Shown: positions 1 to 64,000 of the stretch, one piece after another
How positions within the stretch are numbered: the stretch's first letter is position 1
How the letters are laid out: each line of letters starts with the position of its first letter
Assembly: GCF_002224285.1 (NCBI RefSeq)
Contig: NZ_CP022436.1
Location: 2,790,001 to 2,854,000 of the forward strand
Reading direction: 5' to 3'
DNA: 64,000 bases
Source of the DNA: Arthrobacter sp. YN
GTDB lineage: Bacteria; Actinomycetota; Actinomycetes; Actinomycetales; Micrococcaceae
The notes under the pieces: generated by a model
The model's input: only the letters and a program-made list of their open reading frames with translations
Databases searched by the model: none
What the model was told of the DNA's origin: nothing
Made by a program: the position numbers and the translations under genes

Positions 1-65
1 AACGCTGCTGCATAGCTGCTAGCTTACGGGGAGTTCCCAGTCTTCATGACGTAGGGTCTATTCAC

Positions 66-899
66 GTGAACTGGATAGAAGCAGCCTTGCTGGGCCTGGT
101 GCAGGGCCTCACCGAATTCCTCCCGATCTCCTCGAGCGCACACCTGCGGATCGTCGGCTCATTCCTCCCGAATGCTTCCGATCCCGGTGCCGCGTTTACT
201 GCCATCACGCAGTTGGGAACCGAAACCGCCGTCATCGTCTACTTCTGGCGCGACATCGTGAGGATCGTCCGCGCCTGGTTCGGGTCCCTCACTGGCAAAG
301 TGGAGCGCAGCAATCCCGATGCCCGCATGGGGTGGCTCGTCATTCTGGGCAGCCTCCCGATCATCGTCCTGGGGTTGCTGTTCCAGGACCAGATCGAGTC
401 GGTGTTGCGCAGCATGTGGATCGTGGCCACCATGCTGATCGTTTTCGGCATGATCCTGGCTGTCGCGGACGCGATCGGCCGGCAGGAGAGGGATCTCACA
501 CAACTGACGTACAAGCACGGCATTCTGTACGGGTTCGCCCAGGCCATGGCCCTGATACCGGGGGTCTCCCGCTCCGGTGGAACCATCACCGCCGGCCTCC
601 TCATGGGGTACACCCGTGAAGCCGCTGCCCGGTATTCGTTCCTGCTGGCCATCCCGGCCGTGTTCGGCAGTGGCCTGTACCAGCTGTACAAGACGGTTTC
701 CAACGATGGACTGGCCGGTCCCTACGGCTTGGCGGAGACTGCGATGGCTACGGTCATCGCTTTCGTCGTCGGCTACATCATCATTGGCTGGTTCCTGAAG
801 TTCGTCTCCACCCGAAGTTACCGGCTGTTCGTCTGGTACCGGATCCTCTTGGGCCTGGCCTTGTATGTCTTGCTGTATTTCAATGTCATCAGTGCCTAG
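66..899 (+). CDS. uppP: Undecaprenyl-diphosphatase UppP (BacA family)
   Basis: This integral membrane enzyme dephosphorylates undecaprenyl diphosphate so the lipid carrier can be reused in peptidoglycan synthesis; over-expression of family members gives bacitracin resistance. The 277-residue product has the usual family length and is hydrophobic along most of its length. Both signature segments are visible: the Glu-rich [11 protein letters not shown] motif at residues 16-26 and the PGVSRSGGT motif at 165-173, which carries the catalytic Ser/Arg. The start is a GTG at 66; no upstream start gives a longer reading frame in the window. The mshC start lies 15 bases downstream on the same strand, so the two genes are probably co-transcribed. 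Confidence 0.96.
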
Positions 900-914
900 C
901 ACTAAGGTTGAGTC

Positions 915-2192
915 GTGAAATCGTGGACCTCCCGCCCTGTTCCTGAGCTGCCCGGCAGCATGCCGCAACTACGGCTGTTCGACACAGCCCTTGGCCGTGT
1001 AGTGGAGGTTGAACGGCAACCGGAACAGTCCATGTATGTCTGCGGCATCACGCCGTACGACGCGACCCACATGGGTCACGCGGCAAGCTACGTGGCCTTT
1101 GATCTCCTGAACCGTGCTTGGCGCGACGCTGGCCGCCGCGTCTCCTACGTCCAAAATGTCACGGATATCGATGACCCCCTGCTGGAGCGCGCCACCGCCA
1201 CAGGGGTGGACTGGCGCGAACTTGCCCAGAGCCAGATCGACCTGTTCCAGACCGACATGGACGCTCTGAACGTCCTTGCACCCAATCACTACATCGGCGC
1301 CGTTGAGGCCATCCCGGATATCGTTCCCGCCATCGAGCGCCTCATTGCCGACGGGGTTGCCTACCGCGTCCACGGTTCTGACGGTGAGCCTGACGGCGAT
1401 GTCTATTACGACGTCGAAATGGCAGGCAAGCGCTCGGACGCAACAGACGCCTGGACCCTGGGGGACGTGTCCGGACTCGGTGAAACAGAGATGCTGGCGC
1501 TGTTCGCAGAACGCGGCGGAGATCCCGCAAGGGCGGGAAAACGCCATGCACTGGATCCGCTGCTCTGGCGCGTGGCCCGCGAAGGCGAGCCACATTGGCC
1601 TGGCGCAAGCCTCGGAGATGGCCGGCCCGGTTGGCACATCGAATGCACGGTCATTGCACAGAAGTATCTTCCGGCACCCTTTACCGTCCAGGGCGGAGGC
1701 TCGGACCTCGTGTTCCCGCACCACGAAATGGGAGCCGGCCATGCTTACTCTCTGTCCGGGGTGCCCTTGGCACGGCACTATGCGCACGCCGGCATGGTGG
1801 GTCTGGACGGAGAAAAGATGAGCAAGTCCAAGGGCAACCTTGTTCTTGTCTCCAAGCTCCGAGCGGCTGGTGAAGAACCGGCGGCCATCCGCCTGGCGAT
1901 TCTGGCCAACCACTACCGTTCGGACTGGTCCTGGACCGATGAGGAGTTTGCGGCAGCCAAGAAGCGGCTGGCGCAGTGGCGTGAAGCAGCGGAGCATGCC
2001 CAGACAGGTTCGGCGGGTCCGCTGGTGGGCGCGATGCGCAAGGAGCTGGCCAACGACCTCAACGCTCCCGGAGCCATTTCCGCAATTGATCGATGGGCAG
2101 AAGACACCCTGCGGAGCGATGCTCCGGCATCCGATCAGGACAGTGCCGTCATCTCTGACGCCATCAATGCTCTGCTTGGCGTGGAACTCTGA
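915..2192 (+). CDS. mshC: Mycothiol ligase MshC (Cys:GlcN-Ins ligase)
   Basis: MshC joins cysteine to glucosaminyl-inositol using ATP, the penultimate step of mycothiol synthesis in Actinobacteria. The 425-residue protein is a cysteinyl-tRNA-synthetase relative lacking the anticodon-binding region. Visible landmarks are a likely zinc ligand Cys43 in [14 protein letters not shown], the HIGH-type motif HMGH at 52-55, the HIECT segment in the middle of the catalytic fold, and KMSKS at residues 301-305. The start is GTG at 915. The gene follows uppP closely and ends before a strong hairpin shared with the convergent PAC2 gene. Length and the opening sequence favour MshC over CysS. Confidence 0.95.
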
Positions 2193-2216
2193 TCACGCAA
2201 GTTCCGTAGGAACACA

Positions 2217-2249
2217 GCAACGGCCCCGACGTAACGTCGGGGCCGTTGC
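2217..2249. terminator. Bidirectional terminator hairpin between mshC and the PAC2 gene
   Basis: A perfect 15-bp inverted repeat (GCAACGGCCCCGACG, 3-nt spacer TAA, then its reverse complement) lies 24 bases after the mshC stop and just beyond the end of the convergent PAC2 gene. There is no long T-tract, but placement between two converging genes fits shared termination. Confidence 0.75.
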
Positions 2250-2272
2250 CGGTTTGTGACGGGAGCAACGGG

Positions 2273-3178
2273 TCAGGGTCGGTCCTTGCCGCGTCGCTTG
2301 AGGTACCGCTCGAATTCGCGGGCAATGGACTCCCCGGACGCTTCCGGGAGATCGGCCGTATCCTTGGCCTCCTCCAGTTGCCGTACATAGGCGGCAATTT
2401 CCGGGTCCTCGGTGGCGAGTTCGTCCACTCCGCGCTCCCAGGCCTCTGATTCTTCAGCCAGGGCCAAGCTGTCCAGCGGAACCTGAAGCAGATCCTCAAC
2501 CTTGTGCAGAATGGCGAGCTGGGCCTTGGGGGAGGGCGGCTGCGCCACGTAGTGGGGGACTGCGGCCCACAGGGAGACAGTCGGCAAGCCAGCAAGCATG
2601 GCAAATTCAGCGAGCACACCGACGATGCCCACGGGCCCCTCGTACTGGGAGGCCTCAAGGTTGAGCCGCTCCCGCAATGAGCTGTCCTCGGTGGTGGTAC
2701 TCACTGGGATGGGTCGGCTATGCGGCACGTCAGCCAGCAATGCGCCAATCAGAACCACGGAGTCAACCTTGAGTGCTTCGGCGTGGACCAGCAATTCCGT
2801 GGTGTAGGCACGCCAGCGGTACGAAGGTTCGGTGCCCAGGACAAAGACCACATCTACGTTGCTGTCCGGAACGGCCGCCTTGTAGATGCGGGTCGATGGC
2901 CATTTGACCTTGCGGGCCCCGGAGGATGTCCTCCGCACAGTAGGCCGCGTGAATTGGAAGTCGTAGTACTCCTCGGCATCCACCGTGGCAACCTTCTTAC
3001 CGTCCCACAGCTTGTTGAGGTAGTGCAGCGCATCGCTGGCGGCTTCACCGGCATCGTTCCAGCCCTCAAAGGCGGCAAGCATTACCGTGACACGCTGGCC
3101 GTCCGCAGGTTCCTTGAGGAAACGCTCGGGCTCCGCGGTGATGTCCTGTCCTTCGGGTGTCCCGTCCACACTGTTCAT
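2273..3178 (-). CDS. PAC2-family protein
   Basis: This 301-residue soluble protein belongs to the PAC2 family, named after a eukaryotic and archaeal proteasome-assembly chaperone. The family call rests on overall sequence feel: an early GWNDAGEAASDAL segment and the VLIGALLADVPHSRP and VSLWAAVPHYVAQPPSPKA stretches typical of actinobacterial PAC2 proteins. The C-terminal 60 residues are charged and end in a basic tail (RYLKRRGKDRP). It is transcribed towards mshC. An actinobacterial PAC2 gene near mshC and the Pup-proteasome locus also occurs in mycobacteria, but a role in bacterial proteasome assembly is not established, so function is left open. Confidence 0.85.
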   Translation of the reverse strand: MNSVDGTPEGQDITAEPERFLKEPADGQRVTVMLAAFEGWNDAGEAASDALHYLNKLWDGKKVATVDAEEYYDFQFTRPTVRRTSSGARKVKWPSTRIYKAAVPDSNVDVVFVLGTEPSYRWRAYTTELLVHAEALKVDSVVLIGALLADVPHSRPIPVSTTTEDSSLRERLNLEASQYEGPVGIVGVLAEFAMLAGLPTVSLWAAVPHYVAQPPSPKAQLAILHKVEDLLQVPLDSLALAEESEAWERGVDELATEDPEIAAYVRQLEEAKDTADLPEASGESIAREFERYLKRRGKDRP

Positions 3179-3301
3179 CCACTCACCCTACGTCCAAGAC
3201 CCTCGTGGATGCATGGCATTTCATGTGGGTGCGTGTCCCTTCTTCGCCCACAGCGCAAAGCACGCACAGCCGGCCGCCCGGTTCCACGTAGACTGGAAAC
3301 C

Positions 3302-4021
3302 ATGCATTCCTCACCCAGCCAGCCCCTCCTCAAAGCCGTGCTCTGGGATATGGATGGCACACTCGTGGACACCGAACCCTACTGGATCGCTGCCGAGCGC
3401 GCGCTGGTTGAGGCACATGGCGGCAGCTGGTCGCACCAGCAAGCCATGCAGTTGGTGGGGCAATCTTTGCTGCATTCTGCTGCTGTCCTGCAAGCCGCCG
3501 GAGTCAGGCTCGAAGCCCGCGAGATCGTGGATACGCTCAGCGCCCAGGTCATTGAGCAGGTCCGCAAGGAAGTTCCGTGGCGCCCGGGTGCGCGCGAACT
3601 GTTGGATGAGCTCCATCAGGCCGGCATCCGCTGCGCCCTGGTGACGATGTCCGAGGGCCCGCTGGCCGGCGTTGTGGTGGAAAGCCTGCCCAGGCCCTAC
3701 TTCGAGTTCATGGTCACCGGGGATACCGTCGCCAACGGAAAACCGCACCCCGAGGCGTACCTTACGGCCGTTGAGCGCCTCCGCCTGGATGATCCGTCCC
3801 TGACGATCCACCATTGCGTCGCCTTGGAGGATTCCGTTCCGGGCGCCACCGCGGCCATCGCTTCGGGCGTGATCACCGTGGGAATTCCGCATCAGGTACC
3901 GCTCCCGGAGGATCACCGCATGGTCATGTGGGACACCCTCGTGGGCAGGACTTCATCCGATGTCCAGCAACTGGTCATTGACCGCTTCCAGGCAGCAAAC
4001 CTCCTTGAAGGGGCCAACTAG
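3302..4021 (+). CDS. HAD-superfamily phosphatase
   Basis: This 239-residue protein is a haloacid-dehalogenase-type phosphatase with an alpha-helical cap, like beta-phosphoglucomutase and small-sugar-phosphate phosphatases. Motif I is DMDGTLVDTE with the nucleophile Asp16 and acid/base Asp18. The GKPHPEAYL segment supplies the conserved Lys, and the ALEDSVPGATAA segment supplies the second metal-binding acidic pair. The open frame extends far upstream, but ATG at 3302 gives a normal HAD N-terminus. The stop is directly followed by the GTG of the protease gene, so the two are translationally coupled. The substrate cannot be read from sequence. Confidence 0.9.
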   Translation: MHSSPSQPLLKAVLWDMDGTLVDTEPYWIAAERALVEAHGGSWSHQQAMQLVGQSLLHSAAVLQAAGVRLEAREIVDTLSAQVIEQVRKEVPWRPGARELLDELHQAGIRCALVTMSEGPLAGVVVESLPRPYFEFMVTGDTVANGKPHPEAYLTAVERLRLDDPSLTIHHCVALEDSVPGATAAIASGVITVGIPHQVPLPEDHRMVMWDTLVGRTSSDVQQLVIDRFQAANLLEGAN

Positions 4022-5185
4022 GTGACAAGCTCCTCCACCCCGCATCATGCAACCAGTAAGAAGGACGGCATACCCCTCGGAAAGATTGCCGGCATTCCTG
4101 TCTTTCTCGCCTATTCGTGGTTTGTGATCGCCGGCTTCACTGTCATCGTGTACGGACCCGCGCTCCTGGTACGGATGCCGGATCTCGGCATCGGAGCCTA
4201 TTTCGTTGCCTTGGGTTACGCCTTGCTGCTGGCTGTCTCTGTCCTGGTCCATGAACTGGCGCACGCCTTGAGCGCCAAAGTGTTCAACTGGCCCACGGAA
4301 AAGATTGTGCTGAACCTTTGGGGCGGCCACACCCAATTCGAGAACTTCACGGCTTCGCCCGGTCGATCAGTAGTGGTCGCCCTGGCCGGCCCTGCCTCCA
4401 ACTTCGTCCTGGCGGCAGGGATGTGGGCCGTGCTTTCCACAGGAGTCCTCAGCGGTGTCTCAGACATCTTGGCCAACATCCTGATGTGGGCCAACCTCCT
4501 GATCGGCCTCTTCAATGTCCTCCCCGGCCTGCCCCTGGATGGCGGGCGTTTGGTTGAGTCGGCCGTGTGGAAAGCAACAGGCAGCCAGGACAAAGGCACC
4601 ATCGCCGCCGGCTGGTCCGGCCGTATCATCGTTGCCGCCTTGGTCATCTGGTTCATCGGCCTGCCACTCATCAGCGGTTCGCCCTTGGACATCAACCTCA
4701 TGCTCATCACCGTCCTCGTCTGCGGTTTCCTGTGGATGGGCGCGTCCAGTTCCATTCACCACGCAAAGCTCCGCAGCCGCCTTTACCTCGTGAGCGCTGC
4801 GGGCCTGGCAGAGCGCGCCGTGGGCGTACCGAACTCAGCCACCGTGGCCGACGTCCTGGACATATCACCGACCGGAAGTCCCGCCGTCGTGATCTGTGGT
4901 CCGGATGGCAAACCGCAGGGCGTAGTGGATTTCGGCGCAGCGGCCGCAGTGCCTCCGCAGTCGACGACGACGACGCCGGTCACCGCAGTGGCCCACGCCC
5001 TAGGCGCCGGGGCTTACGTCCCGGAATGGTCCAAGGGCCAGGAACTGATCCAGTACTTGGCACGGCTGGAGGGCGGCGAATACGCTGTGGTGGACCACAA
5101 CGGAATCGTCACCGGGCTTCTCCGCCAGCAGGCAGTAGTGACGGCGATAACAGGTAAGGAAGCCCGCCGGAGCGGGCGCCCCTGA
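4022..5185 (+). CDS. Site-2 protease family (M50) metalloprotease with CBS domains
   Basis: This is an intramembrane zinc protease of 387 residues. The first ~220 residues form several membrane helices carrying the zinc motif HELAH (His77, Glu78, His81) and the third-ligand motif LPLDGGRL around Asp173. The remaining C-terminal part resembles a degenerate CBS pair that may sense nucleotides. The architecture is that of the Rip3-like or CBS-containing S2P group in Actinobacteria. Family members cut membrane-anchored regulators, but the substrate here is unknown. The GTG start at 4022 abuts the stop of the HAD gene. It lies just upstream of trmI and the proteasome locus. Confidence 0.9.
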   Translation: MTSSSTPHHATSKKDGIPLGKIAGIPVFLAYSWFVIAGFTVIVYGPALLVRMPDLGIGAYFVALGYALLLAVSVLVHELAHALSAKVFNWPTEKIVLNLWGGHTQFENFTASPGRSVVVALAGPASNFVLAAGMWAVLSTGVLSGVSDILANILMWANLLIGLFNVLPGLPLDGGRLVESAVWKATGSQDKGTIAAGWSGRIIVAALVIWFIGLPLISGSPLDINLMLITVLVCGFLWMGASSSIHHAKLRSRLYLVSAAGLAERAVGVPNSATVADVLDISPTGSPAVVICGPDGKPQGVVDFGAAAAVPPQSTTTTPVTAVAHALGAGAYVPEWSKGQELIQYLARLEGGEYAVVDHNGIVTGLLRQQAVVTAITGKEARRSGRP

Positions 5186-5300
5186 CATCCTTGCCGGTAG
5201 AGTTGCATGCCGGCGGTTTTACCGAAGAACCCATTGATTTTTGGCGCCCATCCGCCAGCACGATGATGCGGCCAAGCCGTACAGGAGCGAGGAACAGTAC

Positions 5301-6380
5301 ATGAGCAGCGAAACCGCCGCCCCCGAAGCAAACGCCGGCACCGACGAGGCATCCGCCAGCCAGGCAATGACCGGCCACGCCGTGCAGCCGACGGGCGCTG
5401 CGCGCCGCCGCGGGCCTTTCCGCGTCGGTGAGCGGGTCCAGCTCACTGACGAGCGCGGCCGCATGAACACCATCACCCTGGAGGTGGGCGGTGCTTTCCA
5501 CACCCACCGCGGCTTCCTGAACCACGACGAAATCATCGGCAAGGTGGATGGCTCCGTGGTCAGCAACAACGTTGGCCAGCAGTACCAGACGCTGCGCCCA
5601 CTGCTCTCCGACTTCGTGTTGTCCATGCCACGCGGCGCTGCTGTGGTCTACCCAAAGGACGCCGGCCAGATTGTCACCATGGCCGACATCTTCCCGGGCG
5701 CACGCGTCGTGGAAGCCGGCGTCGGCTCCGGCGCCCTCTCCATCTCCCTGCTGCGCGCCGTGGGTGACGGTGGCTACCTCCACTCGTTTGAGCGTCGCGA
5801 GGAATTCGCCGACATCGCCCGTGGCAACGTGGAGACCATTTTCGGTGGACCGCACCCGGCATGGCAGATCTCCCTGGGCGACTTCCAGGAAGAAGTGGTC
5901 AAGGCTGAGGCTCCAGGCTCCGTGGACCGTGTGGTCCTGGACATGCTCGCTCCGTGGGAGTGCCTTGATGCTGTGGCCACCGTCCTGGCGCCCGGTGGCG
6001 TCTGGATCAGCTACGTGGCCACCGTCACCCAGTTGTCCCGCACAGCCGAGGCCATCCGTGCTGACGGACGCTTTACCGAGCCTGATGCTTGGGAGTCCAT
6101 GGTCCGCGGTTGGCACCTCGAGGGCCTTGCCGTCCGTCCTGACCACCGCATGGTAGCCCACACCGGCTTCCTCCTGGTGACCCGCCGCCTCGCCGACGGT
6201 GTCACCGGAATTTCCGTCAAGCGCCGCCCGTCCAAGACGGAGTTCAGCGAAGAGGACCTCAACGCGTGGACTCCTGGCGCAGTGGGGGAGCGGTCAGTTT
6301 CCGACAAGAAACTCCGCCGTGCTGCCCGTGACGCCATCGCCGGCACCAACGTCCAGGACGATCCCGCAGTCACAAACTGA
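5301..6380 (+). CDS. trmI: tRNA (adenine-N1)-methyltransferase TrmI
   Basis: The product methylates N1 of adenine 58 in the T-loop of tRNA using S-adenosylmethionine. The SAM-binding motif VVEAGVGSG is at residues 136-144, followed by the SFERREEFADIA acidic loop and the VVLDMLAPWECLD catalytic segment. ATG at 5301 was chosen over the longer open frame; it gives 359 residues, including a 30-residue Ala/Thr-rich, probably disordered N-terminus before the RVGERVQLTD strand. The gene sits directly upstream of mpa, as in mycobacteria (trmI next to the Pup-proteasome locus), which supports the assignment. Confidence 0.94.
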   Translation: MSSETAAPEANAGTDEASASQAMTGHAVQPTGAARRRGPFRVGERVQLTDERGRMNTITLEVGGAFHTHRGFLNHDEIIGKVDGSVVSNNVGQQYQTLRPLLSDFVLSMPRGAAVVYPKDAGQIVTMADIFPGARVVEAGVGSGALSISLLRAVGDGGYLHSFERREEFADIARGNVETIFGGPHPAWQISLGDFQEEVVKAEAPGSVDRVVLDMLAPWECLDAVATVLAPGGVWISYVATVTQLSRTAEAIRADGRFTEPDAWESMVRGWHLEGLAVRPDHRMVAHTGFLLVTRRLADGVTGISVKRRPSKTEFSEEDLNAWTPGAVGERSVSDKKLRRAARDAIAGTNVQDDPAVTN

Positions 6381-6477
6381 CAAAGGTCACAATAGGGTCC
6401 GCATTCCGAATGTCACCCAGCACCCTGAGCTTTTCGGGACTAAGGTCTTCTTAAGCGCAGGAAGGGGCTGATGAATC

Positions 6478-8286
6478 GTGGATACGTCAAACAACGACCT
6501 TGGACGGCCGACGCCGGAGGAAGCACACGCCACAGCGGAAGAAGCAGCAAGCCGGGGGCTTTCCGCTGTCCAACCGCCCGAGCCCTCGAGTGATCTGACC
6601 GTTGCCGAACGGCAAATCAATATCCTCCGGGACAAGCTTCGCCACATTGACCGCCAGTTGGCCGCCGCTACCCAGAACAACAGCAAGCTCGTGGGCATGC
6701 TGGAGACGGCGAAGGCCGAGATCCTCCGTTTGAAGGGTGCACTGGAGCAGGAGGGCCAACCACCCTACAGCTTCGGAACCGTGGTGCAGATCAATCCGCG
6801 AAAGCAGCCGGCTGCAGGCAGTTCCGGCCAGGCCGCCACCGAGGAGTCAGTGGACATCTTCAATTCCGGCCGGAAAATGCGGGTGGGTGTCAGCCCACTG
6901 GTCAATCTGAACCAGCTCGCAGTGGGGCAGGAAGTCCTCCTGAACGAGGCATTGCTGGTGGTAGCCGGCCTCGGCTACGAACGCGCCGGTGAACTGGTGA
7001 CGCTCAAGGAAATGCTTGGCAAGGACCGCGCACTGGTGGTGGGCCGGGCCGATGAAGAACGGGTGGTCCGGCTTTCGGGCGCCCTGCAAAGTGTTCACTT
7101 GAAGGTCGGCGACGCACTGTCCTTGGATTCCCGCACCGGTTACGCCCTTGAGAAGGTGCCGCGGGCCGAGGTGGAAAACCTCGTCCTCGAAGAAGTCCCG
7201 GATATCACCTACCAGGACATCGGTGGCCTTGGCCCCCAGATCGAACAGATCCGCGACGCCGTGGAGCTGCCCTTCCTGCACCCGGACCTCTACCGTGAGC
7301 ACGGGCTGAAAGCCCCCAAAGGCATCCTCCTCTACGGCCCCCCGGGCTGCGGCAAAACCCTCATCGCCAAAGCCGTGGCGAATTCGCTTGCAGCACGTGC
7401 GGCGGAACGTGCCGGCAACACCGACCTCAAGAGCTACTTCCTGAACATCAAGGGTCCGGAGTTGCTGGACAAGTACGTGGGCGAGACTGAGCGGCACATC
7501 AGGTTGATCTTCTCCCGCGCACGGGAAAAGGCGTCCGATGGCAGCCCGGTAGTTGTTTTCTTCGATGAAATGGACTCGCTCTTCCGCACCCGAGGCACCG
7601 GCGTTTCCTCAGACGTGGAAACCACCATTGTTCCGCAACTGCTCAGTGAGATCGATGGCGTGGAACGCTTGGACAATGTGATTGTCATTGGCGCCTCCAA
7701 CCGTGAGGACATGATCGATCCCGCCATCCTCAGGCCGGGCCGCCTTGACGTGAAGGTCAAGATCCAGCGTCCCGACGCCGAAGCTGCGGCTGACATTTTC
7801 GCGAAGTACATCACCACTGACCTGCCCTTCCACGCGCAGGACCTGGCCGAATATGGCGGAGACGTCCAGGCCACTGTCGACGCCATGGTCCAGCGCACCG
7901 TGGAAGCCATGTACTCAACGGAGAAGTCCAACGAATACCTCGAGGTAACCTACGCCAACGGCGACACCGAGATGCTCTACTTCAAGGACTTCAACTCCGG
8001 TGCCGTGGTGCAGAATGTGGTGGACCGTGCCAAGAAGTACGCCATCAAGGACCTCCTGACCAACAACCAAAAGGGACTCCGCATTGAGCACCTGCTGCGG
8101 GCCGTGGTGGACGAGTTCCGTGAGCACGAGGATATGCCCAATACCACCAACCCGGACGACTGGGCACGGATCTCCGGCAAGAAGGGCGAGCGGATCACCT
8201 ACATCCGTACCATCGTCCAGGGCAAGGCCGGCCAGGAACCGGGCAAGTCCATTGAAACCACTGCCAACACGGGCCAGTACCTGTGA
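6478..8286 (+). CDS. mpa: Proteasome-associated AAA ATPase (Mpa/ARC)
   Basis: This is the hexameric unfoldase that recognises Pup-tagged proteins and threads them into the 20S proteasome. The 602-residue protein has an N-terminal coiled coil (about residues 40-90) that binds Pup, then OB folds (about 95-235), then one AAA module. The module carries Walker A GPPGCGKT at 287-294 and Walker [10 protein letters not shown] starting near 358. It ends in Gly-Gln-Tyr-Leu, the penultimate-Tyr tail that docks into the PrcA ring. The GTG start at 6478 follows the purine-rich GGAAGGGG. Its stop overlaps the dop start by four bases, giving translational coupling. Confidence 0.97.
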
Positions 8287-9956
8287 CAGCAAGACCCGAA
8301 GGTACGCCCGCTGAGAAATTGCCCGCCGGCGGTGCCATGCGCGTCATGGGCTCGGAAACTGAATACGGCATCCATGCACCATCGGCTCCTGGAGCGAACG
8401 CCACCATGATGTCCGCGAGGATCATCCAGGCGTATGCCGCAGTCACCCGGCAACGGGCGGCCGGGGGAGCGGAAACACGCTGGGACTACACCGACGAGGA
8501 ACCGTTGCACGATGCCCGCGGCTGGACCGTGGACCGGGCCGCGGCGGACCCCAGCCAGCTGACTGACCAGCCACCAGTGCTCGACGCCGAGGCAGTCGCG
8601 TTGGCCTATGGCCGCCAGGAGTTGGAACTTGATGGCGCGGACGAGTCCGGTTCCCTGCTGATGAACATGGTTTTGGGCAACGGTGCACGCCTTTATGTGG
8701 ACCATGCGCACCCGGAGTACTCGAGCCCTGAGGTCACCAACCCCCGGGATGTTGTTGCGTGGGATGCGGCAGGCGACTTGGTTGCCTTGGCCACTGTCCG
8801 GAAGGTGGCGGCCGATGCCGGCCTCCCTCCCATCAACCTCTACAAAAACAACACGGACAACAAGTCAGTGTCCTATGGCTCGCATGAAAACTACCTCATG
8901 CCGCGTTCGGTTCCCTTCGGCGACATCATTCGCGGCCTCACGCCGTTCTTTGTGTCCCGCCAGGTCATCTGTGGGGCCGGACGCGTTGGACTGGGGCAGG
9001 ACAGTTCGACCCCCGGTTACCAGATCAGCCAACGCGCCGACTTCTTCGAGGCAGAGGTGGGGCTGGAAACAACCATCCGGCGCCCCATCATCAACACCCG
9101 GGATGAGCCGCACGCAACAGCTGACAAGTACCGCCGCCTTCACGTCATCATTGGCGACGCCAACCTCAGCCAGGCCTCGAACTACCTCAAATTCGGCACC
9201 ACTGCCATGGTCCTGAGCCTGATCGAGGCCGGTCAGGCGCCCAGGATAGAGGTCCACGAACCCGTCCAGGCACTTCAGGCCGTCAGCCATGACACATCGC
9301 TCACGGCGACAGTGAGGTTGCTTGATGGCCGAAGGGTGACTGCCCTGGACATCCAGTGGATGTACTACGAGGCCGCCGCCAAACTTTCCCAGGAAACTGG
9401 AGTGGCGGATTCCGTGACCGGTGACGGCCACACCCATGGTGTTTTGTCGCGGTGGGAATCAACGTTGACAACCCTGGGCAGCGACCTCGATGCCGCCGCA
9501 TCTTCTGTTGAATGGGTGGCCAAGAGGTCGCTCCTGGAAGGGTACCGGAAGCGCGACGGCCTGTCCTGGGACGACGCCCGGCTGGGTCTGGTTGATCTTC
9601 AGTGGTCCGATATCCGGCCGGAAAAGGGTCTCTACTACAGGCTGCTGTCCAAGGACCGCATGCTGAAGATCGTCGACGACGCCGACATCGCCCGGGCGGT
9701 GACCGAACCGCCGTCGGACACCCGCGCATACTTCCGCGGCCGTTGTGTCTCGAAGTTCGGGAAGGACGTGGTCGGGGCAAGCTGGGACTCTGTTATTTTC
9801 GACGTTCCTGGGTTGGGCAAGCTGCAGCGGGTCCCCACCCGCGAACCACTCCGGGGCACGGAGGCGTTGACCGGTGCGCTGTTTGAGCGCCACCAGGATG
9901 CAGGCGCCTTCCTGTCCGAGTTGATGGGCCGGAATGTACCCCCGGTAAAGAGCTGA
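8283..9956 (+). CDS. dop: Pup deamidase/depupylase Dop
   Basis: Dop converts the C-terminal Gln of Pup to Glu, making it competent for ligation, and also removes Pup from substrates. The 557-residue protein belongs to the carboxylate-amine-ligase (glutamine-synthetase-like) fold. The family opening [10 protein letters not shown] (residues 20-29) contains the metal-binding Glu, and the [20 protein letters not shown] segment is shared with PafA. It is about 100 residues longer than PafA, as expected, because of the Dop-specific loop and C-terminal extension. It overlaps mpa by four bases and lies directly upstream of pup, whose encoded product ends in Gln and so needs this enzyme. Confidence 0.97.
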
Positions 9957-10035
9957 CGGCGCTCCGCCACGGGAAGATCCGGGCCTGGTCAAAGCCACAC
10001 GCAGCAGCCCGCAGCGTGGCAATATGGCAGTAGGA

Positions 10036-10056
10036 AGTCTCCGTCATCAGGAGACT
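10036..10056 (+). other. Small hairpin in the pup leader, flanked by a CAGTAGG repeat
   Basis: A 7-bp inverted repeat (AGTCTCC / GGAGACT, 7-nt loop) ends 19 bases before the pup start codon. The heptamer CAGTAGG occurs on each side, at 10028-10034 and 10059-10065, the second copy leading into the GGGAGAAAG ribosome-binding site. It may be an RNA element or a binding site; no function is known to me. Confidence 0.4.
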
Positions 10057-10075
10057 GACAGTAGGGAGAAAGAAA

Positions 10076-10279
10076 ATGGCAGCACAGGAGCAGCAACAAC
10101 CACAGTCACGGGACACCGAAGCTGAGGTGGATGTCCCTGAGGCCCCGCCCGCAGCACCTGCGGCACAGGCTTCGGACGCAACGCAGGGCGTCGATGACCT
10201 CCTCGACGAAATCGACGGCGTTCTCGAATCCAACGCTGAGGAATTCGTCAGGGCGTTTGTCCAAAAGGGTGGCCAGTAA
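10076..10279 (+). CDS. pup: Prokaryotic ubiquitin-like protein Pup
   Basis: Pup is the 67-residue, largely disordered protein that is covalently attached to lysines of proteasome substrates. The N-terminal half is Gln, Ala and Pro rich, with the run QEQQQPQ near the start. The second half has the conserved helix-forming segment [20 protein letters not shown] that binds the Mpa coiled coil. The C-terminus is VQKGGQ, that is Gly-Gly-Gln, the inactive form that Dop must deamidate to Gly-Gly-Glu. A strong ribosome-binding site (GGGAGAAAG) precedes the ATG. The gene lies between dop and prcB. Confidence 0.98.
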
Positions 10280-10358
10280 CCGGACCCGCTACAGGATGTA
10301 CTGCCCGGCAGGCGTGAGGCCGCCGGGCATCGGAACGCAGAGTCGAAGGAGTGCAGCA

Positions 10359-11168
10359 ATGCAGGACCCATCAACCGGCCCCCTGGCCACCCAGGCAACA
10401 TCTTCTTTCACGGAGCATCTCCAACGCTCGCGTCCCGAACTCCTCCCGTTCAATCAGTCCTTACCCGCCGGCACCGTCCCGTCCTCGCCGCACGCCACCA
10501 CGATCGTTGCTTTGACGTATCCAGGCGGCGTGCTGATGGCGGGGGATCGTCGCGCCACGATGGGCAACATCATCGCCAGCAGGCACATCGAGAAAGTCTT
10601 CCCTGCGGATGAGTACTCCGTCTTGGGTATTGCCGGAACCGCCGGCCTGGCCATCGACATCACCCGTCTTTTCCAGGTTGAACTGGAGCATTACGAGAAG
10701 ATCGAGGGCACCTTGCTCAGCCTCGTGGGCAAGGCGAACCGCCTCGGCGCCATGATCCGTGGAAACCTGCCGATGGCCATGCAGGGAATGGCGGTCATTC
10801 CGCTGTTTGCAGGGTTTGACCACGTCTCCGGCGTGGGCAGGCTGTTCTCCTACGACGTCACCGGTGGCCGCTATGAAGAGCAGGAACACCACTCGGTGGG
10901 TTCTGGTTCAGTGTTTGCCCGCGGAGCCCTGAAGAAATTGTGGAAGCCGAACCTCTCCGAGGAAGCCGCCGTTGCGGTGGCTGTTGAGGCCCTCTACGAC
11001 GCCGCCGACGACGATTCCGCCACCGGCGGGCCCGATCCCGTCCGCCAGCTGTGGCCCGTGGTCTACACCGTCAACCGCGCCGGGACGCGCCGTGTTCCGG
11101 AACGGGATTTGGCGGCCATAGCGGGCGCCATCGTCGAATCCCGCGCCATCGCTGGACGGGAGGCCTGA
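10359..11168 (+). CDS. prcB: 20S proteasome beta subunit PrcB
   Basis: This is the catalytic ring subunit of the 20S proteasome. Initiation at ATG 10359 gives 269 residues. A propeptide of about 46 residues precedes HATTIVAL; autocleavage before Thr47 would expose the N-terminal nucleophile, by analogy with mycobacterial PrcB where cleavage precedes TTIVAL. The conserved GDRRAT loop and the lysine of the HIEKVFP segment follow. The open frame extends upstream over the pup end, but the ATG lies behind a purine-rich CGAAGGAG and gives a normal propeptide. prcA begins one base after the prcB stop codon. Confidence 0.97.
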
Positions 11169-11169
11169 G

Positions 11170-11877
11170 ATGACCCAGCAGTTCTACGTCTCGCCTGAGC
11201 AACTCATGAAGGACCGTGCGGACTTTGCACGGAAAGGCATCGCACGCGGGCGGTCAGTAGTGGTGATCAGCTGCGCCGACGGCATCGCGCTGATCGCAGA
11301 GAACCCCTCGCCGTCTTTGCACAAAATTGGTGAAATCTACGACAAAATCGCGTTCGCGGCGGTAGGCAAGTACAACGAGTTCGAGAGCCTCCGGCAGGCG
11401 GGTGTCCGCTATGCCGATGTCCGCGGCTATTCCTACGATCGCGAAGACGTCACCGCCCGTGGACTGGCCAGCGTGTATGCCCAGAGCCTCGGTGCCGTGT
11501 TCACGGCCGAACAGAAACCCTTCGAAGTGGAACTCGCCGTTGCCGAGGTCGGCTTGGCGCAGGAGCAGGACCACCTCTACCGGCTCACGTTTGATGGCTC
11601 CATCGCAGATGAGAACGGCTTCGTGGTCATGGGTGGACTCGCCGACCAAATTTCCGACGTCGTCAGCGGGGCTTGGGATCCTGAGCTCACCCTTGCCGGC
11701 GCCATGCGTTTGGCCCTGCGCGCCCTGTCCACGGACAAGGACGCCGATGCTCTGCCGGCCACCGCCGTCGAAGCTGCAGTGCTGTACCGCGCATCCGAAA
11801 GCCACCGCGGTTCCCGGAGGGCGTTCCGGAGGCTTTTGCCGGAGGACATGACCCGGTTGCTCACAGAGGAGGCTTGA
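11170..11877 (+). CDS. prcA: 20S proteasome alpha subunit PrcA
   Basis: PrcA forms the outer gating rings of the 20S core particle and contacts the C-terminal tail of Mpa. The 235-residue product begins [23 protein letters not shown], containing the alpha-subunit H0 and gate region. It keeps the [22 protein letters not shown] segment typical of actinobacterial alpha subunits, and has no N-terminal catalytic Thr. It starts one base after prcB and ends one base before pafA, so prcB-prcA-pafA form a tightly packed, probably coupled operon. Confidence 0.97.
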
Positions 11878-11878
11878 G

Positions 11879-13243
11879 ATGGACAAGAGAATATTTGGCA
11901 TCGAAACGGAATTCGGGATCTCATATTCCAGCCCGGATTCACGGCCACTGGCTCCCGAGGAAGTAGCCCGCTACCTCTTCCGCAAGGTGGTCAGTTGGGG
12001 CCGTTCGTCCAATGTGTTCCTGACCAACGGCTCGCGGCTGTACCTGGATGTGGGTTCGCATCCGGAGTATGCCACGGCCGAGTGCGACGACCTCGCACAG
12101 TTGATCGCCCATGACAGGGCGGGTGAGCTTATCCTGGACGACCTCGTGGATGAGGCCCAGGCAAGGCTGGCGGCAGAGGGCTTCAACGGCACTGTTTACC
12201 TGTTCAAGAACAACACCGACTCCGCGGGAAACTCCTACGGCAGCCACGAGAACTACCTGATCCCGCGCCGCGGCGAATTTTCCCGCCTGGCTGAGATCCT
12301 CATCCCCTTCCTGGTGACGCGCCAGCTGATCGCCGGTGCAGGCAAGGTCCTCAAGACACCGCATGGGGCCACCTTCGCGTTCTCCCAGCGGGCGGACCAC
12401 ATCTGGGAGGGCGTGTCCTCAGCCACCACCAGGTCCCGCCCCATCATCAATACCCGCGATGAGCCCCACGCGGATGCAGAATTTTACCGCCGCCTCCATG
12501 TGATCGTCGGGGACAGCAATATGTCAGAAACCACGGCCCTGCTCAAAGTGGGAACAGTGGACCTGATCCTCCGCATGATCGAGTCGGGCGTCATCATGCG
12601 CGACATGCGGATGGAGAACCCCATCCGCAGCATCCGCGAAATCTCACATGACCTCACGGGCCGCGCCCTGGTCAGGCTTGCCAACGGCCGGCAGCTCACC
12701 GCCCTCGATATCCAGCGCGAATACCTCACCAAGGTCACTGAATTTGTCGCCACCAACGGGGCACACAACCCCCACGTACCGCTCATCCTGGACCTGTGGA
12801 AGCGCACGCTGGACGCCATCGAAAGCGGCGATACGTCTACCATTGATACCGAGGTGGACTGGGCCATCAAGAAGAAGTTGATGGACGGGTATATGCGCCG
12901 GCACGACCTCAGCCTGGACTCTCCACGAATCGCCCAACTTGACCTCACCTATCACGATATCTCGCGGCAACGCGGCATCTTCTTCCTATTGCAGGCACGG
13001 GGGGCAGCACGTCGGCTGGTCACGGAAACAGAGGTCAAGGACGCCGTGGACGCACCGCCGCAAACAACGCGGGCGAAACTGCGCGGAGACTTTGTCCGCC
13101 GGGCCCAGGAACTTGGCCGTGACTACACCGTGGATTGGGTCCACCTGAAGCTGAACGACCGCGCCCACCAGACAATTCTGTGCAAGGACCCGTTCCGGAG
13201 CGTCGACGAGCGGGTGGATGCGCTCCTGGACTCTATGAGCTGA
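11879..13243 (+). CDS. pafA: Pup ligase PafA
   Basis: PafA activates the C-terminal Glu of Pup with ATP and forms an isopeptide bond with a substrate lysine. The 454-residue protein is a Dop paralogue. It opens with [18 protein letters not shown], which carries the metal-binding GIETEFG, and contains [19 protein letters not shown], the counterpart of the same motif in Dop. The product is close to the usual family length. It is the last gene of the tightly packed proteasome set; an 80-base gap separates it from the FKBP lipoprotein gene, which suggests either a new promoter or read-through. Confidence 0.97.
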
Positions 13244-13323
13244 CTCCCAGCTTCACGGGCTATTCTGGATAGTGGTCTCTTCACGGGACCCAACCTGTTT
13301 GGAGGCGCTACGCGCCTTTCCGA

Positions 13324-14283
13324 GTGTCCCTTGCCCCGACGAAAGTGTCTTTTTTTGTGCGCCGACTCCTAGCAATCCTCCTGCCCGCCCTTCTGCTCAT
13401 CACCGCCTGTGGCGGGGAGAGCACGCCGGCCGCCGAGCCCACCAGCAAGTCCGTAGGCGACGTCTCCAAGCTCGACTCCGTCAAGGTAACGGACAACGGC
13501 AACGACAAAGCGCCGGGCATTGAGTTCTCCAAGCCCCTCACCGTCGCTGAGCCCACGGTTGACGTCGTCAGTGAAGGCGATGGAGCCCGCGTAAAGGCGG
13601 GGCAGACGGCCGAACTGGCCTACGTCGCCGTGGACGGCAACGATGGCAAGACCCTTGAGGACGGCTACGCGACCGGCCCCCAGCCGATCGATCTGACGGA
13701 TCAGATCAAGTCCAGCAATGAATTGATCTACAACGCCATTATCGGCGCCAAGGTCGGCAGTCACGTTGCCATCGCCGCCCCCGGCAATTCCTCGGGTGAC
13801 ACCCCTGCCGGCACGCAGCTGGTGGTCTTCAAGATTGTCTCTGCCAAGGACGCCGCTCCGGTCCTGGAGAAGCCCGAAGGTGAAACAGTGACTCCTCCGG
13901 CCGGCCTGCCCACCGTAAAGGAAGACGACAAGGGCATTCCGCAGATTTCCGTGGATGGCGTCGCTGCGCCCAAGGAACTCATCGCCCAGGACCTGATCAA
14001 GGGCTCTGGAGCTGCCGTCAAGGCCACTGACACCCTGACCGTCAACTACGTCGGTGTGAACCTCGTAGGTGGCACCAAGTTCGATTCGAGCTTCGACAGG
14101 GGAGAGCCCGCCAGTTTCCCCCTCACCGGCGTCATCAAGGGCTGGACACAGGGCCTTGAAGGCAAGACTGTTGGCTCGCGCGTGCTGCTGGTCATCCCGC
14201 AGGACCTGGCCTACGGTGAAACCGGCCAGGGTGAAGCCAAGGGCGACCTCGTATTCGTCGTCGACATTCTCGGCGTCAAGTAA
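13324..14283 (+). CDS. FKBP-type peptidyl-prolyl isomerase lipoprotein
   Basis: This predicted lipoprotein acts outside the membrane. A basic N-terminus and hydrophobic stretch lead to the lipobox LITAC, with Cys the lipidation site, followed by a Ser/Thr-rich linker. The C-terminal ~105 residues form a classical FKBP domain (VNYVGVNLVGGTKFDSS, FPLTGVIKGWTQGLEG, LVIPQDLAYGETG) that catalyses prolyl isomerisation. The central ~150 residues look like a second, degenerate FKBP-like repeat. GTG at 13324 is used; a GTG at 13357 would give a shorter signal peptide starting at the VRRLLAI segment and is equally plausible. It is transcribed with the FKBP gene that follows. Confidence 0.9.
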   Translation: MSLAPTKVSFFVRRLLAILLPALLLITACGGESTPAAEPTSKSVGDVSKLDSVKVTDNGNDKAPGIEFSKPLTVAEPTVDVVSEGDGARVKAGQTAELAYVAVDGNDGKTLEDGYATGPQPIDLTDQIKSSNELIYNAIIGAKVGSHVAIAAPGNSSGDTPAGTQLVVFKIVSAKDAAPVLEKPEGETVTPPAGLPTVKEDDKGIPQISVDGVAAPKELIAQDLIKGSGAAVKATDTLTVNYVGVNLVGGTKFDSSFDRGEPASFPLTGVIKGWTQGLEGKTVGSRVLLVIPQDLAYGETGQGEAKGDLVFVVDILGVK

Positions 14284-14369
14284 CCACCACCGAAACGTCG
14301 ACAAGACTGCCGGGCACTGGCTTAAGCTGGTTCCTGACACCAATCCGTCCCTCACACCAAGGAGCAACC

Positions 14370-14765
14370 ATGTCATTTGGTCAGCGTGACTTTGACCGCA
14401 CCAAGCCCGAAATCGACTTCCCGGAAGGCGACGTCCCCACGGACCTTGTCATCACGGACCTCATCGAGGGCACCGGCACGGAAGCCAAAGCCGGCGACAC
14501 CGTCTCCACCCACTACGTTGGCGTTGCCTGGTCCACCGGCGAGGAATTCGATGCTTCCTGGGGCCGCGGGGCTCCGCTGGACTTCCGCGTTGGCGTAGGC
14601 CAGGTCATCCAGGGCTGGGACCAGGGCCTGCTGGGCATGAAGGTCGGCGGCCGCCGTCGCCTGGAAATTCCTTCGGAGCTCGCCTACGGTTCCCGTGGCG
14701 CCGGCGGAGCCATCAAGCCCAACGAAGCCCTGATCTTTGTTGTAGACCTCGTGGCTGTCCGCTAG
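14370..14765 (+). CDS. Cytosolic FKBP-type peptidyl-prolyl cis-trans isomerase
   Basis: A compact single-domain FKBP of 131 residues without a signal peptide. The domain spans residues ~25-131 with the family segments TVSTHYVGVAWSTGEEFDAS, VIQGWDQGLLGMKVGG and LEIPSELAYGSRGAGG; the active-site aromatic and Asp positions are present. ATG 14370 follows AAGGAGCAACC, a good ribosome-binding site. It is the second FKBP in tandem between pafA and pafBC, an arrangement also seen in other Micrococcaceae. Whether these isomerases serve the proteasome is unknown. Confidence 0.93.
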   Translation: MSFGQRDFDRTKPEIDFPEGDVPTDLVITDLIEGTGTEAKAGDTVSTHYVGVAWSTGEEFDASWGRGAPLDFRVGVGQVIQGWDQGLLGMKVGGRRRLEIPSELAYGSRGAGGAIKPNEALIFVVDLVAVR

Positions 14766-14780
14766 GGCACCCCTCAGGGC

Positions 14781-14823
14781 AAGGCGCGTTACCTTTCGGT
14801 TTTACCGGTTGGTGACGCGCCTT
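14781..14823 (+). terminator. Hairpin after the FKBP gene
   Basis: Arms AAGGCGCGTTACC and GGTGACGCGCCTT pair over 13 bp with one G-T wobble, around a 17-nt loop. It begins 16 bases after the FKBP stop and ends before the pafBC start, so it could terminate or attenuate transcription of the proteasome/FKBP unit. There is only a weak T-rich tail. Confidence 0.6.
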
Positions 14824-14859
14824 GCTGCTTTCCCGCCGGACTTTAGTAACGTAGCAACC

Positions 14860-16872
14860 GTGTCCGCATCCCGCACTGAACGACTTTTGAACCTTCTCCT
14901 GGCTTTGCTCAATACCAGGGTGGGCCTTCCACGCTCTGTCCTGCGCGAGAAGGTCTACCACGATTCCGCAGAGAATGACGTTGCCTTTGGGCGCATGTTC
15001 GAGCGCGACAAAGTGGACTTGAAACAGTTTGGCTTCGAGATCGAGACACTCACGGATCCGCGCCATTTCGGCGTCGATGACCCTGCGTCAACGCGCTACC
15101 GCATCGGCAAGGACTCCAACCGGCTGCCTGATGTGAACCTCACGCCTGCAGAATGCACCGTGTTGCTTCTCGCCGCGCAGCTGTGGGAACGGGCAGCGCT
15201 TGGCTCCGCAGCAGCCAATGCCGTCCGCAAGCTGCAAGCCGCAGGAGGCTTCACGGAGGTGGACCTCCCCGCCGGGGTCCAGCCCCGGATCAAACCAGCC
15301 GGACAGGCCTTCGACGACGTCGTGGCAGCCATGCATGGCAATCATCCGGTCCGCTTCGGCTACCTCGCGGTCAGTACCGGGCGTGAAGAAGTCCGCGAGG
15401 TTGAGCCCTGGGGACTCGGCAGCCGCTTTGGCCAGTGGTATCTTGTGGGCTTTGACCGGGAGAGAGGAGCCAAGAGACTGTTCCGGCTCTCACGGATGAC
15501 TACCGCGGTAGCCGTGGTGCCAGGGAGCAGCTTCGAGCCTCCGGTCGGTTTCAATGCCAGGGCCGAACTGGACACCCTCCATGAACTGCCCGTGCAGCGG
15601 GCCACGCTCTCCGTCGACAAGGACCGCCTGCTTGCCTTGCGCAAGAGAGCCGTCGAAACAGCCCCGGTGGATTCCACCCGTGACCGCGTCATAGTGGAGT
15701 TCCGCGATCCCGAGGTACTCGCCGAAGAGCTGGCCTCATACGGCCCCCACGTCAAGGTGGACGGCCCGGCTGAACTGCGTGCCGCCGTCGTGCGCCGCCT
15801 CCAAGGTGCCCTGGACTTCGACGCCGGACCGCCCGTACCGGTGGTGTTCCCGGAGGCCGCACGGGCCCAGCGTGCCCGGAAGCGCACTTCGGAGGACCAA
15901 CTTGCCAGGATGCTGCAGTTGGTCCCGTTCCTGGTCCATCATCAGGGTCTCCATATCCAGGAAGTCGCAGACCACTTCGGCATTACCCGCAAGGCACTGA
16001 TTGATGACCTCAAGATCCTCATCTGCTCGGGACTCCCTGAGGGATATCCGGATGACCTCCTGGACATCCAGTGGGAAAACGACCACGTGTATATCTCCGA
16101 ACACCTGGACCTGAACCGCCCGGTACGCTTCAGCGAGGATGAAGCCGCTGCCTTGCTGACCGGATTGGCCATGCTGGGAGACCTTCCGGCCTTGGCGGGC
16201 GTCTCCGAAGACGAGCCCGGGAGAGCCCTGGAATCTGTCACCATCAAACTGACCGGTGCTGCAGGGCAGGCGGGACGTTTGGCAGGCGCAGTAGCCGGTC
16301 AATCCGTTGAGCCCGAGCAGTCGCAGGCGTTCGCCGTCATTACTCAGGCGATCAGGGACGGCCGCCAGCTGCACCTGAAGTATCTTTCCCGGCAGCGGGA
16401 TGAGCTGAGCGAACGTGACGTTGACCCCCTGCGGCTCTATTCGCTGGACAACACGTGGTACTTCGAGGCGTATTGCCACAGCAAGGCCGGCATCAGGAAC
16501 TTCCGCCTGGACAGGGTGGAAATCGTCGAACAGAACGGGCGCCCTGCCTCAGGGACGGCTACTGCGGAGCAGGACTTCCCTGCCCGCTTGTTTACGCCCA
16601 GCGACGACGACGTCCTGGTGGTGCTGCAACTGACCAGGCAGGGTTTGGGGCTGGCCGATGACTATTACGCGGAGCGCACGGCGCAACTGTCCGACGGCGG
16701 CCTCCTCGCCGAGGTGCGGTTCGGCACAGCGGAGTGGCTTCCCATGTTCGTTTCCCAGCACGGTGGCTCCGTCCGGATTCTGGAACCCGGGGCGCTGCGC
16801 AACCAAACCAGGGCATGGCTTAACGTGGCCGTGGAGCAGTACGACTCTCCGTCCGACCGCGCGGCTGGCTAG
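14860..16872 (+). CDS. pafBC: Fused PafB-PafC transcriptional activator (tandem WYL domains)
   Basis: PafBC activates the mycobacterial LexA-independent DNA-damage response and is encoded with the Pup-proteasome genes. In mycobacteria PafB and PafC are separate; here one 670-residue frame contains both halves in tandem, each with a winged-helix domain and a WYL domain. The N-half starts MSASRTERLLNLLLALLNTR, with a WYL-type stretch around GLGSRFGQWYLVGFDRERG. The C-half starts near ARMLQLVPFLVHHQG, with a second WYL stretch DPLRLYSLDNTWYFEAYC. The natural fusion is known from Arthrobacter aurescens, the source of the PafBC crystal structure. GTG 14860 is chosen because translation from it begins at the winged-helix start. 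Confidence 0.93.
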   Translation: MSASRTERLLNLLLALLNTRVGLPRSVLREKVYHDSAENDVAFGRMFERDKVDLKQFGFEIETLTDPRHFGVDDPASTRYRIGKDSNRLPDVNLTPAECTVLLLAAQLWERAALGSAAANAVRKLQAAGGFTEVDLPAGVQPRIKPAGQAFDDVVAAMHGNHPVRFGYLAVSTGREEVREVEPWGLGSRFGQWYLVGFDRERGAKRLFRLSRMTTAVAVVPGSSFEPPVGFNARAELDTLHELPVQRATLSVDKDRLLALRKRAVETAPVDSTRDRVIVEFRDPEVLAEELASYGPHVKVDGPAELRAAVVRRLQGALDFDAGPPVPVVFPEAARAQRARKRTSEDQLARMLQLVPFLVHHQGLHIQEVADHFGITRKALIDDLKILICSGLPEGYPDDLLDIQWENDHVYISEHLDLNRPVRFSEDEAAALLTGLAMLGDLPALAGVSEDEPGRALESVTIKLTGAAGQAGRLAGAVAGQSVEPEQSQAFAVITQAIRDGRQLHLKYLSRQRDELSERDVDPLRLYSLDNTWYFEAYCHSKAGIRNFRLDRVEIVEQNGRPASGTATAEQDFPARLFTPSDDDVLVVLQLTRQGLGLADDYYAERTAQLSDGGLLAEVRFGTAEWLPMFVSQHGGSVRILEPGALRNQTRAWLNVAVEQYDSPSDRAAG

Positions 16873-16881
16873 ACTACTCAG

Positions 16882-17232
16882 ATGCCTTGGTGGTTCTGGA
16901 TCCTGTTGTGGATCGCGCTCATAGCCCTGTCGTTGCTGCTTCACCTGACGCTGGGGTATCGCTTGTTCAGAAAATTCATGTCAACTGTTCATGAACTGGG
17001 CGACGCGGGTAAACGTTTCAGCAACCTTTCACCTGTCGCCGAAACCTCCGATGTTGAAACCTCGGAAAACCGCCCCGGGCCTGGGTCTGCAATTTTTGCC
17101 TCACCGGATCAGATGCGTCATGATTACCTGACGGCCAAAGCCTTCCGCCAGGAAGTTCGTCGCCAAAGGCGCGTCAGGCGCAAAGCAGAGCGGGGTCAAC
17201 CCCAATCCCTGCACGACATTGAATTCAGATAG
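16882..17232 (+). CDS. Small single-pass membrane protein of unknown function
   Basis: I do not recognise a named family. The 116-residue product opens with one membrane helix (WWFWILLWIALIALSLLLHL). A charged cytoplasmic tail follows, with a helix-prone segment STVHELGDAGKRFSNL and a strongly basic stretch FRQEVRRQRRVRRKAERG. It starts nine bases after pafBC and lies 36 bases before tatA, on the same strand, so it is probably part of the pafBC-tatAC transcription unit. A similar small membrane protein occurs at this place in related actinobacteria. The basic tail could contact membrane lipids or nucleic acid, but that is speculation. Confidence 0.75.
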   Translation: MPWWFWILLWIALIALSLLLHLTLGYRLFRKFMSTVHELGDAGKRFSNLSPVAETSDVETSENRPGPGSAIFASPDQMRHDYLTAKAFRQEVRRQRRVRRKAERGQPQSLHDIEFR

Positions 17233-17268
17233 ACGTAGGATGTATCCAAAAGGAAAGGACCTCCCCAC

Positions 17269-17538
17269 ATGAGGCTCGAAGGCTGGCATCTCATCATCAT
17301 CATCGTCCTGGCTCTGGTGCTCTTCGCAGCGCCGAAGCTGCCGTCCATGGCGCGCAGCATTGGGCAGTCGATGCGCATTTTCAAGTCTGAAGTCCGGGAA
17401 ATGAAGAAGGACGGTTCTTCCGAAACGAAGGACTCCCAGGACGCTTCCGACGCCGTTGAAGGCAAGGTAGTAGGCCACCCGGACGCCAAGGCCAAGAACA
17501 CCGGCGAGACTGACGTTCCGCCCTCCAACCGCGTCTAA
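17269..17538 (+). CDS. tatA: Sec-independent translocase subunit TatA
   Basis: TatA oligomerises to form the pore-like element of the twin-arginine export system, which moves folded proteins across the membrane. The 89-residue product has the standard layout: a short N-terminal membrane helix (HLIIIIVLALVLFAAPKLP), the hinge, an amphipathic helix (MARSIGQSMRIFKSEVREMKK) and a charged disordered tail. An AAGGAAAGG ribosome-binding site precedes ATG 17269. It lies five bases before tatC. Linkage of pafBC to tatA and tatC is also seen in mycobacteria. Confidence 0.95.
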   Translation: MRLEGWHLIIIIVLALVLFAAPKLPSMARSIGQSMRIFKSEVREMKKDGSSETKDSQDASDAVEGKVVGHPDAKAKNTGETDVPPSNRV

Positions 17539-17543
17539 AGAGA

Positions 17544-18380
17544 GTGGTGGAAACGAAGGGGCGCAAGGCCAACCCCGAAGCCCGGATGGCGCTCCTTGAC
17601 CACCTCAAGGAGCTGAAGAACCGGCTCTTCAAGGCTGCAATCGGCATCATCCTGGGCACCGTGGTGGGCTTCATCGTCTACCAGCCGCTTCTGGAGGCCC
17701 TGATCAAACCGATCAAGGACCTCAACGAGAAGGAGGGGCGCGCCGCTACCCTGAACTTTGATGGAGTGGCCAGCTCGTTTGACCTCATGGTGCAGGTCTC
17801 GGTCTTCCTCGGCGTGCTCCTCGCCTGCCCGGTGTGGATCTACCAGCTCTGGGCCTTCATTGTGCCTGGGCTGCACAAGAAGGAACGGCGCCTGGCGTTG
17901 GCCTTCGTGGCGGCGGCCGTGCCCCTGTTCGTGGGCGGTGTTCTCCTTGCCTGGCTGGTGCTCCCCAATGCAGTCAGGGTGTTGACAGACTTCACCCCGT
18001 CGGGTGCCTCCAACTTCATCACCGCCCAGGTGTACCTGGCGTTTGTCCTGAGGCTCCTGCTGGCGTTCGGCATCGCCTTCCTGGTTCCCGTGGTGCTGGT
18101 TGGGCTGAACCTCGCCGGGATCGTCAAGGGCAAACAACTCATTAAGAGTTGGCGCATTACCATCTTCCTGGTCTGCTTGTTCGCTGCAATGGCCGCTCCC
18201 GGTGCTGACGCCATGAGCATGTTCTACCTGGCCGCGCCCATGCTGCTCCTGTTCTTTGCGGCCATCGGAGTCTGCGTCCTTAACGACCGTCGCCGTGAGC
18301 GTCGTGCCATCAAGAAGGCAGCTGAGACTGAAGCCACGGCAGACATCGCCACCCCGGCAACGGATCTGGAGAATCTCTAG
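17544..18380 (+). CDS. tatC: Sec-independent translocase subunit TatC
   Basis: TatC is the polytopic receptor of the Tat system that binds twin-arginine signal peptides. The 278-residue protein shows six membrane segments and the family landmarks ALLDHLKELKNRLFKAA near the N-terminus, where the conserved Glu recognises the signal peptide. It also has VYLAFVLRLLLAFGIAFLVPVV in the periplasmic-cap and fourth-helix region. The start is GTG at 17544, preceded by AAAGAGAG. It ends in an Ala/Thr-rich cytoplasmic tail. It probably shares a transcript with tatA. Confidence 0.96.
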   Translation: MVETKGRKANPEARMALLDHLKELKNRLFKAAIGIILGTVVGFIVYQPLLEALIKPIKDLNEKEGRAATLNFDGVASSFDLMVQVSVFLGVLLACPVWIYQLWAFIVPGLHKKERRLALAFVAAAVPLFVGGVLLAWLVLPNAVRVLTDFTPSGASNFITAQVYLAFVLRLLLAFGIAFLVPVVLVGLNLAGIVKGKQLIKSWRITIFLVCLFAAMAAPGADAMSMFYLAAPMLLLFFAAIGVCVLNDRRRERRAIKKAAETEATADIATPATDLENL

Positions 18381-18404
18381 ACCGTGGGCCACTAGGCTTG
18401 ATGC

Positions 18405-21380
18405 ATGTCCTCCATATCCGGGTCTCCATCACCATCAGAGAGCTACCAGGCTGCAGCGCAGCGGGCTTCTGAGTCGAAAACCTATCTGGGCGCTTTCGCC
18501 CGATCCTTGGATTTTGACCTGGACGACTTTCAACGCGAGGCATGCAGGTCCCTCCAGGAGGGCCGTGGTGTCCTGGTGGCAGCACCCACGGGCGCAGGCA
18601 AGACGATCGTGGGGGAGTTCGCGATCTACCTTGCTCTGGAACGAGGCCTCAAGGCTTTCTACACCACCCCCATCAAGGCGCTGAGCAACCAGAAGTTCTC
18701 GGAGCTGGCGTCAAAATACGGCGCTGCGAACGTTGGCTTGCTGACAGGCGATACCACCATCAACGGTGACGCGCCTGTGGTGGTCATGACCACCGAAGTC
18801 CTGCGGAACATGCTGTATGCAGACTCGGAGACCTTGGGCGACCTGGGGTTTGTGGTGATGGACGAGGTCCATTACCTGGCCGATCGCTTCCGCGGTGCTG
18901 TGTGGGAAGAAGTCATCATCCACTTGCCCAGCGAGGTCCAGGTGGCTTCGCTCAGTGCCACTGTTTCCAATGCTGAAGAGTTTGGCGCCTGGCTGGATAC
19001 TGTCCGGGGCGATACCGATGTCATCGTCTCCGAACACCGACCGGTGCCGTTGTGGCAGCACGTCATGGTGGGCCGCGAAATAGTTGACCTTTTCGCAGGC
19101 GACACCACCTTCGATGAAATTGCGCCCCAGGCCACCGGCGCACCGGAGACTGAGGTGCCCGATATTTCCGAGGCCGCCGAGGTAGCCAGCGAACCCGCCC
19201 CCACGGACCGGCGGAACGACCATGCCAAGCGTTCCTCCGCCGCCAAAGTCCAGCAGGCCGTCACCGGACCTGAGTTTGAGGTCAATCCGGATCTGCTGGC
19301 CATGGCCCGTTCCGAGAGCCGCATGAACATGAGCGGCCGCTTTGGCCACGGAGGACGCAGCCGCCGTCGTCAGGACCGTCACCGCGATGAACGCCAGCAG
19401 TCCGAGCAGCGCAGCCCGGTTCGCAAGGCAAGCCGGCCCCAGGTCATTGAGAGCCTCAGGCGCCAGGACCTGCTCCCTGCCATCACGTTCATTTTTTCCA
19501 GGGCCGGCTGTGACGCTGCCGTTGCCCAGTGTGCAGCCTCCGGGCTATGGCTGACAACGGAGCGTGAACAGCAAATCATCGCCCAGCGCGTGGACGAAGC
19601 CAGTCACGAAATTCCTGCGGACGATCTCGACGTGCTCGGTTTCTGGGGCTGGCGCGACGGACTGGTCAGGGGCTTTGCCGCCCACCACGCGGGCATGCTG
19701 CCCACGTTCAAGGAAGTGGTGGAAAAGCTCTTTGCCGACGGCTTGGTCAAGGCCGTCTTCGCCACCGAAACGCTGGCCCTGGGCGTCAACATGCCGGCCC
19801 GCTGCGTGGTGCTGGAAAAACTGGAAAAGTTCAACGGTGAAGCCCATGTCAATATCACGGCGGGGGAGTACACCCAGCTGACGGGCCGCGCAGGACGCCG
19901 GGGCATCGACGTCGAAGGCCATGCCGTGGTGCTGTGGCAGCCGGGGACCGACCCCGCAGCTGTGGCAGGCCTGGCTTCACGGCGCACATACCCGCTGAAC
20001 TCCAGCTTCCGGCCCACCTATAACATGAGCATCAACCTGATTGCCCAGTTTGGCCGCGTTCGCGCCCGCGAAATCCTGGAGTCATCTTTTGCCCAGTTCC
20101 AGGCAGACCGCTCCGTGGTCGGTATTGCCCGGCAGGTGCGGGGGCGCGAAGAGTCTTTGGCTGGCTACGCCAAATCCATGCAATGCCATCTGGGTGACTT
20201 TACCGAGTACGCAAAACTCCGGCGCGAGCTGGGCGATGCAGAGAATTTCGCGGCCCGCGACCATCAGCGTGCCCGCAAGTCCCACGTTGCCGACTCCCTG
20301 GCCCGGCTGATCCCCGGCGATGTCATCAGTATCTTCAGCGGCAGGCTGGCCGGCCATGCGGTTGTTCTCGAGGTAGATCCGAATGCCCGCGAGCCCCGGC
20401 CATCGGTGCTGACCTCGGATAACCAGCTTCGTCGGATCGGCGTGCACGATCTCGAGGGACCGGTCTCGCCCGTGACGCGGATCCGCATACCCAAATCGTT
20501 CAATGCCAAGGTGCCCAAGGCCCGCCGCGACCTCGCCTCCTCCATGCGCCACGCCATCAGTGAAGATGCACCGCACAGCCGCCGCAACAGCAGGCACGAG
20601 GACTTCGGCCTGGGGGCCCGCCTTCCCGACCAGGAAAAGAAGATCACTGATCTGAGGCGTGCGCTCCGGGCCCACCCCTGCCACGGCTGCAGCGAGCGGG
20701 AAGACCACGCCCGGTGGTCGGAGCGCTGGTGGAAGTTGCGCAAGGAAACCGACGGACTGGTCCGCCAGATCCAGAGCCGCACCAACACCATCGCCAAAAC
20801 GTTCGACCGCGTGTGTGATCTGCTCTCCGCGTATGGCTACCTGGAGACGAACGACGCCGGCCACGTCACCATCAGCGTCGACGGGCAGCGGCTTCGCCGG
20901 ATCTATGGCGAGAAGGATCTGCTCATTTCCCAGTCGGTCCGGCGCGGGGCCTTGAACGATCTCGATGCCGCCGAGTTGGCGTCTTTGGCCAGCACGCTGG
21001 TCTATCAAGCCAAACGCGAAGACCGCGGCCTGCGGCCCAAGATGCCCAGTGTTTCGTTGGAGTCCGCCGTGGATATTGTCGTCCGCGAATGGTCCCAGCT
21101 GGAGGACACCGAGGAACACCACAGACTCCCTTTGACTGGCGAGCCGGAACTTGGACTGATGTGGCCCATGTATAAGTGGGCCAAGGGCCGCCACCTTCAA
21201 GATGTCCTGAGCGGAACCGACCTCGCTGCCGGCGACTTTGTCCGCTGGGCCAAACAGGTAGTGGACCTCCTTGACCAATTGGCCAAGATCCCCCAACTCG
21301 ACCCCAGAGTGGCACGGATCTGCCGTGAGGCCATTGAGCTGGTTCGCCGCGGCGTCGTTGCCTACTCCACGGTGGCCTAG
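18405..21380 (+). CDS. Ski2-like DEVH-box RNA helicase (HelY type)
   Basis: The 991-residue protein is an SF2 helicase of the Ski2/Mtr4-like group, the family of mycobacterial HelY, which also follows tatC. Walker A is PTGAGKT at residues 61-67 and the DEVH box is Asp153-His156. The Ser-Ala-Thr motif III (ASLSATVSN) and the motif VI region (TQLTGRAGRRGID) are clear. A low-complexity insertion rich in Arg, Gln and Ser (about residues 300-345) splits the two RecA lobes. The C-terminal third is the winged-helix/DSHCT-type region. It is probably an RNA helicase in RNA turnover; direct functional evidence in this genus is not known to me. Confidence 0.93.
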   Translation: MSSISGSPSPSESYQAAAQRASESKTYLGAFARSLDFDLDDFQREACRSLQEGRGVLVAAPTGAGKTIVGEFAIYLALERGLKAFYTTPIKALSNQKFSELASKYGAANVGLLTGDTTINGDAPVVVMTTEVLRNMLYADSETLGDLGFVVMDEVHYLADRFRGAVWEEVIIHLPSEVQVASLSATVSNAEEFGAWLDTVRGDTDVIVSEHRPVPLWQHVMVGREIVDLFAGDTTFDEIAPQATGAPETEVPDISEAAEVASEPAPTDRRNDHAKRSSAAKVQQAVTGPEFEVNPDLLAMARSESRMNMSGRFGHGGRSRRRQDRHRDERQQSEQRSPVRKASRPQVIESLRRQDLLPAITFIFSRAGCDAAVAQCAASGLWLTTEREQQIIAQRVDEASHEIPADDLDVLGFWGWRDGLVRGFAAHHAGMLPTFKEVVEKLFADGLVKAVFATETLALGVNMPARCVVLEKLEKFNGEAHVNITAGEYTQLTGRAGRRGIDVEGHAVVLWQPGTDPAAVAGLASRRTYPLNSSFRPTYNMSINLIAQFGRVRAREILESSFAQFQADRSVVGIARQVRGREESLAGYAKSMQCHLGDFTEYAKLRRELGDAENFAARDHQRARKSHVADSLARLIPGDVISIFSGRLAGHAVVLEVDPNAREPRPSVLTSDNQLRRIGVHDLEGPVSPVTRIRIPKSFNAKVPKARRDLASSMRHAISEDAPHSRRNSRHEDFGLGARLPDQEKKITDLRRALRAHPCHGCSEREDHARWSERWWKLRKETDGLVRQIQSRTNTIAKTFDRVCDLLSAYGYLETNDAGHVTISVDGQRLRRIYGEKDLLISQSVRRGALNDLDAAELASLASTLVYQAKREDRGLRPKMPSVSLESAVDIVVREWSQLEDTEEHHRLPLTGEPELGLMWPMYKWAKGRHLQDVLSGTDLAAGDFVRWAKQVVDLLDQLAKIPQLDPRVARICREAIELVRRGVVAYSTVA

Positions 21381-21429
21381 CGCCACCCTTCACTGATTGA
21401 CTGTTTCCAACGCTCAAGGAGCACAACGA

Positions 21430-23088
21430 ATGAACCAGCCAGGCGCGCCAGCCGGCCACCCCCGCCCTGCAGAGGACCGCAAGGTCACTATGTACCGCAA
21501 CGGGTCCATTTATACGGCCGCTGATCCCTTTGCCACCGCCATGGTGGTGGATGGCGATACTGTCGCTTGGGTGGGCTCCGAGCAGGCCGCCACGTCCATC
21601 GCCGACTCGAACATGGAGATCATCGATCTCCGCGGCGCCCTCCTCGCTCCCGGCTTTGTGGACTCGCATGCGCACCTCACAGAAACGGGCCTTGCCCTTT
21701 CCGGCGTGGACCTTGCCACGGTGCGTTCAGCCAAGGAACTGCTCGACGCCGTTGCCACCGCCGGCGGCAACGGCACCATTGTGGGGCACGGTTGGGATGA
21801 GACAGCGTGGAACGACTCCTCGCTGCCCACCATGGAAGAACTTGACCGGGCTGGGGCTGGACGGCAGGTCTACCTTTCCCGCATTGATGTCCACTCCGCC
21901 CTGGTTTCTTCATCGCTGGCCGCAGCTGCCGGCCTGAAAGGCGTGGACGGGTTCTCAGGCGGCGCACGGGTGGTACGTGCAGCGCATACCGCCGCGCGCC
22001 TGACGGTCCGGCAGTTCCCCGAAGAGGTGCGGCGTGGACTCCAGGAACGTGCCCTCAAGGAAGCGGCGTCCCATGGCTATGTGGCCTTGGCTGAAATGTC
22101 GGCACCCCACATCTGCGGCCCGGACGACCTGCGCCTGGCAGTGTCGTGGAACGGCCTCGGCGGCAGCCCTGAAGTGCTCCCGTACTGGGGCGAGCTGGCC
22201 TCGTCTGTGGAGCACGCAGAGAACATTCTGGGCGGCCTGGGGACCAAGGTCCTGGGCCTCGCCGGAGACCTTAACGTAGACGGTTCGCTTGGTTCCCGAA
22301 CAGCTGCCCTCCTGGATGACTATTCCGACGCGCCTGGGAACCGCGGCAGCTTGTACCTCTCTGTAGATGATGCAGCCCGACACCTTGCTGCAACCTCCCA
22401 GCTGGGCGTCCAGGCGGGCTTCCATGTCATTGGCGACGCTGGCCTGGCCGTTGTTCTCGAAGCCTTGGACGTTGCCGCAGCTGAGGTAGGGGAGCAGCGG
22501 ATCCGGGCCGCGGGCCACCGGCTGGAGCACGTTGAACTTGCCGATCAGGCCGCCATCGACAAACTGGCCAAGTACTCCATCACTGTCAGCGTACAACCTG
22601 GCTTCGATGCCGCGTGGGGCGCTCCGGGCGGGTTGTACGAGCAGCGTCTGGCAGGTCGAAGCAAGGCCATGAACCCCTTCGCGTCCTTCTACGCGAGTGG
22701 TGTCCCCATCGCCTTTGGCAGCGACAGCCCTGTCACGCCTCTTCGTCCGTGGACCAGCGTGCGCGCGTGCTTGGAACACAGCAACCCGGAACAACGGATA
22801 TCAGCCAGGGCTGCTTTCCTGGGCCATACACGCGCCGGCTGGCGTGCCGCGAAGTCCCGCAACCCCCTGATGGGCCAACTGGTGCCTGGTGCACCTGCCA
22901 GCTTCGCCGTGTGGGAAGTCGAGGAGCTGATGGTCCAGGTGGCAGACAGTCGCGTCCAGTCGTGGAGCACGGATCCGAGGGCGAGGACACCGCTGTTGCC
23001 CGCTCTGGATACCGGCAGCGACCCGCGGTGCCTGCAGACCGTCCGTGAGGGACAGGAACTGTTCGCCCACGAGTCGCTCCGCGTTTAG
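21430..23088 (+). CDS. Amidohydrolase-family protein (YtcJ-like, amidohydrolase 3)
   Basis: A metal-dependent hydrolase of the amidohydrolase superfamily, 552 residues. The first metal motif is His80-Ala-His82 in LAPGFVDSHAHLTETG. Later metal and catalytic regions are the GHGWDETAW segment, a His in FHVIGDAGLAV, the AGHRLEHVELAD segment and the FGSDSPVTPLRPW Asp near the C-terminus. This is the pattern of the YtcJ/amidohydrolase_3 group, whose substrates are mostly uncharacterised. ATG 21430 sits eight bases after CAAGGAG and was preferred over the longer frame. It reads in the same direction as the helicase, 49 bases away. Confidence 0.88.
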   Translation: MNQPGAPAGHPRPAEDRKVTMYRNGSIYTAADPFATAMVVDGDTVAWVGSEQAATSIADSNMEIIDLRGALLAPGFVDSHAHLTETGLALSGVDLATVRSAKELLDAVATAGGNGTIVGHGWDETAWNDSSLPTMEELDRAGAGRQVYLSRIDVHSALVSSSLAAAAGLKGVDGFSGGARVVRAAHTAARLTVRQFPEEVRRGLQERALKEAASHGYVALAEMSAPHICGPDDLRLAVSWNGLGGSPEVLPYWGELASSVEHAENILGGLGTKVLGLAGDLNVDGSLGSRTAALLDDYSDAPGNRGSLYLSVDDAARHLAATSQLGVQAGFHVIGDAGLAVVLEALDVAAAEVGEQRIRAAGHRLEHVELADQAAIDKLAKYSITVSVQPGFDAAWGAPGGLYEQRLAGRSKAMNPFASFYASGVPIAFGSDSPVTPLRPWTSVRACLEHSNPEQRISARAAFLGHTRAGWRAAKSRNPLMGQLVPGAPASFAVWEVEELMVQVADSRVQSWSTDPRARTPLLPALDTGSDPRCLQTVREGQELFAHESLRV

Positions 23089-23515
23089 GCGTACCAATTT
23101 CCAGCTCGCCGGTGGCCTCCTGAACTGGGCCGACGCCAGGATCCGCAGGTCACCGGCCGGTTGACAGCGTGTGGTGAGTCCGTAGCATTGAGGCTCAACG
23201 GATGATCAGACCGGGGGCGAAAGCCACGGTTTGATGGTCCGGTCGCGGCCGGAGCACGTTCATGGTGGCGGCAAACAGGTGGGCAGGTCCGCAGCGACCC
23301 AGAAAACAGTTCGTCCGGGACTCAGTTGCCCGGCGCCACTGGACCTGGGCTTGTGGACCTGCCCGCGGCATGCCGCCCCGGCACCCCGCCTGTGTCCCAC
23401 GCCACTACCGCCCAGGGAGTGCGCTGCGGCGTCCTATAATGGAGAGTTGCGCCAGAATGCCAGCCGCCACGGCTGGTCCGGCACACTGACCGCTCCATCA
23501 AGGAAAGGCCTCTTC
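23089..23515 (+). other. Gap upstream of ppm1 with a candidate -10 box
   Basis: No convincing gene is visible in this 427-base stretch. It contains a consensus TATAAT at 23435-23440, about 80 bases before the next start, but no good -35 hexamer at 16-18 bp. The open reading frames here lack a recognisable product. The composition stays GC-rich throughout. Confidence 0.45.
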
Positions 23516-24259
23516 TTGCGTGTCCTGACGATCATTCCCACCTACAACGAGCTCGAATCGCTCCCCGTAACCCTGGGGCGGCTGCGCGCAGCAGTTCCCG
23601 AGTCCGATGTTTTGGTGGTTGACGACAACAGCCCTGATGGTACCGGACAACTTGCCGACGAGTTCGCGGCCACGGACCACCAAGTTCACGTGCTGCACCG
23701 AAAGGGCAAGGAAGGCCTTGGGGCCGCCTACATCGCCGGCTTCAAGTGGGGGCTCGCTGCAGGATACGACGTCTTGGTGGAAATGGACGCCGACGGTTCG
23801 CACAAGCCGGAACAGTTGCCATTGCTCCTGGATGCCGTCAAGGACGGAGCCGACCTCGCCATGGGCTCACGCTGGGTCCCCGGAGGCAGCGTGGTCAACT
23901 GGCCGCTCTACCGCCAGGCGATCTCACGTATCGGCAGCACCTATGCCCGCATCATGCTCGGCGTGAAGATCAAGGACGTCACCGGCGGCTACCGCGCCTT
24001 CAAGCGCAGCACCCTGGAGGCCCTGAACCTGGATGAGGTCGAGTCGGTCGGCTACGGCTTCCAGGTGGACCTCGCATGGCGGGTGGCCAAGCTGGGTCTC
24101 CGCATCGAGGAACGCCCCATTACTTTTGTGGAGCGGGAGCTTGGTGCGTCCAAGATGAGCGGCAACATTGTGGTGGAAGCCATGATCAACGTCACCAAGT
24201 GGGGACTGGCGGCTCGCTGGGCAAAGCTCACCCGCAAATCGCCCGCCACGGCAAAGTAA
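23516..24259 (+). CDS. Polyprenol-phosphate mannosyltransferase (Ppm1/DPM1 type)
   Basis: A GT2-family glycosyltransferase that makes polyprenyl-phosphate-mannose, the donor for lipoglycan and protein mannosylation. The 247-residue protein opens with VLTIIPTYNELES, has the VLVVDDNSPDGT nucleotide-binding loop at 32-43, and the metal motif Asp91-Ala-Asp93 in VEMDADGSHKPEQ. The VTGGYRAFKRSTLEAL and GYGFQVDL segments are typical of DPM1-like synthases. TTG 23516 lies seven bases after AAGGAAAGG and gives the normal N-terminus. The lipoprotein N-acyltransferase (Lnt) domain fused to Ppm1 in some mycobacteria is absent. A strong terminator follows. Confidence 0.92.
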   Translation: MRVLTIIPTYNELESLPVTLGRLRAAVPESDVLVVDDNSPDGTGQLADEFAATDHQVHVLHRKGKEGLGAAYIAGFKWGLAAGYDVLVEMDADGSHKPEQLPLLLDAVKDGADLAMGSRWVPGGSVVNWPLYRQAISRIGSTYARIMLGVKIKDVTGGYRAFKRSTLEALNLDEVESVGYGFQVDLAWRVAKLGLRIEERPITFVERELGASKMSGNIVVEAMINVTKWGLAARWAKLTRKSPATAK

Positions 24260-24270
24260 CCTTCCAACAG

Positions 24271-24312
24271 AAAGGCCGGGTCTGGTTCCCAAGGGAACCA
24301 GACCCGGCCTTT
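24271..24312. terminator. Strong intrinsic terminator between ppm1 and rbpA
   Basis: A perfect 20-bp inverted repeat runs from AAAGGCCGGGTCTGG at 24271 to its complement ending at 24312, with T-rich sequence (CTTTCTTG) on the downstream side. It serves the end of the mannosyltransferase gene and, read on the other strand, the end of rbpA. Confidence 0.93.
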
Positions 24313-24345
24313 CTTGTCCGGGCTTACTTTTGTCCGGGTTGCAGA

Positions 24346-24693
24346 CTAGGCGGAGCGGCGCTCTCCACGGCGCTCACGCAGAATGTTCAAACGATCCTCA
24401 AGGATCTGCTCCAGCTCAGGAAGGCTGCGGCGTTCCAGCAGCATGTCCCAGTGGGTGCGGACGGCTTTCTCGTTGGCGTCCACAGGACGCTCGCCATCAA
24501 CCAGAAGAGCTTCCTTGCCGGTCTTGGAAACCCAGACCGGGGGAATCTCGGCCTCGGAGGAGAAGGTCACGAAGACCTGTTCGCCGTCCTCGCAGCGGTA
24601 CTCGACCCGCTGGCGCGGTGCCGGTTCAACGCCGGATTCGGTTTCCATGCTTTGGGCGCCAAGACGCATACCCCGCAGGCTGCGATCGCTCAT
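24346..24693 (-). CDS. rbpA: RNA polymerase-binding protein RbpA
   Basis: RbpA is an actinobacteria-specific transcription factor that binds RNA polymerase and the principal sigma factor and stabilises the open complex. The 115-residue product has the expected layout. An N-terminal basic tail (MSDRSLRGMRLGAQSMETE) leads to a core beta-barrel with VEYRCEDGEQVFVTFSSEAEIPPVWVSK. The C-terminal sigma-interaction region, ending LEERLNI-like with HWDMLLERRSLPELEQIL, follows. A promoter with a good -10 box is visible upstream. It converges on the mannosyltransferase gene. Confidence 0.96.
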   Translation of the reverse strand: MSDRSLRGMRLGAQSMETESGVEPAPRQRVEYRCEDGEQVFVTFSSEAEIPPVWVSKTGKEALLVDGERPVDANEKAVRTHWDMLLERRSLPELEQILEDRLNILRERRGERRSA

Positions 24694-24854
24694 GATTACT
24701 CCCTCTGTCTGTACGCGGAGCAGGAACCCCGCGCTGGCCGTAAGCCGTTTTCACGATCCTTACGGACTACTTCTGCACACCTTGCATCACTAATTGCAAC
24801 GCCTGGCCAAGCTTTTATGTTCCATCCAGGCTGAACCAGCCGGACAAATATCCC

Positions 24855-24884
24855 ATTATACGCGGAACATCTCCTACTACTCAA
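24855..24884 (-). promoter_or_regulatory. Predicted rbpA promoter
   Basis: On the minus strand a TTGAGT hexamer (24884-24879) is followed after 18 bp by a perfect TATAAT (24860-24855). This predicts a transcript with a leader of roughly 155 bases before the rbpA start at 24693. Confidence 0.6.
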
Positions 24885-24900
24885 AAGCCACGACACGCAA

Positions 24901-24931
24901 CGAGCGGCCAGCCGGAATGGCTGACCGCTCG
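24901..24931 (-). terminator. Hairpin after the SPFH gene
   Basis: Arms CGAGCGGCCAGCC and GGCTGACCGCTCG form a 13-bp stem with one mismatch around a GGAAT loop. It lies 19 bases beyond the stop of the SPFH-protein gene on the minus strand and upstream of the rbpA promoter, so it probably insulates the two. There is no T-tract. Confidence 0.6.
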
Positions 24932-24949
24932 CACCGCCAGAACCTCTGG

Positions 24950-25927
24950 TTATTCGGCTGGCCGTGAATGCTCCGCGGATGCTGTGGGAGCGGGCGCCTT
25001 GCTGTCGTCATTGCCACCGAAGAGACCTACGGGGGAGTCCCCGTTGTTCCCGCCGAGGGCGCCGCCGATGCCTTTAAGTGCTTCGCCGACTTCGCTGGGA
25101 ATGATCCAGAGTTTGTTCGAGCTTCCTTCAGCGATCTTCGGGAGGGTCTGCAGATACTGGTAAGCAAGAAGCTTCTGGTCCGGGTTGCCCTTGTGGATGG
25201 CGTCGAAGACCTTCTGGATGGCCTGGGCTTCACCGTCGGCGCGGAGGATGGCTGCCTTGGCGTCACCCTCAGCTGCGAGGATGGCCGCTTGGCGCTGGCC
25301 TTCAGCAGTGAGGATTTGCGACTGCTTGGTACCTTCGGCGGTCAGGATGGCCGCACGACGATCCCGCTCTGCGCGCATCTGCTTTTCCATCGAGTCCTGG
25401 ATGGAGTGCGGCGGATCAATCGCCTTCAGCTCCACGCGCGACACGCGGATTCCCCAACGGCCCGTGGCTTCGTCGAGGACGCCTCGCAGCTGACCATTGA
25501 TCTGGTCGCGCGACGTGAGCGCCTCTTCGAGGTTCAGCCCGCCCACCACGTTACGGAGCGTGGTGGTTGTCAGCTGCTCGACTGCCTGGATGTAGTTGGC
25601 GATCTCATACGTAGCCGCCCGGGGATCAGTGACCTGGAAGTAGACCACGGTGTCGATCGAGACCACCAGGTTGTCCTCAGTGATAACCGGCTGCGGCGGG
25701 AAGGACACCACTTGTTCGCGGAGATCGAGGAGCGGCAGGAGCCGGTCGACGAACGGGATCAGGATGGTAAGGCCCGGGTTCAGCGTGCGCTGGTACTTGC
25801 CGAGCCGTTCAACGACGCCGGCGCGGGCCTGCGGGATGATCCTGACCGAGCGGACCAACACTATAATGACAAAAATAACGAGAACAATCAGCACAATTGC
25901 TGCTGCTGTTCCTCCTAAGCCGTCCAT
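24950..25927 (-). CDS. SPFH/stomatin-family membrane protein
   Basis: A 325-residue membrane-anchored scaffold protein of the stomatin/prohibitin/flotillin/HflK (SPFH) superfamily. One N-terminal helix (AAAIVLIVLVIFVIIVLV) is followed by the SPFH domain: AGVVERLGKYQRTLNPGLTILIPFVDRL, then ALTSRDQINGQLRGVLDEATGRWGI. An Ala/Glu-rich coiled coil follows, with three nearly repeated blocks around ILTAEGTKQSQ, ILTAEGQRQAA and ILAAEGDAKAA. The ATG at 25927 has a strong AAGGAG site. The gene lies just downstream of an NfeD-like gene, the classical partner in SPFH/NfeD operons. It probably organises membrane microdomains or protease access. Confidence 0.93.
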   Translation of the reverse strand: MDGLGGTAAAIVLIVLVIFVIIVLVRSVRIIPQARAGVVERLGKYQRTLNPGLTILIPFVDRLLPLLDLREQVVSFPPQPVITEDNLVVSIDTVVYFQVTDPRAATYEIANYIQAVEQLTTTTLRNVVGGLNLEEALTSRDQINGQLRGVLDEATGRWGIRVSRVELKAIDPPHSIQDSMEKQMRAERDRRAAILTAEGTKQSQILTAEGQRQAAILAAEGDAKAAILRADGEAQAIQKVFDAIHKGNPDQKLLAYQYLQTLPKIAEGSSNKLWIIPSEVGEALKGIGGALGGNNGDSPVGLFGGNDDSKAPAPTASAEHSRPAE

Positions 25928-26009
25928 ACATCTCCTTCGTTCCCCAACTGCGTGGTTTGATGCGGCGGTCCGGCCAGGCTGCCGAACCGCGTGAATTTAA
26001 GGCGCGTTA

Positions 26010-26474
26010 TCAGCGCGGGCTGTTTTCGGCCGGCGAGGTGACTACCGCCGTCGCGCCGTCGATTTTAGTGACCTGGACTGTGGCGCCGGCGTCGATGACA
26101 CCGGCGATACTGCGGGCGCTCCAGACGTCACCGCCAATTTTGACGAGCCCACTGGTGCCGCTCACGGCTTCAATGACGAGAGCGGGCTGGCCAATCAGCC
26201 GGTCGATGTTGGATCGCTGCTCTTCGGGACCCTTGTGAAGGTGTTTCAGCGCTACGGGCCGCACGAAGGCGATCATCAGGAGGGAAACCACGCAGAAGAT
26301 GACAATCTGGAGCCAGAAATCCGCGCCGGCGAAGTCAGCCACCAAGCCGGCCAAGGCTCCTCCGCCCAGCATGATGAAGAAGAGGTCCAAGGTGAGCATT
26401 TCCACCACTGCGAACGCGAGGAAGACTGTGAGCCAGAGGGCCCACCAATTCTCGCCGAGCCATTCAAACATCAT
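26010..26474 (-). CDS. NfeD-family membrane protein
   Basis: The 154-residue product is an NfeD-like partner of SPFH proteins. The N-terminal half has two to three membrane segments (WWALWLTVFLAFAVVEML, LFFIMLGGGALAGLVADF, LQIVIFCVVSLLMIAFV). The C-terminal ~65 residues form the small OB-fold with the LIGQPALVIEAVSGTSGLVKIGG and VWSARS segments typical of NfeD. It is the short type without the ClpP-like protease domain. A GGGGGAA ribosome-binding site precedes the start. It is upstream of the SPFH gene on the same strand and 82 bases away, so the two are likely co-transcribed. Confidence 0.9.
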   Translation of the reverse strand: MMFEWLGENWWALWLTVFLAFAVVEMLTLDLFFIMLGGGALAGLVADFAGADFWLQIVIFCVVSLLMIAFVRPVALKHLHKGPEEQRSNIDRLIGQPALVIEAVSGTSGLVKIGGDVWSARSIAGVIDAGATVQVTKIDGATAVVTSPAENSPR

Positions 26475-26552
26475 TTCCCCCTTGGTCCCGGACCCCGCGG
26501 GGCGGGATCACAGTCGCTGTTCTTCCATCCTAGCCCGATGCGCTGTCCCACG

Positions 26553-27389
26553 TCAGGGCACGGTAAAGACGTTGATCCGGAATTTGGCAGTGGTGGACAC
26601 AGAACCGGTGGGCTCGCCCACCGGTCCCTGATCCCGGAGATGGTGGCCGGCGGGACCCATATACGCGAGGTCGCCCATCTGCGGGCCGGTCAGCTCCAAG
26701 GGCACATCCAGGCCGAGGACCCCAGCGGGGCTGAAATACCCCTTCATGGTGTCAGCCAAACGTTCTTCCTTGCCCTCTTCGATGCCCAGCATTCCCGTCC
26801 TGGCAGCAACCTCGGCAAGATGGCCCGGCCTGGGTGTCACCACGATCAGTTTCCCGCCGGGACGGATGACCCTCGCAAACTCGGCTGGGTTGCGCGGGGC
26901 AAAGACCACCATGACCACGTCCACCGAATTGTCAGCCACCGGTAAAGGACGCCAAATGTCCCACACCAGGTTGGCCGCCTGGGGGTTGAGCCGGGCAGCC
27001 CTGCGGAGCGCAAACTTGGAGATGTCCAGGCCGATCGCCGCAGCCCCGGATTCTTCGGTGACGGCATGGAGGTAGTGCCCAGTCCCTGTGCCGGCATCCA
27101 GAACCACCGCGCCGGGAAGGCGAAGCGCCCCGGCCGCCTCTTCTGCGACTGCGGCGGCCAAAGCAGCATAGTGGCCTGCGTCCAGGAACCGGTAACGTGC
27201 TGCCACCATGTTGGCAGTATCGGCTTCAAAGACTGTGCCCTTGCCCGTCAACAGGTTGAAGTAGCCCTGTTTGGCGGAGTCGAAAAGGTGCCCCGACCCG
27301 CAGGCCAGCGTCCTGTGCGGATGTTCCTTCAGCTGGAGCGCCCCTTGGCACAGCGGACAACGGAGGGCAGCGACGGCGTCGGACAACAT
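26553..27389 (-). CDS. RlmA-like 23S rRNA (guanine-N1) methyltransferase
   Basis: A 278-residue SAM-dependent methyltransferase with an N-terminal zinc ribbon: Cys11, Cys14, Cys30 and His34 in ALRCPLCQG and LACGSGHLFD. The next segment, AKQGYFNLL, is typical of RlmA(I)/(II) enzymes, which methylate G745 or G748 of 23S rRNA. The SAM motif is VVLDAGTGTGHYL, followed by IGLDISKFALRRAAR. The longer open frame was trimmed to ATG 27389 because the zinc ribbon starts there. The divergent peptidase gene starts 69 bases away. RlmA(II)-type enzymes influence tylosin resistance; which guanine is modified here is unknown. Confidence 0.87.
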   Translation of the reverse strand: MLSDAVAALRCPLCQGALQLKEHPHRTLACGSGHLFDSAKQGYFNLLTGKGTVFEADTANMVAARYRFLDAGHYAALAAAVAEEAAGALRLPGAVVLDAGTGTGHYLHAVTEESGAAAIGLDISKFALRRAARLNPQAANLVWDIWRPLPVADNSVDVVMVVFAPRNPAEFARVIRPGGKLIVVTPRPGHLAEVAARTGMLGIEEGKEERLADTMKGYFSPAGVLGLDVPLELTGPQMGDLAYMGPAGHHLRDQGPVGEPTGSVSTTAKFRINVFTVP

Positions 27390-27458
27390 GGCTTCAATCC
27401 TACGGCTGGACGGAGTGTCAGGTGCCGGGCACCGTTCTCCCGGGCTAGGCTCACCCTC

Positions 27459-29477
27459 GTGAAACCCGAGCAACTGCCACTGCTGAACTCCGTGTCCGCC
27501 CCTGCCATCCACCCTGATGGGACCAAGGCGGTGGTTTCCGTCACCAGGCCGGATTTTGACGCTGACAGTTATGTTGGCCAGCTGTGGACAGTACCTCTGG
27601 ACAACACCAAGCACCCCCGTCGCATTACCCGCGGTTTCAGGGACAGCTCGCCTGCCTTCTCACCCGACGGCCTTGTCCTGGCCTTCCTCCGGAGCGATCC
27701 CGACGGCAAGCCGCAATTATTCGTCGTGGAGGCTGCCGGCGGCGAACCGCAGCGGATCACAGATCAGCACACCGGAGTGGCAGGATTCGTGTGGGCGCCC
27801 GATTCGCACCGGATTGCTTTCCTGGCGCGCGTCCCGGAACAAGGGCGTTATGGAACGGTGGAGGGTGTGACCTCCGGCGGCGAGGATGCCCGGCTGCTCA
27901 CTGCGAACCAATACAGAATGAACGGCGTGGGGTACACCACCGATCAGCGCCAGCAGGTCTTCGTTGTTGAGGTTCCGGAGTTGGGCGGGGAGCCTGCGGT
28001 AGCGCCCCGTGGGCGCGCGGCACACGAACAGCCAGCACCTGCGGGGCACGGGATTCCAGCGGCCAGGCAACTGACGTTTGGCGATTCAGACCACGAGTCC
28101 CCATGCTTTTCTGCCGACGGCTCGCACCTTTACTTCGTAGCGGCGCTGCATGAAGGGCACGACGACGATCTTGTCACCTCGGTTTACAGGGTGGACGCCG
28201 GCGGAGGCGAGCCGTCCGTCGTCGAACCATCCAATGCCGGCCTTCAAACCGTCACCGGCGTCCGAGCCTCCTTGGATGGACGCTGGCTGTTTTATACCGC
28301 CCAAGGTCTGGGAACTACGGGCAAGGACTTCGTTGCCCGGAACGGCGTCCTGTACGTCATGCCAGTTGGCGGCGGTGAAGCCGCAGCCCTGACCGATGAA
28401 GAACACCTGGACGTTTCAGGGCCTTTGGAACCGAGCGGACCTGCCAGCATGCTTGTCCTGAACACGGCTCTGGGCAGTGTTGAACTGCTCGACGTTCCCG
28501 CCGATGGTGAGATCATGCCCCTGGTCCATGGTGCCCGGGTGGTCATTGGCGCAACGGTTGCCGCCAACGGTGAGATCGCGGTGAGTCTCTCCGACGCATC
28601 AACCGTGGGCGACGTCGCTTCCCTGGTACGCGGGGAACTGCGCTTGTTGACCGACTTCTCAGCCGCGCTCAGGAACAACTCGCGGGTCAGCGAGCCCTTG
28701 GACTTCGAGGCCGAATCCTCTGATGGGCATCCGGTGCATGGTTGGCTGGTCCTGCCGGACGGGCCCGGACCACATCCGGTGTTGCTGTCCATCCACGGTG
28801 GTCCGTTCGCCCAGTACACCGGAGCTTTCTTCGATGAAGCGCAGGTTTACGCTGCCGCCGGATACGCAGTGGTGATGTGCAATCCCCGTGGCTCAGCCGG
28901 TTACGGCCAAACGCACGGCCGTGCCATCAAGGAGCGCATGGGAACCGTGGATATGCAGGACGTGCTGGCGTTCCTGGATGCGGCCTTGGCCGTCCATAGC
29001 GCGGTGCTGGACAAGGACAGGGTGGGCATCATGGGTGGTTCCTACGGGGGTTACCTGACCGCCTGGACCATCGCCCACGATCACCGCTTCAAAGCAGCGA
29101 TCGTGGAACGCGGATTCCTGGACCCGGTCAGCTTCGCGGGGTCCTCCGACATTGGCTGGTTTTTCGGCGGTGAGTACACGGGTGGCACTCCTGGGCAGAT
29201 GACGGCCCAGAGCCCTATGGCAGTTGTGGGTACCGTCCAAACTCCAACGCTGGTGGTGCACAGTGAAAACGACCTTCGATGCCCCATCGAACAAGGGCAG
29301 CGCTACTACTCACACCTGAAGGCCCAGGGAGTTGATACCGCTTTGTTGGTTTTCCCGGGCGAGGACCACGAATTGTCCCGGTCGGGGACGCCGCACCACC
29401 GCAGGCAGCGCTTTGACCACATCCTTGGCTGGTGGGCACGGTACTTGCCTACTGCGTCGAATCACGAGGAGGACTAG
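27459..29477 (+). CDS. S9-family (prolyl-oligopeptidase-like) serine peptidase
   Basis: A 672-residue peptidase with an N-terminal beta-propeller (WD40/PD40-like repeats such as DSSPAFSPDGLVLAFLRS and DHESPCFSADGSHLYFV) and a C-terminal alpha/beta-hydrolase domain. The catalytic triad can be placed at Ser528 in MGGSYGGYLTAW, Asp605 in SENDLRCP, and His637 in GEDHELSRSG. These features match the dipeptidyl/acylaminoacyl-peptidase group of family S9. GTG 27459 begins the conserved MKPEQLPLLNSV. The open frame runs further upstream only by chance across the divergent rRNA-methyltransferase gene. It converges on the deformylase gene. Confidence 0.93.
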   Translation: MKPEQLPLLNSVSAPAIHPDGTKAVVSVTRPDFDADSYVGQLWTVPLDNTKHPRRITRGFRDSSPAFSPDGLVLAFLRSDPDGKPQLFVVEAAGGEPQRITDQHTGVAGFVWAPDSHRIAFLARVPEQGRYGTVEGVTSGGEDARLLTANQYRMNGVGYTTDQRQQVFVVEVPELGGEPAVAPRGRAAHEQPAPAGHGIPAARQLTFGDSDHESPCFSADGSHLYFVAALHEGHDDDLVTSVYRVDAGGGEPSVVEPSNAGLQTVTGVRASLDGRWLFYTAQGLGTTGKDFVARNGVLYVMPVGGGEAAALTDEEHLDVSGPLEPSGPASMLVLNTALGSVELLDVPADGEIMPLVHGARVVIGATVAANGEIAVSLSDASTVGDVASLVRGELRLLTDFSAALRNNSRVSEPLDFEAESSDGHPVHGWLVLPDGPGPHPVLLSIHGGPFAQYTGAFFDEAQVYAAAGYAVVMCNPRGSAGYGQTHGRAIKERMGTVDMQDVLAFLDAALAVHSAVLDKDRVGIMGGSYGGYLTAWTIAHDHRFKAAIVERGFLDPVSFAGSSDIGWFFGGEYTGGTPGQMTAQSPMAVVGTVQTPTLVVHSENDLRCPIEQGQRYYSHLKAQGVDTALLVFPGEDHELSRSGTPHHRRQRFDHILGWWARYLPTASNHEED

Positions 29478-29517
29478 CTGTACCAAGCCAGCGGGCCGCT
29501 GAACCTGGCCTTGGCCG

Positions 29518-30192
29518 TCAGCGCAGGAAGCCCAGGCTCCGGCGTGCATCCTCGATCTCCGGAGTTGCCCAGCGGGCAGAATGTTCCGCATTGCTGGACA
29601 GCGACCTGATTTCGGCTCGGTCCAGGTACAGCGTGCCGAGGAGATGGTCCGTCTCGTGTTGCACAATGCGCGCCTGCCAGCCTGAGAACCATTCCTCCAC
29701 TGGCTCACCCGCGGGCGTAACGTAGCTCAGCTCTACATTCCGGTGACGGGTTACCACTGCCTGGTAACCGTTGACGGAGAGGCAGCCTTCATAGAAGGAG
29801 GCCGTCTCGACTCCCAACGGACGGCACTGCGGGTTCACGATGGCGAAAAACTCCATATGCTCCCGATGCCGCACCGCGGCGGACGCAGGGTCAAGATCGT
29901 ACTGGTCCTCCAGCACGGCCACCTGCAGCGGGATGCCCAGCTGGGGCGCAGCCAAACCGACGCCGGGAGCGTCGTGCATCACCTCGCGCATCCGATCCAC
30001 CAGGGCCATCAGTTCGACGTCGTCCAGCTGGCCATCGTACGGGGCGGCGAGTTGACGCAGCACGGGGTGTCCGGCCTGGACGATCGGGGGAAGTTCTTCC
30101 GCATCAAGCAACCTGCGGACAGCGTCCCGTATCTGGGTGGGGTTGAAGTCCGTGGCCGGGCTCGCGGCCTCGTGATGAGGTTGATGGTTCAT
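29518..30192 (-). CDS. def: Peptide deformylase
   Basis: Removes the N-formyl group from nascent proteins. The 224-residue protein contains all three motifs: GVGLAAPQ at 77-84, EGCLS at 135-139 (Cys137 metal ligand), and HETDH at 179-183, the HExxH metal motif. Its ~35-residue N-terminal extension and length above 200 residues place it among the longer actinobacterial deformylases; a second, shorter paralogue elsewhere in the genome is likely. The last residues (ARRSLGFLR) are a usual tail. It diverges from the NTF2-like gene with a 51-base shared promoter region. Confidence 0.95.
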   Translation of the reverse strand: MNHQPHHEAASPATDFNPTQIRDAVRRLLDAEELPPIVQAGHPVLRQLAAPYDGQLDDVELMALVDRMREVMHDAPGVGLAAPQLGIPLQVAVLEDQYDLDPASAAVRHREHMEFFAIVNPQCRPLGVETASFYEGCLSVNGYQAVVTRHRNVELSYVTPAGEPVEEWFSGWQARIVQHETDHLLGTLYLDRAEIRSLSSNAEHSARWATPEIEDARRSLGFLR

Positions 30193-30243
30193 GGCACGAG
30201 CCTATCGCCACGGCTGTCCGTTACGTTGGGCTAGGCTCGACGG

Positions 30244-30651
30244 ATGACCGATTCATCTTCTTTGGACCGCGTACTGGGTTTCGTCCGGACTGTTGAAGCC
30301 GGCGGTGGAGCAGCTGAGCTGCGGCCATACCTTGCCGAGGATTTTCAACTCACTGAGTGGCCCCATGCGTTGTCCAAAACGGGTTCCACCAGGAACCTGC
30401 AGGACACTCTGGCCGGCGCCGACCACAGCAAGGACATTGTTGCCGATCAGCGATTCGAGGTAGTCCGCACCACCAGCGAAGGCGACCGCGTGGTACTCGA
30501 GATGAACTGGTCGGCCACGCTGCTCCTTGACCTGCCGCACTGGGACCGTGGCGATACCATCAGGGCCAGGAGCACAGCGGTCTTTGAGCTGCGGGACGGG
30601 CTGATTGTCAGCCAGGACACGTACGACTGCTATTACACGACGCCGGAGTAG
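30244..30651 (+). CDS. NTF2-like (SnoaL-type) small protein
   Basis: The 135-residue product looks like a single cone-shaped alpha+beta domain of the NTF2/SnoaL superfamily. An N-terminal helix is followed by PYLAEDFQLTEWPHAL. The second half is beta-rich and contains DRVVLEMNWSATLLLD, RARSTAVFELRDGLIVSQDTYDCYY. This last segment is the family's conserved C-terminal strand pair. Members act as polyketide cyclases, isomerases or unknown. It diverges from the deformylase gene and converges end to end on the FAD monooxygenase gene of the polyketide operon (the two stops are adjacent), so a role with that operon cannot be excluded. Confidence 0.8.
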   Translation: MTDSSSLDRVLGFVRTVEAGGGAAELRPYLAEDFQLTEWPHALSKTGSTRNLQDTLAGADHSKDIVADQRFEVVRTTSEGDRVVLEMNWSATLLLDLPHWDRGDTIRARSTAVFELRDGLIVSQDTYDCYYTTPE

Positions 30652-31782
30652 CTATCGCATGGTGAAACGCCGTTCCACCAACCCTGCTATCGAAGGAAGC
30701 CCGAGCACGCCGGCGAAGAACCTGTTCCTGGCTTCCATGACCGACGGTGGCAACGGCCTGCCCAGCGCCATGTTGAGTCCGGCCTGACGCGAAGCCCGTT
30801 GGGCTGCCTTTCTGCGGGACCTCTCGAAGTGCTCCAGCAGCCGCCCCACGTCGGCCCCACCAAATGAAGCATCCATGATGGGTGCAAGCGCCGCAGCGTC
30901 CAACCAGCCCAGGTTCATGCCTTGACCACCGATCGGGCTGATTTCGTGGGCTGCATCGCCGAGCAACACCACCCGGCCGTGGACCATTCGCGCCGCAAGC
31001 CGGGACCGCACCTCGAAGGCACTCAGCATGGTGTTGCTCCGGGAGTCCGGCACTTCGCCCGTTCTGGCCCCGATCAGCTCAGCCAGCCCGGCCGCCGTCG
31101 TGCCCTTGTCCGGTGACCCCAGCCTCACCACCCATCTGCGTACCCCGCCCGGCAACGGAAACGACTCCACAATCCCGGCCGGTTCCAGATAGAGGACCGC
31201 ATCCGTGCCGTGGGAAGTGGCATCAGCGAAATCGCCCATGATGTAGCAATCCGGATAGCTCCGTGACGGCAAGTGCGGCAGAATCCTTTGGCGGATCGCT
31301 GAGTGCGCCCCATCAGCGGCTACTACCAACCGTGCGCGGAACTCGAGGCCGCCAGCGGTTGAATCCGCCCTGACGCGCACGGACCTGAAGTCATCCACCA
31401 CTTCCTGGACATCCGCGCCGCGGACGATCGCGGCGGAGTCCAGATCCATGACGGTCCTCTCCAGGACCTTCTCGGTAACCGTTTGCGGTACCGCAAGGAT
31501 AAACGGGAAGTCGGGGTCGCCGTCGAACGCCAGTCGGGCAACCATGCGTCTTTGGCTGTAGGCAACGCCTCGGTGGATATGGACGCCGGCGGCAACCAGC
31601 TGGTCGGCAACCCCGGCGCGGGCCAGCTCCGCCAACGCCGGCGGATGGATACCGATGGCCCGCGAACTGTCACTTTGGCTGTCCCTCCGTTCCAGTATCC
31701 GCACCTGGTGCCCTTGTTGAAGCAACAGGGCTCCCATGAACAGTCCCACGGGTCCGGCACCGACGATCACTACGTCAAGCAT
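30652..31782 (-). CDS. FAD-dependent monooxygenase, SrsC-like
   Basis: A class A flavoprotein monooxygenase of 376 residues. The FAD-binding GAGPVG is at 8-13 in LDVVIVGAGPVGLF, the second FAD motif GDAAHEISPIGGQGMNLGW sits near residue 270, and the NAD(P)H/FAD interaction DG stretch is VVAADGAHSAIR. It is the third gene after a type III polyketide synthase and a methyltransferase; in Streptomyces griseus srsABC the flavoprotein SrsC hydroxylates the resorcinol ring to yield quinones. ATG 31782 starts the first FAD motif, and the longer open frame overlapping the methyltransferase was trimmed. It overlaps that gene by eight bases. Confidence 0.88.
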   Translation of the reverse strand: MLDVVIVGAGPVGLFMGALLLQQGHQVRILERRDSQSDSSRAIGIHPPALAELARAGVADQLVAAGVHIHRGVAYSQRRMVARLAFDGDPDFPFILAVPQTVTEKVLERTVMDLDSAAIVRGADVQEVVDDFRSVRVRADSTAGGLEFRARLVVAADGAHSAIRQRILPHLPSRSYPDCYIMGDFADATSHGTDAVLYLEPAGIVESFPLPGGVRRWVVRLGSPDKGTTAAGLAELIGARTGEVPDSRSNTMLSAFEVRSRLAARMVHGRVVLLGDAAHEISPIGGQGMNLGWLDAAALAPIMDASFGGADVGRLLEHFERSRRKAAQRASRQAGLNMALGRPLPPSVMEARNRFFAGVLGLPSIAGLVERRFTMR

Positions 31783-32506
31783 TTTCTGCCCTTGGGGATG
31801 AAGCCGCGCGCTCCTCGTGGACCAGCAGGTGGTGCCAGGGGCCGTTTGCCTCCACCCTCCAGCTCGCCGGAACGGTGGATGCCAGTTCCGCGGCGGTGTA
31901 GCTGCGTTTGATGGACACCAAGCCGTCACCCCAGATGTAGGAGCCCAAGCCCAAAGGCCAGAAGCCGGCCATGAACAGCAGGTAGGAGAGGTTACTGCGT
32001 TTGAGGTCGTTGTGCAGCACGAGGCCGCGGCTGAGCGCCTCCGAGTCGCGCAGGACACCGGCCATCTGCGCGGCATCGAGGTGGTGAAGGATGTGGTTGG
32101 AGATGACGAAATCGAACACCAGCCCTTCTGCGACGAGCTCGGAGCTGTGTGCTTGACGGTAGGTGACGCCCTCCATCGCGGGAAGCTTCGAAGCAAAGGC
32201 AAAAGCCCTGGCATCCGGATCGATCGCAGTCACCGTGAGGCGGTAGCCATCCTTCCTGGCCCACCCAGCAAGGCTCCGGGCTACGTCACCGCTGCCGCAC
32301 CCGATGTCCAACAGCGACGCTTCGCCCTCGGCAGCCAACACTGGGCGGATCCTGTGGCGGTAAGTACCGTGCCAGCCCGACAGAAGACTGTTGACCACCG
32401 GAAACCTGGCATAGGTCCGGATGAGGCGATCGGGGTCGCAGTCAGCCCTGTCCATCTCCTCCACAGACGACAGATCCCTCTTCTGGAGGGACCCCCAAGG
32501 ACTCAC
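31775..32506 (-). CDS. Class I SAM methyltransferase, SrsB-position
   Basis: A 243-residue SAM-dependent methyltransferase with motif I LLDIGCGSGDVA at residues 65-76 and the acidic motif AIDPDARAF. The post-motif segment FDFVISNHILHHLD is usual for small-molecule methyltransferases. It is the middle gene of the polyketide operon, overlapping both neighbours by four to eight bases, so it is translationally coupled. By position it would methylate the phenolic product, as does the methyltransferase of srsABC, but it is a soluble class I enzyme and need not be orthologous to SrsB. Confidence 0.88.
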   Translation of the reverse strand: MSPWGSLQKRDLSSVEEMDRADCDPDRLIRTYARFPVVNSLLSGWHGTYRHRIRPVLAAEGEASLLDIGCGSGDVARSLAGWARKDGYRLTVTAIDPDARAFAFASKLPAMEGVTYRQAHSSELVAEGLVFDFVISNHILHHLDAAQMAGVLRDSEALSRGLVLHNDLKRSNLSYLLFMAGFWPLGLGSYIWGDGLVSIKRSYTAAELASTVPASWRVEANGPWHHLLVHEERAASSPRAENA

Positions 32507-33639
32507 AGATCGGGGGAGACCAGCGTGAACAGGCCTGTCTCCACTGTCAGGCCCGGACCGAACGCCATGGAACAGATCCGTTCCTCACGTTCGGAGGCGG
32601 CCTGGCCCATCATGTACTTCAGGACGAAGAGCACGGTGGCGCTGCTCATGTTGCCGTATTCACGCAGTGTCTCCCTGGCCGGGATCAACTGCTCGTGGGT
32701 CAGTTCCAGTTTGGACTCCACCTTGTCCAGGATGCTGCGGCCACCAGGATGGATGGCCCAATGGGTGATGTCCCGGTACGGGAGCCCGGCCAGTTGGGGC
32801 TCCTTGGCAAGGAGCGGTTCCAGTGCGCCCGTTATGTGTTCCTCGATGATGTGCGGAACGTAGGAGCCCAGCACCATTTCGAAGCCTTCGTCGCCGATAT
32901 TCCAGGCCATGGCTTCCTCGCCCACAGGCGTGAGGACCGTTTCGAAGTGGTCCAGCCTGATGACCGGGTCCGGTCCTTCCGGTTCCCGCGCCGTCACGAC
33001 GGCGGCCGCCGCGCCATCACCGAAGATGGCCGAACCCATGATGGTGTCGGGATCGTTGGACGTGCGGACGTGAAGGGAACAGAGTTCAACACAGATCACC
33101 AGGACTACGGCATCGGGATCAGCAACGCAGAACTGTTTGGCGGCTTTGAGGGCAGGGAACGCGGCGTAGCAGCCCATAAATCCCAAGTGGTAGCGCTGAA
33201 CGGCCGGGTTCAGGCCCAAGGCCCTCACAACTTTGTAATCGGGGCCCGGGTTGAAGAAGCCCGTACAAGACACGGTGATGACGTGGGTGATGTCGTCGAG
33301 GTCGATACCGGAGGCCTGGGCTACCGCCGTCTTTCCTGCCTCCACAAACAGCTTGGTGGCTTCGGTAGCGAAAATTTCGTTGCGCACCTTGGTGCTGGGG
33401 CTGAGGACCCGGTTGGTTTCGGGGTCGAAGAACGTGGGATTCTCCGGGTGGGCGTCAAGGCTGAGCTCGGCAACGGCCGTGTAGCGGGTGTCGATTGCCG
33501 CCGAGTCGAAACAGGTGGTGACCAGGCGCGTGCCCAGTCGTGTCAGTCCTGGTTGGGAGGCGAAGACTTCCCGGGCCTGCTGCTGCACGAGGATTGTTGG
33601 CGGAACTGCGGTTTCAAGGGACCTCACGTATACCGGCAT
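32503..33639 (-). CDS. Type III polyketide synthase
   Basis: A chalcone-synthase-fold condensing enzyme, 378 residues. The catalytic triad is clear: Cys125 in ITVSCTGFFNPG, His297 in THWAIHPGG, and Asn330 in YGNMSSATV. It probably extends fatty acyl-CoA with malonyl units to give alkylresorcinols or alkylpyrones, as inferred from the srsABC-like gene set; the starter and product cannot be read from sequence. It is the first gene of the operon, with a strong AATG-region start at 33639, and diverges from the UvrA2-type gene across 128 bases. Confidence 0.93.
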   Translation of the reverse strand: MPVYVRSLETAVPPTILVQQQAREVFASQPGLTRLGTRLVTTCFDSAAIDTRYTAVAELSLDAHPENPTFFDPETNRVLSPSTKVRNEIFATEATKLFVEAGKTAVAQASGIDLDDITHVITVSCTGFFNPGPDYKVVRALGLNPAVQRYHLGFMGCYAAFPALKAAKQFCVADPDAVVLVICVELCSLHVRTSNDPDTIMGSAIFGDGAAAAVVTAREPEGPDPVIRLDHFETVLTPVGEEAMAWNIGDEGFEMVLGSYVPHIIEEHITGALEPLLAKEPQLAGLPYRDITHWAIHPGGRSILDKVESKLELTHEQLIPARETLREYGNMSSATVLFVLKYMMGQAASEREERICSMAFGPGLTVETGLFTLVSPDL

Positions 33640-33767
33640 GCTTCATTCTTAGCGAGTAAACGGAGGAAGACAATGGCAGAATCGAACTTACTGACCGAGG
33701 TTGGTCACGGATAGCCAGGCGACGCCGACGGGGGACTGTTGGGCAGCGCCGCCCCACAGATGGAGAA

Positions 33768-36167
33768 ATGATGACTATTGCCGCGAGCACTGACACGGAG
33801 TCTCACGAGTCGCATGTCGCAGACACCCACGATCTCATCAGGGTCCAGGGTGCGCGCGAGAACAACCTGAAGGACGTCAGCATAGAGATTCCCAAACGCC
33901 GGCTCACGGTGTTCACGGGGGTCTCGGGGTCAGGAAAGAGCTCCCTGGTTTTCGCCACGATTGCTGCAGAGTCGCAGCGCATGATCAACGAAACGTACAG
34001 CGCTTTTGTCCAAGGGTTTATGCCCTCGCTGGCCCGCCCCGACGTGGACATGCTGGAAGGCCTGACCACGGCGATCATCGTGGACCAGGAGCGCATGGGC
34101 TCCAATCCCCGTTCAACAGTTGGCACAGCCACGGACGCCAACGCCATGCTGCGGATCCTCTTCAGCCGCCTCGGCCAGCCGCACATCGGTTCACCCAACG
34201 CCTACTCGTTCAACGTCCCCACGGTGAAGGCCAGTGGCGCCATTACTGTAGAGCGCGGCGAGGGCAAAACGAAGACGGAGAAAGCTACGTTCAACCGCTT
34301 GGGCGGTATGTGTTCACGCTGTGAAGGCATGGGATCCGTCAATGACTTCGATCTCACGGCACTCTACGACGACACCAAGTCGCTCAGCGAGGGCGCGCTC
34401 ACCATTCCCGGATACACCATGGATGGTTGGTACGGACGGATCTTCAGCGGTTCCGGGTTCTTCAATATGGACAAACCAATCGCCAAGTTCACCAAGAAGG
34501 AACTCCACGACCTCCTGTACCGTGAGCCCACCAAAATCAAGGTAGAGGGAATCAACCTCACCTACGAAGGCGTCATCCCCAAGATCCAGAAGTCGATGCT
34601 CAGCAAGGACGTGGACGCCCTGCAGCCCCATATTCGCGCATTCGTTGAGCGAGCCATCACGTTCACCACGTGCCCGGAGTGCGAGGGCACAAGGTTGAGC
34701 CCCGAAGCGCGGTCTTCGAAGATTAAGGGCAAGAGCATTGCCGACGTCTGCACCATGCAGATCAGCGACCTTGCCGGCTGGATCCGCGAACTTCATGAGC
34801 CCTCGGTGGCGCCCCTCCTGAAAGGACTCCAGCACCTTTTGGATTCCTTCGCGGAGATCGGCCTCGGCTATCTTTCGCTCGACCGGCCTGCCGGCACGTT
34901 GTCCGGGGGAGAGGCGCAGCGCACAAAGATGATCCGGCATCTGGGATCCTCCCTCACGGACGTGACGTACGTTTTTGATGAACCCACCATCGGACTCCAC
35001 CCGCACGACATCGAGCGAATGAACCAGTTGTTGCTGCAGTTGCGGGACAAGGGCAACACCGTGCTGGTGGTGGAGCACAAGCCCGAAACAATCGCGATCG
35101 CAGACCACGTGGTTGACCTTGGCCCCGGCGCAGGAACCGGCGGGGGCTCTGTCTGTTATGAGGGAGATCTGGATGGTTTGCGGGGGAGCGACACCATCAC
35201 CGGACGCCACCTGGATGATCGTGCTTCGATCAAGAAGACTGTGCGTTCAGCTTCCGGCCAACTGGAGATCCGGGGAGCGGCAACCAATAACCTCAAAAAC
35301 GTCGACGTCGACATCCCCTTAGGCGTTCTCTGCGTCCTGACCGGTGTGGCAGGGTCTGGCAAAAGCTCACTGATCCACGGCTCGGTGGCGACACGTGAGG
35401 GCGTGCTGGTGATCGACCAAGGCGCCATCCGCGGCTCGCGGAGGAGCAACCCCGCCACCTACACCGGACTCCTGGAACCCGTCCGCAAAGCCTTCGCGAA
35501 GGCAAACGGTGTGAAGCCGGCGCTGTTCAGCTCCAACTCGGAAGGTGCATGCCCTACATGTAATGGCGCCGGGGTCATCTACACAGACCTCGGAGTCATG
35601 GCAACCGTGGAATCCACGTGTGAAGAGTGCAATGGAAAGCGCTTTCAGGCCTCAGTTCTTGAATACAAGCTGGGGGACCGCAATATTGCAGAAGTGCTTG
35701 CAATGTCTGTGGATGAAGCCGAAGTCTTCTTCAAAGAAGGTGAAGCCAGAACACCGGCCGCCCACAAGATTCTGGACCGCTTGGCAGATGTTGGCCTCGG
35801 CTACCTGACCCTGGGCCAGCCGCTGACCACTTTGTCCGGCGGTGAGCGCCAACGCCTGAAGCTGGCCACGCAGATGTCCGAAAAGGGTGACATCTACATC
35901 CTGGACGAGCCGACCACCGGCCTGCACCTGGCCGATGTACAGAACTTGCTGGGCATGCTGGATCGCCTGGTGGAGTCGGGCAAATCCGTGATTGTGATCG
36001 AACACCACCAAGCCGTTATGGCTCACGCGGACTGGATTATCGACCTGGGACCAGGCGCAGGACACGACGGCGGCACCATAGTTTTCGCCGGTACGCCGGA
36101 TGAGCTTGTGGCCGGGAAATCGACGCTGACGGGCAAGCACCTGGCTGCGTACGTCGCGAACAGCTGA
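33768..36167 (+). CDS. UvrA2-type excinuclease-like ABC ATPase
   Basis: A UvrA paralogue of 799 residues, clearly shorter than canonical UvrA (about 940-950) because it lacks the UvrB-binding insertion. The first Walker A is GVSGSGKSS at 51-59, the first signature is LSGGEAQRT, the second Walker A is GVAGSGKSS and the second signature is LSGGERQRL. Cys4-type zinc modules are visible at MCSRCEGMGSVNDFD with TCPECEGTRLS, and at CPTCNGAG with CEECNGKRF. This is the UvrA2/DrrC class; DrrC protects a daunorubicin producer by acting on drug-damaged DNA. It diverges from a polyketide operon, so a self-protection or DNA-repair role is plausible but unproven. Confidence 0.93.
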   Translation: MMTIAASTDTESHESHVADTHDLIRVQGARENNLKDVSIEIPKRRLTVFTGVSGSGKSSLVFATIAAESQRMINETYSAFVQGFMPSLARPDVDMLEGLTTAIIVDQERMGSNPRSTVGTATDANAMLRILFSRLGQPHIGSPNAYSFNVPTVKASGAITVERGEGKTKTEKATFNRLGGMCSRCEGMGSVNDFDLTALYDDTKSLSEGALTIPGYTMDGWYGRIFSGSGFFNMDKPIAKFTKKELHDLLYREPTKIKVEGINLTYEGVIPKIQKSMLSKDVDALQPHIRAFVERAITFTTCPECEGTRLSPEARSSKIKGKSIADVCTMQISDLAGWIRELHEPSVAPLLKGLQHLLDSFAEIGLGYLSLDRPAGTLSGGEAQRTKMIRHLGSSLTDVTYVFDEPTIGLHPHDIERMNQLLLQLRDKGNTVLVVEHKPETIAIADHVVDLGPGAGTGGGSVCYEGDLDGLRGSDTITGRHLDDRASIKKTVRSASGQLEIRGAATNNLKNVDVDIPLGVLCVLTGVAGSGKSSLIHGSVATREGVLVIDQGAIRGSRRSNPATYTGLLEPVRKAFAKANGVKPALFSSNSEGACPTCNGAGVIYTDLGVMATVESTCEECNGKRFQASVLEYKLGDRNIAEVLAMSVDEAEVFFKEGEARTPAAHKILDRLADVGLGYLTLGQPLTTLSGGERQRLKLATQMSEKGDIYILDEPTTGLHLADVQNLLGMLDRLVESGKSVIVIEHHQAVMAHADWIIDLGPGAGHDGGTIVFAGTPDELVAGKSTLTGKHLAAYVANS

Positions 36168-36173
36168 CGGCCT

Positions 36174-36215
36174 CGGTGGTGGTCGTTCCGAAATAGTTCG
36201 GAACGACCACCACCG
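36174..36215. terminator. Bidirectional terminator between the UvrA2-type gene and the AraC gene
   Basis: A perfect 19-bp inverted repeat (CGGTGGTGGTCGTTCCGAA, loop ATAG, then its complement) lies between the two convergent genes. It starts seven bases after the UvrA2-type stop and ends three bases before the AraC stop. Confidence 0.9.
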
Positions 36216-36218
36216 AAT

Positions 36219-37079
36219 CTACTGGTGAAGCTCGAATTTCCGTTCCATCCCCAGATGCTGACGCCGCCAAGTGCCAGGGGACATGTGACAGACGGCGGAG
36301 AACGTTTCATGAAAGGAGCTCAGCGACTGAAAACCCGCTCGCGCGGACACAGCCGCGGTGGGAAGATCTGTCGTCAGAAGAAGACGCTGAGCGTGAGCGA
36401 CGCGGTGTTGTCGCAGGTAAGCGTTGATGCCTACGCCAAACACCTCACTAAAGATGGAAGCCGCCCGGTTGGGGTGAAGGTGAATTGCAGCCGCCACATC
36501 CGTTGCACGGACTGGTGATCCTGAGTTTTCCTTGATGAACAGCGCCATCTTGGCGGCACGTTGCATGTTCGCAGAAGATTTGCCATCTTCCGGCATGGCT
36601 TCGGACCAATCACCAAGGGATAACCGAACCAGCAGTCCTTGGATTTCCAGCTCCGCAGCGTGTTGTCCAAGATGACCCGGGAAGTAGAGATCGTAGGCCC
36701 AGCGATGGAAACTCGCCTCCAACCCGGAGTAGTCCCCGTTTGATGGTCCATGGAGGATCTCTCCCTGGAGCAGCCGGGCCTTGACGTTCGGGGGGACTGA
36801 CCAAGACAAGAACCGTGCCAACGGAACTGTGGCGAAAGCAAATGGCGTTGCCGGATCCATCTCCACCAATTGATGCGGTTGAGCGCCCCAAAACGCTGCT
36901 GGAATGCCTGCAGGGATGACGGAAGTACGGCCGCCGGAGTCGTAGATTACAGGGGCGGCACTGAAGTTCACCTCAATGTCATTGTGAGCATGCGCTTCTG
37001 ACATGCGGCTTGAATTGCCGCGCCACGCGACGAAGCCGAACGAGTTGTCGGTTTGCCGAGGCTCAGGGACATCTAACAT
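36219..37079 (-). CDS. AraC-family transcriptional regulator
   Basis: A 286-residue regulator with an N-terminal cupin-like sensing domain (EAHAHNDIEVNF at about 28-40) and a C-terminal double helix-turn-helix AraC domain (ATDVAAAIHLHPNRAASIFSEVFGVGINAYL and PTAAVSARAGFQSLSSFHETFSAVCHMSPGTW). ATG 37079 was chosen because it leaves about 95 bases for a divergent promoter; the longer frame from a TTG at 37163 would reach to within 11 bases of the divergent gene. It likely controls that dioxygenase gene. Confidence 0.87.
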   Translation of the reverse strand: MLDVPEPRQTDNSFGFVAWRGNSSRMSEAHAHNDIEVNFSAAPVIYDSGGRTSVIPAGIPAAFWGAQPHQLVEMDPATPFAFATVPLARFLSWSVPPNVKARLLQGEILHGPSNGDYSGLEASFHRWAYDLYFPGHLGQHAAELEIQGLLVRLSLGDWSEAMPEDGKSSANMQRAAKMALFIKENSGSPVRATDVAAAIHLHPNRAASIFSEVFGVGINAYLRQHRVAHAQRLLLTTDLPTAAVSARAGFQSLSSFHETFSAVCHMSPGTWRRQHLGMERKFELHQ

Positions 37080-37174
37080 GGTGGATTCTTGGAATTCCGT
37101 GGGGGAGAAGGCGACAAAGGTCCAGAACTCCAACCGTAGCATTGTGGTCACGATCAAGTTCAAGGAGATAAGTC

Positions 37175-38173
37175 ATGACTCAAGAAATCCACCCTGCGGC
37201 CGGACCAGCTGCTCAATTCGCCAGAGCCCCCCGCGAGTACCATCTGACCGACAAGGAGATCGCCAGCTTCGACGAGAACGGTTACATCATCTTGCGCAAT
37301 CGGATTGGTGGCGACCTGCTGAGAAAGCTGCAGGCCGCCTCGACTCGATGGATTGCCGACGGGCAGGCACTGAAAAGTGAGGAAGACGGGCGTGGTGATT
37401 ACAACTTCGCCACCCGCCCATCAGGGAGAGTACTCTTTCGAATCAACTATCTGCACAGCAAGCAGGAGGCCGCTTCACTGGAACTGCTTGGGAGCCCTGA
37501 AATGCTTGGAATCGCCGAAAGCCTTGCCGGCCCTAATTTCGTGCCAACCTACGAGTCGCTCGTCTTCAAGAACACTGGCGACGGAGCCCCGATCGATTGG
37601 CACCAGGATGCAGTGCACCCGCGAACCCACCGCATTTTCAATGTTGACGTCTATCTGGATGCCAGTCGGAGGGGCGCCGGATCACTACGGGTCGCGCCCG
37701 GCTCCCATAACCACATCGTTGATGTATGCCAGCTCGAAGAGGAATACGGATGGGACGCCCCGGGTGTCATCCAGACAGAGATGAACCCGGGCGACGTCCT
37801 GGTGCACGACGTGATGTTGGTTCATGGCTCCGAGGCCACCCTGGCGAATGCACTACGCCGGACCATCTACTACGAATTCCGCCCGGCGGAGCAAATCCTC
37901 GCGGAAGGTCCATGGGACCACAGCTTCATCGACCAACGACTGCGACTGGTGGCCTTGGGGCTGGCTGAATGGAAGAAACAAAACCCGGACCGCGCCGCCT
38001 TTTCATGGAACGTGGACAACGAGTTGGCTCCGATGGTCAGCAGCGACACCGAAACAGAATTGCGCGTTGCCCATGCCACCCATAGCCCCGGGTCATTCTG
38101 CAGCGCCGGGAACGTCGCGCCAACACCCAACGGCCGCGCAGTCCAGATCGCATCACAGGGAGAAGCTCATTGA
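37175..38173 (+). CDS. Phytanoyl-CoA-dioxygenase-family Fe(II)/2-oxoglutarate oxygenase
   Basis: A 332-residue 2-oxoglutarate-dependent oxygenase. The Fe ligands are His143 and Asp145 in IDWHQDAVHPR, and His217 in MLVHGSEATLAN. The Arg pair at 228-229 (ALRRTIYYEFRP) likely binds 2-oxoglutarate. AAGGAG lies ten bases before the start. The substrate is not known; family members hydroxylate fatty acyl-CoA, ectoine, mitomycin-type and many other compounds. It is paired with a divergent AraC regulator between the UvrA2-type gene and the inositol island, suggesting an inducible catabolic or biosynthetic step for an unidentified compound. A hairpin follows. Confidence 0.85.
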   Translation: MTQEIHPAAGPAAQFARAPREYHLTDKEIASFDENGYIILRNRIGGDLLRKLQAASTRWIADGQALKSEEDGRGDYNFATRPSGRVLFRINYLHSKQEAASLELLGSPEMLGIAESLAGPNFVPTYESLVFKNTGDGAPIDWHQDAVHPRTHRIFNVDVYLDASRRGAGSLRVAPGSHNHIVDVCQLEEEYGWDAPGVIQTEMNPGDVLVHDVMLVHGSEATLANALRRTIYYEFRPAEQILAEGPWDHSFIDQRLRLVALGLAEWKKQNPDRAAFSWNVDNELAPMVSSDTETELRVAHATHSPGSFCSAGNVAPTPNGRAVQIASQGEAH

Positions 38174-38177
38174 TTGT

Positions 38178-38221
38178 CGGCTTGAATCCGGCGGGACTTA
38201 CGAGTCGCCGGATTCAAGCCG
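38178..38221 (+). terminator. Hairpin after the dioxygenase gene
   Basis: A perfect 16-bp inverted repeat (CGGCTTGAATCCGGCG and its complement, 12-nt spacer) begins five bases after the stop codon. There is no T-tract. Confidence 0.75.
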
Positions 38222-38443
38222 AGCTCGCGGCTACTTCTACTCGTCCTACTTGAACGCCGATAATCTACATTATGTAAAGTACACCGAATGAGGCCCTCCC
38301 CGCTGACCCGAAACCAACCTCATCGCGGCTTGCCTCATGCCGCTTCATTTCACGCCGAACTTCGCACTAGTGCGGCCAGTGTTGGGCTGACGTCAGGACA
38401 TTGTGCGGCGCCTTGTCATGGAGATTTACCGCTTTCGCTGCAC
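38222..38443 (+). other. Non-coding stretch before the GntR promoter
   Basis: I see no gene here. It is more AT-rich than its surroundings between 38255 and 38290 and includes the short palindrome TACATTATGTA (38266-38276), of unknown role. Confidence 0.4.
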
Positions 38444-38471
38444 TTGACCCTTGCCGCACTCCTGCTAGTAT
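38444..38471 (+). promoter_or_regulatory. Predicted promoter of the GntR regulator gene
   Basis: TTGACC (38444-38449), 16-bp spacer, TAGTAT (38466-38471). Transcription would start near 38478, immediately before an inositol-regulon-like box at 38488-38497, which suggests autoregulation. Confidence 0.55.
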
Positions 38472-38487
38472 CGAAAAAACGAAGGCA

Positions 38488-38497
38488 TGTCCTATCA
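38488..38497 (+). promoter_or_regulatory. Candidate operator box (TGTCCTATCA) in the GntR leader
   Basis: TGTCCTATCA differs by two bases from the boxes at 46664 and 61190 (TGTCCTGACA). A second GACAT half lies downstream at about 38512 (GTGACATAC), so an inverted ATGTC/GACAT pair straddles the leader. Placement just after the predicted start point fits repression by the GntR protein itself. Confidence 0.4.
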
Positions 38498-38576
38498 AAA
38501 GAACAAAGGGTGACATACTCGGCGCGTCGTACGTAGTGGCGTAGCGGAGTTGAGCCGGGAACGCGGGGAACATTCA

Positions 38577-39317
38577 GTGGCGAATCAACTTGGTCTGAAC
38601 ATCGACCGATCCTCCCCCGTGCCCCTTTACCATCAGGTTGTCCAAGGCATCGAAGCAGCGATCCACAGCGGCCTCCTGGAGCCCGGAAGCCGGCTGGATA
38701 ACGAGATTGACCTCGCAGCACAGCTCAACCTGTCCCGGCCCACCATGCGCAAAGCCATGGATGAACTGGTCCGTTCCGGCCTTCTGGTCCGCAAACGCGG
38801 CGTCGGAACCCAGGTGGTCTCCAGTCAAGTCCGTCGGCCGCTGGAGCTTTCAAGCCTTTTTGACGACCTCACGAACAATGGCAAGAAACCCACCACGGAA
38901 GTACTGAGTTTCTCCCACATGGAGGCTGACGCGCCAACTCTGGCAACCCTGCAACTCCCGGCCGGTTCCAAGGTTTACCACTTCACCCGCCTGCGCAAAG
39001 TGGGCGGTAAGCCATTGGCGTTGATGGAGAACTGGGTCCGCGACGACATCGCCTCCATGGATGAAGCCATGCTTGCGGCCGAGGGCCTCTATGCGATTCT
39101 GCGCAGGGGTGGCGTGAACTTCCGCCTGGCCACACAGCGCATCGGCGCAATGATTGCCAATGACTATCAGGCACCCCTTCTTGAAACCGACGTCAACTCT
39201 GCTTTGGTCACCATGGAACGTACCGCGGTGGACGACACCGGGCGACGGGTCGAGACCGGCCATCACGTGTACCGCGCCGACTCCTACAGCTTTGAAATGA
39301 CCCTCGTACAGCGCTAA
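38577..39317 (+). CDS. GntR-family transcriptional regulator (HutC type), likely inositol-responsive
   Basis: A 246-residue regulator. The N-terminal ~70 residues are a GntR winged helix-turn-helix (YHQVVQGIEAAIHSGLLEPGSRLDNEIDLAAQLNLSRPTMRKAMDELVRSGLL), and the C-terminal ~150 are an UTRA ligand domain (VLSFSHMEADAPTLATLQLPAGSKVYHF ... GHHVYRADSYSFEMTL). It precedes iolB on the same strand, 20 bases away, so it is encoded with inositol catabolism. By position it is the counterpart of the corynebacterial GntR repressor IolR. GTG 38577 follows CGGGGAA at a normal spacing; a TTG at 38550 is a poorer start. The effector is probably an inositol catabolite; that is inference. Confidence 0.9.
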   Translation: MANQLGLNIDRSSPVPLYHQVVQGIEAAIHSGLLEPGSRLDNEIDLAAQLNLSRPTMRKAMDELVRSGLLVRKRGVGTQVVSSQVRRPLELSSLFDDLTNNGKKPTTEVLSFSHMEADAPTLATLQLPAGSKVYHFTRLRKVGGKPLALMENWVRDDIASMDEAMLAAEGLYAILRRGGVNFRLATQRIGAMIANDYQAPLLETDVNSALVTMERTAVDDTGRRVETGHHVYRADSYSFEMTLVQR

Positions 39318-39337
39318 ACGCAAAGGACTCCCCTGCC

Positions 39338-40231
39338 ATGACCAATTGGGTCTACCCCCTGGGCACTGCCGCCGACGGCGACTGGGATATCTCACTCGGA
39401 ACCTCCGACTCCGCAACGGTGGTGGACGGCTGGGCCCATACGGGACTGAAGGTCGCCACCCTCGCCGCGGGCGCCGCCGTCGAACTTCCAGCGGTCAGTG
39501 AGGAACGGATTGTGGTTCCCCTCAATGGATCGTTCACTGTCACAGTGGACGGCGTCGAATACCCCCTTGCGGGGCGACCCTCCGTATTCAACGGGCCCAG
39601 TGACATCCTGTATTCAGGCATCGGGAAAGCAGTCACCATCAGTTCGTCCGACGGCGGCCGCGTCGCCGTGGCCACTGCCCCGGCACAGGCCTCCCACCCA
39701 ACACGACTGGTAACAGCTGCTGAGACGCCGGTTGAACTGCGTGGAGCCGGCAATTGCTCACGTCAAGTCCACAATTTCGGGACACCCGCAGCTCTGGAAG
39801 CAGACCGTTTTATTGTCTGCGAGGTCATCACCCCCGCCGGAAACTGGTCCTCCTATCCCCCGCATAAGCATGACGAGGAGAAGGACGGAGAAACGCACCT
39901 CGAGGAGATCTACTATTTCGAGACCCAGGTTGCCGCAGGCTCCGGCGCTCCCTCCAACGCAGATGCCATTGGCTACCAGCGGGTTTATGCCTCTGACGAG
40001 CGCCCCATCGACGTTTCGGCAGAGGTCCGCACAGGCGACGTCGTCCTGGTCCCCTATGGCTGGCACGGCCCCGCCATGGCAGCGCCGGGCTATGACATGT
40101 ACTACCTCAACGTGATGGCCGGCCCCGGACCAGTCCGCGAGTGGCTCATCAGCGACGATCCCCACCACGGCTGGGTACGGCAGAGCTGGGACGGCCAGGA
40201 CATCGACCCGCGGCTTCCGTTCGGGGTTTGA
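39338..40231 (+). CDS. iolB: 5-deoxy-glucuronate isomerase IolB
   Basis: IolB converts 5-deoxy-D-glucuronate to 2-deoxy-5-keto-D-gluconate, the step between IolD and IolC. The 297-residue protein is a two-domain cupin. The signature region WSSYPPHKHDEEKDGETHLEEIYYFE contains the metal-binding His-x-His and Glu, and the closing VLVPYGWHGPAMAAPGYDMYYLNVMAGP carries the second metal-binding His. It is separated from iolC-iolD by about 17 kb but stands directly after the GntR gene, so it is likely under the same regulator. A bidirectional terminator follows. Confidence 0.95.
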   Translation: MTNWVYPLGTAADGDWDISLGTSDSATVVDGWAHTGLKVATLAAGAAVELPAVSEERIVVPLNGSFTVTVDGVEYPLAGRPSVFNGPSDILYSGIGKAVTISSSDGGRVAVATAPAQASHPTRLVTAAETPVELRGAGNCSRQVHNFGTPAALEADRFIVCEVITPAGNWSSYPPHKHDEEKDGETHLEEIYYFETQVAAGSGAPSNADAIGYQRVYASDERPIDVSAEVRTGDVVLVPYGWHGPAMAAPGYDMYYLNVMAGPGPVREWLISDDPHHGWVRQSWDGQDIDPRLPFGV

Positions 40232-40260
40232 TCCGGCCCGTGCCCTTCCGCTGCAATAAG

Positions 40261-40301
40261 AAAGCCTCCTCCTGAATCCGCTGGATCCTGGAGGAGGCTT
40301 T
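40261..40301. terminator. Bidirectional terminator between iolB and the dehydrogenase operon
   Basis: AAAGCCTCCTCC and GGAGGAGGCTTT form a 12-bp stem around a 17-nt spacer and are followed on the plus strand by TTTTGTTTG. It ends iolB on the plus strand and the ABC/dehydrogenase operon on the minus strand. Confidence 0.9.
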
Positions 40302-40308
40302 TTGTTTG

Positions 40309-41343
40309 TCAGAACGTGACTGTCACGGCCACCTTGACCGGCGAACCGGTGACCAGCGATTCCTGGGCCGCGTCTGCCACCCGGGATGCTGCCACGGCAT
40401 CTTCCGGCGTGCACGGGTTCTCCCGCTCCCCCAGAATCAATTCAACGAATGCCGCCATTTCGGAGCGGTATGCCGCTTCGAAGCGCTCGGCAAAGGTCTG
40501 GTGCGGATTCCCTGCCGGGAAGTTGACACCCGGTTCAGCCGACACCATGGCGGTCTTATCGTCCAAGCCCACCATGACTGAATTGTTGGAACCCTGGATC
40601 TCCAGGCGGACGTCGTGGCCGGCCCCGTTGTAGCGGCTTGCCGAAACCGTTCCCATGGTGCCGTCGTCGAAAGTGACAACGGCAAGCGCCGTGTCCACAT
40701 CGCCCACATCGCCAATGGCTGGATCACCGTTGTTGGAACCCTTGGCATACACCTCAACAATTTCCCGCCCTGTCAGCCAGCGGAGGATGTCGAAATCGTG
40801 GACCGAGCAGTCGCGGAACAGACCGCCGGATGACGCCAGGAACTCCACGGGCGGCGGCGTCATATCGCAGGTAACTGCCCGCAACGAATGGATCCACCCC
40901 AGTTCGCCGGCCTGGTAGGCACGTTGTGCTTCGAGGTAGCCCGCGTCGAACCGGCGTTGATGGCCGATCTGCACCACGCCATTGTTGTCCCTGACGTAGT
41001 CCAGCACCGGAAGCGCGTCAGCGACGTTCATTGCCACCGGCTTCTCGCAAAAGACCGGAATGCCGGCGTCGACGCCCGCCCGAATGAGCTCCGGGTGTGT
41101 CCCCGTTCCAGTGGCTATGACCAGGCCGTCCACTCCGGAGGCGATGAGGTCCGCGACCGTCGGCACAAAATCCGCCCCCAGGTCCGCCGCAACCGTCCGC
41201 GCGTGGTCGGCGGCAACGTCAGTGAGGCGAAGCCGTACGTTGACACCTTTGTTGTGAAGGCCCGCGTTCAACGCAGTGATGTTGTTCGCATGCATGACGC
41301 CGATGCGTCCCACACCGACCAAGCCGAGAATGATGTCTTTCAT
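40309..41343 (-). CDS. Inositol 2-dehydrogenase-like Gfo/Idh/MocA protein (distal gene of ABC operon)
   Basis: A 344-residue NAD(P)-dependent oxidoreductase. The Rossmann motif is LGLVGVGRIGVMHANN, the catalytic Lys stretch is VFCEKPVAMN, and the GGLFRDCSVHDFDILRWL segment carries the active-site Asp-His. This last segment is typical of inositol 2-dehydrogenases (IolG), which oxidise myo-inositol to scyllo-inosose. It is the last gene of a six-gene minus-strand operon that starts with the sugar ABC transporter, and stands before a terminator. Among the dehydrogenases of this island it and the gene at 53048 look most like IolG; which inositol isomer each uses is not readable. Confidence 0.88.
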   Translation of the reverse strand: MKDIILGLVGVGRIGVMHANNITALNAGLHNKGVNVRLRLTDVAADHARTVAADLGADFVPTVADLIASGVDGLVIATGTGTHPELIRAGVDAGIPVFCEKPVAMNVADALPVLDYVRDNNGVVQIGHQRRFDAGYLEAQRAYQAGELGWIHSLRAVTCDMTPPPVEFLASSGGLFRDCSVHDFDILRWLTGREIVEVYAKGSNNGDPAIGDVGDVDTALAVVTFDDGTMGTVSASRYNGAGHDVRLEIQGSNNSVMVGLDDKTAMVSAEPGVNFPAGNPHQTFAERFEAAYRSEMAAFVELILGERENPCTPEDAVAASRVADAAQESLVTGSPVKVAVTVTF

Positions 41344-41367
41344 GATGTTCCTTCCGGGAAAATACTG

Positions 41368-42429
41368 CTAGAGAATCGTCGTGGGCTGAACCGTCATGTC
41401 GGCTTCGCCAGGGAACACGATCCCCAGTTGGCGCCGGATCTCGTCAGCTACTTCAAGTGTGCGAATGGAATCTGCGAGCATTCTTTGGCTCGCCTGCAGG
41501 CCACCTTCGGCAATGGTGCGGGCCACGGCTGCTGCCTCATAATGCAGGCCTTCGAGATGTCCGGCTGCGGCTTCGTCGTAACGAAGTCGGCGCCCCTCAG
41601 GGAATCTGACGTCGAACGCGCCCGGCATGTTGAAGGGGCCTTCGATCACCAGCGTGGCCTTTGTACCCACAATGGTGGCTGCCGTGGGCGTGAGATTGTG
41701 CAGGTGGGTGTTCACAGTGGCCTGCGCACCGCCGTCGAACGTCATGATGGCTGAAACTTGGGCGTTGACCCCTGTCCTGTGAGGCTGCCCGAGTGCATGC
41801 ACCCGGAGTGGACTGCCCAACACCTCCGTGACCAGTGCCAGAGGGTAGGTGCCGAGGTCAAGAAGCGGGCCTCCGGCCAGTTCGGGATTGAAGATGCGGT
41901 GGGAGGGATCGAAATGCTCACCATACTCGGCAACAACTGTGGTGATGCTTCCCAGCGTTCCAGCCTCCAGGAGTTGCCTGATCACATCGAATTTCGGCAG
42001 GAAGAAGGTCCACATGGCTTCAGCGGCGAAAACTCCTGCCGCTCCTGCGCGTGAAGCAATGTCCCGCGCCTGGTGGGCATTGAGCCCAAGCGGCTTTTCG
42101 ATCAGAACATGCTTGCCGGCGTCGATCGCCAACACCGCTGACGCGTGATGTGCGGTGTGGGGCGTGCAGACATAGACAAGGTCCACGTCCGGAGCGGCGG
42201 CGAGTTCCTCATAGCTGCCGTAGGCGGCCGGTACGTTGAATAACTCAGCAAAGGCTTTTGACCGGCTCAGCGAACGGGACCCGACGGCGGTTATCACCTG
42301 CCCGGTATGCGCCTGGACAGATTCAGTGAACCGTTCGGCGATCCACCCCGGTCCCATGATGCCCCAGCGAAGGGCCGGAGCATCCCGGGATTCCGGAACG
42401 CGGGACTGTGGGAGCAAAGCAGGCGTCAT
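41368..42429 (-). CDS. Gfo/Idh/MocA oxidoreductase (second of three in operon)
   Basis: A 353-residue NAD(P)-dependent dehydrogenase with N-terminal Rossmann fold (ALRWGIMGPGWIAERFTESV), the catalytic EKPLGLN segment, and the dimerisation sheet with NPELAGGPLLDLGTYPLALVTEVLG. This GxLLDLGTYP signature is that of the dihydrodiol/trans-1,2-dihydrobenzene-type branch rather than IolG. It overlaps the upstream dehydrogenase gene by four bases. It may oxidise a cyclitol or a sugar derivative taken up by the ABC transporter encoded upstream; the substrate is unknown. Confidence 0.85.
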   Translation of the reverse strand: MTPALLPQSRVPESRDAPALRWGIMGPGWIAERFTESVQAHTGQVITAVGSRSLSRSKAFAELFNVPAAYGSYEELAAAPDVDLVYVCTPHTAHHASAVLAIDAGKHVLIEKPLGLNAHQARDIASRAGAAGVFAAEAMWTFFLPKFDVIRQLLEAGTLGSITTVVAEYGEHFDPSHRIFNPELAGGPLLDLGTYPLALVTEVLGSPLRVHALGQPHRTGVNAQVSAIMTFDGGAQATVNTHLHNLTPTAATIVGTKATLVIEGPFNMPGAFDVRFPEGRRLRYDEAAAGHLEGLHYEAAAVARTIAEGGLQASQRMLADSIRTLEVADEIRRQLGIVFPGEADMTVQPTTIL

Positions 42430-43424
42430 GAGTAGCTGACTTTCGTAGAGGCGCCGTTGCTGTGCATTGACTGGATCATTGCCTGCGCAACGAGGGCTGC
42501 GTTGAGCCCTTCCTGTGCGCCCGCCAGTGGCGGCTTCTCCCCGTTGGCAAGTGCGGAGATCCAGGCCTGCAGCTGGATCCGGTACGCGTCGGCGAAACGA
42601 GGGCGCCAGTCAGGCGGGATGACCCGCTGCTTTGTTCCGTCCTGTTCGATGCCGAGCAAGGAAGTGTCCTGCAACGCCGTGGTTCCGAGCTCGGAGACCA
42701 CCTCGCAGCGGATGGTGTAGCCGTACCGGGCATTGAGGTACAACTCCAAAGTAGTGAGTGTTCCATCGGCGGTACGAAGTGTCATGAACGACGGATCCTG
42801 AAGCCCGTCTCCTGCATTTCGGGTGCTCTTTCCTGCCTGCCACGACACTTCCGAGATAGGCGAGTCCAAAAGCCAGGGAATGATGTCCAGCTCGTGAATG
42901 GCCGAATTGGTAATGGCGGATTCCGAGGTGGTTCCGGGTGCTGCGGCGGCATTGCGACTGATGCAATGAACCACCAGGGGCTCCCCCTGTGACCTCTCCT
43001 GCACGGTCTTCCGGAGTGCCACGTAGCCCGGGTCAAAGCGCCTCATGAACCCAAGGGAGAGAAGCGAGCTTCCCGTTGCGGCAACCATGTCGGCGTCGGC
43101 AGCCACAACTTCCAGGCTTTCCAAAAGCGTCGGTGCCAGCGGCTTCTCGCACAGCACCGGAGTCATCGCATCGAAGCACTCCAAGACCAAACCGGCGTGG
43201 GTGGAATCGTGCGAGGCGACTACCACGGCGTCCACCACACTGGAATTGATCAGTTCTGACGGGTCAGTAGTTACGCGCGCTGAAGGCGGCGCCGCCGCGG
43301 CGGCGCGTTCGGCGTCGAGATCTGCCACAAAAGTGACTTCGGCTCCGCCGATGGTGGTGGAGAGGTTCCTGATGTGGTCCGCGCCCATGATTCCGGCGCC
43401 AATGACGCCTACACGGATCGGCAT
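42426..43424 (-). CDS. Gfo/Idh/MocA oxidoreductase (first of three in operon)
   Basis: A 332-residue member of the Gfo/Idh/MocA family. The Rossmann motif is RVGVIGAGIMGADHIRNL, catalytic Lys in PVLCEKPLAP, and the ESAITNSAIHELDIIPWLL segment carries the conserved acid and His. It is close to inositol-dehydrogenase relatives and to the gene at 53048 (both share the GADHI(R/K) opening). It is the first of three consecutive dehydrogenase genes at the end of the ABC-transporter operon and overlaps the next by four bases. A hairpin separates it from the ATPase gene. Confidence 0.86.
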   Translation of the reverse strand: MPIRVGVIGAGIMGADHIRNLSTTIGGAEVTFVADLDAERAAAAAPPSARVTTDPSELINSSVVDAVVVASHDSTHAGLVLECFDAMTPVLCEKPLAPTLLESLEVVAADADMVAATGSSLLSLGFMRRFDPGYVALRKTVQERSQGEPLVVHCISRNAAAAPGTTSESAITNSAIHELDIIPWLLDSPISEVSWQAGKSTRNAGDGLQDPSFMTLRTADGTLTTLELYLNARYGYTIRCEVVSELGTTALQDTSLLGIEQDGTKQRVIPPDWRPRFADAYRIQLQAWISALANGEKPPLAGAQEGLNAALVAQAMIQSMHSNGASTKVSYS

Positions 43425-43480
43425 GGTGTTCCCTTCTGATGTATGACGTGAGTCCCGCCTGGATGGAGTGCACAGCGACG

Positions 43481-43514
43481 CGGGGTGCTCCGGAACAAGC
43501 TCCGGAACACCCCG
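43481..43514 (-). other. Intercistronic hairpin between the ATPase gene and the dehydrogenase genes
   Basis: CGGGGTGCTCCGGA and TCCGGAACACCCCG pair over 14 bp with one mismatch, loop ACAAGC. It sits 13 bases after the ATPase stop on the minus strand inside the operon, without a T-tract, so it is more likely an RNA-stability or attenuation element than a full terminator. Confidence 0.6.
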
Positions 43515-43527
43515 CCTCCTGCTCGCG

Positions 43528-44454
43528 TCAGGCGTGTTTCGGGCCGCCCGCGTTCACAGTGTCGTCGACGTCGGCAACCTCGGCCTTGACCGCTTCGACC
43601 ACATCGCCATGGCCCCCCAACTGCTCCAGCTCGTGGGCGAGTTCGGCAAGCTCTGCACCGCCGGCCATCTGAGCCGTCAGCTCGTCCAGGGTGATGTCCT
43701 TCTTGTCGTAGTAGCCAATCGATTTGCCGCGTTTGAGCAGCAGGAACCGATCACCCACGGGGAAGGCGTGGTGCGGGTTATGGGTGATGAAGATGACGCC
43801 CAAGCCGCGGTCGCGGGCCTGGAGGATATAGCGCAGAACCACACCTGACTGTTTGACGCCCAACGCCGCCGTGGGTTCGTCCAGAATGAGGACTTTGGCG
43901 CCAAAGTACACGGCACGGGCAATCGCGACACACTGGCGTTCGCCGCCGGAAAGCTGCCCAATGGGCTGCTCCACATCGCGCAGGTCAATGCCCATCTCGG
44001 CCAGTTCCTTGAGCGTGATGGCCTTCATCTGTTCAACATCCATGCTCTTGAACGGTCCGAAGCCCTTGGTTAGCTCCGAGCCGAGGAAGAAGTTCCGCCA
44101 GATCGGCATCAACGGAACCACTGCAAGGTCTTGGTAAACAGTTGCGATACCCGCATCCAAGGCATCACGGGGGGAACCGAACTTTCGCTCCTCCCCCATG
44201 ATGTTGAGCAGGCCTTCATCGTGCTGGTGGAGGCCCGCGATGATTTTGATCAGCGTTGACTTGCCCGCGCCGTTATCGCCCAGCACACAGGTCACTCGGC
44301 CGTTGTCCACGGCCATGGTGACGTCACTCAGCGCGATGATGTTGCCGTAGTGTTTGCCCACTCCCTCAAGGGAGAGAAGGTGCACAGGTGTATGGGTCAG
44401 GGGGTCGCTTTCGTTCTTAAGCAGTGTTTCCTGGTCGATTGCTTTTGCATTCAT
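43528..44454 (-). CDS. Sugar ABC transporter ATPase (single nucleotide-binding domain)
   Basis: A 308-residue ATPase that powers carbohydrate uptake. Walker A is [12 protein letters not shown], the signature is [15 protein letters not shown], and Walker B is [12 protein letters not shown], followed by the H-loop ITHNPHHAF. Unlike RbsA-type double-domain proteins it has one nucleotide-binding domain (FrcA-like), with a C-terminal tail of ~60 residues containing two acidic, helical stretches. It follows the permease gene by 12 bases in the operon binding protein-permease-ATPase. The substrate is inferred as a cyclitol from the surrounding genes. Confidence 0.92.
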
Positions 44455-44466
44455 TTCCTTGGCCCC

Positions 44467-45513
44467 TTACTTGAGTTCCGCGCGGCGCTTGACGATGAGG
44501 TTGACGATGGTGGCGAGCAACAGCATCAGGCCCAGGAAGAACTTGAACCAGTCCGGGTTCCACTGTGCGTACACAATTCCCTTGTTGGCCATGCCGAAGA
44601 TAAACGCGCCGATAGCACCGCCGACCGCTGAACCGTAGCCACCCGTCAGAAGGCACCCACCGATGACTGCGGCGATGATGTAGAGAAACTCATTGCCCAC
44701 GCCTTCGCCGGACTGCACCGTGTCGAAAGCGAAGAGGTTGTGCATGCCCAGGATCCACCCGCAGAAGCCAACGCCCATGAACAGCCCAATCTTGGTGGCC
44801 TTGACCGGAACGCCGACAGCCCGGGCGGCATTCGCGTCGCCTCCGACTGCGAAGATCCAGTTCCCTACCCGGGTCCGCATGAGAACCCAGGTGGCGACCG
44901 CTACGAGGGCGATCCAGATGAACACTGTGATCTTGACGTCGATGCCCGCGATGTTCACCGACGAAGCGAAGACCCCGCGTGCGGTGTCGAAGCCGTCCAT
45001 GTTCGAGATGGACGGTGAGGAAACGGAGCCACCGATCAACCGGGTCAAACCCAGGTTCAAGCCGGTCAGCATCAGGAAAGTTGCGAGGGTGACGATGAAG
45101 CTTGGGAGCTTGGTCTTCATGAGGATCCACCCATTGATGAAACCAATGGCCAGTGACACCACCAATGCCAGGATCACACCGACCCAGACATTGGTGCTGA
45201 AGTACCAGCTGAACATCGAGGCAGTCAGGGCCGAAGAGATCACAGCGACACCTGTGGAGAGGTCGAACTCTCCACCGATCATCAGAAGTGAGACTCCAAC
45301 CGCCATGATTCCGATGGTTGAGCTTCCGTACAACACGGTGGCAAGGGCGTTGGGTTGGGTGAACGTCGGCGAAACCACAGCAAAGAAGATGAAAAGTACG
45401 ATGGCGCCGACGAGGGCACCGACCTCGGGCCGCCCCAGCATCTTTTGCAGTGGGCTGCGGCGGGCGACCCGCTCATCAAGGGCGGGAGGAGTGAGCTTTT
45501 GAGTGATGGTCAT
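44467..45513 (-). CDS. Sugar ABC transporter permease (ribose/inositol type)
   Basis: A 348-residue BPD-transport-2-family permease with about eight to ten hydrophobic segments. The region LMIGGEFDLSTGVAVISSALTASMF, following a long hydrophobic N-terminus, and the GGDANAARAVGVPVKATKIGLF coupling loop are typical of RbsC/XylH/IatP-type permeases. It is preceded by a GC-rich hairpin after the binding-protein gene and followed closely by the ATPase gene. The start at 45513 has AGGAGAATT directly upstream. Confidence 0.93.
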   Translation of the reverse strand: MTITQKLTPPALDERVARRSPLQKMLGRPEVGALVGAIVLFIFFAVVSPTFTQPNALATVLYGSSTIGIMAVGVSLLMIGGEFDLSTGVAVISSALTASMFSWYFSTNVWVGVILALVVSLAIGFINGWILMKTKLPSFIVTLATFLMLTGLNLGLTRLIGGSVSSPSISNMDGFDTARGVFASSVNIAGIDVKITVFIWIALVAVATWVLMRTRVGNWIFAVGGDANAARAVGVPVKATKIGLFMGVGFCGWILGMHNLFAFDTVQSGEGVGNEFLYIIAAVIGGCLLTGGYGSAVGGAIGAFIFGMANKGIVYAQWNPDWFKFFLGLMLLLATIVNLIVKRRAELK

Positions 45514-45529
45514 AATAATTCTCCTTGTT

Positions 45530-45557
45530 GCCGGGCCGGCCGTGGGGCCGGCCCGGC
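45530..45557 (-). other. Intercistronic GC-rich hairpin after the binding-protein gene
   Basis: GCCGGGCCGGCC, loop GTGG, then its complement: a perfect 12-bp all-GC stem between the substrate-binding-protein and permease genes. Such hairpins commonly stabilise the upstream binding-protein message and reduce read-through, giving excess binding protein. Confidence 0.8.
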
Positions 45558-45567
45558 CAGCTGGCTG

Positions 45568-46566
45568 TTAGCGGATACCCTGTTCAGCGAACTTCAAGAC
45601 GTCGGCAGCGTTGGACTGATCAACGATGGCCGGTCCGGTGAGCACTGACTGCCCGCCACCGACTTTGAAGCCGCCGCGCTTGTTCTGCCACAACGCATCC
45701 ACGGCCCCGTAGCCCTGGAGCCATGGCTGCTGGTCCACAGTGAACAGGACACTGCCATCGACAACCTTTTGGGCGAGTTCCTTATTGAGATCGAAACTCG
45801 CAACCTTTGCCGAACTCCCGGCAGTGCTGACTGATTTCAACAGCGTCAGGGTGATGGGAGCACCGAGGCCGATGATGACGTCGGCATCCTTGGAGGCCTG
45901 CAGTTTTGCGGTGGCAGTAGACTCCACCGATGTCATGTCAGCTCCATTGACGTAGAGGATCTCCGTCCCAGGGACTTTTGCCTTAACGCCTGCGCACCGG
46001 GCTTCCAGCCCTACATGCCCCTGCGCCTGGATCACGCATACCGGGTGCTTGTAGCCGCCCTCTGCCAAGCGCGTACCCACTGCCTCGCCGGCGAGCTTTT
46101 CATTTGAACCGAAGTGCGTAAACGCTCCAAGCTGCGCGGAGGCCGCCTCGCCGGCATTGAAGCTGACGATCGGAATGCCGGCGTCCGCTGCCTTTTTCAA
46201 GGCATCTTTCAGTGCATCCGGGGTGGCCAGCGTTACGGCGATGCCGTCCACCTTTTGATCCACGGCCTGCTCAATGAGCTGCGCCTGCCGGCCCGCCTCC
46301 GGATCGGAGGTGTACAGGAGCTCCACATTGTCCTTCGCCGCGGCTTCCTCAGCACCCTTCCTTACGGTGTCCCAGAAAGTGTCACCCGCGGGTGCGTGGG
46401 CAATCAACGCAATCTTCATCCGCTCCGTGGTGGCCACCTGGCCTCCCCCACCGGCGGAGCCAGCCTCGGGAGCCCTCCCGCCGGTACTCGAACAAGCACT
46501 CAAAGCCACCATCGGCACAACTGCCGCAACGAGTGCTGCTTTGCGCCACGAAAAACCAGTCACCAT
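45568..46566 (-). CDS. Sugar ABC transporter substrate-binding lipoprotein
   Basis: A periplasmic-binding-protein type 1 lipoprotein of 332 residues. The signal sequence ends in the lipobox LSAC, followed by a Ser/Gly-rich linker. The fold begins MKIALIAHAPAGDTFWDTVRKGAEEAA, with VDGIAVTLATPDALKDALKKAADAGIPIVSFNAG typical of RbsB/IbpA-type sugar-binding proteins. ATG 46566 lies after AAAGGAG and was preferred over a longer frame. It is the first gene of the ABC/dehydrogenase operon and its promoter is discernible. Cyclitol binding is inferred from gene context. Confidence 0.93.
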   Translation of the reverse strand: MVTGFSWRKAALVAAVVPMVALSACSSTGGRAPEAGSAGGGGQVATTERMKIALIAHAPAGDTFWDTVRKGAEEAAAKDNVELLYTSDPEAGRQAQLIEQAVDQKVDGIAVTLATPDALKDALKKAADAGIPIVSFNAGEAASAQLGAFTHFGSNEKLAGEAVGTRLAEGGYKHPVCVIQAQGHVGLEARCAGVKAKVPGTEILYVNGADMTSVESTATAKLQASKDADVIIGLGAPITLTLLKSVSTAGSSAKVASFDLNKELAQKVVDGSVLFTVDQQPWLQGYGAVDALWQNKRGGFKVGGGQSVLTGPAIVDQSNAADVLKFAEQGIR

Positions 46567-46629
46567 AATCTCCTTTGATCCCAGGCCCGGGCCGCCACCT
46601 TGCAGCCTCCGGAGCACCGTCTACGTTTG

Positions 46630-46658
46630 ATCATGGTGACTTGGCTCACGAATGTCAA
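46630..46658 (-). promoter_or_regulatory. Predicted promoter of the ABC/dehydrogenase operon
   Basis: On the minus strand: TTGACA (46658-46653), 17-bp spacer, CATGAT (46635-46630). It is abutted upstream by the 16-bp operator at 46659-46674. The predicted leader is about 60 bases. Confidence 0.6.
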
Positions 46659-46674
46659 TAGTTTGTCCTGACAT
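46659..46674 (-). promoter_or_regulatory. Putative inositol-regulon operator, ABC operon
   Basis: On the minus strand it reads ATGTCAGGACAAACTA, immediately followed by the -35 TTGACA. Exactly the same 16-mer is found at 61185-61200, and a 13/16 match with the same spacing to TTGACA lies at the iolC promoter (60657-60672). The core TGTCCTGACA agrees with the corynebacterial IolR consensus as I recall it (KGWCHTRACA). Confidence 0.65.
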
Positions 46675-46704
46675 TAGTATGTTTGGACGTGGCGAGCTCT
46701 GACC

Positions 46705-47724
46705 TCAGCGTCTGACTGCCGGTTCAGCGGTTGTTCCCCTGACAACCAAAGTAGGATCGATCAATTTCCTGTGGGGCCCGGGGGCGTTGCCCTGGATTCG
46801 ATCCAGCAGCACCCGCGCTACCTCCATCCCCACCAGGTCGCTGCGGTTATCCACGGACGTCAACTCCAAGAAGCGCGACTTTGCCAAGGACGAATTATCG
46901 TAACCGACCAACGAAATATCGTCCGGCACCATCAGTCCGCGGGACTTTATGGCGCCGAGGGCGCCCAGCGCCATGGTGTCGTTGGCAGCGAAAATCGCCG
47001 TAATGCCGGGATGATGGTCCAATAGCCAGCACGCGGAGGCGTAGCCGTCCTCTTCCGAGGTACCCCCCTCCTCCCCCACAACCACCAGATCCATGCCGGC
47101 CGGCTGGGCGCGCCCCTGAAAACCTGCCCTTCTGTGGGCAGCAGCACCACCCGATCCCGAAAGGTGGCCGACACTACGGTGCCCGAGGCGCATCAGGTGG
47201 TCCGCGGCCATGGCGCCACCCCCGTCGTCGTCATTGGTTATCAGGCTTACCTCCGCCGGCACGCCATGACGCCACCCGGCCACGACCGTGGGAACCACGG
47301 CGCCGCCCAGCACAGCTGCCCCTGGTTCCGCCGCGATGACCAACCCATCAACGTGCATCGCAAGCAAGCCATCGGCAGCCTCCTTGATGCGGTTTTCACC
47401 CGGACGCGAGTCTGCGAGCATGACCTGGAAGCCCGGCTCCGTCAGCACGGATTCCATACCGCGCAGCAGGTCAACGAACCAGAGGTTGCGGTAGTCGTCA
47501 ATGACGAGCCCGATACTTTTGGTTCGGTTGCTCGCGAGCGTGGTCGCCGCCCGACTGGGGCGGTATCCCAGCTCCGCAATGGCGTTCCGGACCGACTCGC
47601 GGCGCTTGTCACTGACCCGTTCAGGATTCTGTAGTACCAGCGAAACCAGCGACGGCGAGACACCGGCCGACTTTGCGACATCGTAAATAGTTGGTCGTCG
47701 AGCCTGGGGAATGCGTGGATTCAT
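46705..47724 (-). CDS. LacI-family transcriptional regulator
   Basis: A 339-residue repressor-type regulator. The N-terminal LacI helix-turn-helix is PTIYDVAKSAGVSPSLVSLVLQNPERVSDKRRESV, followed by the hinge YRPSRAATTLASNRTKSIG. The periplasmic-binding-protein-like effector domain contains HVDGLVIAAEPG and AIFAANDTMALGALGAIKSRGLMVPDDISLVGYDN. ATG 47724 starts the normal N-terminus; the open frame continues far upstream over the divergent dehydrogenase gene by chance. It stands between the ABC operon and a divergent dehydrogenase/TIM-barrel pair, whose promoter region contains a perfect LacI-type palindrome at 47814-47827. Confidence 0.93.
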   Translation of the reverse strand: MNPRIPQARRPTIYDVAKSAGVSPSLVSLVLQNPERVSDKRRESVRNAIAELGYRPSRAATTLASNRTKSIGLVIDDYRNLWFVDLLRGMESVLTEPGFQVMLADSRPGENRIKEAADGLLAMHVDGLVIAAEPGAAVLGGAVVPTVVAGWRHGVPAEVSLITNDDDGGGAMAADHLMRLGHRSVGHLSGSGGAAAHRRAGFQGRAQPAGMDLVVVGEEGGTSEEDGYASACWLLDHHPGITAIFAANDTMALGALGAIKSRGLMVPDDISLVGYDNSSLAKSRFLELTSVDNRSDLVGMEVARVLLDRIQGNAPGPHRKLIDPTLVVRGTTAEPAVRR

Positions 47725-47766
47725 GAGGCATGTCCCCCACGGGCCTGGACATGGCACAGACAATGA

Positions 47767-47795
47767 TTGACAGGACATATAGACATAGTTACGCT
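47767..47795 (+). promoter_or_regulatory. Predicted promoter of the dehydrogenase/TIM-barrel pair
   Basis: TTGACA (47767-47772), 17-bp spacer, TACGCT (47790-47795). The 12-mer TTGACAGGACAT at 47767-47778 is shared exactly with the iolC promoter on the minus strand at 60656-60645, so a common regulator may bind across the -35 box. Predicted start point about 47802, just ahead of the LacI operator. Confidence 0.55.
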
Positions 47796-47813
47796 CAAAG
47801 TCAGCATGCAAAA

Positions 47814-47827
47814 TTGTAGCGCTACAA
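47814..47827 (+). promoter_or_regulatory. LacI-family operator palindrome
   Basis: TTGTAGCGCTACAA is a perfect 14-bp palindrome with the central CG of LacI-family operators. It lies just downstream of the predicted transcription start of the dehydrogenase operon and 90 bases from the divergent LacI gene, an ideal position for repression. Confidence 0.75.
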
Positions 47828-47874
47828 AATGCCGTTGAGCCTCCCCGCCACGGCTGAATTTCAAAGGAGAAATC

Positions 47875-49062
47875 ATGGCTGACAGCCTTGGTGTCGCGGT
47901 TATCGGCGCAGGTATGGCCGGTAAGGCCCACGCGGCGGCCTACCGGACAGCGTCTACCCTCTACAGCCCGGTGCTGCCGCAGATCCGATTGGTTTCCATA
48001 GGTGACGTCAACGCCGAATTTGGCTCGCTCGCTGCCCGCCGCTTTGGCTACGAGCGGCATGACACCTCGTGGCAGGCCATCGCCGAAGCAGACGATGTTG
48101 ACGTCGTGAGCGTGGTCATTGCCAACTCGCTCCATCGCGAGGTAGTTGAAGGCCTCCTGGCCGCTGGCAAGCACGTGCTGTGTGAGAAGCCCCTCAGCGA
48201 TTCGTTGGAGGACGCACGCGCCATGGCCGAAGCTGCGCGGGCTGCCGAGGGCCGCGGAAACCTGGCCCGAATCGGCTTCACCTTCCGCCGCACCCCGGGC
48301 ATTGCCTATATCCGGGACCTCATTCAGAACGGCGTTCTTGGCAACGTCCTGCACTTCAGTGGCCGGTACTGGACCGACTACGGCTTCAGCCCCTCCGCCC
48401 CCATGAGCTGGCGCTACAAGGGCGGCCCCGGTTCCGGCGCGCTGGCCGACGTCGGAAGCCACCTGACCTATGTTTCCGAATTCCTCTGCGGCGACATCAA
48501 ATCCATCAGCGGCGGCCGCCTGACCACCGCGATCGACAAGCGGCCCCTTCCGCTGAGCGCAGTCATGGGTCACGACCACGTTGCCGTCAGCGACACCTTC
48601 GAGGCCGTCGAGAACGACGACTACGCAGCCTTCAACGCAGAGTTCGCCAACGGCGCCGGCAGCTTCGAAGTCTCCCGCGTCGCCGCAGGCCACGCCAACA
48701 GCCTCCAGTTTGAGGTCTTCTGCGAAAACGGCGCAGCAAAGTTCGACCAGCGCCGCCCCAGCGAGATCCAGCTGTTCCTCACCGACGGGTCCGGAAACGA
48801 GAATGGCTACCGCCAAGTCATCCTCGGCCCAGGCCACCCCTACATCACTGGCGGGCTGGCCATGGACGCTCCGGAGGTCGGCTTCGGCCAGAACGATGCG
48901 TTCGGTTACCAGGCCCGCGCGTTCCTTGAAGAAGTGGCAGGGCTCAGCGATGAAGCATCACTGCCCCGCTGCGCCACGTTCGACGACGGCGTACGCAACA
49001 TGGAACTTCTCGGCGCCGTTACCGAATCCGCCCTGAACAACGGAAGGAAGATCCAGCTATGA
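47875..49062 (+). CDS. Gfo/Idh/MocA oxidoreductase (LacI-controlled pair)
   Basis: A 395-residue dehydrogenase, longer than the other family members in this island. The Rossmann motif is GVAVIGAGMAGKAHAAAYR, the catalytic Lys motif is VLCEKPLSDS, and the GGPGSGALADVGSHLTYVSEFLCG segment carries the active-site Asp-His. This is the long subgroup found together with TIM-barrel isomerases for sugar or cyclitol derivatives. AAAGGAG lies eight bases before the ATG. Its end overlaps the next gene's start by four bases, so the two enzymes are produced together. The substrate is unknown. Confidence 0.88.
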   Translation: MADSLGVAVIGAGMAGKAHAAAYRTASTLYSPVLPQIRLVSIGDVNAEFGSLAARRFGYERHDTSWQAIAEADDVDVVSVVIANSLHREVVEGLLAAGKHVLCEKPLSDSLEDARAMAEAARAAEGRGNLARIGFTFRRTPGIAYIRDLIQNGVLGNVLHFSGRYWTDYGFSPSAPMSWRYKGGPGSGALADVGSHLTYVSEFLCGDIKSISGGRLTTAIDKRPLPLSAVMGHDHVAVSDTFEAVENDDYAAFNAEFANGAGSFEVSRVAAGHANSLQFEVFCENGAAKFDQRRPSEIQLFLTDGSGNENGYRQVILGPGHPYITGGLAMDAPEVGFGQNDAFGYQARAFLEEVAGLSDEASLPRCATFDDGVRNMELLGAVTESALNNGRKIQL

Positions 49063-50081
49063 AGCTCGGCGTCTACAACGCGATTCTCCATGACCGTCCG
49101 CTGCCGGAGGCTTTGAAGGTCATTGCGGATCTGGGACTTACGGGAATTGAGATCAACACCGGCGGTTTCCTGCCTGCCGTGCACGTCCCAACTTTTGACG
49201 AGATCCTCCAGAGTGATGCCGCCCGTGACGAGTACCTCGGAATTTTCGAGGGAACCGGGGTTTCCATTGCAGGGTTGAACTGCAACGGCAACCCGCTGCA
49301 CCCCAAGCGCGAAATCGGTGAGAAGCATGCCGAAGACATCCGCCGCTCAATCCGTTTGGCCCAACGCTTGGGACAGAACCGCGTGGTGACGATGTCCGGT
49401 CTGCCTGGCGGTGAGCCCGGAGCCACAACGGTCAACTGGGTGGTCAATGCTTGGAATTCCGCAGCACTGGACGTACTCGACTATCAGTGGGGTGTCGCCG
49501 CGGAATTCTGGAAGGAAACCGACCGCCTTGCTGCGGATCATGGGGTAAAAGTGGCGTTGGAGCTGCACCCGCAGAACATCGTCTTCAACACCGCGGACGT
49601 CCACAAACTGATTGAGCTCACGGGCGCCACCCACGTCGGGGTCGAGCTGGACGCTTCCCACCTGTTCTGGCAGCAGATGGACCCGGTCGCTGTAGTCCGC
49701 GAACTGGGGTCGCTGGTGTTCCAGGCAGCCGCCAAGGATGTCCGCGTCAACACGGAGAATGCTGCACTCTACGGCGTACTGGACAACAGCTTCCGTCGGC
49801 TTTCCGCAGACGAGAACCGCACCAACCTCGGCGGGGACGAATGGGCCAACGAATGGCCGAAAAATTCCGCCTGGGACTTCGTGGCCCTGGGCCGGGGACA
49901 CGATACGGGGTTCTGGACAGAGTTCCTCCGCGCACTGCATGAGGTGGACCCGGAGATGCTGATCAACATCGAGCATGAAGACGTCTCCCTCGGCCGGATC
50001 GAAGGATTGCAGGTGGCAGCCCAAGTCCTGCTGGACGCAGATTCGGCTCTTTCAGCTTCTTTGAAGCCTGCCCAAGGCTAG
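49059..50081 (+). CDS. TIM-barrel sugar phosphate isomerase/epimerase-family protein
   Basis: A 340-residue xylose-isomerase-like TIM barrel (AP endonuclease 2 superfamily). It opens MKLGVYNAILHDRPLPEALKV. The likely metal-site residues are in VALELHPQNIV (Glu-x-His), GVELDASHLFWQ (Glu/Asp/His) and AAKDVRVN, and the C-terminal GHDTGFW segment. Paired dehydrogenase/TIM-barrel genes of this kind commonly interconvert cyclitols or keto-sugars via a keto intermediate. It overlaps the preceding dehydrogenase by four bases and ends at a clear terminator. Which isomerisation or dehydration it performs is not known. Confidence 0.87.
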   Translation: MKLGVYNAILHDRPLPEALKVIADLGLTGIEINTGGFLPAVHVPTFDEILQSDAARDEYLGIFEGTGVSIAGLNCNGNPLHPKREIGEKHAEDIRRSIRLAQRLGQNRVVTMSGLPGGEPGATTVNWVVNAWNSAALDVLDYQWGVAAEFWKETDRLAADHGVKVALELHPQNIVFNTADVHKLIELTGATHVGVELDASHLFWQQMDPVAVVRELGSLVFQAAAKDVRVNTENAALYGVLDNSFRRLSADENRTNLGGDEWANEWPKNSAWDFVALGRGHDTGFWTEFLRALHEVDPEMLINIEHEDVSLGRIEGLQVAAQVLLDADSALSASLKPAQG

Positions 50082-50119
50082 ACAGCTTTGAACTGTCGGG
50101 CATGACATCCCGACTCTGA

Positions 50120-50150
50120 GGGGACGGCGCCAACGCGCCGTCCCCCTCTT
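50120..50150 (+). terminator. Intrinsic terminator after the TIM-barrel gene
   Basis: GGGGACGGCGC, loop CAAC, GCGCCGTCCCC (11 bp), followed by the T-rich CTCTTTTTG. It ends the LacI-controlled pair and precedes the pseudogene. Confidence 0.92.
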
Positions 50151-50180
50151 TTTGCCCACTACATCATCAGGAGGAAAGAT

Positions 50181-50588
50181 ATGCGCATTGGCATCGTCGG
50201 ATACGGAGCAGGGGGAAGTACTTCCACGCACCGTTCATTGACGCAGCCGAAGGCATCGAGCTGGTGGGGGTTGTAGCGCGTTCGGAGGCAACCGAGGCAT
50301 CTGTCGAGTCGGACTTTCCGGGGCTGCCCACCGCATCAGGCGAGCTATGGCGCGTGCACTCCATCATGGACCAGGACAACGCAGACACCCGGGAACTACG
50401 CGCCTACGGCAGCGAGGGGAGCTACATCGCCTCGGGATCCGATGTTCAAGCGGATGCCTTGATGCAGGGACTCAAGCCGGCAATTGAACCCGGATCGTGG
50501 GGCATCGACGTACAGGAGAATTGGGGAACGCAAAGTCCTGGACGCTGCCCGCCGCAGCGCGCTGGAGAACGTTGTGATTGCATTCTGA
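50181..50588 (+). pseudogene. Decayed Gfo/Idh/MocA oxidoreductase
   Basis: The remnant begins with a good AGGAGGAAAG site and ATG, and reads MRIGIVGYGAGG, a perfect Rossmann start, before a frameshift. The frame continues one step away as YFHAPFIDAAEGIELVGVVARS, VESDFPGLP. Then a large in-frame deletion joins this N-terminus to a C-terminal part (GELWRVHSIMDQDNADT, ADALMQGLKPAIEPGSWGIDVQENWG). A second frameshift leads to LDAARRSALENVVIAF and the original stop at 50586-50588. About 130 of an expected ~350 codons remain, with at least two frameshifts. It is the sixth dehydrogenase of this island and recently lost, judged from the intact start signals. Confidence 0.9.
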
Positions 50589-50606
50589 AGAGGCCAGGCG
50601 CCAGGC

Positions 50607-50648
50607 GCAGAAAACGCCCGATGCCTGCCGGCGTCGGGCGTTTTCTGC
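50607..50648. terminator. Bidirectional terminator between the pseudogene and the MFS gene
   Basis: GCAGAAAACGCCCGA and TCGGGCGTTTTCTGC form a perfect 15-bp stem around a 12-nt spacer, with T and A runs built into the arms. It ends the pseudogene on the plus strand and the large iolC operon on the minus strand. Confidence 0.9.
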
Positions 50649-50692
50649 ATGATTATCAACAAGCACATTCTCGGCGGAAGCAATTCTGCCAG

Positions 50693-52147
50693 TCAGCCGC
50701 TTACTCCGGCCTTCTCTTTGAAAAGGTGCTCCAGTTCCTCAAGGGACTTGCCTTTGGTCTCCGGAACAGTGCGCTTGACCCACACAATGGCACACAACTG
50801 CAGCGCCACGAAGATAAAGAATGTCGCGGAGACTCCCATCAGCGAGACCAGCTGCGGGAAGAAGAAGCCGATCAGGAAGTTGATCATCCACAACACAAAG
50901 ACGCAGATACCCATGCCGATGCCACGGACGTGCATGGGGAAGATCTCGGACATGGTCAGCCACGTCACGGTTCCAATACATCCCTGCATGGAAGCAAGGA
51001 ACGTCACCATGAACAGCAACACCAGGTAGCCACGCAACGTACTTTCCGGCAAGGCAAGGGAAATGAGCGCAATGGCCGTCAGTGATGACGCCGTACCAAT
51101 CAACCCCACAATGAGCATGGGTTTCCGGCGCACCCGCGTCATCAAATACATGCCTACGATGACGGCTGCCACGGACGTCATGCCGTTGAGTACGTTGGCA
51201 ATCAGTGCCCCTTGGTCCCCAAAACCGGAAGAGGACAAGATGGTGGTCCCGTAATACATGATGGCATTTACGCCGCTGATCTGGTTGATGATGGCCATGC
51301 CAAGACCGACCACGAAGATCCTGCGTATCCAGGGCACGGCGAGATCCTTGAACGTGCCGAGCTTGGACTGATAGTCCTCCCTGGCCGCCTGGCGTACTTC
51401 GTCGAACTCAGCCCCGACATCCCCTGCACTCCGTGTCGAGCGCAGCACTTCCAGGACTTCGCCGAATCGACCGGCTGACGCCAGCCAGCGTGGGCTCTCC
51501 GGCAGGACGAGCATGCCGAACCACAGAATCACGGCGGGAAGCGTGGCAATCACCAGCATCCAGCGCCACACGTGCATCTCTTCAGGGAACAGGTTTCCCA
51601 GCACCGCATTGGAGGTAAAAGCCAGGAACTGGCCGGTGACGATCATGAGCTCGTTCTGCGTGACGATCCTGCCGCGCTGGGCGGCCGGCGACATCTCGGC
51701 CAGATATACGGGAACGATGACCGAGGCACCGCCGACGGCGAGACCCAGGACTGTACGGGCAAGGACCAGGAGCTCCGTGCTTGGCGCCAGGGAGCACCCC
51801 ACGGTGGCAAAGGCGAAGATCAGGGCCAGGCCCATGATCGTCTTGCGCCGTCCAAACCGATCAGACAACCGTCCCGCGCTGATCGCGCCGAATGCTGCAC
51901 CGAACAGCAGCGTTGAGGTGACAAGACCCTCGGTCAGCGGAGTCAGGCCCAGGTCCTTCTGCATGAACGGTAAAGCACCGTTGATCACGCCGGTGTCATA
52001 GCCGAACAGCAGTCCGCCGAACGTGGAGAACAGCGCTACCTTGCGGAGAAATTTCTTTGGATCGGTCGGCTTGCTGGTCTTCCCGGAAGTGGCGGGGGGG
52101 ACGGCTGGCCGACCAGTTTCGGTCTCGATGGAAGAAGACTTGGTCAT
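50693..52147 (-). CDS. MFS sugar/inositol transporter (sugar porter family)
   Basis: A 484-residue permease with twelve membrane segments and the sugar-porter motifs: [16 protein letters not shown] near the start, [14 protein letters not shown] in loop 2-3, [19 protein letters not shown] after helix 4, and the closing [13 protein letters not shown]. It is a typical proton-coupled myo-inositol transporter (IolT-type) by motif and context. It is the last gene of the eight-gene minus-strand operon. A 15-bp near-copy of the regulon operator lies just before its start (52166-52180). With the ABC system at 43.5-46.6 kb there are two cyclitol uptake routes. Confidence 0.93.
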
Positions 52148-52164
52148 GGTCTCGCTACCGCCCC

Positions 52165-53037
52165 TTAGTTTGTCCGGGCAACATAGTCCACCATTGTCTT
52201 GAGCTGGTAGCGGGAAACGTCCTCCGCGTTCTCATCCTCGGCGAAGACCGACGAGACCATCACGGTGTTGGCCTTGCCCAGGAATCCGATCTCCTTCAGA
52301 CCGCCAAAGAACTCGTCCCAGTTCACGTCGCCGTCGCCGATCTTCAGGTGCTGGTGGACGCGGACGGCATTGCCGGGCGGGTTGGTGATGTAGCGGAGGC
52401 CGTGGGAAGCATGGTGGTTCATGGTGTCTGAGACGTGCACCAAACGGAGCTTGTCCCCTGCTGCCCGCATGATCTCCAAGGGCTTGTTCCCCATGTGGAA
52501 ACTGTGCGAAGCAACGTAAACCATCCCGATGTTCGGCGAGTTGACGCCCCGGATGACGCGCAGTGCTGCCAACCCGTCTTCCACGAAATCATCAGGGTGC
52601 GGATCTATGAGCACGTCCATGTCCTCGCGTTCAATGATCGGCAACAGCTCTTCCATGGAACGGTAAAACGCGCGCTCGGACTCCTCTGCCTTCTCCGGGC
52701 GGCCGCTGAACTCGGTGTTCATCGTCTGGACGCCCAGGTCAACTGCGATCTGGATGGCACGCTTCCAGTAGCGAACAGCTGCCTCCCGGGCGTCCTCGTC
52801 GGGTCCTGACCAGCGAAGAACGGGCAGGACGGAGGCGATTTCGACGCCGGCATCCTTGCACGCGGCTTTCAGTTTGGCCACCAGTTCGTCGTCCGCCTTG
52901 GGGTGGTTGAAGAACGGGATGAGGTCCGCGTGCGGAGTCATTTGCAGGTACTTGTAGCCAAGATCTGCAGCTACCCGGGGGAACTCCAACAGGCTGTGGC
53001 TGTGGTGGAACGGCGTGGGATCAAGTGCGATCTTCAT
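52165..53037 (-). CDS. iolH: IolH-like TIM-barrel protein
   Basis: A 290-residue xylose-isomerase-like TIM barrel that resembles Bacillus IolH in several segments, from memory: the opening [10 protein letters not shown], the [31 protein letters not shown] block (here [16 protein letters not shown]), [14 protein letters not shown], and [28 protein letters not shown]. IolH is conserved in inositol operons; its exact step is uncertain. It lies between a dehydrogenase and the transporter gene, with gaps of 10 and 17 bases, so the three are co-expressed. Glu/Asp/His residues of a metal site are present. Confidence 0.82.
52166..52180 (-). promoter_or_regulatory. Possible internal operator before the MFS transporter gene
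   Basis: TAGTTTGTCCGGGCA (read on the plus strand) matches the regulon box TAGTTTGTCCTGACA in 13 of 15 bases. It overlaps the end of the IolH-like gene and lies 18 bases upstream of the transporter start. It could be an internal control site, or chance within coding sequence. Confidence 0.3.
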
Positions 53038-53047
53038 GGCCCATCCC

Positions 53048-54061
53048 CTACTTGTAAAGATCCGGTTTGGTGTTCAGCTGGACTTTGACCTTTTCGCCGG
53101 ACTTCTGTGCCTCGACGCCTGCCTCGCAGCAGGCAGCGGTGGCATAACCGTCCCAGGCGGTTGGACCGCCGATCTCGCCGCGAAGGGCGGCGTCCACCCA
53201 AGCCTGCACCTCGACGTCGTACGCTGCTCCAAAACGGTCCTCGAAGCCGGGTGTCACGTCGCCGCCCCACTTGCCCGCGCTTTGAACGTAGGGACCGTTG
53301 TCGCCACCGATGCTGACGATCCCGTCTTCGAAGGACGCCTGCGTGGCCACCTGGTAGCCGAACTTTGCGTTGACATAGATTTCGACGTCGGCCAGCACAC
53401 CTGACGCGGTTTCCAGCAGTACATGCTGGGGGTCATGCTGGCCGTTCGGGGCATTGCGTGTCGCCTTACCCAGACGGACCTGCACGGAAGTGATTTCCTC
53501 ACCCGTGAAGTAGCGGATCGCGTCGAACTCGTGGACCACGGAGTCGTTGATCAGCATCTCGTTGGTGAAGCCCTCGGGCGTGCTCGGGTTACGGTGCTGG
53601 TGGTGCAACATCAACAGCTCCCCCAATTCGCTGCCGGCGATGATGGCACCCAATGCCGAGTACTCGGCATCGAAGCGGCGCATGAAGCCTACTTGGATAC
53701 GTTTGTGGCCCAACGCCTGCTCAGCCTGAACAACCTTCCATGCACTGTCGGCGTCCGGTGTCAGGGGCTTCTCACAGAGAATCGGGAAGTCTTTCTCCAG
53801 GGCCTTGTACAGGATTTCCTCGTGGAGGAAGCCCGGGGTCGCGATCAGGACGGCGTTCACGTCGCCGTTGTTCAGCGCCTCATCGGCGCTGGACAGCGCG
53901 ACGGCGCCATTGATGCCCTCGACGGCGGCCTGCGCCCGGGCAAGGTCGACATCGACGACGGCGGCAACTTCAGCACCGTGGATGCGGGTGCTGAGGCGCT
54001 TGATATGGTCCGCACCCATGCGGCCCGCACCGATGACGGCAACGCGGAGAGTCTTGGTCAC
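53048..54061 (-). CDS. Inositol 2-dehydrogenase-like Gfo/Idh/MocA protein in the iolC operon
   Basis: A 337-residue NAD(P)-dependent dehydrogenase. The Rossmann motif is LRVAVIGAGRMGADHIKRL, the catalytic Lys motif PILCEKPLTP, and the EMLINDSVVHEFDAIRYFTG segment carries the active-site Asp and His. It is the operon-embedded candidate for IolG, oxidising myo-inositol to scyllo-inosose with NAD. The GADHI opening is shared with the dehydrogenase at 42426, suggesting a duplication within the island. It follows the TIM-barrel gene by 48 bases and precedes the IolH-like gene by 10. Confidence 0.9.
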   Translation of the reverse strand: MTKTLRVAVIGAGRMGADHIKRLSTRIHGAEVAAVVDVDLARAQAAVEGINGAVALSSADEALNNGDVNAVLIATPGFLHEEILYKALEKDFPILCEKPLTPDADSAWKVVQAEQALGHKRIQVGFMRRFDAEYSALGAIIAGSELGELLMLHHQHRNPSTPEGFTNEMLINDSVVHEFDAIRYFTGEEITSVQVRLGKATRNAPNGQHDPQHVLLETASGVLADVEIYVNAKFGYQVATQASFEDGIVSIGGDNGPYVQSAGKWGGDVTPGFEDRFGAAYDVEVQAWVDAALRGEIGGPTAWDGYATAACCEAGVEAQKSGEKVKVQLNTKPDLYK

Positions 54062-54109
54062 TGTATTTGTCCTTCGTGAAGTTCTTCTGGGTGGCTTTCG
54101 CTGGCAGTG

Positions 54110-55027
54110 TTACTGGACCCTGGTACGGGATCCGCAGGACAGCAGGTAATTGCGGGTTCGCTTGGCGATCGGCATGGGTACATCGAAGGCTACCGGGTAC
54201 ATGTCTTGTTCCACGATGCCGAAGATCGGCCGGTTGAGCGCCTCGACGGCTTCGATGACGGCGCGCAAATCGGGGAGGCCGTTCGGCGGCTCGGTCATGA
54301 CACCGGCCAGGTTGGCGGCTGCCCAGGTCATGTTCTTTTCGTTGACCTCCGCGAGTACCTCAGGATTGATCTGCTTCAGGTGCAGGTATCCAATGCGGTC
54401 CGGGTAGTTCTTGATGAGTTCCAGGCTGGACGCACCGCAGTACTCCGCGTGCCCAGTGTCCAGGCAGAGGTTCAGGTACCGCGGATCCGTGGCAGCAAGA
54501 AGGGTCTCGATGTCCTGCTGGGCACCAACGTGGGAGTCGGCGTGGGAGTGGAACTGTTGGTGCAGCCCGAAGTCCTCCAAGAGGACCTTGCCCATGCGGT
54601 TGTGGCCTGCGAACAGGTCAGCCCATTGCACGTCCGTGAGTTCGCCGTTCTCCACAGCTTCGCCAGTGACGTCGTCACGCCACATCGCGGGAATAACCAC
54701 GATGTGTTCACCGCCCATTGCGGCCGTGAGTTCGGCCACCTTGCGGGCCGGTTCCCACGCTTCGTCGTACTGCTTCGCACCGCGATGGAACGCTGTGAAG
54801 ACCGTACCAGCCGTGACTTTGAGGTCGCGCTGCTTCAGTTCATCAGCCAACCGGCTGGGGTCGTTGGGCAAGTAGCCATACGGACCCAGTTCAATCCACT
54901 TGTAGCCGGACTCCGCTACTTCATCCAGGAATCGCTCCCAGGGGGTCTGCTGGGGGTCATCCGGGAACCAGACACCCCAGGAGTCAGGGGCGGTACCGAT
55001 GATCAGCTTGTTCTCGACATCAGTCAT
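54110..55027 (-). CDS. TIM-barrel protein, putative inosose dehydratase/isomerase (IolE or IolI type)
   Basis: A 305-residue xylose-isomerase-like TIM barrel. It opens LIIGTAPDSWGVWFPDD, followed by GYKWIELGPYGYLP. Metal-site segments are LCLDTGHAEYCG and GYLHLKQINPEV. The context, between iolA and an iolG-type gene, calls for an inosose dehydratase (IolE) or inosose isomerase (IolI); this cluster lacks another obvious IolE, so IolE activity is the likelier assignment, but sequence alone does not decide. ATG 55027 was preferred over the longer frame that overlaps iolA. Confidence 0.8.
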   Translation of the reverse strand: MTDVENKLIIGTAPDSWGVWFPDDPQQTPWERFLDEVAESGYKWIELGPYGYLPNDPSRLADELKQRDLKVTAGTVFTAFHRGAKQYDEAWEPARKVAELTAAMGGEHIVVIPAMWRDDVTGEAVENGELTDVQWADLFAGHNRMGKVLLEDFGLHQQFHSHADSHVGAQQDIETLLAATDPRYLNLCLDTGHAEYCGASSLELIKNYPDRIGYLHLKQINPEVLAEVNEKNMTWAAANLAGVMTEPPNGLPDLRAVIEAVEALNRPIFGIVEQDMYPVAFDVPMPIAKRTRNYLLSCGSRTRVQ

Positions 55028-55064
55028 GACGGCGTTGTCTTCCTTTGCGGCGGTGGGGACGGAT

Positions 55065-56576
55065 TTAGTTGGAGGGGAAGTTGTACGAGGCGCCGGACGC
55101 GTGGGTGGGTTCGGGCCAGCGTGAGGTGATGACTTTGCCGCGGGTGTAGAAGGAGACGCCCTCGGGGCCGTAAATGTGCTTGTCGCCGAAGAGGGAGTTC
55201 TTCCAGCCGCCGAAGGAGTGGTAAGCCACGGGGACGGGCAGGGGCACATTGATGCCGACCATGCCTACAGTCACGGAGCGCTGGAACTTTCTTGCGTTCG
55301 CACCCGATGAGGTGAAGATCGCCGTCCCGTTGCCGTACGGGTTCGAGTTGATCAGTCGGATGCCTTCCTCGAGGTCGGCCACACGGACCACGACCAGGAC
55401 GGGGCCGAAGATCTCCTCGGTGTAGGCGGTCATTTCCGTCTTGACGTGGTCGATCACCGTGGGGCCTACCCAGAAGCCGTCTTCGTGGCCTGGGACCACC
55501 AGGTCGCGGCCGTCAACCACCATGGCCGCGCCTGCGGTTTCGGCTTCGGTGACGATCTTGACGATGCGTTCCTTGGAGGCCGGGGTAATGACCGGGCCCA
55601 TTTCGGCGTCGGGTTCCGTGCCGTTCTTGACCTTCACGGCCAGGGCGCGTTCTTCGACCTTCTTTACGATCAGGTCCGCAGCGTCACCCACAGCAACGGC
55701 AACAGAGATAGCCATGCAGCGCTCCCCCGCGGAGCCGAAAGCAGCAGCAGCGAGGTGGTCAGCTGCGTTGTCAAGGTCGGCGTCGGGCATCACAATGGCG
55801 TGGTTCTTCGCCCCGCCCAAGGCTTGGACGCGCTTGCCGTGCTTGGTAGCGGTCTCGTGGACGTACTGGGCGATCGGAGTGGAACCAACAAAGGAGATTC
55901 CGTCCACGTCCGGGTGGGTCAGCAAACCGTCGACGGTTTCCTTGCCGCCGTGCAATACCTGGAAGACGCCGTCGGGAAGGCCGGCCTGCTTCCAGAGCTT
56001 GGCCAGGAGCATCGGTGCTGACGGGTCACGCTCGGAGGGCTTGAGGATGAAGGCGTTGCCCGTGGCGATGGCCATCGGTGCCATCCACAGCGGCACCATG
56101 ACCGGGAAGTTGAACGGGGTAATACCTGCCACGACGCCCAGGGGTTCGCGGAAGGAGAAGACATCGATGCCGGTGGAGACCTGGTCCGAGTAGTCGCCCT
56201 TGAGCAGCTGCGGGATGCCACAGGCGAACTCGATGACTTCCAGGCCACGGCCGATCTCACCCTTCGCGTCGGAGAGGACTTTGCCGTGTTCGGCGGTGAT
56301 CAGCTCAGCAAGTTCGTCCACGTGCGCGGCGACGAGCTCACGGAACTTGAACAACACCGCAGTGCGCTTGGCCAAGGAAATGTCGCCCCACGAATCCGCC
56401 GCCTTGCGGGCCGCTGCAACGGTGGTGTTCAGGTCAGCCTCGTTGGCCAGGCGCAGTTCAGCCGAAACCTGGCCGGTAGCCGGGTTGTAGACCGGCTGGG
56501 TGCGGTCCCCTTCGCCTGTGGTTTCAGCGCCGTTGATGAAGTGGTGAATGGTGGTCAGTGTGGTCGTCGTCGACAT
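55065..56576 (-). CDS. iolA: CoA-acylating methylmalonate-semialdehyde dehydrogenase IolA
   Basis: Converts malonate semialdehyde (inositol route) or methylmalonate semialdehyde (valine route) to acetyl- or propionyl-CoA. The 503-residue protein is an aldehyde dehydrogenase with the catalytic Cys287 in GSAGERCMAISVAVA. The NAD-binding glycine turn is in ISFVGSTPIAQYVHETA, and the LGGAKNHAIVMPDADLDN segment is characteristic of MmsA. It follows iolD by 30 bases and precedes the TIM-barrel gene by 37. With IolD upstream it completes the pathway to central metabolism. Confidence 0.95.
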   Translation of the reverse strand: MSTTTTLTTIHHFINGAETTGEGDRTQPVYNPATGQVSAELRLANEADLNTTVAAARKAADSWGDISLAKRTAVLFKFRELVAAHVDELAELITAEHGKVLSDAKGEIGRGLEVIEFACGIPQLLKGDYSDQVSTGIDVFSFREPLGVVAGITPFNFPVMVPLWMAPMAIATGNAFILKPSERDPSAPMLLAKLWKQAGLPDGVFQVLHGGKETVDGLLTHPDVDGISFVGSTPIAQYVHETATKHGKRVQALGGAKNHAIVMPDADLDNAADHLAAAAFGSAGERCMAISVAVAVGDAADLIVKKVEERALAVKVKNGTEPDAEMGPVITPASKERIVKIVTEAETAGAAMVVDGRDLVVPGHEDGFWVGPTVIDHVKTEMTAYTEEIFGPVLVVVRVADLEEGIRLINSNPYGNGTAIFTSSGANARKFQRSVTVGMVGINVPLPVPVAYHSFGGWKNSLFGDKHIYGPEGVSFYTRGKVITSRWPEPTHASGASYNFPSN

Positions 56577-56606
56577 GTGCGGACTTCCTTGTAGGTCTGT
56601 GGGTTT

Positions 56607-58553
56607 CTAGCCGAGCAGTTTGCGCTGGCGGTTCTTGTGGTCTGTGTACGTCTTGTAGGCCTGCTTGGTGGACTCCAGGTCCGAGACCTGCGAGACGGGG
56701 ACGTCCCACCAGGATTCGGAGCCCGGGGCGTCCAACAAGGGATCGGACTCGACGTGGATCACGATCGGCCCGGTTTCCGGAGCGGCCTTGGCTTCCTTGA
56801 TGGCAGCGCCGAGGGCTTCGATGACGTTCTCCCCCGGTTCGATCCGGATGACCCTTGCGCCCAGGGATTCGGCGTTGGTAGCGAGGTCGATGGGAAGGTT
56901 CTCGCCGGCGTCGAAGCTGTGCTGTTCTTTGTCCAGGACCCGGTACTGCGTACCGAAGCGCTGGGAACCGAGAGATTCGGAGAGCGAGCCGATGGAGGCG
57001 TAGCCGTGGTTCTGGATAAGGATCACGATCAGCTTGATGCGTTCGGCGACGGCGGTGACCAGTTCGGTGTGCATCATCAGGTAGGAGCCGTCCCCGACCA
57101 TGACAACGACGTCCCTCTCGACGCCGCCAGCGGCGGCTTCGGCCAGCGCTGCGCGCTTGACGCCCAAACCGCCGGGAATTTCGTAGCCCATGCAGGAGTA
57201 CGCGTATTCCACGTGGTATCCGAACGGGTCCCGGACGCGCCACATTTTATGCAGATCACCCGGCAGCGAACCGGCGGCGCAGATGACAACGTCTTGGTCA
57301 TCCATGGCCTTGTTGGTGGCCCCAATGATCTCGTTCTGTGCCGGCAACGGCGTGTAACGGGTCTCAAACGCCTCGTCCACGATTCCGTTCCAGCGCTTCT
57401 TCTCTGCTGCCACCTTCTCTTCAAGGTCGACACCAACGCGATAGCCGCCCAAGGCCTGGTTGAGCTTGACCAGTGCCTTGCGGGCGTCGGCGACGATCGG
57501 AAGCGTGGTGCCATGCTTGTAGGCGTCGATAGGGGCGACATTGATGTTGACGAACTTTACGTCCGGGTTTTGGAACGCCGTGCGGGACGCGGTGGTGAAG
57601 TCCTCGTAGCGGGTGCCGATTCCAATGATGAGATCCGCCTCGGCTGCGATGGCGTTGGCCGCCGTCGTTCCGGTTGAACCGATGGCGCCGAGGGAGAACT
57701 TGTGGTCCCACGGCAGGACGCCGACACCGGCCTGCGTGTTGCCCACCGGAATGCCCGTGAGCTCAGCGAACTTGGCGAGCTCGTCGTTGGCGAAGGCGTA
57801 GAGAACGCCACCGCCGGCAATGATCAGGGGGCGCTTGGCGGCGCGGATGGCCTCCGCGGCGCGGCGGATGTCGTCATCCTCGGCCTCGGGTCGGCGGATC
57901 CGCCATTCACGTTCGGCCAGGAACTCTTCCGGAACGTCGAAGGCCTCGGCCTGGACATCCTGCGGCAGCGAAATGGTTACCGCGCCGGTGTCCGCAGGGT
58001 CCGTGAGGACCCGCAGCCCGTGATGGAGCGCTGAAAACACCTGCTCAGGACGGGAGACCCGGTCGAAGAACCTGGACAACGGACGGAAGGCATCGTTGAC
58101 CGTGATGTCATATGCGTACGGGAGTTCCAGCTGCTGGAGCACGGGGTCAGCTGCGCGGGTCGCAAACGTATCGCTCGGCAACAGCAGCACGGGAAGACGG
58201 TTGGTAGTGGCCAACGCTGCACCGGTCAGCATGTTCGAGGAACCCGGACCGATGGAGGTGCTGATGGCGAACGTCTGGCGACGGCGTGTGTGCCGGGCGT
58301 ATCCAACGGCCTGATGTACCTGCGCCTGCTCATTGCGGCCCTGGTAGTACGGCATGATCGCAGGGTCCGCGGCCTGGTACTGCTTCAGCGCCTGACCCAC
58401 GCCGGCCACGTTTCCGTGCCCGAAGATACCGAACGTGCCGGGAATCAACCGCTCACGGTACTCCATGCCATTGATGGAATCCGCGGTGTACTGCTTGGAA
58501 AGGAACTCGACCACGGCCTGCGCCACGGTCATCCGACGGGTTGCTGTACCCAT
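56607..58553 (-). CDS. iolD: THcHDO hydrolase IolD (trihydroxycyclohexanedione acylhydrolase)
   Basis: IolD opens the ring of 3D-(3,5/4)-trihydroxycyclohexane-1,2-dione to 5-deoxyglucuronate. The 648-residue protein is a thiamine-diphosphate enzyme of the acetolactate-synthase fold. The PP domain begins with GIFGHGNVAGVGQAL and YYQGRNEQAQVHQAVGYA, carrying the catalytic Glu/His region. The ThDP-binding GDGSYLMMHTEL (GDGx25-30N) is near the C-terminus. It follows the aldolase gene by six bases in the iolC operon, and the stop is 30 bases before iolA. Its family length is about 640. Confidence 0.95.
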   Translation of the reverse strand: MGTATRRMTVAQAVVEFLSKQYTADSINGMEYRERLIPGTFGIFGHGNVAGVGQALKQYQAADPAIMPYYQGRNEQAQVHQAVGYARHTRRRQTFAISTSIGPGSSNMLTGAALATTNRLPVLLLPSDTFATRAADPVLQQLELPYAYDITVNDAFRPLSRFFDRVSRPEQVFSALHHGLRVLTDPADTGAVTISLPQDVQAEAFDVPEEFLAEREWRIRRPEAEDDDIRRAAEAIRAAKRPLIIAGGGVLYAFANDELAKFAELTGIPVGNTQAGVGVLPWDHKFSLGAIGSTGTTAANAIAAEADLIIGIGTRYEDFTTASRTAFQNPDVKFVNINVAPIDAYKHGTTLPIVADARKALVKLNQALGGYRVGVDLEEKVAAEKKRWNGIVDEAFETRYTPLPAQNEIIGATNKAMDDQDVVICAAGSLPGDLHKMWRVRDPFGYHVEYAYSCMGYEIPGGLGVKRAALAEAAAGGVERDVVVMVGDGSYLMMHTELVTAVAERIKLIVILIQNHGYASIGSLSESLGSQRFGTQYRVLDKEQHSFDAGENLPIDLATNAESLGARVIRIEPGENVIEALGAAIKEAKAAPETGPIVIHVESDPLLDAPGSESWWDVPVSQVSDLESTKQAYKTYTDHKNRQRKLLG

Positions 58554-58559
58554 TGATAG

Positions 58560-59522
58560 CTACTCCGATACTTTCACTGGAATGCGGTCCGACAAGCCTC
58601 GATCTGCTGAAACCGCGGCTGTAGGCGCCGCATTGTTCAGCAGCGACGCGGCCGTCGCTACGGCACCGGCCACGTCGCCGTCGGCCGGGTAAAGCAGTGT
58701 CCGCCCAACGGTGAGGCCCTGAACGCCGGGCAGTGCCAACGCGGCCTTCCAGCTGGCGAAGATCTCGTCCTGCGTCCCGGCAGGGTCTCCACCCAGCAAG
58801 ACGGTGGGAAGCGTGGTGGAGGCCATGACACGTTCCATCTCTTCCACTACAGGCAGTTTCATCCAGGTATAGGCGCTGGTCGAACCCAAGCCTTCGGCGA
58901 TGCCGACCGACTTGATGACGGCGTCCGCGCGGAGGTCGTTGCGCACTTTGCCATGCGGATCACGCACCGAGAGAAAGGGCTCAACCATGGCAATGAGTTT
59001 GCGTTCGGCCAGGGAGTCAATAGCTTTGGCTGTGGCTTCGAGGGTGGCCACAGTATCCGGGTCGCCCAGACAGATGCGCGTCAGCATTTTTCCGCCATCC
59101 GCGCCCAGCGCTTCCAGGGCAGCCGCGGTATGACCGGTGAAGCGGTCGTCGAACTCGTTGACCAGCCCTGCCAGGCCACCGCGGTTCATGGAACCGAAGA
59201 CGAGCTTGCCTTCCAGGGCACCCAACAACAGGAGGTCGTCCATGATGTCCGGCGAGGCCAGGATGCCATCAACGGCGGGGTTCGCCAGGGCAATCTGCAA
59301 CCGATCCAGAAGATCCCTGCGATCAGCCATGGCCATCGGTTGCGAACCGACGGACAGCGCACCGCGTGCCGGGTGGTCAGCTGCCACAATAAAATTCTGC
59401 GTGCCGTGCTTCAGTCCTGGATGCCTGCGCCGGGTGGCAGCCGCCCGGGCTACCGCCTCCGGATCCTCCAACCGGACTCGGCTCAAATGCTCGTACCGGC
59501 GGGGGTCATCATTCAGGCTCAT
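58560..59522 (-). CDS. Cgl0159-like (beta/alpha)8 aldolase-family protein, likely DKGP aldolase
   Basis: A 320-residue protein of the Cgl0159 family, a TIM-barrel group related to DeoC/LacD aldolases and found in the corynebacterial inositol cluster. Segments: FIVAADHPARGALSVG (barrel strand with catalytic-type Asp-His), MNRGGLAGLVNEFDDRFTGHTAAALEALGADGGKMLTRI, and TVLLGGDPAGTQDEIF. A Lys-bearing strand occurs around WMKLPVVEEMER. It overlaps iolC by four bases and no canonical IolJ is present in the island, so I infer that it splits 2-deoxy-5-keto-gluconate 6-phosphate. Not proven by sequence. Confidence 0.8.
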   Translation of the reverse strand: MSLNDDPRRYEHLSRVRLEDPEAVARAAATRRRHPGLKHGTQNFIVAADHPARGALSVGSQPMAMADRRDLLDRLQIALANPAVDGILASPDIMDDLLLLGALEGKLVFGSMNRGGLAGLVNEFDDRFTGHTAAALEALGADGGKMLTRICLGDPDTVATLEATAKAIDSLAERKLIAMVEPFLSVRDPHGKVRNDLRADAVIKSVGIAEGLGSTSAYTWMKLPVVEEMERVMASTTLPTVLLGGDPAGTQDEIFASWKAALALPGVQGLTVGRTLLYPADGDVAGAVATAASLLNNAAPTAAVSADRGLSDRIPVKVSE

Positions 59523-60535
59523 CGCACTGCTCCTTCTGCGAGGGTGGACGCCGTAAGTGCTGCACCGGGCACAGGCCGGCCACGCTCTGCCAGCAGCGAG
59601 GTGACCTCATCCGGCGTCGGCATTGCATCGGCACAGGAAAGGCGGGAAGCAACGATCGCACCGGAGGCGTTGGCGTAGTCCAGCACCTCGGAAAGCGGCC
59701 AGCCCGACAATAAACCGTGACAGAAAGCGCCGCCGAAGGAATCGCCGGCACCCAGGCCATTGAGAGTTTCCACGGGGACCGGGGCGGAAACCACGCGTTC
59801 GCTACGGGTCTTGGCCATGACACCATCGGGCCCGAGCTTTACGACCGCAATTTCGACGCCGGCGGCGAGCAAGCGGTCCGCCTGCTCATCAGGAGTTCCC
59901 TCCCCCACGGCAACAGCGCATTCTTTGTCGTTGCCAATCGCCACAGTCACGTGCGGGAGAACTTTCGCAACCTCTCCACGGGCTTCCTCTTCAGAAGTCC
60001 AGAACATCGGGCGGTAGTCCAGGTCCAGGATGGTGAATTGACCTTCCTTGAGTCCGGTGCGGGGACGGGCCTCGTGCGCTTTGATATGGGCGCTGCGGCT
60101 GGGTTCCTGGCAGAGGCCGGTGACGGTGGACCAAAAGATTCCGGCGTCCCGGATGGCGTCAAGATCGAGGTCTTCAGCCTTGATCTGCAGGTCGGGGGCG
60201 GTGGGAAACCGGCCGTAGAAGTACAGAGGGAAGTCTTCCGGCGGCTTGATCGCGCAGAAGGTCACGGCCGTGGGGTACTCCTTGACCGGCAAGACGAAAG
60301 AATCGTCCACGTTGAACTTGTGCAGTTCCCGGTGGAGGTAGTTACCGAAGGCATCGTCACCGGTGCGGGTGATGATTCCCGTGCGGCGACCATGACGTGC
60401 GGCAGCGACGGCCACGTTCGAGGGCGAACCTCCAAGGTATTTGCCGAAAGACGTCACGTCCTCCAGGTCCACCCCAATGTCGTTCGGGTAGATATCAACG
60501 CTGATGCGCCCGATCGTAAGCAGTTCGTGGGTCAC
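59519..60535 (-). CDS. iolC: 5-dehydro-2-deoxygluconokinase IolC
   Basis: Phosphorylates 2-deoxy-5-keto-gluconate at C6. The 338-residue protein is a ribokinase/PfkB-family kinase. It opens THELLTIGRISVDIYPNDIG, has the early signature GGSPSNVAVAAARHG and the PfkB C-terminal signature NGLGAGDSFGGAFCHG with the catalytic Asp. The GTG at 60535 follows AAAGG; the longer frame adds no conserved sequence. It is the first gene of the large eight-gene operon and its promoter and operator boxes lie immediately upstream. It ends by overlapping the aldolase gene. Confidence 0.94.
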   Translation of the reverse strand: MTHELLTIGRISVDIYPNDIGVDLEDVTSFGKYLGGSPSNVAVAAARHGRRTGIITRTGDDAFGNYLHRELHKFNVDDSFVLPVKEYPTAVTFCAIKPPEDFPLYFYGRFPTAPDLQIKAEDLDLDAIRDAGIFWSTVTGLCQEPSRSAHIKAHEARPRTGLKEGQFTILDLDYRPMFWTSEEEARGEVAKVLPHVTVAIGNDKECAVAVGEGTPDEQADRLLAAGVEIAVVKLGPDGVMAKTRSERVVSAPVPVETLNGLGAGDSFGGAFCHGLLSGWPLSEVLDYANASGAIVASRLSCADAMPTPDEVTSLLAERGRPVPGAALTASTLAEGAVR

Positions 60536-60627
60536 GGTGATCGTTGACCTTTCTCTTGTGAACTCTGAACCTTTGAGCGCTGGGCCCCAATGCCTTGCCA
60601 CCCCTCAGTGAGCGGGGCCACATGACT

Positions 60628-60656
60628 ACTCTGCACCAGAATTAATGTCCTGTCAA
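60628..60656 (-). promoter_or_regulatory. Predicted iolC promoter
   Basis: On the minus strand: TTGACA (60656-60651), 17-bp spacer, weak CAGAGT (60633-60628). The hexamer is embedded in TTGACAGGACAT, identical to the promoter at 47767. It is abutted by the operator at 60657-60672, as in the ABC promoter. Confidence 0.5.
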
Positions 60657-60672
60657 AGGTTTGTACTGACAT
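60657..60672 (-). promoter_or_regulatory. Putative inositol-regulon operator, iolC operon
   Basis: Reads ATGTCAGTACAAACCT on the minus strand, 13 of 16 matching the identical copies at 46659 and 61185. It abuts the TTGACA -35 box, the same geometry as at the ABC operon. Confidence 0.6.
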
Positions 60673-60702
60673 AATTACAACGAAACGTAGTTGCCCTGAA
60701 AT

Positions 60703-60729
60703 GCCCGCGGAAGGACTCATTCCGCGGGC
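60703..60729 (-). terminator. Terminator hairpin after the tautomerase gene
   Basis: GCCCGCGGAA and TTCCGCGGGC form a 10-bp perfect stem with a 7-nt loop. It lies 37 bases beyond the tautomerase stop and separates that gene from the iolC promoter. Confidence 0.7.
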
Positions 60730-60765
60730 CACCGGCGGCGACGACGCCAAGCCTGGCAACGGGGG

Positions 60766-61170
60766 CTACTTTCGCGGAACCGCCAATTCGCCCGTTACGT
60801 ACTGGGCGCGGCCAAAGCCAAAGGACCAGTCACTTGCAGTGTTTTCGACATACCCAAGGAACACGTCCTCACCAGCGACCCCAACCTCACCCAGCCGGGC
60901 GGCAATTGCCGCGAAAAGGGACTGCTTTGCTTCCCGACTCCGCCCCTCCTGGGTGAATATTTGGATCATGACGACGTTTGAAGTCCGCTCAAAACCCAAT
61001 CCGGCATCCTGGGCGTAAATCTGGCCTTCGGAGTGCTCCGTGACGATGTGAAAGTAGTCGCGCTCAGGGATGCCGTACTCAGCCAGTATCGCGTCATGGA
61101 TGCTTCGGCTGATCCCACTTAGCGCTTCCGGACTCCTGCCGGCGTTTACGTCAATTCGAACGAGCGGCAT
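60766..61170 (-). CDS. Tautomerase-family protein with an inositol-regulon operator
   Basis: A 134-residue member of the tautomerase superfamily (4-oxalocrotonate tautomerase-like). Starting at ATG 61170, after AAAAGGGG, gives MPLVRIDVNAGRSPE, so Pro2 becomes the catalytic N-terminal proline after Met removal. An upstream in-frame start would bury this Pro and is rejected. Two tandem beta-alpha units fit 134 residues. A perfect copy of the 16-bp operator lies 15 bases upstream of the start codon. It stands upstream of iolC on the same strand. The substrate is unknown; a keto-enol step on an inositol-derived diketone is my inference. Confidence 0.85.
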   Translation of the reverse strand: MPLVRIDVNAGRSPEALSGISRSIHDAILAEYGIPERDYFHIVTEHSEGQIYAQDAGLGFERTSNVVMIQIFTQEGRSREAKQSLFAAIAARLGEVGVAGEDVFLGYVENTASDWSFGFGRAQYVTGELAVPRK

Positions 61171-61184
61171 CTTGGCCCCTTTTG

Positions 61185-61200
61185 TAGTTTGTCCTGACAT
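61185..61200 (-). promoter_or_regulatory. Putative inositol-regulon operator, tautomerase gene
   Basis: ATGTCAGGACAAACTA on the minus strand, identical in all 16 positions to 46659-46674. It overlaps the end of a candidate -10 box TAGTAT (61204-61199) and extends over the expected start point, a classical repressor position. Confidence 0.65.
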
Positions 61201-61215
61201 ACTAACAAATTGTGA

Positions 61216-61641
61216 ATGGGGCATGCAAGGAAGGCGGCTGGGTCCTCTGCCTCAGGTCACCGTGGTGGCGTCGCCCTTGGGCCGCTCCGTCATGGCTTCA
61301 TCGATCTCCTTGAGGCAGGGGTTTTGCGTCGGGAAGTTGCCCGTTCCTACACGCCCTGGCCGGTGTGCGTCTGGTACTTCATGCGAGTACCGGCTACCAA
61401 GGTGGAAGAGGTGGCGCGAAGATTGTCAGGCTTGGAAGAGGTCCGCCTCGTCACTACCACCGGAGGCACGTACTCCATCATCATGTCCGTATGGCTGCGC
61501 AGGGTTGAGGACATGACAGTGCTGGAGCGGCAACTGGGCGAGAGGCTGCCTCGGGCCGAGATCATGGATCGTTCCATCGTTCTGCCCACGCCGAAACACA
61601 TGGGTCATCAGCTTGACCCCCGCGGCAAGCGCATGAGGTGA
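61216..61641 (+). pseudogene. Truncated Lrp/AsnC-family regulator
   Basis: From about residue 55 onward (WYFMRVPATKVEEVARRLSGLEEVRLV ... SIIMSVWLRRVEDMTVLERQLGERLPRAEIMDRSIVLPTPKHMG) the frame is the C-terminal ligand-binding domain of a two-part Lrp/AsnC protein, which is normally about 320-340 residues. The N-terminal helix-turn-helix part is missing; the first ~50 residues do not resemble a regulator. I therefore call it a 5'-truncated remnant rather than a working gene. It ends at a strong hairpin and diverges from the tautomerase gene. Confidence 0.75.
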
Positions 61642-61653
61642 CCTAACCAGCGA

Positions 61654-61684
61654 ATGCCCCGCCTTTCCGGAAAAGGCGGGGCAT
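61654..61684. terminator. Terminator hairpin after the AsnC remnant
   Basis: ATGCCCCGCCTTT, 5-nt loop, AAAGGCGGGGCAT: 13-bp perfect stem with built-in T/A runs. It also serves the convergent VOC gene ending at 61704. Confidence 0.88.
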
Positions 61685-61703
61685 AACACTATCGGCTGCG
61701 GCG

Positions 61704-62144
61704 CTACTCGGCGGCCCGGTTCCCCTGTTGCGCGCCGGCGATGTTCACCAGCCACCCGATGCCGAACCTGTCGACGCACATTCCGAAGGTGTCGCCCCAA
61801 GGTGCCGTTTCCAGCGGCACCGTGACGGTACCGCCGTCCACCAGCTTGTTCCAGAAACCACGGAGTTCATTTTCGTCCCACGCTTCGCCGCTGAGCGAGA
61901 CAGATATGTTGTCGCCGGGGTTGTACGGCATGCCGTTGGGGGTGTCAGCAGCCATAAGCGTCAATCCACCCGGCGCTTCCAGCATTGCATGCATGACCTT
62001 GCCGGCCTCCGCCGGGTCCTCGCTCGCCTGGTAGTCGCCAAAAGTGCTGATATTCAGTTCGCCACCAAAAACAGATTCATAAAAGGTGATGGCATCACGG
62101 GCGTTGTCCCGGAATGAGATGTAAGGGTTGAGACGGGTTGTCAT
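61704..62144 (-). CDS. VOC/PhnB-like protein
   Basis: A 146-residue protein of the vicinal-oxygen-chelate superfamily, PhnB-like group. It opens RLNPYISFRDNARDAITFYESVFGGELNISTFG; the middle has MHAMLEAPGGLTLMAADTPNGM, and the end DTFGMCVDRFGIGWLVNIAG is the group's closing strand. Metal-binding and substrate residues differ between subgroups, so the function is unknown; many members are uncharacterised glyoxalase/bleomycin-resistance-like proteins. It is followed upstream by a second, related gene on the same strand. Its stop lies 20 bases from the terminator at 61684. Confidence 0.85.
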   Translation of the reverse strand: MTTRLNPYISFRDNARDAITFYESVFGGELNISTFGDYQASEDPAEAGKVMHAMLEAPGGLTLMAADTPNGMPYNPGDNISVSLSGEAWDENELRGFWNKLVDGGTVTVPLETAPWGDTFGMCVDRFGIGWLVNIAGAQQGNRAAE

Positions 62145-62246
62145 TGGTCGCTCTCCTTCTGGATGATGTTTGATTGGTCACAGTGCGGCGTTCGTCATGG
62201 TGCGGCAATGCTGACTGCGCCAGGTGGCCCATGTTCCGCAAAGTCC

Positions 62247-62702
62247 TCAACCGCCGTCGTACGCCTTTTGCAGGATGTTGATGTCCAGTTTCCGCATCTG
62301 CATCATGGCCTCCATGGCACGCCGCGACCCCTCGGAATCCGGGCCACCTAAAAGGGCGGACATGGCCGTGGGGACGATCTGCCACGACAAGCCAAACCTG
62401 TCCTTCAGCCACCCGCACATGCTCTCTTCTCCCCCGGCGAGGAGAGCATCCCAGTAACGGTCCACCTCCTCCTGGGAACCGCAGTTCACCATCAGGGAGA
62501 CGGCCTCATTGAACTTGTGGGCCGGTCCACCATTGAGGCCGATAAAGTGCCGGCCATCAATCTCGAACTCAACGGTGAGGGCTTGGCCATCGGGTCCAGG
62601 CATGATTTGTCCTATGGAGGATTCATCAAAAATTGATGTGTAGAACTCTGCCGCCTCGGCCGCCTGGCCGTCGAACCATAAACAGGTGGAAATCTTCTGC
62701 AT
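62247..62702 (-). CDS. VOC/PhnB-like protein (second copy)
   Basis: A 151-residue member of the same superfamily: MQKISTCLWFDGQAAEAAEFYTSIFDESSIG at the start and CGWLKDRFGLSWQIVPTAMSALLGGPDSEGSRRAMEAMMQM towards the end, a typical PhnB/3-demethylubiquinone-9 methyltransferase-like pattern. ATG 62702 was chosen because it begins the conserved KISTCLWFDG block; the longer frame adds non-conserved sequence. It lies 102 bases upstream of the first VOC gene, on the same strand, so the two may be co-transcribed. It is only distantly similar to its neighbour. Confidence 0.83.
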   Translation of the reverse strand: MQKISTCLWFDGQAAEAAEFYTSIFDESSIGQIMPGPDGQALTVEFEIDGRHFIGLNGGPAHKFNEAVSLMVNCGSQEEVDRYWDALLAGGEESMCGWLKDRFGLSWQIVPTAMSALLGGPDSEGSRRAMEAMMQMRKLDINILQKAYDGG

Positions 62703-62835
62703 GAAGCACTCCTCAGCGTTCGGGGGAAGCCCTGCTCCCCAGACAGACGCTAGTACTGTGAGCCGCTGCACACAACGCTCCACTCAAGCACACGCGACTT
62801 CGCGCCGGGGTGACACCCCGGATAGTGTCAGAGGC

Positions 62836-63225
62836 ATGCCTTCACCATCACGACTGTGGATCCCCATAGCCATCGCGGACGTTCTGTTGATTCTTGTCTT
62901 CGCAGCCATTGGCAGGGACGCGCACGCCCGCGGAGACATAGTTTCCGGCGCCTTCGCCACGGCGTGGCCTTTCCTGACCGGAGCAGCCCTTGCCTGGGTG
63001 GCAGCGCGTGCCTGGCGCACGCCCTTGGCTGTATGGCCAACGGGCGTCCTCGTCTGGATCAGCGCAGTACTGGTGGGAATGCTGCTCCGCGGCGTTACAG
63101 GCCAAACGGTGGTCCTGCCATTCGTGATTGTCGCGTTGATCACCCTCGGGATTTTCCTGCTCGGCCACCGGGCCGTAGCCGCACTCTGGCTGCGCGTCTC
63201 CCGGAGGCGGCAACGCCGCGTTTGA
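62836..63225 (+). CDS. DUF3054-like small membrane protein
   Basis: A 129-residue membrane protein with four hydrophobic segments (LWIPIAIADVLLILVFAAIG, WPFLTGAALAWVAARAW, LVWISAVLVGMLLRG, VVLPFVIVALITLGIFLLGHR) and the conserved LVFAAIGRDAHARG and GVTGQTV loops of the DUF3054 family. Its tail is strongly basic (RVSRRRQRRV). ATG 62836 follows the first in-frame start and GTCAGAGG. The function is unknown; family members are widespread in Actinobacteria. The next gene on the strand is the stand-alone Lrp domain 71 bases away. Confidence 0.82.
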   Translation: MPSPSRLWIPIAIADVLLILVFAAIGRDAHARGDIVSGAFATAWPFLTGAALAWVAARAWRTPLAVWPTGVLVWISAVLVGMLLRGVTGQTVVLPFVIVALITLGIFLLGHRAVAALWLRVSRRRQRRV

Positions 63226-63296
63226 ACAGGACCTGTCCCCTGCCGATGCACTAGGCTGAAACAGTCCGCAATGATGCTTTTCCGGAAAGGCCCCAC

Positions 63297-63575
63297 GTGA
63301 TCACCGCTTTCGTCCTGATCAAGACAGATGCCTCACGCATCCCGGAGACCGCAGAACAAATCTCTGCCATCCAGGGCATCAGTGAGGTCTATTCGGTCAC
63401 GGGCGAATGGGACCTCATTGCGGTAGCCAGGGTGACCAAGCACGAAGAGTTGGCCGACGTCATCGCCGACAAGTTATCCAAGGTGGGTTCCGTGGTTCAC
63501 ACCACTACCCACATTGCCTTCCGGGCCTATTCGCAGCACGACCTTGACGCGGCGTTCGCGCTCGGCTTCGAGTAA
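63297..63575 (+). CDS. Stand-alone Lrp/AsnC ligand-binding domain protein
   Basis: A 92-residue protein made of just the regulation-of-amino-acid-metabolism (RAM) domain. It reads MITAFVLIKTDASRIPETAEQISAIQGISEVYSVTGEWDLIAV and VHTTTHIAFRAYSQHDLDAAF, the alpha-beta sandwich of Lrp/AsnC effector domains. There is no helix-turn-helix. Such single-domain proteins are common in Actinobacteria and probably form ligand-binding oligomers. GTG 63297 follows GGAAAGG. It converges on trpD with 13 bases between. Confidence 0.9.
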   Translation: MITAFVLIKTDASRIPETAEQISAIQGISEVYSVTGEWDLIAVARVTKHEELADVIADKLSKVGSVVHTTTHIAFRAYSQHDLDAAFALGFE

Positions 63576-63588
63576 GCGACTCCCTGCC

Positions 63589-64000
63589 CTAAAGATCCCT
63601 CCGACTGAGTTCCGTCCACTTCGCGAGGACGTCGGCAGCCTTCCCTGAGTCCACGGACTCGGCCGCCCGGGCGAATGCCGCGCGCATCCGCTCTGTCAGG
63701 GTTCCCTCAGCGTTCAGGTCATAGGACACCAGGCCTGCGGCTGCATTGAGGAGGACGGCGTCCCGCACCGGGCCCGTCTTTCCCTCGAGGATGTCGCGGA
63801 CAACTCCCGCGTTGGCAGCAGCGTCACCTCCGCGGAGATCCGCCACCGTAGAGGGACCGATACCAAGCTCCGTGGGAGAAAACACCTGCTCGGTGACTGT
63901 GCCATTCCGAATTTCCCAGACTGTGGATGGTCCCGTAGGCGTCAGCTCATCGAGTCCGTCGTCCCCACGGAAAACCAGTCCACGGCTGCCGCGCCGGGCC
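63589..64000 (-). CDS. trpD: Anthranilate phosphoribosyltransferase TrpD (3' part, truncated by window edge)
   Basis: Transfers phosphoribosyl to anthranilate in tryptophan synthesis. Only the C-terminal ~136 residues lie in the window. The reading frame continues through the edge without a start, with [27 protein letters not shown] (the family's GxDGLDE motif) followed by the [16 protein letters not shown] block. The visible part is intact, ends normally at 63589, and the gene continues past 64000 on the minus strand. An earlier ATG within the window is not the true start because the conserved motif precedes it. Confidence 0.95.

Follow-up and report, generated by a model that had tools for sequence, protein, structure and literature searches.

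The aldolase step of inositol breakdown releases two products, dihydroxyacetone phosphate and malonate semialdehyde, of which the second is converted to acetyl-CoA by IolA. Malonate semialdehyde decarboxylase (MSAD) belongs to the tautomerase superfamily. The FG41 MSAD, which has been crystallised (PDB 3mjz, 3mlc, 4lho and 4lhp), comes from a degrader of 1,3-dichloropropene and chloroacrylate and is not known to stem from an iol cluster. In Corynebacterium glutamicum the motif of the regulator IolR is KGWCHTRACA. In published papers MSAD is described as converting malonate semialdehyde to acetaldehyde and CO2 (PMC11641302) and as taking part in 1,3-dichloropropene breakdown (PMC10606566). IolK of Lactobacillus casei appears in a list of MSADs (PMC10606566), its gene being a member of the iol operon of that species (PMC2530867). 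C. glutamicum IolR is a GntR-type protein (PMC12298647) and represses iolT1, the repression being released by inositol (PMC8634428).

Here we analyse a gene of Arthrobacter sp. YN within a stretch of 64 kb, called the window throughout. At a probability of about 0.86, we suggest that this gene encodes the counterpart of IolK, an FG41-type MSAD, which would serve as a second exit for malonate semialdehyde beside IolA and would be induced with the iol genes through a GntR-type repressor acting on a palindrome. The likeness to IolK of L. casei BL23 is that of an MSAD in an iol operon, drawn from the published listing and from gene location. The two differ in phylum, and the Micrococcaceae gene, set beside IolK, has its own operator and stands upstream of iolC.

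The gene (60766..61170, minus strand) codes for 134 aa, with ATG followed by Pro-1, and its product matches the Pfam families Tautomerase_2 and Tautomerase. The best PDB match is FG41 MSAD (3mjz, E=1.3e-42), to which the protein is 54% identical over 132 aa, and the second solved relative is the MSAD of Pseudomonas pavonaceae (Pp MSAD, 2aag, E=1e-22), with only 34% identity. Pro-1, Asp-37, Thr-72, Gln-73, Gly-75, Arg-76, Trp-114, Phe-116, Tyr-123 and Leu-128 are common to the window protein and FG41 MSAD, so that every FG41 signature residue checked is present; PMC10606566 lists Pro-1, Asp-37, Thr-72, Gln-73, Arg-76, Tyr-123, Trp-114, Phe-116 and Leu-128. With the P. pavonaceae enzyme it shares Pro-1, Asp-37, Trp-114, Phe-116 and Leu-128; where that enzyme has a pair of arginines, the window protein, like FG41 MSAD, carries Gln-73 and Arg-76 (PMC10606566), with Gly-75 present as well. 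Among 81 orthologues, the window included, Pro-1 follows Met in 80, the exception (L105) having one base missing at the gene start, and Asp-37, Thr-72, Gln-73, Gly-75, Arg-76, Trp-114, Phe-116, Tyr-123 and Leu-128 are kept in 81/81. Hence the “tautomerase” gene most likely encodes an FG41-type MSAD.

Other assignments were considered for the protein. The NCBIfam search gave no equivalog above its cut-off, and a 4-oxalocrotonate tautomerase equivalog was ruled out, the best score being 28.2 bits against a cut-off of 55. The cis-3-chloroacrylic acid dehalogenase (cis-CaaD) residues given in PMC11641302 are His-28, Arg-70, Arg-73 and Tyr-103; the window protein has Leu-28, Ile-70, Gln-73 and Phe-103, the same numbering being assumed without alignment, and this identity was rejected as well. 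Where a public name exists, the listed proteins (the best 120 of 1856) usually go under “tautomerase family protein”, “phenylpyruvate tautomerase PptA” or “hypothetical protein”.

On the same strand lie iolC (5-dehydro-2-deoxygluconokinase; 59519..60553; TIGR04382, 365 bits, above the cut-off of 300), a Cgl0159-like protein that is the candidate for the malonate-semialdehyde-making aldolase (58560..59522; PF22649, E=2.7e-117), iolD (56607..58553; TIGR04377, 834 bits, above 715) and iolA/MMSDH, the CoA-acylating dehydrogenase (55065..56576; TIGR01722, 718 bits, above 448.5). They are accompanied, again on the minus strand, by an iolE-like ORF (54110..55249, true start probably nearer 55000; TIGR04379, 142 bits, below 290), an iolG-like dehydrogenase (53048..54061; NF052679, 304 bits, below 540), an iolH-like TIM-barrel protein (52165..53037; PF01261) and an iolT-like MFS sugar porter (50693..52147; TIGR00879, 326 bits, above 237.8). 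An ABC substrate-binding protein (45568..46617, minus strand; NF052284 for rhizopine binding, 167 bits, below 420) is the first gene of an ABC operon. The plus strand carries a GntR/UTRA regulator of the HutC type, a candidate IolR (38577..39317; PF00392 and PF07702), and iolB (39338..40231; TIGR04378, 275 bits, above 205). Since both the candidate aldolase and IolA are present in the operon of the window, MSAD would offer malonate semialdehyde, a reactive aldehyde, a further way out that needs no cofactor, and would not act on the ring ketones. With IolA in the same operon, MSAD would not be needed to complete the pathway, and its identity as an MSAD would account for the linkage at the other end of the pathway from the ring ketones.

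Between the MSAD stop codon and the iolC promoter there is a GC-rich stem-loop of 10 bp (60700-60730, -23.6 kcal/mol for a 45-base piece). The idea of a terminator between the two genes was dropped, as the stem is not conserved: a crude scan found one of 7 bp or longer in 6/80 loci.

The linkage of the gene to iol genes extends to the relatives. The genus sample of 121 genomes holds iolC in 107 and a tautomerase match in 103; in 101 of these 107 the two genes share a strand and the tautomerase precedes iolC by 86-279 bp (median 187, the distance being taken from match to match). The genomes are related, and neither these counts nor the following ones represent independent events. Only partial MSAD matches stand beside iolC in three of the 101 (G005, G079 and G088), which may reflect a disrupted gene or an assembly error. 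A tautomerase match is absent from five of the 107 iolC genomes (G001, G017, G018, G049 and G062), and the sixth exception, G092, has an unlinked copy elsewhere, 60% identical. A further set of named loci, 80 in all and the best of 231, comes from Arthrobacter, Pseudarthrobacter, Paenarthrobacter, Sinomonas and one Micrococcaceae MAG. Here iolC is directly downstream of the MSAD gene in all 80, and the loci, up to 20 kb each, contain iolD (79), the aldolase (78), iolA (75), iolG (74), iolE (72; in L114 as a weaker match, upstream) and iolH (70), several contigs ending early and a few loci being really without some of the genes. The sequence-only reading had counted a lack of iol linkage in related genomes as evidence against its proposal; the linkage is there.

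Beyond the genus, the family sample of 149 genomes has the MSAD gene in 30, spanning 10 of 32 genera, and iolC lies within the 1.5-kb flank of the gene in 19 of the 22 family genomes outside the genus. In the others the gene is flanked by iolH- and iolG-like genes instead of iolC (G568), or by an MFS gene and a weak iolG-like match (G626), and the 1.5-kb flank of G591 (40% identity) gave no iol match. In the class sample of 394 genomes, 30 have an MSAD match and 145 have iolD. By hand comparison of the 27 MSAD-bearing class-sample genomes outside the genus, 18 of which have iolD and were compared at all their iolD places, MSAD stands near iolD only in G349. Homologues at 56-61% identity (G327, G433 and G501) are unlinked to iolD, and the 10 neighbouring ORFs of the unlinked homologues in these genomes and in G258 offered no clue to a pathway except the MFS gene of G258. 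A second iol-type MSAD copy, with a variant operator kept, was seen in G022 (L254, 1274-1675), 15.8 kb from a second iolC. Linkage and the operator footprint described below strongly suggest that the MSAD gene belongs with the inositol genes.

The gene is preceded by a 20-bp inverted-repeat operator, TAGTnTGTCnnGACAnACTA, at 61185..61204. As TAGTATGTCAGGACAAACTA, the segment matches its reverse complement at 16/20 positions, and the 16-mer ATGTCAGGACAAACTA is a part of it. The sequence-only reading had reported exact copies of this 16-mer at 46659-46674 and 61185-61200 and a 13/16 copy at the iolC promoter. Our window and genome scans confirm the exact pair, both copies on the minus strand and the only ones in the genome of 5.06 Mb, and the imperfect copy is likewise found, at 60657-60672. 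That the operator precedes the tautomerase gene also stands; the distance does not, since 14 bases, not 15, separate it from the gene start at 61170. With up to 3 mismatches the 16-mer has 4 matches in the window against 0.21 expected, and 1/100 shuffles reached as many. Genome-wide, the same threshold gives 13 matches against 15 for the reversed pattern, copies with 2-3 mismatches thus occurring at the control rate, so that a lone 13/16 copy means little. The full TAGTnTGTCnnGACAnACTA has no other copy without mismatches in its own genome, the next best having 3 mismatches, at control level. With up to 1 mismatch allowed, the shorter core TGTCNNGACA has 18 matches in the window where 27.8 are expected and thus shows no enrichment; only the longer footprint is informative.

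That footprint was read from an alignment of 81 upstream regions, the window and the 80 named loci (best 80 of 231). A block of 25 columns, TTTGTTAGTATGTCAGGACAAACTA, carries 0.8-2.0 bits per column. In the 25 columns preceding it there is a block of about six columns with 0.3-1.25 bits, TTG(C/T), resembling a -35 element; two columns adjacent to the site carry 0.25-0.6 bits and the others 0.02-0.21. In the window, a -10-like TAGTAT (61199..61204, minus strand), conserved in the alignment, overlaps the left operator arm, and a -35-like TTGCAT (61223..61228, minus strand) lies 18 bp from it in the conserved flank block; both are putative promoter elements. The exact core TGTCnnGACA occurs in 45/81 regions, and the weakest region (L141) matches at 17/25 columns. 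Symmetry is 16/20 in 30 regions, 14/20 in 21, 12/20 in 22 and less in 8; a strict palindrome is not universal among the 81.

As a control, the 150 bp preceding each MSAD gene were scanned for the core ATGTCAGGACAAA, at most 2 mismatches being allowed, and it was found at 30/30 genus loci, 80/80 named loci and 18/22 family genomes outside the genus, these sets overlapping, as at least 9 of the 30 genus and at least 4 of the 22 family loci are also among the named 80. Upstream of class MSAD matches unlinked to iolD it was found in 1/26 (G258), one of the 26 (L186) being without upstream DNA. No operator was found near the MSAD gene in G349, G092, G591 or the three genomes of genus g154. In g154 (L229, L237 and L240) the MSAD gene directly follows an MFS gene and is without its own operator, as if it were transcribed from the MFS promoter. 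The claim that the gene shares the inositol operator is borne out by the core at all named loci and by the footprint over the 81 regions, and we consider it a well-supported regulatory prediction.

A symmetrised position weight matrix built from the upstream-region sites was scored over the 64-kb window. The highest score, 28.7, belongs to the tautomerase site, which was in the training set; the iolC site follows with 10.2, that of the ABC operon with 8.5 and the one before the MFS gene with 6.8, and the next best drops to -6.7. The operator copy of the iolC promoter (60657..60676) is credible, because a high-scoring site occurs in the corresponding gap in 79/80 loci, and its core ATGTCAGTACA in 71/80. 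In those 79 the site found in the 240 bp after the tautomerase scores higher than 99% of 1340 control segments, which are coding DNA and make the comparison a lenient one. A second half-operator, TGACAGGACA (60646..60655), lies 16 bp from the first, so that the iolC promoter (60646-60676) shows tandem similar sites, TGTCAGTACA and TGACAGGACA, 16 bp apart. Both are kept in 5/6 genomes whose iolC is without a linked tautomerase. The site of the ABC-transporter operon promoter (46659..46678) includes the exact 16-mer, has 8/20 symmetric positions, and its outer left arm is not conserved. The site before the MFS gene (52166..52185), 18 bp upstream of its start, is weak and contains a further 13/16 copy of ATGTCAGGACAAACTA (52166-52181). 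We note also an operator-like TGACAGGACA at 47768, before a divergent Gfo/Idh gene at 47875, and a LacI-type regulator upstream of the ABC operon in the region 46705-48837 (minus strand), on which two regulators may act.

The palindrome is shared by the iol promoters of the window and lies over a -10-like hexamer, which fits a repressor. The co-occurrence of genes supports the GntR/UTRA protein encoded at 38577 as the candidate for this repressor: by hand comparison its gene, followed by iolB, is present together with iolC in 106/121 genomes and absent together with it in 11/121, a few of the GntR matches being partial. G048, G073 and G118, all of them fragmented assemblies, have the GntR gene but no iolC, and in G030 the reverse holds. 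The KGWCHTRACA motif of C. glutamicum IolR resembles TGTCnnGACA, and both regulators are of the GntR type.

Two genomes of other families extend the picture. The iol cluster of G349 (same taxonomic order, another family), found by tblastn with the window proteins, contains an MSAD gene in the order GntR, MFS, IolG, IolB, aldolase, IolC, MSAD, IolE-like and Gfo, with divergent IolD, IolA, IolE and IolH. Its MSAD is 45% identical to the window protein and belongs to a branch different from that of the Micrococcaceae MSADs. In G258, of a third family, the MSAD contig has no iol match in 7 kb and ends 208 bp upstream of the gene; AGTATGTCCGGACATACT (L249, 166-183) stands before an MSAD-MFS gene pair and is the sole exact match in this genome, where weaker matches are at control level. 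The iol locus of G258 is on another contig and includes a GntR gene 52% identical to that of the window. Similar sites are found in front of the GntR match (at 33 bp), iolC (76 bp), an MFS gene (two, at 78 and 172 bp) and a substrate-binding-protein (SBP) match (about 200 bp). This 30-kb scan, with five variants picked after seeing sites elsewhere and about two chance matches estimated, gave six matches, of which one is not at any of these promoters.

A tree was built from 42 chosen rows; the window is one of them, 12 were taken from the 80 named loci and 10 from the 22 family loci that lie beyond the genus. FG41 MSAD falls outside the Micrococcaceae clade, in a weak grouping with G501 (94/62); some branches are long, and the deeper forks are weak. 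The iol-linked state requires 3 changes on this tree, at least 2 of them forced by well-supported branches, and a single gain of the linkage followed by losses may also account for it. Tentatively, and with more doubt than confidence, we can imagine that selection has made a non-oxidative route to acetaldehyde part of the inositol regulon of Actinomycetes, that the two well-separated MSAD branches in iol clusters (Micrococcaceae and G349) were perhaps recruited separately, that a gene away from the iol genes can keep the operator, as in G258, and that the fumigant-degrading FG41 MSAD was recruited from such an enzyme of inositol breakdown instead of having evolved for its present task.

Three other explanations have to be weighed. 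Co-regulation and iol linkage fit any step of the pathway, Pro-1 is kept, and promiscuity in the tautomerase superfamily is possible; the sequence-only reading proposed a new Pro-1 tautomerase, an accessory enzyme of cyclitol catabolism which would interconvert enolisable ketones (inosose, trihydroxycyclohexanedione) or clear a dead-end tautomer. We rejected this assignment and regard it as very improbable, because the nearest solved relatives are MSADs, all checked FG41 residues are kept, including the Trp-114/Phe-116/Leu-128 wall, and the MSAD substrate is a product of the pathway. The premise that a tautomerase is no described step likewise fails, as MSAD itself is of this superfamily. Nor would the enzyme be new to inositol catabolism, being of a known type, with IolK already described from an iol operon as an MSAD (PMC10606566, PMC2530867).

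The protein might also be an MSAD with a wider duty, a general scavenger of malonate semialdehyde from beta-alanine, uracil or chloroacrylate breakdown as well, placed beside iolC by chance. The role of MSADs in 1,3-dichloropropene breakdown (PMC10606566) and the iolD-unlinked homologues of other families would agree with this; the gene, however, has its own inositol-type operator, the second G022 copy keeps a variant of it 15.8 kb from iolC, and the unlinked G258 gene carries the palindrome, which makes such a role improbable. A paralogue with the MSAD fold acting on another decarboxylase or hydratase substrate of an inositol branch, such as rhizopine or a methylated inositol, could be imagined from the resemblance of the ABC binding protein to a rhizopine-binding protein (167 bits, below the cut-off) and from the extra Gfo/Idh and IolE-like genes nearby. 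The active-site residues checked are nevertheless those of FG41 MSAD, and the gene is beside iolC in 19/22 family genomes outside the genus; we hold this extremely improbable.

Hence, we favour the MSAD as a second malonate semialdehyde exit and suggest the following mechanism. In the absence of inositol the dimeric GntR/HutC-type repressor (gene 38577) would cover the -10/+1 region by binding the 20-bp palindrome there, and the gene would be off. Inositol or an early intermediate would then free the repressor from its site, and MSAD, iolC with the genes following it and the transporters would be switched on together. Through IolG, IolE, IolD, IolB, IolC and the aldolase, inositol would be broken down to dihydroxyacetone phosphate and malonate semialdehyde. 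The latter would be decarboxylated to acetaldehyde and CO2 by MSAD, whose Pro-1 would serve as the general acid, while IolA would work in parallel on the same compound to give acetyl-CoA. We infer the identity of the repressor, its inducer, the MSAD activity and the flux from sequence comparisons.

Last but not least, the MSAD of an iol operon is already known from L. casei IolK, and what appears to be new is the breadth of the link between iol genes and MSAD in Micrococcaceae, together with the different MSAD branch in the G349 iol cluster and the unlinked G258 MSAD, which seems to stand behind a palindrome of the same kind. The main text of a large iol-cluster survey (PMC9430895) has no mention of “tautomerase”, iolK or “decarboxylase”, and no paper on MSAD in Micrococcaceae iol operons was among the matches listed by a literature search made mostly without subscription papers. 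The proposed assignment would replace vague names (“tautomerase”, “phenylpyruvate tautomerase PptA”) by a concrete candidate enzyme. The 20-bp operator offers a handle for finding members of the regulon, even unlinked ones, and from the analysis as a whole we expect malonate semialdehyde to have two fates in soil Micrococcaceae.
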